Positions 1 through 55,771 of a stretch of DNA of 55,771 nucleotides are shown one piece after another. This DNA comes from Saccoglossus kowalevskii (Eukaryota; Hemichordata; Enteropneusta; Harrimaniidae): NCBI RefSeq assembly GCF_000003605.2, contig NW_003141807.1:24654-80424 (forward strand), written 5' to 3'. The number at the start of each line of letters is the position of its first letter. The stretch's first letter is position 1. The notes beneath the pieces are model-generated. The model ran no database searches and was not told the origin of the DNA. It saw nothing but the letters and a program-made list of their open reading frames with translations. Position numbers and translations under genes: made by a program.

Positions 1-62
1 TTTTCCAAGGAGCCGACTTTAGCTGCCGCCTTATCTTTAAAATCAAGTTTCTCGTCAGTTAT
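1..62 (-). CDS. Repeat 15 (R15) cassette exon, cut by the window edge
   Basis: The acceptor is TTTTTTCATAG before position 62. The open frame reads [20 protein letters not shown] to the edge, so KVGS is present but the PGGG part lies outside the window. The array therefore continues to the left. Confidence 0.9.
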   Translation of the reverse strand, partial: MTDEKLDFKDKAAAKVGSLE

Positions 63-3000
63 CTATGAAAAAATAAAAATGTTTAAATTGGATGTACTTT
101 AAATTGTACTTGAACTGTGACATGTATTAAGCTATTCATCACCAGACTTTCTTGCCAAAATTATTCTGCCCTTTTTTCTTATATTTTTTTAATATTTCTG
201 GAAATGAACCCTAATTTTGGAGCCAACAGACAAAATTTTCAGTTTTACTCAAAAAATTTGACTATTATGTCCCAATCTTTTGAAAGAAAGTGCAGACTAT
301 AAACGGAACTATTTTGTGAATTTGTGATGAAAAGAGGGAACTGGTGGTAAAAAGGTTGAAACTGCTAAAAACTATTGATTGTACATGTATGATTTTTATC
401 AGAAATATTTTTTAATAAAAGGTGGTCTAGTGGGGCTTACTTTGGAGGTTTTAAGAATAGTGAGCTATAATGAAATATTTAATTTTTGTGGAAATCACAA
501 AATAAGTTTCACCAATAAAATACAAGTTACAATTTTGAAGTATGTTAATTGAACTGTTAATTGCAATTACAGAGGCGAAAATTGGGTGGGAGATTTTAGA
601 AAATTTAGTTGAAAGAAAGGTTTTTTTTTATTGTTATTGTCACACAATGAAAACACAATTACAAGAATGAAGAAAACAAAATATAAACGGTTAGTCTATA
701 CATTGCAATTAAGTTATGACAAAGAATAAATTATTACAAAACACCAAGATTGAAAAGAAATCTAGAACACAGCACAAAGAAGTAAGAATAACAATTATAA
801 CATTTTCCTAATAGAAAACACAACCAAGACATTCCAGATGTTTTACGTATACCCACACACTGTCGCATATACAACATTAAAAAAAAGATTAGAATTGTTA
901 AACCCCTAAAACACTCAAAATCAGATAAATACCCTTTACCAAAACCACTTCAGGATAAAGATTATATATACACCATATTTTCTCTATTAGCAGCGCACAA
1001 AAATTATATTCATCGTATACTGGATTATTAAAATATGCTGTACTTTGACCATAGATTAATCTCTGTCATATACATAAATTGATGTGCTTCTAATAGAGTA
1101 AATACTGTATACATTTCTAGGAAAATCAGGTCGACACCCCTTACCTTTACACTACTAGTTCTTACATTATCCAAAGATCCAATGTGACTCGCTCGCTTAG
1201 AGTAATATATTTTGGAATAGATCTACAAAATTTGTACCACTTTGTTTTAATTCACAAAAAAATTGCAAATTATGATCTCGAAACAGAGCAAAAAGTGGAA
1301 AAGATGATCTACCACAGCGAGATTCAGAATAAGGTTTGAACCCGATTGATAAATTAACACTCCTTATGCTGGTGGATATAAAGGAATTGTCCGTACATTA
1401 AAACTCCATAATACAAATACATGGAAGTTTACACAGATACAATGTAAAAGTGAACACACAGATTGGCAAATCAAATTTCAATCAGTTAAATTTAAATACA
1501 TATTATTAAAGAAGAAGAACATTTCTCAAATCTGCTATTTTCTTGCGATATGTGGTGCACGTTACTCAAAATAAGGAACCTTTGTATAAATGGTTCCCTT
1601 AATGTTGAGTTCACAATTTTTTTTTTAATTTTAATCAATGTACTAAAAAAAGCTTTCTTGCATAGTTGTTTAATGCCTTCAAATAAGGGCACAGACAAAT
1701 AATTCTGATCCATTTATTTTCCAAAATGAATGCAGACATGTGGTTTTTTGTATTGTTATTGTAAAAATTGTCTTTTAATATAAATCATGCTTTAATTTTG
1801 GGTCAATTTCAGGCCAATTTGTGTCACATGTGTTTACATATTAAAATGACAGAGGAATGACTATTGTCAAAATATGTCATATTTTAATGATCTAGTATGT
1901 AATAAATGTAATTTTGGGTTTATTTGTACTTCTATTGGAGTTGTGTTTCTAATAGAGCAAATACAGTATTTGTACTTCTATTGGAGTTGTGTTTCTAATA
2001 GAGCAAATACAGTATTTGTACTTCTATTGGAGTTGTGTTTCTAATAGAGCAAATACAGTATTTGTACTTCTATTGGAGTTGTGTTTCTAATAGAGCAAAT
2101 ACAGTATTTGTACTTCTATTGGAGTTGTGTTTCTAATAGAGCAAATACAGTATTTGTACTTCTATTGGAGTTGTGTTTCTAATAGAGCAAATACAGTATT
2201 TGTACTTCTATTGGAGTTGTGTTTCTAATAGAGCAAATACAGTATTTGTACTTCTATTGGAGTTGTGTTTCTAATAGAGCAAATACAGTATTTGTACTTC
2301 TATTGGAGATGTGTTTCTAATAGAGCAAATACAGTATTTACCATAATGTAAAGAAAAAATGACAAAAACTCAGATTGCCAGTAGTCAGATATTTGGGCAA
2401 TATGATAATAACATGAAAAGAACGAAGTGTTCATCAAATACCAGATTAATGACTCCACAAAACAACCGAAATAAAGAGATAAATATACCTGTATATTTCC
2501 ACCCCCAGGTACGTGATCCATGTAGTCTTTAGATCCCACTTTACTCTGAGCTTTCTCTTTAAAGTCAACTTTATGCTCTTCAATCTAAAAAGACAACAAA
2601 AATTGCTTAAGAGTCATGTGACCAGCAGATTACACCAGATTTAGGAGAATATCTGATTGGATATGATTGGCTGGGAGGATGTTAATGTATGTATATGACA
2701 TAGTGACTGGAACAATTCTTCTTGTTGTCATGGAGGAAATAAATAACAAACATTGAAATGACTGTATGGTTTAAGCATTAAATTGAACAGTGATGGGTTT
2801 GATATGGGTTCTATGCAACAGTACATGTAAAATATACAACACACCGATGATCGAGTAAACATACTGATGACCTAGTAAACATACTGATGACCTAGTAAAC
2901 ACACCGATGACCTAGTAAAACCATTGATGACCTAGTAAACACACCGATGATCTAGTAAACACACCGATGACCTAGTAAACACCGATGATCTAGTAAACAC

Positions 3001-6000
3001 ACCGATGATCTAGTAAACACACCGATGATCTAGTAAACACACTGATGACCTAGTAAACACACCGATGACCTAGTGAACACACTGTTGACCTAGTAAACAT
3101 ATTGATGACCTAGTAAACACACTGATGACATAGTAAACATACTGATGACCTAGTAAACACACCGATAACCTAGTAAACATACTGACGACCTAGTAAACAC
3201 ACTGATGACCTAGTAAACATATCGATGACATTGTAAACACACTGATGATATAGTAAACACACTGATGACATAGTAAACATATCGATGATCTAGTAAACAC
3301 ACTGATGACCTAGTAAACATATCGATGACATAGTAAACACACTGATGATCTAGTAAACACTGATGACATAGTAAACACACCAATGACATAGTAAACACAC
3401 CAATGATTTAGTAAACACACCAATGACATAGTAAACACACTGATGGCATAGTAAACACACCGATGATCTACTAGATGACACTGATGACCTAGTAAGCATA
3501 TCGATGACATTGTAAACACACAGATGATCTAGTAAACATACTGATGACCTAGTAAACACACTGATGACATAGTAAACATATCGATGATCTAGTAAACACA
3601 CTGATGACCTAGTAAACATATCGATGACATAGTAAACACACCGATGATCTAGTAAACACTGATGACATAGTAAACACACCAATGACATAGTAAACACACC
3701 AATGATTTAGTAAACACACCAATGACCTAGTAAACACACTTATGATCTAGTAAACATACCGATGATCTAGCAAACCAACTGATGACCTAGTAAACACACT
3801 GATGACCTAGTAAATACACCGATGACCTAGTAAACACCATGATGATCTAGTATACACACCGATGATATAGTAAACATACTGATGACTTAGTAAACACTCC
3901 GATGACTTAGTAAACACGCAGATGACCTAGTAAACACGCAGATGACCTAGTAAAACCATTTATGATGTAGTAAACATGCCGATGACCTAGTAAACACACT
4001 GATGATCTAGTAAACACACTGATGATCTAGTAAACACACTTATGATCTAGTAAACACACTTATGATCTAGTAAACACACTTATGATCTAGTGAACACACT
4101 GATGATCTAGTAAATATAAATGAAATATTAATTATTATGCATGTGTTAATGTATTAAGTTGGACAATTTGAGAAGAGATAGAAGAACACTCAACAGATGA
4201 ATATACTGTTGGGTTTGGTTTTTTGCACAGAAAACATTTTAGCTCATTGTTGAAGAAGATTTGATTTCATGAGCTCTTTAGCTTGAATTTTAAAGGTTGG
4301 CGGTCATGGCATTGCATCCTGTTCAATATGTGACTTATAGTGACAAGCACAACTAGTTTGTTTGTTTACATGAAGTTTAAACATGTGCTGCATGACATTG
4401 ACTTGAATGTAACATACATGTACAGGAATATGATAGAAGCTTTCTATGAGATGTCTGCTTAAACAACTAGACATGCAAAATTTTCCAATACCACACAAAA
4501 GATTGACCCTTTGATATTTTTTCAAATATTATTTATCAAAGCCTGTAGTCAATAGGAAATTATATGATTCTGGTTCAAAATTAACTAAAAAATGTGCAAA
4601 ACATTGAACCACAATTTTTAGGGAAAAAAAAGGCTAATATTTGTAGTGGCTACTGATGAGTTTGCAGAGCTTGAATAATGTGTTTCTAAGCAAGGAAATC
4701 TGAATCTCCATGATGTAATTTATGATAAACAATTTGAGAAAAAGAGGCAAAAATTAATAAAAAAAATTAATAAAATTTAATAAAAAATAAACTTTAAAAA
4801 TTTTTTAGAATGCATTCCGATGAATAGTTGATTCCTTTGTGACCCTACCTTCACCTTGCCACCACCCGGAGTGTGGTCAATGTAATCCTTTGAGCCAACT
4901 TTGCTCTGTGCTTTCTCCTTAAACTCTAGTTTATGTTGCTTAATCTGCCAAAAAAATCACCATGACAACCCAGTTATTGAACTGTAATATTGTAATGATA
5001 ATTTTGTAATTGGAGCGTCAATCCAGTATTAGAAGTTTACAATATTTTCTTAGTTTGTTCAAGTTAATACAATTATTATTACATAAATAATATTATGTAG
5101 ATTTTAAGATAGCTGACAGGTGACCAGTCCTGCGTCTGTCGTCTGTCGTCCGTCTATCTGTCTGTCTGTCTGTGCACGACTTCTTCTCAAAAACTGCCGA
5201 ACCGTTTGACTCGATTTTTGATGTGTGAATGCCTTGATGAGTGTAGATGGTAATTTGTTCATGAGAAGTCGATCTGTCAAAAATTATGCAAATTAGCCCC
5301 CAAAACTCTAAAATTTCTTCTATGCTACTATGACACTAAGTGGTCTACAGTGCTGATATTGATAGTACATGTGGCTTGGGTTGTTCTCTATCAGTTTTGT
5401 TAATATGGTAAGGACATTTTTAATTTCCTAATTTTGGCGAATATTTTAAAATGGTAATTTTTGGTCAAAAATTCTATTTTCGACTTCTTCTTCAAAACCG
5501 GTAGCCTGAATGCTTTGATACTTGGTGTGTATGTTTGACATCTACTAGATTTGTTCATCCCATGGCCATATCTGTAATTTTCTATTTTTAGCGAATATTT
5601 TTGTCATTCTTGGTTAAAAATGGAATTTCAACTAACCACTATTTCCAATGCTTTGGTGTTAGGCATACATGTGTTTATTATTCCATTGACAACTTTGTTG
5701 ATTGTCTATTGTGATTGTAATGAAAACATAACCACTCAACATATTTAAATGTGTATAGACATGATTGATTTTGGTGGGAAAATATGCAAATTGCCTAATT
5801 TACATACCAATATTTAGGCTATTTTGGTGATATCTTGAGAACCATTTAATATGTTTTAATAAAACTTGGTGCATAGATGTGTTGGGGCAGTTTCCAGATA
5901 TATTTAGTTTTTGGTGGAAATTTATGCAAATTATCTAATTTGCATATCAGCTAGTGAAATTCAAGTTATTTGGGTGCTATTTCAAGAACCATTCAACATA

Positions 6001-9000
6001 TTTCAACAAAACTTGGTATATACATGTATTACGAATTCAGATAATTGCAAATATCATGTTATGTTATTTTCTCAACATGCTGGAGTTCTTTTTAAGCTCT
6101 CTTTGATTCCAATTTTATTGCTGGGAAAGGATTGACCGGCTTTGTTGTTAGTCCAAGAAAATTGTTCAGCTTGGAATGTGTCTGAATCCCTCATTAGTAT
6201 GCAAGAATGTAGGAATGTACCAAGAAAACTGTTTTTCTGGAATAAATTGTAGTGTATTTTACTTATGAATGGTCAAAAAGTGCATGGAGATTTTATGAAA
6301 ATGTGTGGATGTTGATAGAATGATGTCATGTGGTCACAGTTACGTAATAAATGATGGACTATTTTGGGCGTAGCTATAAAATGTGTCACCGAAGTACTCA
6401 CACGCATGCATGATTCCAATAGTTTGTGCTGTGAAGAAACTCCATTAGAAAATAAGTATTGTGTAATTTGTAGTGAGAATGTATTTAAATAGATTTATGT
6501 TTATAAATCTTGTTTCTTTTCAAAGTGTATTTATATAATAAAAATTGTTTATAAAAATGTTCTTTATACTTTTTCGATGAATTGAATTTACAAATGATGA
6601 GTTATTTTGTTATACCATCACTCGAATTATGTGTTACGAATTTCTGATAGTTTAGGCTTTGTGTTGCCTGTTCGACTATTTCGCTCGTGTTTCCCTTTCT
6701 GTCTTAGTTCTCTGTTTTCTTTGATTTTTTTTATTTCAATTAAACAGCAATTTGGCTGTGACCATGCATTTAGTCATTGTCGACTGTTTTTTTTTCGAAT
6801 TGGTTGATTGTCATAGCAACATACGCTTTAATTAAACGACTAGTCCGGAGTTGAACAGTAGTCATTTCTAACATGATGATTTAATTTTGTTTAATTCCTT
6901 CAATTAAAAATTGAGTTTCCAAAGTAAATAAATAATACATACCCTCATGTATACTTCAAGTTTTCATTAAAACAAAGTCAAAGTCTTTGAAATTGCTTTT
7001 TTGTCTGTTCGCCAATCCATTGCTTCAAAACACACCTTTAAAACTCTTATTTTCCCAGCATCGAGATGGCTCTGCCAACTCTTGTTGAATATTTCTGTTA
7101 TTTTTGTAAAAAATTCCACTTTTAGCATTATGTTTTATTGTCTCACTCACTGTCTTTTGGGGTATTTGTCATATACAGCACTAATCTTTTGTACAATAGC
7201 CGTTAAGCAACAGGCCATTGGCCTATTTTTTTTATTTAAAACTTAGCATAGGTACTTTTTTTTTAAATATATCTGTATTTAACCATTTTTCGGAAATGGT
7301 GGACTGACCATTAGACTGTACTGTTGGGTTTGATTTTCCAGCATGCAGAAGCAAATTTAGATCACCACTGAAGAAGATTTAATTTCATGAACTCGTTAGG
7401 AACTAGTTATTCTGGTTTTTAATAAACCAAAAACTTGATTACCGTAGGTGACTTAAATGTAACATACATGTACTGAGATGTAATAGAACCTTTCTTTCAC
7501 CAAATGTAAACATGTCTATATTTTGATTCTCTGAGACTATACCACAACTGCTTGTCTGCTTCAATAACTCATTAAAGTTTCCAACAATTTTGAAAGTTTC
7601 ATGACTTGTGAAATTTTCGAATATTTGCATCTCAAAACTGATCATGACATGTAGTCGATAGGTATTTCTATCCTCCTGGTTCATAATTAAGGATAAAATC
7701 TAAAAAAAATTGCAAAATCTTGCACCAAAAATTGCCATGAGAAAGGCTCATTTTTGTAGTGGCTGAAGAATTGGGAATACTATACTGGGTTTGCAGAGAT
7801 TGAATAATGTGTTTCTAAGAAGAAAATCTGAATCTCCAAAAATTTGAGAAAGAGAGACATTAAAAAAAAATGATAAAATTTAACAAAAAAAATGTAAAAA
7901 GATTTTAGAAAGCATTCGATGAACAGATGATTCCTTTGTGACCCTACCTTCACCTTGCCACCACCCGGAGTGTGGTCAATGTAATCCTTTGAGCCAACTT
8001 TGCTCTGTGCTTTCTCCTTAAACTCTAGTTTATGTTTCTCAATCTGCCAAAGAAATCACCATGACAACCAAGTTATTGAAGTGTAACAATAAACCTAGTA
8101 TGTGATGATAGTTTCTTAATTGGGACTTCAATTATTTTTAGTTGTAATAAAAAACATCTGATGTTAGAAGTTTAGATTAATTTCTTTATTTCTTCAAGGT
8201 AATATAATAATCATGTATTTAAAAACAAAGCACCAGGTATCCTGGATTGCTCAACATACAGGGTTAACCATATTTTTAGTCCCTGTTCGAACAAAGTCCC
8301 AAAACAAGGACTATTAATTTGGGCTCTGCCAGTCTGTGTGTCTGTCCAGAGCCATTTCTTGGTCATACTTTGAGTGATTTCATTCAAATTTCATATAAAG
8401 ACATTGTATGGTGACTTACATATGCACGGCGATTATCTTTGTCATTCGATCAGATATGACATTTTACTTTAAATTAGTATTATATATATTGTACTTTTAT
8501 TACTAACATTTTATTTCTAAATATGGTCAAGACAGCAGATACTATCACTTGTAATGTATTGTAATGTATTGGGTAATGTAAGAAACCGATTAGTATCCAT
8601 AGAAACATAACTGTATGAGAATATGAGTATTCTCTAAGACAGACAATAACAGAATTAGAAGAAAAAAAATTATTTTCAACTTAGCCCTTCGTATGCCAAA
8701 GTCAACTTCTGTCACAATTCATGAAAATGAGGAATTTTTTTCATACTTTTTCCAAAATTGTTATCGAGACCTTTAACCAATAAGAAATTGTGTGCATTTG
8801 GTTCAAATTTAAAAAAGAAATTATATAGAAATACACAAAAATGTAAATGCAAGAAATATTATGAAATTGAAGTGTATTAGCTAGGCAAGGGAGATAGAAG
8901 TTGATATAAGCATTGTGCGATCTTGTTTGCAGTTGCTGGTGATGTTCGTGGACTATTGTGACATAGGTCTGTCTTAGAGAATAAATGGAGGGTGAGATGC

Positions 9001-12000
9001 TCGGATCACAATAAAAAAGAGGAGTTATTTGTGATCCTACCTTCACCTTGCCACCACCCGGAGTGTGGTCAATGTAATCCTTTGAGCCAACTTTGCTCTG
9101 TGCTTTCTCCTTAAACTCTAGTTTATGTTTCTCAATCTGCCAAAGAAAACAATCACCACAATAGAAGAGTTACCATTAGCAGAAGTGCAATAGTGTGCAG
9201 ACTTTGTAGAAGTATAAGTATAAAATAGAGATAATACTTTTAGATTTATTGAGGTGCATTTAAAGATATAAATGAAATCATTATTCACAACACATAGACA
9301 TATACTTGGATAAACATCATAACTACATTTGGCCCCTCAAACATCATAACTACATTAGGCCCCTCAAACATCATAACTACATTAGGCCCCTTCAAATATC
9401 ATAACTACACTAGGCCTCTCCTTCATTTAAAAACCATCATTTTGCCCAGACAAATTTTGATGCAAAACTTTCCCTGTACAGTAGCGGCGGCACTTAGGGG
9501 GCTGACGGGGTGGTCGCCCCCCTCGAAAAAAATGTGCTGAAACCCTTTGTGACAGCAAAATTTGCCCCTCAAAATGCAGGTAATAGTGTTTCATGGGGAC
9601 TATATTTCAAAATTTTTAAGGGGGAGCATGCCCCCGGACCCCCCTAGTGAGGTCGCGTCTTTGCCGTGAGGGATGGTGAGCCCCCTCCATGCAAAATTTC
9701 ATGCCGTCGCCTCTGCTGTAGGTATTATGTTAAACAAGTATTTATACCAGTAATTCCAAACCAAATACATATAATTTTCCAGGTTCGCATAGAAATTTAG
9801 AAAAAAATATGGAAAACAAAATAGTTTGATGCTCAAAGGGTTAATGCATTGGAGATAAAACGACCATTATTCTAGAATAATAGTCATATATTATATTCAG
9901 TGTTGACACATCAAGAAAGCGTTTTTACACACAAAAATGTATGTAACTGGTGTGCTATAAATACTAAATATAATGCATATATTCTCAACATGAAATACAC
10001 TAATGCAGACACAGCTCACATACAGGAAAAATGACAATTATGGCATTAAAGAACGTCAATTCAAAAATACAAAATTTTCACTTCTCCCAACTTACCTGCA
10101 CCGTTCCACCACCAGGCACATGGTCAATATAATCCTTGGACCCAACTTTACTTTGAGCTTTCTCTTTAAAATCTAATTTACGAGTTTCTATCTTTTTTGT
10201 GCCTCCCCCAGGAGTGTGCGTGATATTTGCCTTGGAGCCGACTTTTGATTGTGCACTCTCCCGAAACTGTATTTTATGCCGTTCAATCTACAGAAGTTCA
10301 ATCAGAAATTACAGAAAAAAAACATTATTATGAAGAAAAAAAAAATTATTAAATTTGTAGGGGTTAATCTTGGTTTTACCTATGGTATGAAAATGAAAAT
10401 GTTAACAATGAGAGTTTTTTTTTAGTTTGAAGTGCCACTGTTGTTGCATCGTGTCATGTTTATTATGAGTCCCTTGGAAAATACACTGTGATACATAATT
10501 TGAATGTACATTGCACACCGATATTACTTTAAATGTTGGTACCGTATTTGCTTCATTAGAAGCGCATCTCCATTAGAATCGCACATAAACCAAAAATTGC
10601 ATTTATTGTATGCTCGTTCATTAAAATACGGCTAATTTCGACACAACTCTGTCATTTACATGTAAAGCCTATGTGCTACTAATAGAACAAATACAGTAAT
10701 GATATTACATTATAGGGAAGATGCAGCATATGATTTATCTATGATGTCATCATAATGATCAATAACCATGATATGCAAATCTGTTATCTTAATTTTTTAG
10801 CAAAAATGAAAAAAAAATGACATTATTATATACAAGCTGGTTAAAATCATAAGGCAAATTATTGTAACTGACTTTATTTACAAATAGGTCAATGACCCCA
10901 TTCTTATTTCATAAAACATAGTTCTATACACTTTGTTATTATCGTGAGTCTCAAAATAATGGCTTAACTTTTCATAAATGAATTGACATGGTTTTACTTT
11001 TTCTCCATGTATTAACTCTGATAAAACTATAACAAGTTTATATTAAAAATTTGTGATCGATATTTTTTTATTGTGTATGACCTTGTGTGGCAATAAGCAA
11101 TCTATTCAAAAAGTTTTGACAACTTGCAAGAACTTTTATGAAACTATATAAATTAAATTTAATTATACTGTATTGTGTACTACCTTTACTTCACCGCCTT
11201 TTGGTTTGTAACCCGCATTGTCCAGAGAACCTATTCTACTCGACGTACTGTGGAAATCTAATTTTTTATTTATAATCTAGAAAGGATCAGAAAAGAAAAA
11301 CAGAAAAAGAAACAGAAAATTTTGAGAGTGTGCACAAAATTGCAAATAAAGAATTGGTTAAATATTAAAGCATTTTGTTAAAGCCTGCAAGGAAATCAAA
11401 TTCATCCATGTTAATTTACACTTTGCCCTTCTTTCTACCCAGGATATCTGTGAATTTAAAAGCAGAAAAAGGCACCAACACTTGAAACAAACCTGCTGTA
11501 AAATAATTTCAATTGAAATACATGTACAAAGTTTTCACCACAAGAAAAGTTAACAATGAAGTCAACAACCACAACCGACACTTTGTTCCCATAGCAAGTC
11601 TTCTTCTTCCAACTGTCATCCTGAAAAGCTAAACAATGCATTATGTAAAACATATCCAATTGTTTTCTCTTGTATATAAAATAAATTATTGCAAATTATT
11701 TTAATTACAATATATTTACTCAGAAAAACATTATTTTAGCAAACTGCAAACAATTTATATTGAGTGCCTGATAATAGTTACATGCAAAAAACTAGGGAAA
11801 GTGTATTTTCACAAGATTTTATTTTCATTGGGTAGTGAAAATAAAATCCAAGTGGAAACAAAGTAATCAACAGTAGATAACAATAGAGGGCTCAATAACA
11901 AGTTACAAGAGTAAAGCACACTGCAAAGTCGTAAGTTTGACAATATTGTTGGTACCTGCACAACCCCACCTCCCGGGGTATAATCTATGTTGTCATAGGA

Positions 12001-15000
12001 ACCAACTTTACTCCTTGCTTTCTTTTTAAAACCTAATCTTTCATTTGTAATCTGACAGAAGTTAAAAAAAAAACATAAAATACAAAAAGTTTTAAAAAAA
12101 ACATTCTTATTATACTTGTACAGTATTTTAACCACAGCTTCTCATTTAAAAGATGGAGTTTCCAGAAAAAATAGTTTCTAAGAGTGTATCACCAGAAGTG
12201 CGAAAAGTGTTTAAAATATAATCTTGCTTTACTGGGTTAATGACCATATTCCACTAACCATTCACCAGACTGGTGAATTACATTCGGATTTGGTTGAACA
12301 TTCACATCATTTTTGCAATGATACCCAAATAAAGATATTGTTAATTGCTTTAATTTTCATAGAAGACAAATTTTATCACAAAACTGAGATGAATTTTTGT
12401 AACAATTTTGTAGAAAATGTCACTTGGGTTCAGGTTCTTTTTAACACAGTGACTTCCATAAAATAAATTCAGCAAAATTTAATTGCCATGGCAACACATA
12501 TATCTATATATCACATATATATATCACATATATTAAGCTACATTTTGTGTTCATTCTATATTCTGTATTCACCATTGGCTGCAAATTGTCTTTATTGTTT
12601 TTGATTTGTTTTATCTTTCTTGAAAAGTTTTTATTTTTTGTTTTCCTTTTTAGATTGTAGTTTTTTAATTTCTTTCTGTAAGACCCTTTTTATCCTTTCC
12701 TAAGGATTTTATGCGTCTAATAAAAAAATAAATAAATATAAGGCGGGAATACAACACTGCAAACTTGAGTGAGAGTACTGAAATATCAGAAAGATGCACT
12801 GCAAACCATGTGGTACATTTGTATGAATATCCCCGTCACCTGGCAGGTATGATAGGTTTTCATAGGAACCAGTTTAATGTATTTTATTTGAAATCTTAAC
12901 TTACATGCAATAATTTTCAACTGACCTGAATTGATCTGACCTTTGACTTCTCCAATTTTGTTTAATTTTCATGATTGCCAGTCAGGAGGCAATATGACTG
13001 ATGCAAGTNNNNNNNNNNNNNNNNNNNNNNNNNNNNNNNNNNNNNNNNNNNNNNNNNNAATTTTGTTTATTTTCATGATGCCAGTCAGGAGGCAATATGA
13101 CTGATTGCAAGTAATATCGTGGTCGGGAATCAAAACTATTAATTTTTGTTTAGTATTTTTTTTTTACATTAATTTAACCGATATGTACTGCATATCAAGA
13201 GTTAAATCTTTCCAACATTTTGGTGCAAAATTTGTTGAAAAATATTAAAATATGAGTTAGGCATTCAAAGGATAATTTGATACTACAAATCTAAACTTAA
13301 ATCGAGGAATCTCCCTTCACACACAAGTTTGACGTTGATTAATACCTTGACTTCCCCACCACCAGGGCAGTAATCCAGATTCTCCAAAGAACCAATCTTA
13401 CTTGCGGCTTTCTGCTTAAAACCTAATTTTTCGTTTACTACCTGTGAACAATTTGTAAATAAACAACAAAATAAATAAATACTCAAATGTAAAAATAGAA
13501 GATTCTAAACACCACACATCTTATACTTTGAGAATTAGAATTGAGTTACACAGGGAGCTGAGGTGAAACAATTTCCAAGTGTCCATAAGAGATATTACAA
13601 CAGATTGAATTGAGTCAACCAAAAAGAATAGATTAAAATCACACGCAATTGGCATAATACACAAAGGATAAGATAAACAACCAATAAGAATCACTCTTAT
13701 TTAAAAAAAAAAACGTCACACGGCGAAGGGAACAAGGTTCTAAAAAGTGTACCTTAATGTTGCCATGCCTAGGCGTGTAATCTATGTTGTCACGGGAACC
13801 AACTTTACTTGATGCTTTGTTTCTAAAGTCTAATCTTTTTAATTCTATCTGTGTTTTATAGTTTTAAGATGAGTAAAAATAAAAATAAAAAAAAGTGTTA
13901 TTATCCAAACTGACTCTTTCAGCACCTGAACTAAAATTAGCGTATTCAGAGTCTTGAATGATAGCAAGTCTTCAGAGTTATTGATAGCAAGTCTTCAGAG
14001 TTATTGATAGCAAGTCTTCAGAGTTATTGATAGCAAGTCTTCAGAGTTATTGATAGAAAGTCTTCAGAGTTATTGATAGCAAGTCTTCAGAGTTATTGAT
14101 AGCAAGTCTTCAGAGTTATTGATAGCAAGTCTTCAGAGTTATTGATAGCAAGTCTTCAGAGTTATTGATAGCAAGTCTTCAGAGTTATTGATAGCAAGTC
14201 TTTACAGTTAGTGATAGCAAGTCTTCAGAGTTATTGATAGCAAGTCTTCAGAGTTATTGATAGCAAGTCTTCAGAGTTATTGATAGCAAGTCTTCAGAGT
14301 TATTGATAGCAAGTCTTCAGAGTTATTGATAGCAAGTCTTCAGAGTTATTGATAGCAAGTCTTCAGAGTTATTGATAGCAAGTCTTCAGAGTTATTGATA
14401 GCAAGTCTTCAGAGTTATTGATAGCAAGTCTTTACAGTTATTGATAGCAAGTCTTCAGAGTTATTGATAGCAAGTCTTCAGAGTTATTGATAGCAAGTCT
14501 TCAGAGTTATTGATAGCAAGTCTTCAGAGTTATTGATAGCAAGCCTTCAGAGTTATTGATAGCAAATCACACAAACTTTAATAGAGAAAGACAAATTTGA
14601 AGTCTTTTTAAAAGACCCCCCCCCATTGACAAGTTGGTTTTCATTCATAGTAGATATAAATGTAAACCATTTATTTTTTGCTAGAAATGGTAGCTATTAT
14701 CATACTTTGAGTGTGTTGCCAGGACAACACTTTTATATGTCACTGTGACACCTGTCTTAAAGACACCAGTGAAATCCTCACAGCTACAATACTCTTTTGT
14801 TTTGTCAATAGTGCCCTCTACTGTAAAATACTTTATTTTAGCTGGAATTAATTTTCACTGAAAAGACTGTTTGAGTGTTTTGTATGGAATTTATTTTCAC
14901 TGATTTTTGATGAGTTGAATGTGAAATATAGGAAAAAAAGTATATTCCCTGGATTTCATTTTCACTGAATCATTCCTTCAGTGAAAATTAATTCCAAGCG

Positions 15001-18000
15001 AAAATAAATTATTTTACGGTATTTGATGCAGTGAAAATCCTGGCAATTGTGGGCGTTCTTTTACAAAGCAAGCTGAGATCAGATATGTTAACAAATAAAT
15101 ATATTGAGTTACAAAGAACAGAATATGAGACTGGCAACCTGAAGAAGAAATTAATAAACACAGACGCACACTATGTACTCGTATTCTCATGTACCTTAAC
15201 CGTCCCTCCTCCAGGCTGATACGTCAGGTTTTCGAGTGAACCCACCCTGCTGGAGGCTTTTAACTTAAAATTGGATGGAAAGGTTTCAATCTAGATGGAT
15301 GATTTAATAATAATAATGAGAAAACAAAATGATGATGATGATAAATCAACTATACTTTAAATCACTAAAAGGTGGACCATGATACTCTAGGTGGTGCTTG
15401 AATGTGTAATTTAAACCCCCCCCCTCCCAGTTTCTAAATGTCCACCCCTAATGTAACAAAAAAACTCTCAATTACAAAAATAAAAGCATCTATTTGTCAA
15501 ACCAGAGAGCCTTTATATGTAAGATCTAAAAACAAATATTTTTAATGCACAAACTGTTAATTAAAAATTGATTTTTGTTGGTAACAATTTTTACTGCGTT
15601 ACTTGAACACTGGTATTGAATGTTTAAAGGGCGGTAGTCGTCGCGCTGCACATGTGCGACATTTGTGTTCATAAACATTGATTTTCCCACAATCCAATGC
15701 GCCATTCTAATGGAAGGTTTGACCTGGGCGCGACTTTCACTAATTACCTCCGGTGACTCCTTCGATAACAATCACCTAAAATACCTAGTTAAAACTTGGT
15801 AACGTCTCAGTTTGTACTCGTTGATCTGCGCAACAGTCAAAGTCGGTGTCTTTGTTTATATGAGAGCCATATATCTCGCTCATGCGTGGCGAGACGACTA
15901 TCGCCCTTTAAATGGTCTTATTATTTTTTGGGGCCGAGCTATGTCACAGAACATTCTACGTTGCTAAGACGCGCACCACTGTACCATGCATTTCCATGGG
16001 TTCGGTGGGAGCTGCTTTGGAATGACAGTCAAAGAACCTGTGAAAAAGCTTAAGTCAAGAAAACAGCACAAATGTAACCATGAGGTACATGTAATCTTGA
16101 ACAACCAAATTTATGTAATATGTTTCACATGTAGGGGTAATCTTGTTACACTGTTCAGGAGAGTCACAACAACTATCCCAAAGTACTGTTTGCTCAGAGT
16201 TTACTGCCTTTGTTTTCACCCGGTGATGGTTGTCAGGTGATGAAAATTCCGATGTCCACCCCCCAGAAAAGTAGATGGACAAATATTTGTTGACATTCTT
16301 TAATTTTATAATGATGATTCATGAAACAAAGTTATTCGATTGTGTGCACTAGTTGTACACTGAATTTATTTCACTGAGATTTCACAATGCTAAGTCCAAT
16401 AAATGATATTGTTTGATTTTCAAAAAAGTATATGAAAAAAAAATAAAAAATTGGAATTTTGCAGCTTTTAATTTGAAAAAGAATGTAAACAATATACTCC
16501 TTGTAAAAATAATAAAAAAATAAATTATTACAATTATTTGTAAGAAAACCTGTAAGAAAAATGTTATGCTCAAATTTTAGACACTTTTTTGTATCAATTA
16601 AATAGAAATAAACTTTGTTTTTTGAGACGAATTGTTTTGTATTTTTGTCGTCTTTCACAAATAAAACCCTCATAATTTGTTTTCCCCAATTTTCTCAAGA
16701 CCTGTATCAAATAGCAAATTGTGTTCGTTTTGGTCCAAAATTATCAAAAATAATATGTCAGATAAATACATAAAATGAGTAAAATTTTAGCAGGAAAGAC
16801 TCTGGAGCACAAAGAGTAATTTGTATAATACCGTTTTTGAAAAATGGTCGGGTTTTTAAAATACAAAATAACGATAAATTTTTGACCAGTCGAATTTTTT
16901 AGAGTGAAAAATGAACAAATATAAAAGTTGGATTATATACAGGTGCAGAAATAGTTATAGAAAGTCATGTCTTTAAACAAATTGTTTGAGTAAAAATAAG
17001 TGATCAATTTCTGGTGAGGTCAACATTTTTGAGGTCAATAAATTACAAAAATTTGCCAAATAATTATTTAGGTGGTTGAATTTTTAGAGTGGGAGAAATT
17101 TGAGAGTTTTTACGGTAATCTGTGCTACATTAGTCTTTGTTTTACCGAATAAATACATATTGGCTTAAATCACGGTTACTAGTAACCATGGTTACATGCT
17201 TTGCTTGTGCCTTTTTTTTAGTACCGAGATTTACTATTACATGGATTAAAAAATTGTCAAAAAAGGCAGCTTTCCTCGGTTAAAAATAAGCACTACAGGG
17301 TGATAATAATATGCAATGATATTTACCTTGACTTTGCCACCACCTGCTTTATGTTGTAAATTGTCCTTCGAACCAACCCGACTTTGTACTTTAATATCCA
17401 ATTTCTCATTCACTATTTTGACATTTCCACCCCCTGAAAACAGAATTTTTAGCATATATTTTAATTTTAGCATATGTTATAATTAGTATGTAATTTATTA
17501 AAGTGCAAAATATTCGTTGGTGTGAGACATAGTTTGTTTCTACCCTCTAAGCCTCATTCTGAAAACAAGTTCACGTGTCAAGTTCAAAGTTCATGTCTTG
17601 TCTTCAGTCATTGTTATATACAAAGTATTTAATATGATACCTGCTTTGTGCGTAGCATTCGCCATTGAACCACATCTAGCGGAGACCTTAGAATAATCTT
17701 TTTTTTCCTCAAAAATTTTCACCTGAAACAAAAGAAATGAAAATGTTTTATTTATTTTATTCTAAAAAATGTGGTATTAAATTTGTGGATGGATTAAGTT
17801 TGTTTGTCTGTGACTAAATGTTTTTCACAAAGAAACTTTTTGAATGTATTGTTAAACTGAAATCTACGCAATGAGCCTGCAGGTGAACGTTGAATGAAAT
17901 ATTCTGGCAATGTTTGCTGTACTCCTAATACATTTCATTTATACAATTTAGTAACCTTTTCACCACCAGACTTCCTTGCCAACATTTTTCTGCACTTTTT

Positions 18001-21000
18001 TCTTATATATTTCTGGAAATGAACCTTAATTTTGGAGCCAACATACAAAATTTGAGTCAATTTTCAGTTTTTACTCAAAAAATTTGGCTATTTTTGTCCC
18101 AATCTTCTGAAGGAAACTGCAGACTATAAACGGGACTATTTTGTAAAATTGTGATGAAAAGAGAGAACTGGTGGTAAAAAGGTAAAGTGGTTGTTGTCTG
18201 GAAAATAGTCCGTACATTTTTTAAACACGTATAGTTTTAAATCTCTTTAAATCGCTGTATAACATATTACAAATTGAAACATATATTGAAATAGATTAAT
18301 TCAGTTTTTTGAGATTATTTACTAGGTTTTCAAATTCACATATTTTACAGCAATGTCTGCTATATTGTAATTGTCCCTATCGTTATGGATTTAATTAAGC
18401 AGATTTTACTCAAAACTCAGTGAATAATTATTTTTTTCAGTAATACTCAATACGTAAGCAATGAGTATGAGTCGAACTTTTTTTATTGATTTCAACAAAA
18501 GTTAATTACTATAGAGGGGAACTATTACCTGGGGGAAATTTTCGCAGAGATATTCACTAGGTTTTAAATTCACTGGTATGTGAAGAAAAAGCTGTGAAAT
18601 ACTTCATTCTAGCTGGTATTAATTTTTGCTGAAAAGAGTTTTGGAGTGTTTTGTATGGAATTTATTTTCACTGATTTTTGACGAGTTGAATGTAAAATAT
18701 AAGAAAAAAGGTATATTTGCTGGATTTTATTTTCACTGAATCATTCCTTCAGCAAAAATTATTTCCAAGCGAAAATAAAGTATTCACTGGGTTTTAATTT
18801 AGTGCACATTTAGCGTACAGCAGAAATAAAATGCAGTGAATAATGCAGCCCTATATAGTATACTTCAGTCAGTTCTGATATAAGATTAGTACACAAATCA
18901 AATTCTAAAAATAAACTAAGAACCTACAAACTTTTTAAAACCAAAATAGAACAAGAAAACTACTTAACAATTATGAAAAACAGTGAACTTCGCAAATCCT
19001 TAACAAAATTTAGACTTGGCAACCACTGTCTGAAAATTGAAACAGGCCGGCATACAGGATTGGATTTTAAAGACAGAGTCTGCAATATGTGCGACAATGA
19101 CCATGTTGAAGATGAACAACATTTTGTCACAAATTGTCCTCATTACAATGAAATAAGATTAAAACTTTACATTGTAGCTAATAAATGTATACCAAATTTT
19201 GACAAATTTAGTAATGAAAATACATTCATATCATTACTAAGTGACGAGAAAATGTCTATTCCTTTAGCGCAATATTTAAAAAAAACTGTTTTAATACAAG
19301 ACAGCAGCACCTACATAAACTAAGCCAGTAATACATTCCTTGTATTCAAATTATTATCTTTTTTTTTTATGCCTTTTTGTTCCCTTACTCTTTATGTGGT
19401 TATTTTTCTTTTACTAATATCTGATTTGTAACCCTTTTCATCCCCTCCGGGGGATGTTGTGTGTTAATAAATAAATAAATAAATAAAACACATACCTTAC
19501 CACCACCAGGTGTGTGTTTTAAATAATCTGTTGATCCAATCTTAGACTTGACGTTTTTGATATCTGGGGTCTTTGCTGATCTATCAAATCCTAAACTGTT
19601 CCTCTTCTCCGAACCTTCTGAAGAAGCTGGAAAACAAAATGACCAAATATTAAGTAAACCGACAACGTAGTGACTTTAAATTGTATCCTCCTGGAAACCA
19701 CGCTGACTCCAAAATTCATTGAGTACACATAACCAGACGTAACCATGGCAATAATAATCCATCAACAATAGACAGCAGAATTTCCTGAATTCACTAAAAG
19801 TTTTTGCATCAGAATGAGAAGTATACTTATAGCCTAGCAACCAATATGCATCACGGTTACCACGCACTCACCATAATTTTTTGACCTGGGCATACTCTGG
19901 ACATGTTCAGGCGGTTGTCACCACTCGCTGCCTGTAAACATATCTCAGCGTTACCTGACTCAGATTAGCTATGTTCACAATGGATTACCTGTTTTGTTCT
20001 CAGGTTTTTTATTTCAGGTTTGCACGTGTAAAAAGGTTGTTTGATCAATACTCTCATTTGCATATCAGAGAAGGTAACCTACTCACTGTATCTGTTTACT
20101 CTGGGTTTGCTAGAATACTTATTTAAAAGTATCAATTTTGACTTTTCAAGACAACAATCTGCTATTTTTATTCTCAATTCAGGCATGACGTTCTACACTT
20201 GCTTGCAGCTTTTATCTTGTTTTAGAGTCTCTTTCACTTAAAAGTTGCTTTCTATAGAGATTAATTTTAAAGTTCTATTATGAAGCACAACCGCACATGT
20301 TGAGAAGTCACTGAAAAAAAATACTATCGGTAGTACAATGTATACTTCTTGACTTTTCAGATTTACAATAAAATCCGTCTACTTTAAAAAACTTTATTTT
20401 AGCTGGAATTAATTTTCACTGAAAAGACTTTTTGGGTGTTTTGTATGGAATTTATTTTCACTGATTTTTGACAAGTTAAATGTAAAATATAGGGAAAAAA
20501 CGGAACCGGTATATTCGCTGGATTTTATTTTCACTGAATCATTCCTTCAGCGAAATTGGAGAAAATAAATTCCAAGCAAAAATAAAGTATTTTACAGTAT
20601 TAGAACAGGAATCAGTGTCATTGTGTTTCCAGAGTGAGATGTTAATTCCAAGCAAAAATGCTAAAATCCTGCATTTATTCACCCAAGTAATGTTCTTCAT
20701 TGAAACTAATAAATTTCACTTGATAATGGTTACTTTGAACACGAAGACTAAATACAAAATTAAATTCAAATACATAAAAAAAAAAAAACTAATTCAAGCT
20801 CACGAAAATAGCTCAAATTAGTTCGAAAATAGTTAAAGAGTAGAACACCTCTATAAAAAATGAAATCCTGCCGCGGAGAGAAAACCAAATACAGTAATGG
20901 TGGCTTACATGTGTTAGTATTGATTTATCATACTGGACAGTTGTTTTGAACGTGAGATAATTCTATGAGTTGGCGGGGATGATTCCCGAAACCACGGTTA

Positions 21001-24000
21001 CACGGTCATATCCAACTTTGAAGTTTTGAACTAATTTTTGAATCTACAGTAAACTGTCGTTAATAATAGGATTTTAATTGTTCTCTGCATAAATTGATAT
21101 TTTTGTTCTTGTTTGGATCATCAATATTATGATCTATGCATAATGGTAATTATATGTGGACTGATATTGTTGTGGACCACACAATTGGAAATATATGAGT
21201 CATACAAGTCTTTAGGCAAAAAGTAAATGACCATCTGAGCCGCTGTTGAATGTCATACAATTCACTAAAAATGAAAGCATTTACAACTATCGCTAACTCT
21301 CTGTTACTGAACAATAATTTATCTGTTGTCACATTTGTCAATAAGTAGATTATTGAAATACTGATATTTTTAGGAAAGAATAAATCGTAAACTTTCCACA
21401 TATATTTTAAAATTTTGTTGCTCATCTCTGCTTGTTTTCACAATATTTTCTAAATAAGTAACTTAGATATTTCAAAATATAATATCTGCCACATGCGCAT
21501 CATATCTGCCATTATTATACATCTGTCACCATAACGCCATAAGTTAAAGTGTCCCGTAATTTTGCGGTATTGCACTGGGTATTTGCATCCTACCATATTA
21601 GGAAATGTGCATAAGTGTCCACTAATAATAAAAACAAACATGGTCCCCAGGGTTTGACCGAACCCAACACAAAGAAGTTCGTTAAATCTGTTCCATACAT
21701 ATTGGATTTCGGCATTCACATGATGTATCCCTTGGACAAAAAGATGTATAAAAATAAGGTTATTACGAAGATACCTCAATATATGCACTCAGATAGTACG
21801 CTGTTGGATCGACCTCCGCTGCGTGTTGGTCGATACTCCAGCTGTACTGTCTTCATGCATACCTTGTGGTATTCTCATAATAATCTCATATTATAAACAC
21901 CGGTACATGTGTCTTTCACTGTAATAATTGAAACAGTCATATTTGATAAAAAAAATGAAAAACCAATCATCATGTTACCATTTTTCCAGTTTAAGACCAA
22001 GTGAAGGAAAAACCAATTTGCATAGTAGTTTTACTTCACTTTCCCCAGAGTTTCCAATAGTCACCCCTATCACATAATAATAATTATAATTATAATTACT
22101 TGACTCCTTCCTTTGTGTTGCACTGGCTGCTCTTCTAGGAGACGAACTGCCAGCATTGATGGGTTTTCTTGTCTGTGCACTCATAGCTCGTTTTGGTGAT
22201 GCCACGGCACTTGTCAGAGTCACACTGGCTGGCCTTCTTGGACTGCTAGTTTGTCTTGGTGTTGATTGTTTTGAGGTAGTGTTCTCTCGCGGTGTTGCAC
22301 TGACCGGACGGCGTGGAGTTGATGCTGCACTTGTCGGTCTTGATCCACTGCCTGTATCCGTTCGAGGTTTGACATTTGTGATTTTGACTTTTTGATCAAA
22401 TATTTTAATGTTCCCACCACCTGGTTTATGTCCTTCTTTCTTGGCTTCAATTCTACTTGTCACTTTTTTAACATCAATCTATGAAAAAAAGATAAAAAAT
22501 ATAAAATACTAAACTATAATATATAATTTCTTTGCCAAACTGTTGATACATAGCATTTTTTGATGTAAAAGTTAATGAAACATCTCTGCATCAAACATAT
22601 TAAAAACATGCTTTGTGAGGTAGGCTCCAAAGAAAACATAATTATCAGTCAATTTGTCTTCCAAAATCAATACAGGTGCTCATTTTATTATTTTTTGAAA
22701 TATAATTGACTTAAAAATTGTGCTTTTATTAAAATTAAATAGAATTATTAAAAATTGTGCTTTATTAAAATTAAATAGGATTATTAAAAATTGTGCTTCA
22801 TTAAAATTAAATAGGATTATTAAAAATTTTGCTTCATTAAAATTAAATAGGATTATTAAAAATTGTGCTTCATTAAAATTATAAGTTATGCACACAATAA
22901 TATAAAAACTTAGTTATAGCGCCCTCTATCACAATCAGTGGAAATTGATAAAAGTTCTTTTTACAGCCTATTAAGATATCGGCTTTTCACTTCAAAATTT
23001 TGTTTTATTGATATTTTCAAATATTTTAGGTCTATTTATATTTTAATTTAATATAATTTTAAGAAGCTTTGAATCAAATTGAAAATTGTCTCATTTTCTT
23101 TTTACCAATGCATTGTATTGTATCTCTTTTTTTTCATTGGTTTATTATGATAAAAGTTGGTGACTTGGAAAAGTTGTACATTCGGATAAGAATCCTATTG
23201 TTAAAAAGATTTCCAAATTTCACATTTAATTCAGTGAAATTCCACTGTCATTATGTTTTTTTTACCAAAACGTCAGAAACATTGAATTTAAACCCTGAAA
23301 ATATATATTGCATGATTATTTATATAAACGCCAATACAATGGTGATTTCCACAAAACCATTATATGAAGTTGATTTAAATGATAATGTCCTTACATTTCA
23401 ACATTTGCAATTTTATATGAATTCGCTAACAACTTACGTGAATATTATGTTTTCACTTCCAAAGTTAATTGTAATTTTATACAATAAAAATGTGTTTCAC
23501 GGTGATAAAGGCAGATGGGGAAGTATTAACGATGTGTACAGTTGTACTCATTATGTAAAGCCTGGGTCCATTATCACATTAACAAAGGTAAAGACAGTGA
23601 AATTAGTCCTGTATCTACCACATTGAAATTAACCCTGTATCTACCACATTGAAATTAACCCTGTATCTACCACTTCATTAATGAGTAACTCACACTGTAG
23701 ATAGTTGTCATCGGTATGCACAGCAATTCCTAATACAAATTTTGCTATTCCATAATTTTCCTGAATGCCTTCAATGCTACATTATTTTGAGAGTATTCCT
23801 AATACTTGAAATTTGAACTCTCACAATATTAATGTAGAAACCAAAAATGAACATTTAACTGGGGTCCTAGGGAGTTGTACTGAAATATTTCGCTGGGTTC
23901 TAGGGAGTTACATCTGGGGTAATTATGACATGAAGTCTCAGTTACTTTTGCAAAATTTGTTCCAGTGAACACTCATAAAGAATCCTGAAGTAAAAATTGA

Positions 24001-27000
24001 TAGCAGTGAAAATATAACTACATTTTAAGTCAGTTTAATTAATAAATATTTGTTTTCAGTAATGCAAGATGTCGTTAATTCAACAATTCATCACATCATT
24101 TTTGATTTACCAAAATTCCCAGATAAAATATGAAACAATTAGGATGTCAATATCAAATGGAACACAAATGACAAATCCAAAGTGAACACACTTAACAGAA
24201 TTACTTGCTGCCCATAGTTCTTCACACAGCTCTTTTAAAGTTGCCATCAATACCATGCACTTTATTATCCAAATTATCCATTACTACCGTTGAGTAATTG
24301 CATTTGAGAAAATGTTACAGACTTAAGGGAGATATATTAGCATAGAAAGTGTACTACAAGAGCTGTATTGTACACAGCCATTGTCATTTTACCTTATATG
24401 ACATGATGAAATTGACGATGTGAATTTTGACGTGAGATATACTGTCTAATCACCGTTCCATTTTTTCTCATTTAGTAATAAATATGGCAACATTAGATAT
24501 CCAAATATTTTTTTTTTCATATTTAAAATAATAAATGTATTAACAACAAATTATATTCAACATTATTTTTATTGGTTTTGAATTTAGAAATTTGAAAAAA
24601 ACAAAAACAGAATGTTTGCAAAAAAATTAGACTCAATGTTCATGTTATTTTTTAGTTTAGTTTATCTATCATTTGTTGTTTTTGAATACAAGTCCCAATA
24701 GAATTGATAATATTCTGACAGCTGCTGGTCCAATAGATAGCTTTCTTTCATATTTTGTGTTATCATTGTGTGTATCATCTACTCAAAACACAAAGAATTA
24801 TTGAAAATGATGAATGGCCAATTTCAGTTGTATTTGGGTGTCAGCGCCCTCTGTGGTCATTAATTACAATATATTCTTCACAAACAATTATAAACATGGG
24901 TGGGGGTCAAATTCTGAAGTTAACATTGCTGTATAATCTTTTTTTTTATTTTTAAATTCATAGTAATTCATGAGAACAAATTCTCTGTTTTTTATTTATG
25001 CTTATCTCCTAAAAAAAAATTTAGCGTAACCAGCAAAATAAAAAAAAAAAGATTTGTTTTTTTTCGGCCTTTTATTACATTATGTATGTTTTTTTTTTTT
25101 TTTACATATCCATATTGTTATAATTTAGTAAATTTCACTAATTACTGAAAGTAATATATAGTAACTACTTTGTTAACAATAAACAGACATCTGAACTCTT
25201 CAAACTTAAGGGATGGGTCTCACGTGGAGAGGGGGCATTGACATCATGCATGCAAACATTTGTTTGACAAATAACAATCAATACCAGGTACATCAATTGA
25301 ATACAAATCAAATTTAAAATATCTACCTACAGTGGGAAACCAAAATCATGACCACATACCCTATAATAATTTCATTGGTACATCCCTAACTATAATTAAA
25401 GATATAAACCTACTGTGTTGATGAAACAGAATATAGAAATGATTGATTGATCCGGTTTAATGCAATTATAGATGTTTTCAGCCACAGTGTTGTTTACCTG
25501 TCACTTAACTGCAGAGGGACAGTTTAATTACCTTCCTAGTTTTATAAATGATGCTTAGTACGCTCCCTGACCTCTGTAGTGACACTGAGCAGATACCATA
25601 TATTAAAGAACCACAGGCATCTCACAGTGTACATTCAAATTTTGTGTAAACTTAAATAAGTTTTTTTTCCATGCAACATGAATGTCATTGGACACGATGT
25701 CAAACCTGATGTGACTGATGATTTAAATTAATTTGTATTTCAAAGTAAAAAATAAGGTAGATATTTAGTAAAATATTGATAGTGGCAACCAACAAACAGT
25801 GGTTATTAATACCTTACCAATAGATGCCCAGTATGACTTCAAGGTTGTAAATAAAATTAAAAGTTTTAAAATAAATAAATCATTTGAAATCAAATTTTTA
25901 TATTTGATTCATCATATTTACTTCATGGGTAATACATTAGTATATTTGGTCTCCTGCATTTGGCCTGATAGTTAAAACTTGATATTTTCCTTTTCCTGTC
26001 CACAGGGACAGCCAGTTTCTATATTTACCTGTCTCAGGTAAAATCTATCTGTCTGGCATAGGTGTACAAGCCTTATTTCAACTCCTGGACTGTGTTTGGT
26101 GACTTTCAAATAATTATTAGGTTTGTTCATTTCATGATGTTTCATTCAATTCTCTAATTTTGGTGAATACTTTTGTCATTTTTGGTAAAAAGTGATATTT
26201 TCGACTTCTTGTTAAAAACCACAAGTCCAATTTCTTTGATATTACATATATAGGTACTAGCTGTGGATCTCTCTCAGATTTGTTCATTTTGTAATGATAT
26301 CTTTAATTCTCTAATTTGGTGAATATTTTTGTCATTTTTGGTAAAATGTGATATTTTCGACTTCTTGTTAAAAACCGCATGTTCAATTGCTTTGATAATA
26401 CATATCTAGGTACTACATATGGACCTCTTTAAGATTTGTTCATTTTGTAATGATATCTTTAATTCTCTAATTTTGATGATTATTTTTGTCATTTTTGGTG
26501 AGAAGTTATATTTTTGAATTCTTGTTGAAAACCGCAAGTCTGATTGCTTTGATACTATACATATTGTTCATTTTCTAATGATATCTTCTGTTCTTTAATT
26601 GAAATGTGCATTGCTAACAGCGGGGCTATCTCAGCCGACAGGCTGCTTGTTAGAGGTTTGAGTGCCTTCTGAAGTTCAAGCCCTACCAGTATCATTTACA
26701 CGTTGTACCACAAACAATAAAACAACTCTGTGTGGCTAAAAATTCTGATACACAAATATGGCAGCTGTAATTGACTGATAGTTGTCTTATTTGTTATCCT
26801 ATTTGAATTGATCAGATCAAATTATTGTATGCTATTTGCCCAAAGAGAAGTATTAGGAATGGATCCTCAGAAAAAAACAAAAATATCTCTCAATGATCCC
26901 CACCCATATATCTACAAACAAACCTAAGGCCAAAAAAACACATCTTTGTTAAATTTTGCCCTAGGAGAAATTGAAAAACTTTGTATTAAGATAATTAAAT

Positions 27001-30000
27001 ACAACAACATTTGTTCAATGTTAACCATTTATTAAATTCTTAAGTACCATCATTATTCTCGCCAAAATTTCAGTGCACCGTTTTGCCTATACTACTTTCC
27101 TAAGTACTAAGTACTTTCCTTTAATTATTTAAATAATTTTGGTCTAGATCTAAATTTTGGAGAAAATATGTGAAAATTGTATCATTTTACTTTGTAAATG
27201 GTGATGACAGTTGACTTTGGCGATTGAGGACTGAAATAATGATTCTGACTGAATGCATTGAAGGATTATTTGAGTTGACAAAATATCTTGTGACCAGAAA
27301 CAACCTTAACATTCCATCATCCTACAGTGTGTGCAACGATACACAAAATTACAAATAAAAGGTGCAGATTTGAAACTGACATTTCGATGATAGCGATGAT
27401 GACAACATCTTGGCCTAATGATTATCTTTGGTGCATGTTTACGAATAGCACTCCTAGTTCAAATGAAGACATTGGGGTTCAATGACCTATATATGTCCCC
27501 AGATATTACCATATAACTAAAGAATTGTGGCTATTTATGGATGCCATAAACACCTACTTGTGCTGTATTTATGACATCCATAAGCCACATTGATGTCTCC
27601 TAAGTTTAAAGCTTTCTTGTAATCTAATAAGATGGACAGTAGCAGTTACTGTGTTCAATAATACTTGCAACTTTCCCATACAATAAAAATAATAAAAAGA
27701 CAAACTGTTGTGAACTTATTTTCTATAATAGAGGTGTTTTCACATTCACAGGCAATCTTACTGTGGTTTCAAATTTCATGGTCTAGAATTTACTATTATG
27801 TGGCATATGTATTGAAGGGTTGACTATTATGAATTATGGGAGTGATCCTAAAGAAAATGTTTTTTGCTTCCCTCTACTAAATGTTTTTTTTTTTTTCTGT
27901 AAATATTTTTTTTTTCTTCCCATGGTCATCACCACAGCAAAAAATAATCAGCCAGATATTTTGGCCAATTTCGAGATTTAGTTTGCCCGTAATGTGCCAT
28001 TTAGCAGCTTACTTAATTTTTAAAGTTCTGGTTGTATTTCTGCAGTCTTTTGTAACAAATGCAGTTTTGATTCCAGTGGCTTAATTGTTAAAAAGTTTAG
28101 CATAAACAGAATTTACCTTTTCTGATTTGATCTTGACATTTCCGCCACCGGGTTTATAGTCTTCTCGCTTTGCGTCGATTCGTGGTGTGCTTGTCTTTTT
28201 TGGTGATTTAGTTGATGGAGATGAGGGTGGAGGTGTCTTTCCTGATGGTGTCTTCGATCTCACAGTGGTTGATTTTGTTGTTGTTGTTGCACTGACTGCT
28301 ACTGCAACAGGTGGTGTTGCCGCTGTATCTGTTGGCATAGGCTGGGTTTCTTGAGCTGCTTTTTCATCAATTTTCTGGTTTTCAGGCTCTTTGGATTCCT
28401 GGATTTCAGGTTCTTTGGATTCCTGGATTTCAGGCTCTTTGGATTCCTGGTTTTCAGGCTTTTTGGATTCCTGGATTTCAGGCTCTTTGGATTCCTGGTT
28501 TTCAGGCTTTTTGGATTCCTGGATTTCAGGCTCTTTGGATTCCTGGATTTCAGGCTCTTTGGAATCCGGGATTTCAGGCTCTTTTGATTCTGGGATTTCA
28601 GGCTCTTTGGATTCTGGGATTTCAGTCGCTTTTGATTCTTGGATCTCGTTACCTAAAAAATAGAAAATTGACTTATAATTATTAATTGGTCTACTTTGTT
28701 ATTATTGGCTAATATTTTATCTATTGATATTTGTTATTGGCCAAAATATTTACACATATAATTTTCATTCTTTTTTGGATATGAAAAAAATACACATTAA
28801 AAAAATGTGGCAGATATTATGTTTTCAGGGATGGTAAAATGTATGAAAAAAAAAAGATAAAATGTTCAACACCATCAGAATGTAGGTCAATATTTAACCC
28901 TTTGAAACACCAATGGTTAACTGTCAAAGCACCATTTGTTTTAAAGGGCAATAGTCGTTGCGCCACGTATGCGCAAGATATATGAGTCTCATATAAACAA
29001 AGATGGCAACTTTGACTGTTGCGCAGATCAACGAGTACAAACTGAGATGTTACCAAGCTTTAATTAGGTATTTTTTAGTGATTAAAAGGTATCGAATGAG
29101 GCACCGATGATAATCAGTGCAAGTCACACCCAGGTCAAACCTCATACTTGTGATTTCCATCAGAAGAGCGCATTGGATTGTGGGAAAATCAATGTTTATT
29201 ATCACAAATGTCGCACATGTGCAGTGCGACGACTGCTGCCCTTTAAGCATCTCAGAACAAGTAACAAATCTCTTTTTTCTAGCTTAGCCAAATGTTCAAA
29301 AACTTTTTTTGAATAAAATATAGCTTTTAATAATTCTGTAAACAGATGCAAATTAAATTTAGGTTGGCAATTATAACACTTTAAAATCAAGAATCAACCT
29401 TTTACAGAATGGAATGTGGTATGTCTACATCTATCTCTGTCTCTCTAAATGAGAGCAGCATAAACATTTTAGATTTGTTGGGTTTGCTGCAAATAGCAAG
29501 GTCAAGGTTATATAACTTGAGGCTCAATACCAACCTTAGTGAACTCTCCTGTGAACACTACAACCATTGAAAACAGATTCTGTTAAAGTTTCCGCTATAC
29601 AATTAGTTTTCAAAGTGTGCTTTGTCCAAAGTTTTCTCATTAAAATAACCTTGTGAAATTGACAGTCTTGTAATGACTTTGTGTTATCAGACTTACATGC
29701 ACATTGATTGGCTCCTGACTAAAGCTTGTTTATGTTTATGTTTATGTTTATGTTTATTATTTATGAGTATGTGATGTAGAATAATAACTCCTGCTGGTCT
29801 GTGATATTAAGAGATTATAAGACTATCAACACACTACCAGTATATGTTAGGGGTGCACCATTTAAAATTGAGGGGGCAGGGTTTGCACTTATGATGCTTT
29901 AGTGTAATTTTTGTAACTGATTAGTTAAGTCTTCTGATCTTACCATGTTTGTTATTATATGACATGTGCTCATTAAGTTTTCATATACTCTGGTCAATAC

Positions 30001-33000
30001 TGTAAACTGTAAGTGTACTGTAAAAGATTTTAAATGACATTTTTTATTTTCATTTAATTTCTCTATTTTGATATTTGACCATTTTCGATGTGTTTTTGAC
30101 TTTTTTTCAAAACAATGACAAAATTCCATTGTACTTTTCCATGGTTTAAAAACATAGTGAATTAAGAGTGAAAATAGCAAAATTAAACCCCACTAAATAA
30201 TTAATGCTTTACATTGCTACTTTTTACTCATACTAGTGGAGTTCATGTTACAGATCTTGGCACATGCAGAGACTTTGTTTCTATTAGAGAGTACGTACAT
30301 GCCCAGATTTTTTGCCTGAAGCTTGACACGTACCGANNNNNNNNNNNNNNNNNNNNNNNNNNNNNNNNNNNNNNNNNNNNNNNNNNCATACTAGTATAAC
30401 ATGAGAGTAGAGGGAAGTGCAGCTAGATATGCAGGTCATATGCTATAGTAATGAATGAAATGAATGCAAACCGTTAACAGCATATTTATATGCTGCAAAC
30501 TGCATGATGGCATGTTTTCGTTTGCAATGCATTGACACGAAAAAAACAGTTCTTTGAATACTTTTTGTCGTAACAGCATATGGATATGATTATTATTATC
30601 ATCATATGTGTATTGTCTGCCATGTTTAGATCCCAGTGTGGGTCTGTACTAACGTGAACACAACTGTTGTAATACTTCTCCAAACATGAAACATTAAACA
30701 TTTCGGCAAGATCCCGTAATGTGAACGTAGTAATTGAAATAATGATTATTTTTAAATATTTGCAAACAAACATTACATTTAATTAGAATTTATTCTTGTA
30801 CTTAAGTTTTATTATATGATGTATAATTTGTAAAATTATTAGATCGCAGTGGTTTTATACATGTGTAAATTTACGATTCTAAAAATAGGTCAGTCAGGCC
30901 ATGAAAAAAAAAAAATATGGTTTTGTCATTTTTTGTCTGTGATAATTAGTCCGGTACAGAAAGTCAAGATGAGACCATCAGATTTAAACATGTAATGAAT
31001 GTATGTAATTTTAACTGCAGACATATTTGGTGGGTAAATTGAGGAGTATGTTATCAGAAACACGTATATTAGTTTCTTTGGCTTGAGCTTATAATAACTT
31101 TGGTTGTTTTACCTGGTAAGCTTGATGACCATGGTTGTTTTCATAAAGAGCCCCTAGCTAGGTTGATTAATTTACTGGGCCCTCTAGGCTATACTAGTAT
31201 TTACAACCTACTGGGTTGATAGTTTATGCATTCTTAAAATTAAATCCAAACTAAATTAAAAACGATGACAGACACTTGACATAAGAATATTTTTTAAATA
31301 AACTGTTGAATTAACAAACATAATTATGTCAGTGTTATTTATTTGCCTCTATAGCTCATAGTAATATGAGGTTATTAAGAGGATACTTCAAAGTATGCAC
31401 GAAAGCATTGACTGACACGCAGCAGAGGTTGATGCGATGGCGTACTGTCTGAGTGCATACTTTGAGGTATTCTCATAATAGCCTTATCAATATACATCTT
31501 TTGCTTCCAAGGATACATGGGATGCCGAAATCCAAAAAGTTTAGAACAGATTCAGCGAACTTCTTTGTGTGGAGTCCGGTCAAACCTGGTGGCAGCAATG
31601 TTTGTTTTTATTATTAGAGGATTCGTAATTATTCCATATTTGGAATTTCCATTTCCTAATATGGTAGGATGAAAATACCTTGGTGACAGATGTATAATAA
31701 TATCATTACGACAGTATTGGAGATGAGTCCATGCAAACACTTGGCAACAAACAAGCTACTCTGATTAGTCTGACTGTTTGGTGCAAAGCCAATCTGATAT
31801 TAAATCCGATATTGTGTATTTTTCTACATGATTCAAACAACACAACTCTTAATCCTGTAAATTGGTAAGTATGGGTAACAATAAAAATGAATAGTTTAAT
31901 CATGAAAATGAAGATACAATATCCCATATACCCATCTGACTTTTAAAAACTATTATACATTCAGTATATCGTATTACTACCTATCAGATTTATTGCCAGA
32001 AGGTAATTAAAAATAAGCTGATTACCCCCCTCCCCCTCCCTCCCCCCATCATCGCTACTTGAGCTTCATATAACATATAACAATCTTGTGATTATAATTT
32101 ACTGGAATTTTGAATTCATGTAATGTTTCTTCTTTTTCCTGCAGATCAGCACTGATGGTAACCTTTGACCTACCAAATCTTTGAATTATTATAAAGTTAT
32201 AGGTTCATACATCAATTAGAGTTTGTAATTATGCTTCAAATGCCAGCAAGGAATATAATTATACTAAACGTGTTTTGGTACAAGACTATTGTCATCACAC
32301 AGCATACAAGTCACGTAACACTCTCTCTTCCTCTCTCTCTCTCTCTCAACAAGATCTCAGCTACCATTGTTGTACTATGTACTATAATTACAAACCAATA
32401 AGCTGCTCACTTTGTGAGAAATGAGATAATCATATATTCCTGTAATCCCATGAGTTTTGCTTTATTGACAATTATAAATAAATATAATCTATTTACAATG
32501 AAGTAACCAATTTATGTTGAATGAAATTACAGTTTCATCTGTTTAGTATTGATGAACTTTAAGAACATACCGGTATACTGGTAATAGAATTGATAAGATC
32601 TCCATAATGACACATCTGTCATGAATTGATATTCACTAAACTTACTATGAAATCTTTAATTGTGTTATGTCTGCGAGTCACGAGACGAATACTGATATAT
32701 TCCTACATATACGCACTATTAACTCAGCCATGGCCGGTCCCAAGCCCGGATTAGAAAGGAGAAGGGTTGGGCGTGGGGTTAGCAACTCCACTCCATAAAA
32801 CCTTCTATGCTACAGAAACGACAGCAAGGAATTCCTTGTTTCGCCTCAAGCGCCAGACGGCCTGGATAACGAATGAGTGAATGATACATACTATTATATA
32901 CTATACCAAGATTTTTTAATTATTCTGATTTTGGTGAAAAATAAAGTTGTATAAATTAAATGGAATAAAAGAGTTTGAATATGTTATTTTATTATTGTTT

Positions 33001-36000
33001 TGTGTAAAAAAATTATTTCGTCGGCTTAAAACAAAGTTCAAATTCAAGTATCAAAGTTCGAAACGTGTAACTGGCAATTAAATGCTTCTTTATATGTCCT
33101 AAAACTTTGAACAAAAATTTGACCAATTAATGTTACTAACCTCTCGTTTTTTAATGTCATTTTGACTCTTGGGACTATTGGAACTCTTATCTTTATTATG
33201 TCATGCATGGCAGGATATCGTCATGGACTTTTATTACAACAAAGAAGTATCACTCTATCAATTATGCATTAATTATCTAATTTGATGATGCATTACATTG
33301 TTTAATGGCTGATGTTATTTTTATGAACTCCCCAAGTGTTTGCAAATAATATTTCAAACAAAAATTCAATATTACTTGACCACGTTGGTGGCTTCATTTG
33401 GACGCACAGATATCATTGACATGCACAGAGGACAAACTGAATAGGTGATTTTCCGTTCAACTGCGAGATCTCGCAAGTTGCGTGAAAGACACATACCGAC
33501 CGTCTGCCGCATAAATCAAACGATTCTATTTTGAACTCGAATTTCTTTATTTCGCAGCTCAAAGGGCGATCTTTGACAGAGGGATCTTGCAGTGAACAGA
33601 AAATGGTCTATTGTTTGCATAATTACCAATAAATAGACTATAAGGGTTTGACTTAAACTCCGCACAAGTCATGCCACTTACATTACCCACAATGCTTTGT
33701 GCGATATCGAACTCAGCACAACTCATGCCACTTACATTACCCACAATGCTTTGTGCCATATCTACAAGTTCACGATGTCTTAGTTACATTATTGTTTTTC
33801 ATTGAACTATAGCCTGATTTACAACAGAACTAACCATGGGGAATGACATACATATTATTTGCTGGTAGTTTAAATATATACTCCATCACCTCACATATCA
33901 TAACCTTCACAAATATTAGTGGTCACCAACTTAACAGTCTCCACATAGATTAGCAACAAGATCACTTCAACCTTCACCACCTTCTTTCATGTATCAAGAT
34001 GATTGATGCAAAGATGATTGAAACATCTGTCCATGTGAACTTCTTTCATTTCAGTTCTTGGGGTCCAAAACGTTTCAACCAAAGAATGAAAAAATTAAAC
34101 CAAATCTTCAGAAATTATGATAAATATGACTAAATATGGTAATATATACATGTATTATTTCACCTGAAATTATTAGATTACTGAACAAAAACCTACAAAT
34201 GAGAGTTCTGGGCTAAAGGGCAATGTGTAATGATATGTCTAAATAAACTCATAAATATTTATAACATTTTGCATAGTCAATTAGCTGATATTCATAATTA
34301 AAATATAATGAATTATGTAATTATATTTTGATGGAATCACATCATCAGGTTTATGAGACTATTAATTAAATACCATAATATAATTATAATTAGTGTGTAT
34401 TACATATATGGGTATTGCACATTTTATGCCAGTATGGAGTATACCATCAAGGTTTGGACACGTTTGAATATCAGTTTTTGCCAGCTTTTTTTTTCTTTTT
34501 TTTCAGTTTTGAGCTATAGTCTCAATGGAAAAAATTGAATATTATTCAATATTAAATAATTTAGAGTTTATAAATAAAATACAAGTTTGACTCCAGTCTT
34601 GCATTTTCTCTGTGACTTTCGTTTTGGGGTGTTAATTCAAATTTACAGTCTTGCTAGTACATGTATTGCATTTGACCTGACTAGGACACAGAGGGATCCA
34701 TAAAATAATAATGATAACTTTATGAACTTTGTGTCGCGTAACTAGTATTATGTAACATCTCACATAATTTATGATTTATTTAAAAATAAAGGAAATTTTT
34801 TTTTGTTACCCCTATAATTGACCTCCATGTGATGTATGTACGTGATCTCAATGTGTAATCAGTTACACATTAGTAAATAATCATAATATTGCTGATTTCA
34901 TTTCAGTAGGAAAACACAGTTTCTAGCTTATTTTTTCGACGTGTGATATGTATAAAATAAGTTCTAATAAATCCATAGTGCTATGAGAACACAACAAAGT
35001 TCCAAGACTACAAATTATTTGCACACGACTGGCCTATATAAAAGATGCACTAAAAAGATATATCGCCTTGTACCCAGTGTCCACTTAAGTAGAAATCTAA
35101 TTAAAAAACAATTAATTTCTATTTCGGCAATAGTTTAGGAGTATTAGGTGTACTGTTGTGATTTACTGAGGAACATCCATTGTAGGGGCTTCTGTGGACG
35201 ATTGCGTTTCTTGAAGTCGCCTGTGAAGGGGTCAGCAGAGGTTTTGAGTCAAAACATGCATCTCCAATTGGTATTATGCTTCCAGAATAACTAAGTTCAC
35301 AGTATTACAAAGTGGACTCGCCACGCTTTGTTCCTTAGTAGTTGTCTATGTTTTGTGCGTAGGATGGTTGCCCGTTGGTTCTTGATGGCCCCGATGAAGT
35401 GGGCGTGGTCGTATGTTGTGTCTCGTCCCAAAGACGAGAAACTGACTGGGTGTGTACTGAACGCCACTTAAATCACACCGTATCTGTATTTTGAATAAGG
35501 TACTTCTACTATCCCTTCACAATAGCTCGGTGGTTCGTTGTTGTTTAAACTGCCGTGTACAAACACCGGAGTGCCGGAAATTTGATACGGCTTTATGCGA
35601 GACGAATTCTGTACCATTTGACAGCATGTTCGAGATTACTTTGCAGTTTATTTCGCAAATGGAAGGATAGAAATTTTCAAAAAAAATACATAGCATGTTA
35701 AGTAACATTACATAAAGTTCACTGTCCAATTCACTTATATATGTTATCTATATTTGTTCGCTTAAATTATAATGGTGTATACGTGTGTTGTATACATATT
35801 TTAAAATCTCGTGTAGTAATTTCCATTTTATCAGAAATTTGTGGGGTCACGAATTTGATATTCTGTTTATCTTATGTACCAAAACAAACATCTAAATCCT
35901 AATTTCTGATTGTATATCCATGAAAACTTGGACACAGTTTTACTGACAGTTTTACAATTTTGTGATTGTTGAAACTCACTCTCGTTGACTTTCTGAAACT

Positions 36001-38428
36001 TTGGAGACTGTGAACCGTTTTAACTCAATACTTTTCCAGTCACGATTATGATGCAACATGTTGTCTTTCTAATTTTGGGGAGACTGGGCATAATTTTACA
36101 TTGCCTCCAGATCTTGGTCAACATTTTTTGGGGAAAAAATGATTAAAAAAATATCATCACTAATAATTATAACAGAAACAAACTTTATAGAAGACTTCTA
36201 TGTCTTATATGTGGTAAGAAATGTCGAGTTTTGTGATCAAAGGGTTAATAACCGATGACGTCAAAATGCGATATGTTTCCAAGGAATAATCGAATTACTT
36301 TGATCATTATTACATAGTCGTTATTACATGGCTTTATTAAATTGAACCGTCATGATTCGTGGGGTAAACAGGTAGATCGTGAGTGTCCTAACCAAACGTG
36401 CTTTCATCGAAAAACGTCCAGTGGTTTGCCATACTAAGACGACAGCCGGTCTGTTATGCGCGAAAGAAATCAGCAGGTGGATACGTGTAGTGTAAGCAAC
36501 ATCGATCTGTTCTCTGTATGCCTACGGTTAGAGTTTTGAAAATCGTAGACATATAAGATTTTATTATTAGATTATTTCCACTATGTGTATTATATAAAAC
36601 CGTCATTGCCAGCAGTCATGTCGATGATTAGACGTGCGTTCTTGGAATTAGTTAATTATTAATTTAACAAATAGTGTCATCAACACAGTGTATTATTGGT
36701 TGTCCTACGTCCCGGTTTGTAAAACGAGACAATACATATTGCAATTTGTCAACTTGGACGTAGCCACATGATAATAAAGTACAATGCCTAGTTATTCGTT
36801 AGGTTTTCGATGATAGCTAAATGTGTTAAATATAGAAGTTAACAATGAAATGTATTGCTTTCTTGATACTTTAAACTAGTGACATTTGTACGAACATATC
36901 TGCAACATCAAATCCGGTAATTTATTAAAAATCGAATCCAGTGAATATTTCCCTTTCTACAGTAGTATTCTATATTATTGGGAGATTAGGATTGTTTCGT
37001 TGACGGGATCTATTAGAGGCAGATTTAAACTCATAACGGACACTTTCCGAAGTGTTTACCTTAGTATGCATAATCAATTTAATAGTTGCAGAGTGGTTCA
37101 CGGTTGGTTGAAAAAGAACAACTGAGATGCCATGACATAAATATATCAAGTATTACGGAACCACTTGTTTGACACGGCGGTCTGGGTAGAAGATGATTTT
37201 CCGTTCACTGCGAGATCTCGCGCATTGCCGCAAAAAAAATGATTTTGAACTTAAAGGGCAGTAGTCGTCGTGCCGCGTCCTGTTCGATATGGGACTCATA
37301 CCGACGTATACAACGCGTGTAAAATACATTGTTTATTTACATGAAATTCGAACACGCACTGCGCGACGACGACCGCGCTTTGAATTTCTTTTTCTATAGA
37401 TCTTTCAGTGGGCAATATGGCATTAGATTTGACGCATAATGCGGCATCTCGCAGTGAACAGGGAAATTGTATATTACCCCTCCCCCTCAAGTGTGGATAT
37501 AAACATTATTTATAAAAAAAAAAATAGCTATAACATAAATGGGCTTCAGTCGCCGAGAAGCGCACGTCCGAATTTCATGAAACAAACAACGTATTTTACA
37601 CGCGCTCAGACTTTTCGATGACACGTCGGGGCGACCGTGGTGCTTTAAAACCACTGCAAATGTCATTACGATGTACAGAGAAGCCGGCTAATACTCGAAA
37701 TATCTGCACGAATAAGTACTTTCTGATATCACGAAGTGTGTATAAATTAAAATAACTGCAGTAAATAAATGTTCAACAGATGCAAATTACTCGGTGTTGT
37801 AAACATAATTCAGCCTGCCCGTTTTATCATCACACTTGGCGGATGCATTTCGTAGTATGTGCGCGCAATATTTTGTTTTAGTTCCTTACTACCGCCAGTA
37901 CTACCGACAGAAATCTTATAGATACTCTAATAATTATATCGAAGGGATATTGAAATGCATTTACATGTAATTGTTAGGAAGATAATATGGATTTATCATG
38001 AATATTAAACGCAAGTTTGTATTTAATGTATAGTTAATGTAGCGATTGTGTTCATTCTTACCTTCGACGTTGTTTTGGTCATTCGTGGTGAATTCAGTGT
38101 GTTCCGTCACAACAACTGTCACTTCCCCTCCTGCATTGCTCTCCCCTTCTATTGTTCCCGCGTCCCCGTCTGTTCCTGTACTACTCGCACCTTCCATTGT
38201 TTCCGTACTTTCCACGGTTTTCGTTGTCACAATTTCCGAAGTGTTTACAGTTTCTCCATCCGCAGTCTCCGTCACAGTTTTCTTCGTCGTAGTCGTCGTC
38301 ACGGTTACGGTCTCCATCGCACCGTTCTCAACCACTTGCTGGCTTGATTGCTCCGTCACGCTGCCGTCCATGTCGCCATTTGTTGTAATAATATCGGGTA
38401 TAATAACGGGTTTCGCCGTCTCCGCCAT
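1..38428 (-). CDS. MAPT-like: tau/MAP2/MAP4-family microtubule-associated protein with expanded repeat array (5' part of gene, 3' end outside window)
   Basis: Coding exons in transcript order: 38428-38062, 28652-28117, 22478-22100, 19626-19496, 17722-17641, 17433-17327, 15290-15195, 13848-13753, 13441-13346, 12051-11956, 11276-11184, 10287-10096, 9136-9041, 8043-7948, 4944-4849, 2584-2489, 62-1 (cut). Every junction is GT-AG and phases match throughout, giving at least 905 codons. The layout is an acidic N-terminal projection region, a proline/serine/threonine-rich basic region, then repeats of the form (V/I)(K/Q)I..xKLxFxxKAxSKVGSxDxIxHxPGGGx. This is the tau/MAP2/MAP4 microtubule-binding repeat. 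By family knowledge such proteins bind along microtubules and stabilise or bundle them, under Ser/Thr-kinase control at K-x-G-S. The 15 canonical repeats seen far exceed the 3-5 of vertebrate family members. More repeats and the C-terminal tail probably lie to the left. Family assignment is very secure; orthology to one vertebrate paralogue is not implied. Confidence 0.95.
132..356. mobile_element. MITE family E, copy 1
   Basis: Matches 17953-18183 over its length (TTTCTGGAAATGAACC, TTTTGGAGCCAACA, TGCAGACTATAAACGG). The right end CTGGTGGTAAAAAGGT is the inverse of the left end, which is degraded here. Confidence 0.82.
968..1110. mobile_element. MITE family F, copy 1
   Basis: The left end resembles ACCATATTTTCTCTATTAGC and the right end is TGCTTCTAATAGAGTAAATA. 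These are inverted versions of each other and of the ends at 10540-10698. Confidence 0.65.
1921..2339. repeat. 46-bp minisatellite, about 9 copies
   Basis: The unit begins TATTTGTACTTCTATTGGAG and ends TAATAGAGCAAATACAG. Copies are almost identical, with one T-to-A change in the last. The unit ends match the terminal inverted repeats of MITE family F (540 bp and more away), suggesting tandem amplification of a collapsed MITE. Confidence 0.97.
2489..2584 (-). CDS. Repeat 14 (R14) cassette exon
   Basis: This is a 96-nt exon in phases 0-0, with acceptor CTTTTTAG and donor GTATAT. It encodes [20 protein letters not shown] and then [16 protein letters not shown] and PGGG are intact. Its closest relatives are R10-R13. 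Confidence 0.95.
2839..4114. repeat. 20-bp minisatellite, about 64 copies, in the intron between R13 and R14
   Basis: The unit is ACACACTGATGACCTAGTAA-like with variants (CCGATGATCTAG, CTGATGACATAG). It is 1.28 kb long with some longer-period structure: a block of several hundred bases near 3220-3430 recurs near 3510-3720. Multi-frame ORFs on the minus strand here are repeat artefacts. Confidence 0.97.
4200..5070. repeat. Segmental duplicate carrying R13 (copy 1)
   Basis: This block aligns with 7315-8205 across intron, exon and intron. Shared anchors include CTGTTGGGTTTG at the left, GAAGAAGATTT, TTTGCAGAG, ATTCCTTTGTGACCCTACCT before the exon and ATCACCATGACAACC after it. Intron parts carry substitutions and small indels. 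Confidence 0.88.
4849..4944 (-). CDS. Repeat 13 (R13) cassette exon, near-identical to R11 and R12
   Basis: This is a 96-nt exon in phases 0-0, with acceptor TTTGGCAG and donor GTAGGG. It differs from R12 at two bases near its start, both changing the protein: IKQHKLEF instead of IEKHKLEF. The rest encodes [20 protein letters not shown] and then GKVK. It sits in the paralogous copy of the R12 block. Confidence 0.96.
5071..7314. repeat. Intron between R12 and R13, including a dispersed CTGT-rich repeat (5111-6135)
   Basis: It begins with GTCTGTCGTC and CTGTCTGTCTGTCTG motifs, followed by diverged copies of a block containing CGACTTCTTCTTCAAAACCG. Related blocks occur at 26121-26590 (CGACTTCTTGTTAAAAACCG). 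This is a dispersed repeat of unknown class. From 6200 to 7314 I see only AT-rich DNA and short chance ORFs. Confidence 0.5.
7315..8205. repeat. Segmental duplicate carrying R12 (copy 2)
   Basis: Paralogous to 4200-5070, with the same anchors in the same order. The exon is much better conserved than the flanks, consistent with purifying selection or local gene conversion. Confidence 0.88.
7948..8043 (-). CDS. Repeat 12 (R12) cassette exon, identical to R11
   Basis: This is a 96-nt exon in phases 0-0, with acceptor TTTGGCAG and donor GTAGGG. Its sequence equals R11 base for base, and it lies within a duplicated block that includes intron sequence on both sides. The intact frame and splice sites indicate a used exon. 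Confidence 0.96.
8735..9175. repeat. Segmental duplicate carrying R11 (more diverged copy 3)
   Basis: The exon is identical to R12. The flanks match less well: a TTTGGTTCAAA block about 230 bases left of the exon, TTGTGATCCTACCTTCACC at the donor and CTGCCAAAGAAA at the acceptor. A weaker related stretch lies near 16690-16760. Confidence 0.65.
9041..9136 (-). CDS. Repeat 11 (R11) cassette exon, identical to R12
   Basis: This is a 96-nt exon in phases 0-0, with acceptor TTTGGCAG and donor GTAGGA. It encodes [20 protein letters not shown] and then [12 protein letters not shown]. All 96 bases are identical to 7948-8043. A short inverted repeat (9003-9011 with 9029-9037) begins four bases into the downstream intron. 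Confidence 0.96.
9313..9420. repeat. 27-bp tandem repeat, 4 copies
   Basis: The unit contains CATCATAACTACATTAGGCC followed by CCTCAAA. Copies diverge slightly. It lies in the intron between R11 and the R9-R10 exon. Confidence 0.9.
9477..9720. mobile_element. MITE family D, with GGGGGAGCATGCCCCCGGAC box
   Basis: About 244 bp. The left end is TACAGTAGCGGCGGCA and the inverted right end TACAGCAGAGGCGACGGCA. The interior holds GGGGGAGCATGCCCCCGGAC, and its C/G-rich content contrasts with the AT-rich intron. I recall very similar boxes from repeats of many marine invertebrates; that needs a database check. Confidence 0.75.
10096..10287 (-). CDS. Repeats 9 and 10 (R9-R10) fused in one exon
   Basis: This is a 192-nt exon in phases 0-0, exactly twice the cassette length, with acceptor TTCTGTAG and donor GTAAGT. 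It encodes [32 protein letters not shown], then [20 protein letters not shown] and [12 protein letters not shown]. No intron separates the units. R9's [12 protein letters not shown] resembles the segment after the last vertebrate repeat (IETHKLTFRENA). Confidence 0.95.
10540..10698. mobile_element. MITE family F, copy 2
   Basis: About 159 bp. The left end is TACCGTATTTGCTTCATTAG and the inverted right end TACTGTATTTGTTCTATTAG. Confidence 0.8.
11184..11276 (-). CDS. Repeat 8 (R8) cassette exon with PKGG turn
   Basis: This is a 93-nt exon in phases 0-0, with acceptor TTTCTAG and donor GTAGTA. It encodes 31 residues, [20 protein letters not shown] and then [11 protein letters not shown], one residue shorter than its neighbours. 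RIGS is intact and the turn is PKGG. With the VQ ending R7 the protein reads [10 protein letters not shown], matching the tau R2 start VQIINKKLD. Confidence 0.92.
11956..12051 (-). CDS. Repeat 7 (R7) cassette exon
   Basis: This is a 96-nt exon in phases 0-0, with acceptor TGTCAG and donor GTACCA. It encodes [20 protein letters not shown] and then [16 protein letters not shown] and PGGG are intact. It ends in VQ, which together with the next exon creates VQIINK. Confidence 0.94.
12823..12914 (-). pseudogene. Fossil repeat exon between R6 and R7
   Basis: On the minus strand this stretch aligns along its length with neighbouring repeat exons. It shares the 11-mer GGTTCCTATGA with R7, and conceptual pieces read ACKLRF and then [15 protein letters not shown], compared with KLGF...[15 protein letters not shown] in R6. 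It measures 92 nt where a 96-nt cassette is expected, the difference being about 4 nt lost just before the Gly-Ser, which shifts the frame. The bases where the acceptor should be read GAAA and the donor position reads AC, so both splice sites are gone. I infer a dead duplicate. No single reading frame spans it. Confidence 0.65.
13009..13058. other. Assembly gap (50 N) flanked by duplicated sequence
   Basis: The bases before the gap (about 12955-13008) and after it (13059-13112) are nearly the same sequence, containing CAGTCAGGAGGCAATATGAC on both sides. Confidence 0.97.
13346..13441 (-). CDS. Repeat 6 (R6) cassette exon
   Basis: This is a 96-nt exon in phases 0-0, with acceptor TTCACAG and donor GTATTA. 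It encodes [20 protein letters not shown] and then [16 protein letters not shown] and PGGG are intact. A Cys precedes the turn. Confidence 0.94.
13753..13848 (-). CDS. Repeat 5 (R5) cassette exon with degenerate PGGG
   Basis: This is a 96-nt exon in phases 0-0, with acceptor AACACAG and donor GTACAC. It encodes [20 protein letters not shown] and then [12 protein letters not shown]. The K-V-G-S core is intact, but the turn is PRHG instead of PGGG. The frame and both splice sites are intact, so this is a divergent repeat and not a dead one. Confidence 0.9.
13960..14566. repeat. 23-bp minisatellite, about 26 copies, in the intron between R4 and R5
   Basis: The unit is GATAGCAAGTCTTCAGAGTT plus ATT. 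Most copies are identical. A variant containing TTTACAGTTA recurs about 230 bases apart, pointing to block duplication. Confidence 0.97.
14819..15021. mobile_element. MITE family A, copy 1
   Basis: About 203 bp with terminal inverted repeats of about 45 bp. The left end begins TACTGTAAAATACTTTATTT and the right end, reversed, TACCGTAAAATAATTTATTT; both continue to TGGAATTAATTTTCACTGAA. No coding capacity. Other copies are at 18592, 20380 and 53522. Confidence 0.9.
15195..15290 (-). CDS. Repeat 4 (R4) cassette exon
   Basis: This is a 96-nt exon in phases 0-0, with acceptor ATCTAG and donor GTACAT. It encodes 32 residues beginning [20 protein letters not shown] and ending [12 protein letters not shown] and PGGG are intact. 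The N-terminal half (TFPSNF) is the most divergent of the array. Confidence 0.93.
15623..15912. mobile_element. MITE family B, copy 1
   Basis: About 290 bp. The left end is TTTAAAGGGCGGTAGTCGTC and the right end, reversed, TTTAAAGGGCGATAGTCGTC. The small ORFs here recur in copy 2 and belong to the element sequence. Confidence 0.9.
17327..17433 (-). CDS. Exon 6: end of R2 and repeat 3 (R3)
   Basis: The acceptor is CTGTTTTCAG and the donor GTAAAT at 17326; entry phase is 1 and exit phase 0. After completing AGGGN the exon encodes [20 protein letters not shown] and then [12 protein letters not shown]. The conserved features are KLD, RVGS and AGGG; Ala replaces Pro, as in R2. The exon ends two residues past the Gly-rich turn, the boundary used by all later repeat exons. 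Confidence 0.93.
17641..17722 (-). CDS. Exon 5: repeat 2 (R2), first part
   Basis: The acceptor is TTTGTTTCAG and the donor GTATCA at 17640; entry phase is 0 and exit phase 1. The 27 codons read [20 protein letters not shown] and then ANATHKA, ending with one base of the first Gly of an AGGG motif. The repeat is therefore split inside its Gly-rich turn, unlike the others. The K/R-x-G-S site is RCGS, with a Cys at the position of the repeat cysteines of tau (SKCGS). Confidence 0.9.
17953..18183. mobile_element. MITE family E, copy 2
   Basis: About 231 bp with terminal repeats AACCTTTTCACCACCAG and, inverted, ACCTTTTTACCACCAG. Confidence 0.85.
18592..18788. mobile_element. MITE family A, copy 2
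   Basis: Aligns with copy 1 end to end, including GTTTTGTATGGAATTTATTT and TCACTGAATCATTCCTTCAG, with diverged termini. It lies just left of the truncated LINE. Confidence 0.82.
18863..19489 (+). mobile_element. 5'-truncated LINE (non-LTR retrotransposon) 3' end
   Basis: An in-frame stretch continues from upstream of the ATG (18973) to a stop at 19321-19323. It encodes [38 protein letters not shown] and [20 protein letters not shown]. This pattern, including the Cys-x2-Cys-x8-His-x5-Cys-like cluster, is typical of the C-terminus of LINE reverse-transcriptase proteins. The 3' UTR has a CATCCCC/GGGGGATG hairpin and ends in (AAAT)n, just beside the R1 splice donor. Most of the element is missing at the 5' end. 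Confidence 0.82.
19496..19626 (-). CDS. Exon 4: canonical microtubule-binding repeat 1 (R1)
   Basis: The acceptor is TTTTCCAG and the donor GTATGTG at 19495. Entry phase 1 (A|CT, Thr) matches exon 3, and exit is phase 0. The 43 codons carry a Ser/Glu-rich linker and then [20 protein letters not shown] followed by K. This is the closest match in the window to vertebrate R1 ([20 protein letters not shown]). The exon ends after PGGGK, the same place and phase as the human tau R1/R2 boundary. A truncated LINE on the opposite strand ends only about seven bases past the donor. Confidence 0.95.
20380..20600. mobile_element. MITE family A, copy 3
   Basis: Same internal anchors, ending ATAAAGTATTTTACAGTA. 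Slightly longer because of a small insertion before GAACCGGTATATT. Confidence 0.88.
21480..21893. repeat. Long dispersed repeat G, copy 1
   Basis: Shares with 31354-31712 (inverted) the blocks AAAAACAAACAT, GAAGTTCG, GATTTCGGCAT, GAGTACTTT-like ends and TGGTATTCTCATAATA. The ORFs on both strands are element-derived. Confidence 0.75.
22100..22478 (-). CDS. Exon 3: second divergent PGGG module and basic S/T-P-R-R region
   Basis: The acceptor is TTTTTCATAG before 22478. The exon enters in phase 0 and leaves in phase 1 at a GTAATT donor (22099). The 126 codons start [20 protein letters not shown], continuing to GGGNIKI, so the exon opens with a module homologous to the end of exon 2. The remainder is Ser/Pro/Arg-rich with semi-regular [16 protein letters not shown] and SSPRRA blocks. 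Proline-directed kinase sites are therefore dense, as in the proline-rich region upstream of the tau repeats. The donor lies inside an (AATTAT)-type microsatellite. An internal minus-strand frame and the plus strand are also open across this exon; they are shadows. Confidence 0.9.
22711..22880. repeat. 36-bp AT-rich tandem repeat, about 4.7 copies
   Basis: The unit contains AAAAATTGTGCTTCATTAAA and ATTAAATAGGATT. It lies in the intron upstream of exon 3; the Phe/Asn-rich minus-strand ORF over it is an artefact. Confidence 0.9.
26121..26590. repeat. About 156-bp direct repeat, three copies
   Basis: TTTGTTCATTT anchors recur at about 26122, 26280 and 26436. Each is followed by AATTCTCTAATTT, TTTTTGTCATTTTTGGT and a CGACTTCTTGTTAAAAACCG-like box. 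The family is also present near 5430-5560. Confidence 0.85.
26620..26695 (+). repeat. Possible tRNA-derived SINE head
   Basis: GTTCAAGCC at 26674-26682 matches the pol III B box. TATCTCAGCCGACAGG at about 26627 is a plausible A box about 40 bases upstream. The flanking stems do not form a clean tRNA cloverleaf by eye, so a tRNA gene is not claimed. Confidence 0.35.
28117..28652 (-). CDS. Exon 2: 8-residue acidic repeats, proline-rich segment and first divergent PGGG module
   Basis: The acceptor is TTTTTTAG at 28653 and the donor GTAAAT at 28116; entry phase is 1 and exit phase 0. The 178 codons begin with about eleven tandem 8-residue units of type E(I/N)(P/Q)(E/D)SK(E/K)P. These are encoded by a 24-nt repeat. 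A Thr/Ala/Val-rich stretch and a basic Pro/Ser/Thr-rich stretch with several S/T-P sites ([20 protein letters not shown]) follow, resembling the proline-rich region of tau. The exon ends with [18 protein letters not shown], a shortened repeat-like module that lacks K-x-G-S. The repeat part is open on other frames too, giving Phe/Gly/Leu-rich antisense shadows that are not genes. Confidence 0.9.
28386..28640 (-). repeat. 24-nt coding repeat within exon 2
   Basis: About eleven in-frame copies encode E(I/N)(P/Q)(E/D)SK(E/K)P. The 24-nt length preserves frame on expansion or contraction. Copies nearest the splice acceptor (EIPESKEP) are the most diverged. Confidence 0.95.
28940..29246. mobile_element. 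MITE family B, copy 2, opposite orientation
   Basis: Reverse complement of copy 1 with shared CACATGTGCGACATTTGTG and ATTGATTTTCCCACAATCCA. Terminal TTTAAAGGGCAATAGTCG and its inverse are present. Confidence 0.9.
29725..29760. repeat. (TTTATG) microsatellite
   Basis: About five perfect 6-bp units in intron 1. Confidence 0.9.
30337..30386. other. Assembly gap (50 N)
   Basis: Run of N in intron 1. The flanks show no coding signal. Confidence 0.99.
31354..31712. repeat. Long dispersed repeat G, copy 2, inverted
   Basis: Contains GGTATTCTCATAATA, CCGAAATCC, GCGAACTTCTTTGTGT, GTTTGACCGG (as reverse) and CCTAATATGGTAGGATG, all paired with copy 1. No full ORF. Confidence 0.75.
32732..32880. repeat. 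Probable retroelement fragment with GGCCGGTCCCAAGCCCGGAT box
   Basis: This short GC-richer island in AT-rich intron starts GGCCGGTCCCAAGCCCGGAT and includes GGTTGGGCGTGGGGTTAGCA and GCTACAGAAACGACAGC. I recall this kind of box from LINE-derived sequence in several animals. Class not established here. Confidence 0.35.
33448..33604. mobile_element. MITE family C, copy 1 (uninterrupted)
   Basis: About 157 bp. The left end is ATTTTCCGTTCAACTGCGAG and the inverted right end ATTTTCTGTTCACTGCAAGA. The internal TTTTGAACTCGAATTTCTTT is the unoccupied version of the nested insertion site at 37250. Confidence 0.82.
33655..33765. repeat. 54-bp direct duplication
   Basis: Two adjacent copies share CATGCCACTTACATTACCCA followed by CAATGCTTTGTGC, with a few differences. 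Located in intron 1. Confidence 0.92.
37196..37468. mobile_element. MITE family C, copy 2 (host of a nested element)
   Basis: The left end is ATTTTCCGTTCACTGCGAGA and the inverted right end AATTTCCCTGTTCACTGCGA. The middle is interrupted by the family B-like element at 37250-37383. Confidence 0.82.
37250..37383. mobile_element. MITE family B-like short element nested inside a family C element
   Basis: Left end TTAAAGGGCAGTAGTCGTCG; the right end inverted carries GTCGTCGTCGCGC. It is about 134 bp, so internally deleted or a separate subfamily. Confidence 0.75.
38062..38428 (-). CDS. Exon 1: start codon and acidic N-terminal projection region
   Basis: The start ATG is at 38428 and the frame is open for 122 codons plus one base, then a GTAAG donor follows at 38061. 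The peptide begins [14 protein letters not shown] and is rich in Thr, Val, Glu and Asp, with a run of Thr ending in two Lys. Only a few Lys occur, so it is acidic and probably disordered, like the projection domain of tau and MAP2. The start is chosen because the frame joins exon 2 in phase 1 (G|GT, Gly) and the reading is repeat-free and GC-richer than the introns. Its antisense strand is also open for 133 codons, a by-product of codon bias. I did not identify the transcription start. Confidence 0.85.
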
Positions 38429-41400
38429 ACTTTCTTTTCAATTGTAATCACAATAACACTGCGTACGTCAGAAATAGATTTCTGCAGAATGATAAGATGG
38501 GAGCTAGTTAGCATAATTACCTAATTAACATAAATTATGTATCTGGGTAGCTGAAATACTAACCAGCGTTTGTTCCGATGACTCTTGGGAGCAAAAATAT
38601 TATTCACCGCATGGTATATCGGTGTTATAAATAAATATGTTGATCAATTTACCGGCAAATTAATTTCGTTATTTTACTGTTTATTTTCAATCTATATATT
38701 AATTATAATTTTATCAATATTTCTCACTTTTTATATTGAATATGTATATGTTAAGCTCGCTCGACTATTTTAATTTTATAATGTTGAAGTGAGTGAATGA
38801 AAATTCCGAAATATGATAAATTAAAACAATATTTATTTTTAACCGTGGTAGAGCAGTGGGCAAATAAAAATAAGTGTTGATAAATTATTATCAGTCACGC
38901 GTATCTGACACCGGTAATGATGACATCATAATATTCATTTTAAAATGGCTTAGCAAAAACTTATATTTAAATGACAGAGTCAGTCTCTAAGGTATTTGAG
39001 GCGTCTATGCATACAGTGTTATTGTCACGCTGTTGTAAACCGGAGTTCATTATCGCATTGTATATGATGTGACTGCATTGAACTCTGCAGAGTTCACGGT
39101 GGTACGACATTTCCTAATTTAATATTCAAGATGCATTGAATCCAAAATGGGTTAGAGCGCCCGAGTCTTGCTGTTGTGGGTGTATGGTCATACATTTAAT
39201 GCGAGTTTGACCGAACTAATAAATAGCACAGGAAAATATACGCATTTATAGACAGCCATCATCGGTTATTGGTGCTGGCTTGTATGCACACATATTCAAG
39301 TTGACAGTGGGTACACATAATAGGCGCAGTCAGAGCCGATTATCTCACCACGGTGCGTTCTGATCATCTTTGTGCATCTAAGTCCAAAAAGAAGTACGTA
39401 CTTTGGCACACCCAACATTATTCATTTAGCGTGAAACTTGAACCCAATTATTCTGAACAATGTACCTGCATTATTTACTTGGTTGTCGAAGGATTCTGCG
39501 ATGTTGAAATGAATTTAAAATTCATTGATCTAGCTCCCCGACCAGAGAAAATAACATAACCGTTGCACGAAATAAATAAACGTAAAGAAAACAGAAAATG
39601 AATATCCACTGCGCATGACATAGTATATGTAACACTTGTGAGAAGCAATGTTCTCTGTTTTCCAATTTTTCGATCAAAGCCCTCACCGCGCTCTCCGTCT
39701 TCCTGCGTACGTCAGGCTGATGAGTATAGCACTCGGTTAAATATCCCTAACAGCATGTACTGTATTAAGACCAATGTGTTGTCAGTTACAATTTAAACGA
39801 AGTATCTCGTTGCGCCCTTGTCAATGCGCTTATGCGGGTGGTGATGGGTTACTGGTAGGTAATATCGATATCATTAGAATAAGACAACGTATATTGTCAG
39901 TGAATTTCCTGAGTCTGACGAATTGTGTTACGTCTGTCTTGTATTGGCGAATAGATAACTAGAATAGAATATATGTGGTTATGGCGTGGTACATGCGATC
40001 AATGTACTATCACGGGGAAAATCTTTCTTCTCTCTGGGTTCTCCACACTTGTCAGGGGGGAATCTCGTCTCGTCTCTCTATCGCGTCCCCTTGAGGTACG
40101 GGATCGGGAAAGTCACTTTAACTTTACAGTCAAATAAGGCACACACAACGAAATACGTTTCAGCTCTCGTCTTAGTCGGTCAATCGAGCACTCTATCAGA
40201 CACAGCGCCCTGGGGAAAAAATCCCCAAGACTCTCGCAAGGCTAAACCAAGACTCGCCCAAGACTGGACTGCCTCAAGGCTCGCCCCTGGACTGGACTCT
40301 CGACTGCCCAGGACTGCACTCTCTCTACTGCGTCTATCGTGGAGTATTCGCCAAGACCAACTCAAACTCTCTTTATTCATTTTCAAAACTCTAACCAATT
40401 ACAAAACAGTAAAAAGACTCTAGGGCGTAACCTTCAATCATAAAGCCAATCAAACTAAGTACTGAATACGTCATATCTTTTGATTAATCGTTCACTACAT
40501 TAATAACTATGAATATAAACTGTCAGGTTGGCGACGATTATCTGGTAATTAGTTCCAAATCACTGAGCCAAGTTCCGTCCAAAACTTCAAATAGACCTAA
40601 ACGATGACAGACATAACACAGCAATTCAGCTAATAATCAACTAATTAAGTCGGTTAACAGATACGCAAAAACAAATTCATGACAGTACCGACAACTCCGC
40701 GTATGCGACAAATTGACCACAAGCTAAGCTATGACAATTCTTAAGAACAGTCAAATCACGGTCACTTGATGGTTATGGTATATTATTATTAAATTGCAGT
40801 CAAACAGGTAAAAAAACAAATATAGAACTAAATACAATAAATAAATATACATATAAGGTACTAATACAATGTCAATTTAACCTAAAAAGAAATTAAAATA
40901 ATACTAACAAAATAAAAAATTAAAAAATACTAACAAACTACTATCTGAAATAAATAGCTAAACTTCTCTTAAAATGATTGAAAGTTATACAAATTAAAAC
41001 TAAATCATTGAAAAGAGAAAGAGCACGTGGAATAAAAGATGAAATTGAGACGAACATTCCTTTTATGAAAAAGATTGAGGAACGAGACGGTACCTGAAAT
41101 TAAAGAATTATATTGAGAGATTTATGTAATAACTGTAAATCTAACTCAGTTTAAAAGATAACAAAGCGACGAGTTGTCAGAGGAGTATGTATAACTAACT
41201 TCCCTTCAAACACATGAGTTTTATGAACTTTTTTTGAACCTTTTCAATGTTATTAATTCGAAAACGTAGAGGAGGGGACCACACTTAAGAGAAATACTCA
41301 AGGTTGTTCGTAACAAGCGATATATACAAAGATCTAATAAGGGATACACTTTCAAAATATTTACATGTAGCATTGTATATGTTTTCTTAAAGTTGTCAAG

Positions 41401-41508
41401 GTTTACTAGTATAAACACCCGTCCCCGAACTTGTCAAATGACAAACGGTTCGTGATACAATACATATAGTTGCGAGCTTTGACTGGTCTATAGAGGAATG
41501 GAATCAAC

Positions 41509-41640
41509 GGGACTCGTTTCTCTGCCAAAACATTGAAATGACCTAGAATGTAGATTTCGTTGCCAGAACACGTGACTCGTTTCTCTGCCAACACACTGAA
41601 ATGACCTAGAATGTAGATTTCGTTGCCGGAACACGTGGTA
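41509..41640. repeat. 64-bp direct duplication
   Basis: Two adjacent copies share GACTCGTTTCTCTGCCAA and GACCTAGAATGTAGATTTCG followed by TTGCC. Intergenic. Confidence 0.92.
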
Positions 41641-42182
41641 TTTACCATGACGGTGACCCACTTAAATCATAATTGATCAATATAGTATGTCATATGCACA
41701 CTAGAATTCCATTGAAACGGAGGGTAGCTCAGAAGCCGGTAGTTGAACCCATGGAGACACGATAAAGAATGTCCGTTTTTGACATTGTGAAATTCTTTCG
41801 TTTTAATGCGAAAAAATACGGTATTTTACCAAGTAAAATCATATTAATGTTATTGTTCATACACGAGTTATTGACCATACTACATAGTTTGTAGTTTTAT
41901 TCAGCTTCTTCCAGTCACAATTCACTGGCAAGATAAATAAAATGCAAAAATATTGATAATATAACGAATTATTTTTTCTCTGTAATATTCTTGTGTAATT
42001 GGCAATTAACTACCACTGGGATACATTTCGTATAATTATTCTTAATATATTTCGTAATTTTTAAAATCAGTTGTTTTCAAGTTCCCCCACAACGAAAGAA
42101 TTTCACATTCACTTTATTTTTTTCAAAATGGAATTATTTTGTCCATGTTTATTTCATTTGTGCACGAAATGTGTGATGATGA

Positions 42183-42514
42183 NNNNNNNNNNNNNNNNNN
42201 NNNNNNNNNNNNNNNNNNNNNNNNNNNNNNNNNNNNNNNNNNNNNNNNNNNNNNNNNNNNNNNNNNNNNNNNNNNNNNNNNNNNNNNNNNNNNNNNNNNN
42301 NNNNNNNNNNNNNNNNNNNNNNNNNNNNNNNNNNNNNNNNNNNNNNNNNNNNNNNNNNNNNNNNNNNNNNNNNNNNNNNNNNNNNNNNNNNNNNNNNNNN
42401 NNNNNNNNNNNNNNNNNNNNNNNNNNNNNNNNNNNNNNNNNNNNNNNNNNNNNNNNNNNNNNNNNNNNNNNNNNNNNNNNNNNNNNNNNNNNNNNNNNNN
42501 NNNNNNNNNNNNNN
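42183..42514. other. Assembly gap (332 N)
   Basis: Run of N in the intergenic region. The open frames spanning it are meaningless. Confidence 0.99.
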
Positions 42515-45500
42515 AAAAATAAACAATTTGTCGAAAACAGAAAATCTTTATCGCAGAGTTTACTATCACGTAAATTATATTATACGTAGTAAAGATTCTA
42601 ATGTGATGTTCGCAAATTATCGAAATTTTCAGCGCGTTGCAAATATTTATGCAAATACTTTTCTTAATGATGATTCCAGATATGACAACATTCAGTCGCG
42701 GTAGGTGTCGCAGTTCTTGTGTCAGTTTGTTGTTTTGAAGAGATATTTATTTTTACGCCTCAAGTTGTCATTGACGTGTTTTACCAAGCAATGAGCGTCA
42801 GCATACTAGTAATATTTAGTAGCTTCGGAAATGAATAGCGCCATGAAGACACGTGTAGGTGTTGATGCCGTGTTTTGGATAATCACATCATGAACTGCAC
42901 GTAAAGGTATTTGTCATCGTTCAACCAATCTGGGTTACATCGTGCTTTCATGGTGCATTTCGGATTATGTCGTCCCAACCCACACCCCCTTTACCATATT
43001 CCAAGCCATTCATCTTATCTAAGTACAACAATAGGACAGGCAAGTTTTTTTTTCCAACATTCCGTTGTGTGTTTATTAGCTTGGCCCATGGAGGTATACC
43101 TCTATGCTTGACCCACCGGAGTTCAAAGTTCAACGTATCAATACACATTCCAATTTGCTAATTTTACTTTCAAACTTCCTCCGTGAAATGAGTCCATTCC
43201 GTCCACTTTGTCGGATTTGAATTTATGGTGGTACCTCAAATACGTAACCTTAGGCAAGGGAGAACTTCTTTGATATTTTGCGCAAAAGTATGATATACTA
43301 TCGCACAGTACGCGTGGCATGTCAGAACTCTAACAGCTAGAGGCACAATTAACAATCAAGGCATGATGAAAATAAAGAGTCCGACGGGGTTACCTAATCA
43401 AATAAAGGCGGTGTCAACTATAGCTATAATTTAGCAAACGTTTTCGTTGGTCAATAATACGTTGCTCAAAATGGGGAGAATGAGGAGAAACCTACATTAT
43501 GATAGAGGGATTTCATTGCCGTCTTGTTGACAAATGCATGTGTATTTCCTAACAGTTGTGTCAAGCCGTGTGTTACGATAGACAAAACGCAACACTGAAT
43601 GCCCGTCTTCCTTTTCACCCCAAAACCTATACAAGTGTTGTTTTCCGGAATTACATCATATTTAAAATCATGACGTCATTATTTTTAATATATTTCAGTT
43701 ATTCAATTTATGCGAAGGACGATGATGCCGAGTCTGAAATTCCTGTGAGGTCGTTGATCTTTAAAAGACCGCATTAACTGGCATAACATACTCGTAGTGT
43801 GGTGGTATATAGTATATCATATATCTGTAACGTTTTGTAAATTCTTAGATAACAAAAACATATCTACAGTTATACGACTTAAAATTCACCAGCGTTTTCA
43901 TACTAATATTGAAGCTGCCTACGCCCTTATAAAATATGTCCTAACTACATTTTAAAGGAAAACTCCAGTATTTCCAAGCTTCGAGGCTTTCGGCGATTCG
44001 TGTTTCAAATTGGCAAGTAATCGACGGATACTTTATACATTCCCCTATATATGTTCGATGTGGGGAAAAGCTTCCGTCACACTCCCTCGGAGTAGCTCCT
44101 TTTTGCTGTCAGGGCATTGTTATGCACACCATAGAACGTCCACGCATTGACACAGAGGTGCGTGAAAAATATATCTGGAGAACACAGTTACGAAATAAAT
44201 TGGTACTTGATGACTGTAATTTGAAATCTGAGTGGGAAAAGTCGCCATGGTGCCCTTGCCTGTACTCCTAATCAATAATGATCGCAGAAGAGTGACATTG
44301 TACACCTGTGCTAATAAACAAACCATTGGTTGGACTCAGGGTCATTGGAAGACGTGTTTGAATTGAATACCACCAATCTTCTACGCATCTGGATGATTGA
44401 CTTGCCAAGCTGGGGCGACGAAGCAACGGAGGTATAGGGTCAAGAGATGGGTCAGTCTGTTTTCAGTACTGCGGCCGATGCGTCTCCTTTGAGGCTTTAC
44501 TTTATATGCCTCTACAGTCAGTACATCTTTACACATTTGTCCAACTCTTATTATCGAGTTAGTTCCGATATTGTTATTAAATATAAGAGCATGTAGGGGA
44601 CTCAACAGTTGCCTTGGCAACAAGGCCCGATGCTCGCGTAGGTTGTACTACAGAAACGAGTTACAAATCCTACCTGGGGTTGAACACTGAACAGGGTTGA
44701 CCCCCCTACCTGACCCTAAGTGAGTGAGTCACAAATTAAATGGGAAGGCTTAACACCACTGGCCGAGATTCATTCATTTCGAAATGCGACTTTTGGGAAC
44801 CTTAAGGTCAACAGGTGCATGTGTTGACGCCAGAATATCCATAACGCCAAGGAAGATGGTCACACAGCCCTGTCATGTAGTCCCAAACTGGAATATGTTC
44901 TCTTCTCAACAACAGACAACTGTGACATTCAATGCCCGGAACTGTTAAAAAGGAATGAGTTTCAACTCAATCACGTGACAGTCAAGCTAATCAGAGAGCA
45001 GCTTGTTTACTGTCAGTTTTTTTCTTCTTCTTGTCATTGTATATATGCTTTGACCACTAATATACAAGTGATGGTAAACCTTTGCGTGACCTAGCCCAAT
45101 GTAATTAGTAACCACAAAAGGTTATCAACTATCGCTGTTGGAGGGAACCGCTTACCCCTCCCCCTCCCCCATACCATACTACGATCGTACGGCTACCAGT
45201 TGCTGACTCGCGTCTGTGTCGTATGGAATCTGTGAGACCATTAAGCTGTCAACGCGTCGTTAATTTAAACAAGAAACGCGCCGACAGAGCCCATCGATCA
45301 GCTACATACTTTCGATTTCATCCCACCTGGCGTCATCGTGTGACAAACTTTGACCCCAACCCAGCATTAATTTAGAGACTTAACAAATGACAGGAATGGG
45401 GGGGGGGCTCTAGTTCACATTAGTTGTTCATTGTTTGTTTTTATTGTATAAGTTTTCTCACGGGAAATGATTAACTCCCGACGCATTCTCCCGCCCCGTG

Positions 45501-48500
45501 AACATTGGTGTTCTGTGGTTTCTAAGTTATAAATACAGATTGTATATCTGTGTATCCGTCTTAATATTGGTTTATTTTAATGGTGTACCCATACAAAAGA
45601 AATATATGGTATGTTCCCTTCTCAACTCTTAGTTTAAAGTTTACACATTAATATTTAAAATACGGTTTCGGGAAACGCTTCCGAAAAGAATCGTAGTACT
45701 CAAATTGTATTCCGGTGGCAAATCGCGAAGTTAGCTTGTCACTCATTAAATACAATGGTTGTTGAAACTTAAAACGATTCTGTAATTGGACTGTAAACAA
45801 TATATGAAAACTGATGAATTGAAACTATTGTAGAGTTGAAAGATCATATGACGTGCCAGGGTTTTACAAAACGTTTCGTATGACTATTTCCTTTCGAAGT
45901 TGTTTAGAATAATACTTGACAACATTTTCTACTCAGACCACGTTGTGAACCTGGTGGATAATGAGTGTTATGGTATCCAGTTTAAACCGTACGTAACTTT
46001 TACTACCCCCTTTCAATAGAGACAGTGCTTAGAAAGCAAACAGCCGAATCTAAACTGTCAAAACTTTGTGGCTTCCGTTTTATTCTTAAGACACATATCC
46101 CTAAAAGGCTGTTGTTGGGTTATTGCAGGGGGTAAAATCGATCTTTTCAATAAAACCATCGGCGTAAAATGCAGTAGCCATTGTGGTAAATGGTCAGTGT
46201 ACTTATCTAGGGCCGTATTGTATTATTTCTGTTCACTATACCGAATGATGTCTTTATATTCTTTCTGTTATCGTGTTTCGTAAATTGCTTCACTAAAGCG
46301 CTCTGGGTGCATTGTCTGTCCGGAATAATAAGTTCATGTCAGGTTCATCGATGGGCATTGTACCGGTTTATGCTTTTCATTATACACTTAAATTGATGGG
46401 GAGGACTGTGACAGTAAAATGACCACACGCCATTAGCGGTCACTATGGTTGGATAGAAACAATGAGTGGTGTAAAATGGTCAAAAAAGACAGTCGAGAAA
46501 TAAAGATGGAGTTACTATTGGTATACTTTAAAGCACACAGATGGAAGAGGTGATCCCTAAACATTTGAAAATTAAAATCTGTTAAAATTAATTTAATGTG
46601 TGTTGGCATCATGATTAAGGAAAGGGGATATGTACTATAGGTACATTATATACCAACCTAAATCCTAAACCTAGTATCTAGTCACGTATTCCTTTACATT
46701 TACTTTAAGAATAATTTTAGAATTGACCAAATCTCATATCTCTTTCTAGGGATTGCCGGCGATATGGAATTCGCGGCGGCATATTAAACAAATCATGCGA
46801 TGTCTACGAAGTATACGCAAAGTAATTATTGGGGATTTTTTCCTTTAACAAAATTGAGATTCCCATTGTAAGTTCAGCTCCTGTTTTATAAAATTATGGA
46901 TTCGTGTTTTAAATTAGATGAAGCAAGTGCATAAATTTACAAACAGTGCGTATCATAGATAGACATCCATCGATTACGGGAGGTGCAGGGTATATAGCAT
47001 GTCCATAATGAAATCGTTATATATAGATTGATATGGTGGTTGGTGTAAACCTCACGATATGTTATTTATGGTGTCAACACACAATGGAGTATTATATATA
47101 CAGGCAACACGAACAATGCAAATGTCTCTGTGTGTATAACCAGGTATTAACTCTATTGCCTGGATACAAACCTGGCCTATCCCCTGATAATCATGCGCAT
47201 AGCACATTGATCAAGTCGTGAAAATCAGCCGTCTACTGTAGGCTGTAGTCCCCTTGAATGGTGGGTGGGTCCATGAACTTTACGGTACTGTGACCGCTAA
47301 GGGGTCGACCATTTAAAAACATGGGGAGTGGCTGGACGACTTGTTAACTAGAAAATCACCAAGAAAAAGTCACATAATATGCAAGGTGTTGCAGGGAAAA
47401 TACGTTTGGCACATTCAAGTAGAATAAAAATGAACAGGGAAGATACCGCAAAAAAAATGCACCTGTCATGAGTTTAAATAGTTTTCCCTTTAAGTCGCTT
47501 AGCAAATATGCTCAGTATGCGACCTGAATAAGTGTGAATACCTGTACGAACAACCTATATAATTGTGAAAGGAATTTAGCTTTCGCTATGCGTGAACACT
47601 CGATTATATTTGAACATTTGAAATACAGTAATAGAGGCACGATTTCTGTGGTAAAGTTAAATTCATTTTAACATATCATTCCGACACAGCAGCGCACTAT
47701 GACATCATTGTCAACCACAACCAAGTCGTAAATTATTAGCATGTGTACCCAGTCTCGTATCGCGGCGAAGTTGAGATGGTTTAATGCGTATACATATATG
47801 TACACGGTCGCATGATTGACCAGATGCATTGCCTATGTGTTATAGCTACTTGCAGCGTAATGTGTTCAATGTTCAATGTGTGATCGCCCCACCTGGTAGT
47901 TGGAAGCGACGATAATCACTTCAATCGAATGTCAAGAGGACCGTGTATTTGCTAACATCATTTTTACCTTTGCATATACACTGATAAATACATTATTTGT
48001 ATGTGCGCAGTGATACCATAACAGAGTCGCATTCACTGTAGTTTTAGCATATAACTACATCGGGCACTTAACAGTGGTTTGTTGTGGGCTGCATTGAAGC
48101 GAATTCGCCTAGGTAGTCCGTAGTACAATACTACCCGACCTTTGACATAGAATCCCCCCCCCCTCTTTACGACAAGTTACCGTAGATATGTCTAATTTCA
48201 GCTAAATCGATTTTCAACAAAACATGCCATTGTATTACATGAAATCGAGTTGTTTACTTGTGTAACGTTGTTATCAGGGAAGATTCTAAACTACGGCGTC
48301 CCATGCATCATTATGATTGAGTTGTGTAACGAGCAATTCGGTGGTTTAAATTCACGGTACTCTTGTTAAACCCACCGTGCCGACTACTATTACTACTGCA
48401 GTGGCAACCTTTCCAGCTTTCCAACAAAAATATCCGTATATAGAGCCAGTGATCCCCTGAGAGTGCTCTCTTCATAATTGAAGAGCTTTATTACAAAAAA

Positions 48501-49645
48501 TAATTATTTGTGAACTATTTCACAGTCGTTAATTTTCGCACCAATTTTCGTTAATTTTTTTGTGGAAATGCGGTCATATGCCGCGTTTAATGTGCATTCA
48601 CTGTGTAAAGATGGGCAGATATAAAATGTAAACAACTTCAATAGTGAACAATCACTTGTACGTGGCGTTGTCTTGGCTTACCTTTTATTCTGAAACTCCC
48701 GAGCTCTAGGTATATCCTTTGTAGAGAAGTCCGACTCAATTCCGCGACGCCTGGGTCACAGTGAACACAGAGGCGACGTGCTGATATAAGTTATGACTGA
48801 TAGATTCCCAGGTGTAGCGATACTACTACAAACACGCACAGCAAACTGTTTCACTCGTTGTAGTCCACGCGTGCTACCCGTCTACCTTGTCGCTATAATA
48901 AATTTAGTGATGTTGGAACGTTCACTCGTAGTCTAATGAATTATGTATGACATACCCTGGAATTCTTATTTGGTTCAACCAACAAGAAAGGTATATGCAA
49001 TCGAATACATTAGGGGACCAACGACGTCGGGGATTCGGGAGCAACTATTATCATCTGAAGGGGTGGCTGGTCCTTTAAATCGAGGGGTTTAAAGTGTTCT
49101 GAGGTGAACTTTGAGACGTTCCGATTTTTATGAGTATTCCGTTACTGTGGAATTGATTGTGGTAGTGTTAATCGGTGCATGGTTAGCACATAGTCTATGA
49201 AACTTGATTTAACTCATCCATTCAGAAAGTTCGATTTAAGTTTACGGTTCATAGAGTTGAATTTAAGGACAGACAACACAACACGAATCTTCTAATACCA
49301 CCATTGTCAGTACCAAGACGCTCCCCACATTGTATTTAAATTTAATATAACGATGTTGAGAATGAAATTGCCAAAATATGTATTCGTTAAAATACAAACT
49401 ATGGTCGAAATTTTCTAGGTGAAAGATTTTTTCCAAGACGCCCCTCTCCCTCATTTCCCGAACAATCACCGTGACGATGTGATACCCCTCCTATTACCCA
49501 AACGATCTATTGTTATGCTATGGGAAACATCTAGCTGTGTCCAGTTTTTTGTCGACTCCTGGCGGTAGTCAGGATTTATCTCACCTGCGATACGTTACTA
49601 TAGTAACAGACAAATAATATGACATCACCATGGTATCCGACGCTG

Positions 49646-49653
49646 TGACGTCA
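49646..49653. promoter_or_regulatory. CRE-type octamer TGACGTCA
   Basis: Perfect palindromic match to the CREB/ATF consensus. It lies 125 bases upstream of a short ORF and 11 kb upstream of the tau-family start. Others are at 43671-43678 and 36256-36263; function is inferred only. Confidence 0.3.
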
Positions 49654-49777
49654 TGTATCGCGTTCACAACGTAAATGATTGGAATCCGCCGAATATGGAA
49701 GAAGGGATTGGGACAAAAACTTGCTGACAAGAATCAAAGTAAAGGCGACCCGTTATTAATGTGATTTTTGCATTAAA

Positions 49778-50065
49778 ATGAAGCCCCGCTCAGATTTGTT
49801 TTTTGTTTCGTTTTTGTTTATAGGGTTTACCGCGAGTCGTCTTTACATGGACCACAGTCTCTCTATCTATAGAGGGACTGTGCATGGACGACGGAAGCAA
49901 CGGCGATTGCGGTACGTATTGAAAAAGAAACAAAAACATTTTTTTCCACATCACTCTTGTCAATTACGGCCAGAAACTCCACTGCTTTCTCCTTCAACAC
50001 TTGCCCAGTTCTTTTGTCATGTTGAGTGTTTGATAATTGCTACATGTACCTGTGACGCAAGTTGA
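49778..50065 (+). CDS. Unrecognised 95-codon ORF with signal-peptide-like start
   Basis: The ATG has an AAA upstream (position -3 A). The first residues MKPRSDLFFVSFLFIGFTAS form a basic n-region and a hydrophobic core resembling a signal peptide. Later residues include a Lys/Arg cluster (GRRKQRRLRYVLKKKQKH) with possible dibasic cleavage sites, then a Ser/Pro/Cys tail (LRPETPLLSP ... CHVECLIIATCTCDAS). I recognise no family. It could equally be a chance ORF in unique intergenic DNA. No splice partner or polyadenylation hexamer was identified. Confidence 0.15.
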   Translation: MKPRSDLFFVSFLFIGFTASRLYMDHSLSIYRGTVHGRRKQRRLRYVLKKKQKHFFPHHSCQLRPETPLLSPSTLAQFFCHVECLIIATCTCDAS

Positions 50066-51129
50066 ATTTATTTGAGGCTGTGTACAGTAGACCACCCATG
50101 CCGTTCTTGTACCAGTCGTGGCCGGGTATAAATCATATCGGGTATGTTAACAAACAAGTAATATTTTGTTTATATAACATGTCAAGGTAGTGTACGTCTT
50201 TATTGGACACCCCCCATGACAAATCGCGCTTACGTGGCGTCGGCTTTCATATCGCGTAATGAACACACCAATTACTTGCTGTTTACGTCCATAAGTCGGA
50301 GTACGCCCTCTATGTAATGTCGGTTATTTTTGCAAAACGATCACAGACAGTGGAAAAGTCTTGTTTCAACGAGATCGACCAATATCACAGTCTTGTTCAG
50401 TTGTCTTAGCACTAGTAGTTTAGTTCACCATTCATGTTTTAGGGGTATATTCGACTTGCACAATTTCTATTCCTTCACTGTGCGAGAAATTTCTGATAGG
50501 ATACGCAAACGTGCAAGGAGGGGGGGGGGGGCAAATTTACGTTATTTGATCTTTGGTAGATTTTAACCAAAACGAAACACATTATGGTTTAAAAAATATA
50601 TTAAATCGGACCAAAACGTTGGTAACATCTGAAATGCGATTTTCAGAGAATTTCATGAAATATAATTGCTTATATAGGTGGTACTGGCCTGAGGTGGCGC
50701 TGTTCACCACCGAGTTGGATTTGTTTGAGTTAAAATGAATTTGTACAAAATACTAGTAATTTATGAACGTTCTTATACAGTCCAACATTCAGAGGTTAAT
50801 TTCTGTACAATGATCTCATATCCACGACTCAAAAACTTAATGAAACTAATTGAAAATTTTCCCTGTAGGAATTAAAAGAAGTCAAGTTTATAGTGATTTC
50901 ATGAAAAAGCAAGGTAACACGCACTTACAGCCAAACATTCACCCTCACATACAATCAAATCATGACAAATGATCTTCTATCACACATAGAGGAAATGATA
51001 CATCATACTTAGCAATAAAACAAATCTTCCCCCTTTTAAAGTAGATGAACATTTACTGAAAACAGGAAGATTATATCAAGATATTTATATGGCATCCTTG
51101 ATGTATATAAAAAACTAAAGTACAATCCT

Positions 51130-52419
51130 TTTTATCAAGTGATATTTATTACAAAATGCATAAGCAGTGAAGCAGAAAGGGAAATCATACAATAGATTAT
51201 ATTTAATGGAATTATAAAAAACAATATAGAATGGAATGGGTGCAATATTTTGCACAAAAAATGAAACTACTATATCAGTGAGAATTTATCGCTGACAGTT
51301 CTGCCCACTTTCATGTAAAGGATGTTACCTACACAAGCTAGTGTACATGATCCTGTACACAAAATTTGAATGTGTACAACTATGACGATTTAAGTTGAAA
51401 GTTGTAATTTGGCCCCAAGACTAAATGGAATGTCACTATTAACAGAGGAGTTAGATGCTCTCTCTGTACACAAGTCTTTTCCTGAGAGTGAATTCTTCCA
51501 ACCCCCTAATATCCAAAATAAAAATCAACTTGACCATCAAAAAAAGTGTGTGAATTTAGTAAGCAGAACTTCAAGGATAAGTCGCGTAGCAACAATGATT
51601 TATTTTTATCAGATTAAAATATGCAGAGCACAATATATAAACAAAAACTAATTATTCTAAATACTCTGCAGTGATTGAGCTATATATGAATACTAATGAA
51701 GTCATTTGCATAATTTAGTAATATACTTTTTTAATCAGCCAAATATATATATACAGACCACCATTTCAGGGTTGTTATCACTAAACTCAAAACGCCATCT
51801 CCTAGTCCTAGGGTCTGTCAATAGGAATAAAAGCTATCAATCAGAAATTGGTTTATCTAAAAAAAGTAATGTTTTTTAGACACAGTAAAGGGAGCAAACA
51901 CTTTTTTCAATGGCAGTACTTAAACTAGAGAGGGCGCTATAATGCCACGATAAAGGTTTGAACAATTTATGCTTTACTATATTATTTTTATACTCGCAGC
52001 AAATAGGTGAAAACCATGAAATAATTATCAAACAATTGTCACTGGAAGTTTTGGAAGTATCTGCTCCTTGAAAAGTGTGATAGAAAAAACTGACCAATGA
52101 CAGATGGGTTTACATGTAGAATCAAATATGACTGTTACAAGGACACTGAATGGTTGGATAATTACAGTGAAACAAATAAGTTGTCAGTTGAAATTTTATT
52201 TGACCCACCCAGTGTCTAGCTTTGTCACCCCAACAACTCAGAATGGTCACTCTCTCTTTACACTGAATTCCAATTAGCACCAACATTGAAACTTGTGGAG
52301 AGACAAGGTTAAGGAGAAAAGACATATACAAGAAATAAACGTTTGCTCCCTTGCCAGTGTTTGATACTAAACACAGGGAAAAAAAACTACAGCTTTCTTC
52401 TCTTCAACAAATAATTACT
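51130..52419 (-). other. Probable 3' untranslated region of the essential light chain gene
   Basis: This is AT-rich, stop-rich DNA directly after the stop codon. On the minus strand AATAAA hexamers occur at 52195-52200, 51598-51603 and 51145-51150. Any of these could end the transcript; which is used cannot be decided from sequence. No other gene is visible here. Confidence 0.4.
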
Positions 52420-52448
52420 TTAGTTTGATTGAACCATCTTTATAAACT
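52420..52448 (-). CDS. Essential light chain last coding exon
   Basis: After a TTTCTTGCAG acceptor the frame completes Glu and reads FIKMVQSN followed by TAA (52422-52420). This matches the short tail of the family (EEF(V/I)..(I/M)..). Too short for ORF callers; identified from phase and homology. Confidence 0.88.
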
Positions 52449-55400
52449 CTGCAAGAAATGAAAAAAAATAATACATGGTTTAGACACTATACAATAGGTT
52501 GGTATGTTGTTACACAGCTTACAAAAAATACCTTTCATCTATTCCTGTCAATCCATCTCTACTTCATAGTCACTCACAATTAACCTCATACAAATATATG
52601 CTTCACTGAATTTAGGAAGTAAACTGAAAATTTGTCTCAGTACATTATGTGTTTGGTTTTGTCAGAAAAAATCGATATCTTGTGTGGATATTACATGCAG
52701 TTGATATAAATCCAATATTGTACTTACACGTATAAGCATATGGGTCCAATATGATTTAATTTTTCTACACATAATCCTATGATGCACGTCTCTTTACATT
52801 CTATTGTGAGATTTACAGCTATGCTGATAGCAAATCTACCGATATGTACAAAACTAATACCTCAAAAAACTAATGGACTTCAGTTAGTCAATCAGACATT
52901 TTTGATGACTGTAACATGATACTATTCAAAGTGACCCCCTCCTCCTCCCAAGGGCATACTATACTACTCGTGTACCTTCATAGTTTATCTGCCCCTGTGC
53001 ATCTTCAAAACCCGACAACAGCTGTTCTACTTCATCGTCGCTCAACCTTTCACCTATAAACAATAAAACCATAGCACTGGTGAACTTTGGTAACATGAAA
53101 ATATGGTCTCAGAAATTTGGTAGTTACATACTAATGTAAACACAAACGTCCTTACAATTGCTTTAATTTGCAGCTCTTAATGTTACAGTCCCTCTCAAAT
53201 TAATCTGTTTTGACCTCTAATAAAGTCAAACAAAATGACCTTTGACCTTGCACAATGATAAATACCTATAAGATCACTCTTCTCAATAAAAGGCAGAAAA
53301 ACAACAAATATTCAAAAAAAATATATCTTAAACTTTCAGTACGATATACCAGATTTATTTTGCATTTCTATTTTATTGCAAGACAAAAGAGACAGAGTTG
53401 TCTCCAGCTGCAAAGTAAAACATTTTGAAAAATACTTATCCATAGGGAATCGCACAGAAGTGTAATGCATGTAGCTACAATATTTGTCAAATTCTGTGTT
53501 AAGGAACTGAACGTCAAATTCTGTCATATACTTTATTTTAGCTGGAATTAATTTTCACTGAAAAGATTTTTTGGGTGTTTTGTATGGAACTTATTTTCAC
53601 TGATTTTTGATGAGTTAAATGAAAGATACAAGGAGAACGGTATATTTGCTGGGTTTTATTTTCACTGAATCATCCCCTCAGCGAAATTAGTGGAAATAAA
53701 TTCCAAGCAAAAATAAAGTATTTTACAGTAGGTGAATTTATATTTGAAGGATAGAAACTTATGTGTAGACAGTGGTCAAAATTGGAGGTAATCTCTAACA
53801 AACGAATATGCAAATTGGTTTCCCATGGAAACAACAATGTATCTAATCTACCGATAGTATCATACATCGTACATCAGTTGTTTGAAAGGCCTTATCCTGA
53901 CATTATTTCATTTCAACTTCTGCGAAAACACAATGAATTTGGCTGTAGAATGTGGGTGCACACACCAACATTCTACACTATCGTGTATATTCTACCATAC
54001 TCCCATAGTGATCTCATAGTGGTGGTAGTCACTTACCAAGCGTAGTAAGTACATGACGTAACTCTGCAGAATTTATCGTACCATTACCATCTTTATCAAA
54101 TACACGTAATCCTTCAACGTACTCCTCATACGATCCTGGTTCTTTGTACTGTTTGACAGCTTGGACAATTGGAAGGAATTCTTCAAAACTGATACGATGG
54201 TCTGTGAAATGACACAAGGTATAATCACAAAAATCAATCACATGCTAACAGAAGCACATCTCCCTCTCAACCAAGTAACGGTACTCTAAATTCGTTACAT
54301 TATTTCTGACAAACCTGGGCATCTTCTAAGAATAAATAAGTTTAGCAAATCTCGCTCATACAATATCGTTCTTAACAAAATTTTAAGCTGTTAAGGTCAG
54401 ACTTTTTTTATTTCTTGTTTCTCAAGTTTTTATTAGGAATTTTTTTTTGAGGAGGGCGAAAAAAATAAAATTAATTCTTTTTTTCCATTAGATTTGTGTG
54501 ATCGTCAAAGAATTGTAAGTGAGATCATTGATCGGAGAGAAGAAATGAAATAAAATGTTATTCCATGTATAATCTTGTTTCTCATCTGCGCGAGACTTCG
54601 GTATTTTAATCATGATAATCCCACGAAAATGCAACTTGAATTTGTTATGAGATGGGCGGTGAAAAAAATGAAGATAAAAATAATATTTTTTTAGCAATTT
54701 TTTGTGCTTACAAGTCGGCGGGCGCGAGAAATTACGCTGAAATAAAATGTTATTTTTATTTCATTTTCGGCTTATGTTTATTCGGCGGGTTCGCGAAACA
54801 AGGGATAATAAAAGTCTGGCCTTAGCTACTTGGCAGACAGATAAAATTATGATAGATCACATTTTTTCAGATACATACTACAGTAAACATATTTTTAAAA
54901 GAATATTTGTTTTTTCTCCGGTTTATTTTTACCCCTTACTGTGATTAATGATGCTTTTGAATGGTGATTATTCTCTCAAAATTATACTTGTAATTCTTTG
55001 GTGGCAAAAAGTGACATAATATGTTGTAGCTAAACCTAAAAGTACTGCACCATTGGCAATTCATGGTCCACAAAATACTGCCACCTTGAACATTGCAACC
55101 ACTTTCATATACTAGTAATCAGTTTTTCAAAAATGATTGGGTTTTGAGAAAATTCACATTTTGTCGAGTCTAATTGTCAGACAGAAAAAATATGCTTCAA
55201 AAGTTTCTGAAAAAGTAAAACCTTTGTCAAAATAAATCAAATTGTTGAAAGGTTAGCTCAGAAAGCATGAATAAAACAGCATCTGGTGATTTCAAATAAA
55301 GTAATATTTGGTAAAATCAAATACCTGGACCCATTCCTGATGCGTATCGCTTAACGTCTGCTTGTGTTGGATTATACCCCAGTGCTCTGATGACGTCACC

Positions 55401-55465
55401 CAGTACACGGATCTCAATCTTACCATCTCCCTTCTTGTCAAAGATAGAGAAAGTATCTCTCATTT
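52420..55465 (-). CDS. MYL6-like: Myosin essential light chain (EF-hand), 3' part of gene
   Basis: Four exons join in consistent phase: 55465-55325, 54201-54037, 53053-52976 and 52448-52420, ending at TAA. The protein has an N-terminal EF-hand ([13 protein letters not shown]), [63 protein letters not shown] and a short tail [10 protein letters not shown]. This order is characteristic of myosin essential light chains, which bind the first IQ motif of the myosin II lever arm. The first codons lie beyond the right edge. Cytoplasmic versus muscle type cannot be told. The C-terminal EF loop is degenerate. The gene is upstream of, and in the same orientation as, the tau-family gene. Confidence 0.95.
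52976..53053 (-). CDS. Essential light chain exon: fourth EF-hand
   Basis: This 78-nt exon has acceptor TTTATAG and donor GTACAC; entry phase is 1 and exit phase 1. It encodes [20 protein letters not shown] and then GQINYE. The degenerate EF loop lacks the usual first Asp pattern, as in other essential light chains. Confidence 0.92.
53522..53730. mobile_element. MITE family A, copy 4 (light chain intron)
   Basis: Same internal anchors, ending ATAAAGTATTTTACAGTA. It inserted in an intron of the neighbouring gene, showing that the family is dispersed and not specific to the tau locus. Confidence 0.88.
54037..54201 (-). CDS. Essential light chain exon: linker and third EF-hand
   Basis: The exon has acceptor TTTCACAG and donor GTAAGT; entry phase is 1 and exit phase 1, with 54 full codons. 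It encodes [15 protein letters not shown], a [14 protein letters not shown] linker and the loop [12 protein letters not shown]. That loop has Asp, Asp, Asn, Thr and Glu at positions 1, 3, 5, 7 and 12, a calcium-competent pattern. Confidence 0.95.
55325..55465 (-). CDS. Essential light chain exon: first EF-hand
   Basis: The exon has acceptor TTAAAG and donor GTATTT; entry phase is 1 and exit phase 1. Its 46 codons begin [20 protein letters not shown] and then [20 protein letters not shown]. The EF loop has Asp at positions 1 and 5 but Val at position 12, so calcium binding by this loop is doubtful. An upstream exon must supply the first base of the codon preceding Met (G|AA, Glu). Confidence 0.93.
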
Positions 55466-55771
55466 CTTTAATAAAACAAATAATATTTTTAGATCAAAAA
55501 CTACTATGTAACCAACATGTTTCAGACAATTTCAACACTTGAACACCTTTCTTCATTTACACTCAAGACGCAGTAGTGACCAATACTACACCCAGCGATG
55601 AAAATAGAATCTTGTCTCTGAGTGCAGTGATCATACAGGCCAGATCTCATAAAACAAAAAATTAACCAGGAAAATAAGTTTAGTTAAAAGGTAGCTACTT
55701 TGTATTATAAAGACTTGCAAGCTATAGAAAAGTGTCATAATCTGGCTGCATACTTTTTAAATCAAGCCACC

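Follow-up and report, generated by a model that had tools for sequence, protein, structure and literature searches.

A tau/MAP2/MAP4-family gene with an expanded array of microtubule-binding repeat exons in the acorn worm Saccoglossus kowalevskii

Results

The window analysed here, a stretch of 55,771 nucleotides from Saccoglossus kowalevskii, carries on its minus strand a gene for a tau-like microtubule-binding protein of the tau/MAP2/MAP4 family and, about 15 kb upstream of it, a myosin light chain gene (Table 1). The fifteen canonical K/R-x-G-S repeats reported in an earlier note on this DNA were found again between positions 19626 and 1, in exons C to P, and are accompanied by one decayed repeat, a pair of divergent PGGG modules and a single dead cassette. 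As the same note had stated, the array runs off the window edge, where exon P is truncated; the contig extends a further 24653 bases leftward, the C-terminal end of the protein falls in that flank, and the repeat total is only a lower bound. Both PGGG modules that it had placed ahead of the array are present (exons A and B), but exon A lies beyond the span 1..22478 that had been assigned to the feature, and its module by itself gave no Pfam match.

Table 1. Features of the array gene and its neighbour, listed 5' to 3' along the gene
Feature	Position	Strand	Description
Exon N	38062..38428	-	Inferred start codon, acidic N-terminal region, ends in phase 1; frame open from the ATG, GTAAGA at the donor site, in-phase junction with exon A
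Exon A	28117..28652	-	Octapeptide repeats, a stretch rich in proline and a divergent PGGG module lacking KxGS
Exon B	22100..22478	-	Basic region rich in SPRR, plus a divergent PGGG module; PF00418 17.4 bits, below cut-off 27
Exon C	19496..19626	-	R1-like repeat, KIGS
Exon D	17641..17722	-	Repeat exon of 82 nt, RCGS; phase 0 to 1, the intron falling inside GGG
Exon D2	17327..17433	-	Repeat, RVGS, phase 1 to 0
Exon E	15195..15290	-	Repeat, RVGS, phase 0-0
Exon F	13753..13848	-	Repeat, KVGS, phase 0-0
Exon G	13346..13441	-	Repeat, KIGS, phase 0-0
Dead cassette between G and H	12823..12911 (limits approximate)	-	Kin of exon H; internal stop codon; no clean splice sites
Exon H	11956..12051	-	Repeat, KVGS, phase 0-0
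Exon I	11184..11276	-	Repeat, RIGS, phase 0-0
Exon JK	10096..10287	-	Repeats J and K in a single exon, phase 0-0
Exon L	9041..9136	-	Repeat, KVGS, phase 0-0
Exon M	7948..8043	-	Repeat, KVGS; same as L at 96/96 bases
Exon N2	4849..4944	-	Repeat, KVGS; matches L and M at 94/96 bases
Exon O	2489..2584	-	Repeat, KVGS, phase 0-0
Exon Q	1145..1222	-	Decayed repeat, HIGS, lacking PGGG but with intact splice sites; PF00418 13.7 bits, below cut-off
Exon P	1..62 (cut by window edge)	-	Repeat, KVGS; PF00418 25.9 bits for 20 aa, below cut-off 27
Myosin essential light chain gene, three exons	52974..55493 (limits approximate)	-	Shares the strand of the array gene and lies upstream of it

All 17 junctions within the window have AG/GT splice sites and phases that match, and the joined exons encode 931 amino acids without a stop. 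The spliced protein scored 603.6 bits against Pfam PF00418 (E = 2.3e-186, cut-off 27), with 16 stretches matching the family at E up to 0.1. When the assembly was searched with this profile, 14 repeat matches in 13 exons exceeded the cut-off (best 2.6e-13), much more than chance would yield, which bears out the family assignment of the earlier note; the match at exon E includes one TAG, which is the acceptor immediately 5' of the exon. All 14 matches lie at the array locus, no second copy of which was found in the assembly among the candidates scored, and the array gene is the single tau/MAP2/MAP4-family gene found there. A profile of our own, built from the other 14 strong repeats with exon P left out, gave 22.5 bits for exon P and 5.8 bits for the dead cassette, against a best score of -1.2 bits in the reversed window; the cassette also reached a local score of 80 against exon H, while 200 shuffles gave at most 56. 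Among solved structures the closest relatives are tau chains (best 1.4e-45), and a disordered protein is to be expected. As in tau, MAP2 and MAP4, an acidic N-terminus and a basic proline-rich region precede the repeats: the first 122 residues contain 4 K+R and 23 D+E (net -19), and the net charge is -10 for the exon A part, +20 for the exon B part and +43 for the repeats. A bacterial promoter scan over 100 bases returned nothing informative. On the mitochondrial contig of the assembly, a tRNA scan of the two halves under the bacterial code was likewise uninformative; the contig shows the features that PMC3121625 describes for Saccoglossus kowalevskii, which rules out a mollusc, and a lancelet fits neither its code, with ATA at Ile sites, nor its gene order.

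The repeats are arranged as one R1, two R2/R3-like units and then 13 repeats in 12 phase-0 exons, with human R4 as the closest human repeat for 12 of these 13. K/R-x-G-S is kept in 15 of the 16 GS-bearing repeats, all of which are open, and PGGG or AGGG is present in 12 of the 16, the others being F (PRHG), I (PKGG), Q, which has lost it, and P, in whose cut sequence the site is not seen. The GS-to-GS distance is 32 residues in 10 of 15 intervals and 30-31 in four more, so the register is kept in 14 of 15; it would break at Q, because the remaining interval, from Q to P, measures 28 residues and Q has no PGGG. Each of the 11 complete exons in the stretch E to Q has phase 0-0 and a length that is a multiple of three. 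Two residues ahead of PGGG or its variants, repeats E-I carry Y and J-O carry H. A VQIINK motif is created across the H/I exon junction.

The concatenated exons of the upstream gene (130 aa) match a myosin light chain 1/3 chain (E = 1.8e-41), and two light-chain exons were the matches among ten open frames of the window submitted to Pfam, the other eight giving none. A myosin light chain gene also lies near MAPT, MAP2 and MAP4 in vertebrates, where the paralogon neighbours are MYL, KANSL1, ADAM and GRN; at the acorn worm locus the essential light chain gene adjoins, and PEHE, ADAM_CR and granulin matches sit on other contigs of the assembly.

Pairwise comparison of repeats K, L/M/N2 and O revealed differences at 73-90% of synonymous but only 10-14% of nonsynonymous sites. 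Because synonymous differences are near saturation while nonsynonymous ones are few, these sequences point to old duplications whose peptide has been held by selection. The proximal repeats and J are much less conserved, with pN up to 0.46 between pairs. Around M and N2 the alignment spans 470 columns, 77-78% of them matching when gaps and exon are counted, and the ungapped flank has 44 mismatches in 349 positions (12.6%), whereas the alignment of L with M extends for 137 bases only. Gene conversion among L, M and N2 was considered: at the flank rate, zero differences at 19 synonymous sites would be only mildly unlikely (P = 0.08), but two or fewer differences in 96 bases would be unlikely (P = 0.0003), a figure that ignores purifying selection. 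The introns of the array gene contain minisatellites, which mark a slippage-prone region.

Discussion

We consider the locus best explained, with a probability of roughly 0.65, as a tau-family gene whose array of duplicated exons encodes a long, high-avidity staple. Judged by their scores, repeats one to three resemble an ancestral R1 to R3/R4 set, and the remaining ones would have come from one R4/R'-type phase-0 exon that was duplicated repeatedly, some copies decaying later. Along a protofilament, each repeat of one molecule would occupy one tubulin dimer and the following repeat the next dimer, and, as the tubulin dimer is 8 nm long, a full-length molecule could span about 16 dimers, roughly 130 nm, stabilising longitudinal contacts. 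The term "processive", used earlier for such binding, is the wrong word, as the protein is no motor. The relevant section of PMC13224075 describes tau cryo-EM models with one repeat per heterodimer and a Ser262-Glu434 contact. Other tau models, with repeats placed across protofilaments or in the lumen, count against a staple. For MAP4, the corresponding section of PMC10232483 (citing Tokuraku 2003) relates that the bundling activity of fragments differs with repeat number. Against a staple, one study found microtubules to be similarly straight whether MAP4 had 3, 4 or 5 repeats.

It is a tentative proposal, a little short of an even chance, that the full array is made as one protein of at least 16 repeats, each exon corresponding to a single tubulin dimer, that the length of microtubule gripped is set, in evolution and by splicing, through gain and loss of exons, and that the near-identical distal repeats are selected since their number matters. 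If true, this protein of 16 or more repeats would be longer than the tau-family arrays found in print. From exon E onwards, every exon but the truncated P has a length divisible by three (11 of 12), so that splicing could vary the repeat number in frame. Against the staple, the decay of exon Q and the loss of the cassette between G and H imply that not every unit is needed, and the register break at Q and the lower conservation of the proximal repeats and J weigh the same way.

The same phase-0 layout of exons E to Q, together with the split of the repeats into Y and H subtypes, would suit a reservoir for splicing, in which each transcript joins few cassettes into proteins with an ordinary 3-6 repeats of varying type; this we find rather unlikely, although less so than the alternatives below, and the identity of L with M, nearly shared by N2, fits more units better than different units. 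It is quite improbable that the array is decaying, with many cassettes being pseudo-exons and the whole a neutral by-product of unequal exchange. The state of exon Q, the dead cassette at about 12.9-12.8 kb and the intron minisatellites would agree with such decay, but K/R-x-G-S persists in nearly all GS-bearing repeats, every one of these is open, the splice sites seen are AG/GT, and pooled pS is 0.69 against a pN of 0.26 (45 non-independent pairs from 10 repeats). Least credible of all is that a gene with 4-5 repeats was misassembled or its haplotypes left uncollapsed. The near-identity of L, M and N2 speaks for it, as do the three N gaps in the window, of which one separates G from H; most exons, however, differ strongly from one another, and for the array as a whole this explanation is contradicted. 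The earlier note had named misassembly as one finding that would overturn its reading, and this is answered because the introns differ, K, L and O are near synonymous saturation and no second copy of the locus was found among the candidates scored.

The staple reading apart, the locus places a large tau repeat expansion in a hemichordate, on the sister side of chordates, in a gene that shares much of its exon layout, and one neighbour, with the vertebrate genes. The array offers natural constructs for relating microtubule affinity, dwell time and bundling to repeat number, a question of scaling that the tau isoforms (3R/4R) only touch, and it is material on the origin of the R' pseudo-repeat.

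Like MAPT, MAP2 and MAP4 of vertebrates, the gene combines an acidic N-terminal part, a proline-rich basic part and KxGS-PGGG repeats of 31-32 aa with phase-0 repeat exons and a phase-1 split inside GGG; human exon 11 has 82 nt, as does exon D. It differs in having at least 15 repeats, mostly of R4/R' type, whereas the vertebrate genes have 3-5 as a rule; a human tau-type protein has three or four, against at least 15 good copies in the acorn worm. The vertebrate range given in the earlier note thus stands as a rule for tau, MAP2 and MAP4 but is not a ceiling for the family, with up to 7 repeats in fish and 10 in oyster in print. According to the passage concerned in PMC4815063, MAPT of Notothenia coriiceps and other teleosts has 5-7 repeats, expanded likewise through a duplicated phase-0 repeat exon, although it is the R2 exon that was duplicated there, whereas here the later repeats are, with one exception, closest to R4. 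A Crassostrea gigas MAP with ten repeats, as described in part of PMC8985376, shares an expanded array in an invertebrate tau-family protein; it belongs to a mollusc and is set beside the acorn worm array here by its description. Tau repeat expansion as such is therefore already known in print, in oyster and fish, but on a smaller scale than in Saccoglossus kowalevskii.

Gene structure and repeat content

The array gene, a member of the tau/MAP2/MAP4 family, was placed in 18 exons on the minus strand of the window (table). AG/GT splice sites and matching phase were found at 17 of 17 exon junctions and the spliced exons gave a stop-free product of 931 aa; we infer that exon N is the first exon and that further small exons are absent. 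The predicted protein carries 16 [KRH]-x-G-S motifs in tandem, starting with K or R in 15 and with H in exon Q, which lacks PGGG, and the GS pair is present in all 16 units. The motifs are 32 residues apart in 10 of the 15 intervals and 30-32 apart in 14, the last interval being 28. Pfam PF00418 matched the spliced protein with 603.6 bits (16 stretches with E <=0.1), which, together with the motif count, bears out the 15 canonical K/R-x-G-S repeats claimed in the earlier note. When ten single pieces were scanned separately, C, D, D2, E, F and I exceeded the cut-off of 27 bits and exon B (17.4 bits), exon Q (13.7) and the cut exon P (25.9) fell below it; for the exon A module alone no PF00418 match was found. 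Relatives of known structure with E <=0.001 comprised 50 distinct sequences, every one named tau (best 1.4e-45). Net charge is -19 over the first 122 aa, -10 in the exon A part, +20 in the exon B part and +43 in the repeats, a layout (acidic start, basic exon B part, basic repeats) broadly like that of tau. In exon A, about 11 tandem copies of a 24-base unit encode octapeptides that belong to the protein's projection part.

Positions of the array-gene exons and other features in the window
Feature	Position	Strand	Remark
Exon N	38428-38062	-	first exon, inferred
Exon A	28652-28117	-	
Exon B	22478-22100	-	
Exon C	19626-19496	-	
Exon D	17722-17641	-	82 nt
Exon D2	17433-17327	-	
Exon E	15290-15195	-	
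Exon F	13848-13753	-	
Exon G	13441-13346	-	
Exon H	12051-11956	-	
Exon I	11276-11184	-	
Exon JK	10287-10096	-	two repeats (J, K)
Exon L	9136-9041	-	
Exon M	8043-7948	-	
Exon N2	4944-4849	-	
Exon O	2584-2489	-	
Exon Q	1222-1145	-	
Exon P	62-1	-	cut by window edge
Dead cassette	12823-12911	-	between G and H
Octapeptide repeat	28375-28644		in exon A
Minisatellite	1921-2339		intron; 46 bases, ~9 copies
Minisatellite	2838-4114		intron; 20 bases, ~64 copies
Minisatellite	13959-14565		intron; 23 bases, ~26 copies
Light chain gene	52974-55493	-	exons at ~55.5, ~54.2, ~53.05 kb
Open frame	18859-19320	+	154 aa

Authenticity and divergence of the repeats

Scanning the whole assembly with PF00418 gave 14 matches among 19 candidates scored, all 14 within the array gene and above the cut-off, and a protein query matched 12 places, every one at the same locus. 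A DNA query over exons L and M returned their own site, the N2 region (77%) and short pieces on numerous contigs, and no second copy of the locus was found in the 40 candidates that were scored out of 1240; these searches covered non-N sequence. Pairwise substitution counts over 10 repeats (E, F, G, H, J, K, L, M, N2 and O; 45 pairs) gave a pooled pS of 0.69 and pN of 0.26. Across the seven pairs comparing K, L/M/N2 and O, pS was 0.73-0.90 and pN 0.10-0.14, figures that fit ancient duplications with the peptide preserved by selection; the proximal repeats and J are more divergent, with pN up to 0.46. The array as a whole is neither chance nor misassembly: the latter, named in the earlier note among what could undo its claim, was not borne out, given that the locus was found once among the candidates scored and that the K, L/M/N2 and O repeats differ so widely at synonymous sites.

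Repeats L, M and N2 show zero synonymous-site differences. In the flanks of M and N2, however, 44 of 349 ungapped places differ, and the L-M alignment extends for 137 bases only; the exons may recently have been copied or converted as exon-sized units. Over 7922-9151 and 4544-4987 these exons are near identical and their introns different.

Origin, birth and death of cassettes

Repeats were typed by BLOSUM62 local scores against the human repeats R1-R4 and R'. The best human counterpart is R1 for exon C, R3 (then R2) for D and R2 (then R4) for D2. For the 13 later repeats (12 exons), R4 is closest in 12 and R2 in one, exon I, the typing of exon Q being weak (41 for R4, 39 for R3). R' could not win on full length because only 18 residues represented it; up to GS only, J scored 55 for R' vs 51 for R4. 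Exon D is split within GGG in phase 1, and human MAPT exon 11 is likewise split within GGG in phase 1. Later exons start with I or V, often as I-E-x-x-K-L, a start shared with the human R' stretch in alignment with solved tau chains, and the human exon start coincides with that stretch. On these sequence comparisons, the array can be read as an ancestral trio plus repeated duplication of a single phase-0 R4/R'-type exon.

The relic between G and H contains a stop codon and is closest to exon H (score 80, whereas 200 shuffles did not exceed 56); its profile match reached 5.8 bits (E 0.028), the reversed window giving at most -1.2 bits. Exon Q is a decayed repeat and, with this dead cassette, indicates that cassettes both arise and die. 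Three minisatellites lie in introns.

Proposed microtubule binding

In cryo-EM described in PMC13224075, tau R2 sits on an alpha subunit and two neighbouring beta subunits, with one repeat per heterodimer along the protofilament, and R1 Ser262 lies at Glu434 of alpha-tubulin; alternative binding modes have been proposed too (PMC13224075). With one repeat per heterodimer and GS kept throughout, a full-length molecule could contact about 16 tubulin dimers. Such a long array would probably bind microtubules with high avidity and may be controlled by splicing. For MAP4, bundling varies with repeat number and straightness is unaffected (PMC10232483). Splicing at the H/I junction (11956, 11276) would create VQIINK, matching the start of human R2. 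VQIINK promotes filaments.

Mitochondrial genome

Contig C4830 is a mitochondrial genome (17037 bases); Pfam identified COX1, and the remaining genes were assigned by visual inspection of their frames. It carries COX1 in inverted orientation and ND2 ahead of ND1, with CYTB next after ND5 and a tRNA-Lys of anticodon TTT. AGA is found 6 times, with a single AGG in eight frames, ahead of the likely COX3 start. ATA and AAA fall at sites that we take to be conserved Ile and Lys. The lineage record places Saccoglossus kowalevskii in the hemichordates, and its mitochondrion is described as having an inverted COX1, a transposed ND1 or ND2, AUA for Ile, AAA for Lys, anticodon UUU and no AGG (PMC3121625), with ND5 adjoining cob (PMC2697986). 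The contig's features thus point to S. kowalevskii or a near relation of it.

Comparison with known arrays and gene neighbourhoods

The 154-aa open frame, for which no Pfam match was found, resembles the end of a non-LTR retrotransposon. PEHE (KANSL1), ADAM_CR and granulin matches, sought as members of a possible wider conserved block, were located on contigs other than that of the array gene.

Among the open-licence papers searched we found no report of a tau-family array with at least 15 repeats, and on tau in hemichordates only a progranulin paper; a public annotation of this acorn worm gene quite likely exists already. Molluscs are described as having the highest average repeat number, some with 7-10 and oyster with 10, in PMC8985376, whose main text does not name hemichordates, and fish arrays reach up to 7 (PMC4815063).

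On the same strand as the array gene lie three exons of a myosin essential light chain gene; searched as a 130 aa concatenation, they gave 1.8e-41 for a myosin light chain 1/3 chain, vs 5.1e-32 for the best plain calmodulin. Vertebrate linkage groups pair MAPT with MYL4, MAP2 with MYL1 and MAP4 with MYL3 (PMC4815063); the adjoining genes of S. kowalevskii echo this arrangement, which suggests that the MAP-MYL link predates the vertebrate duplications.
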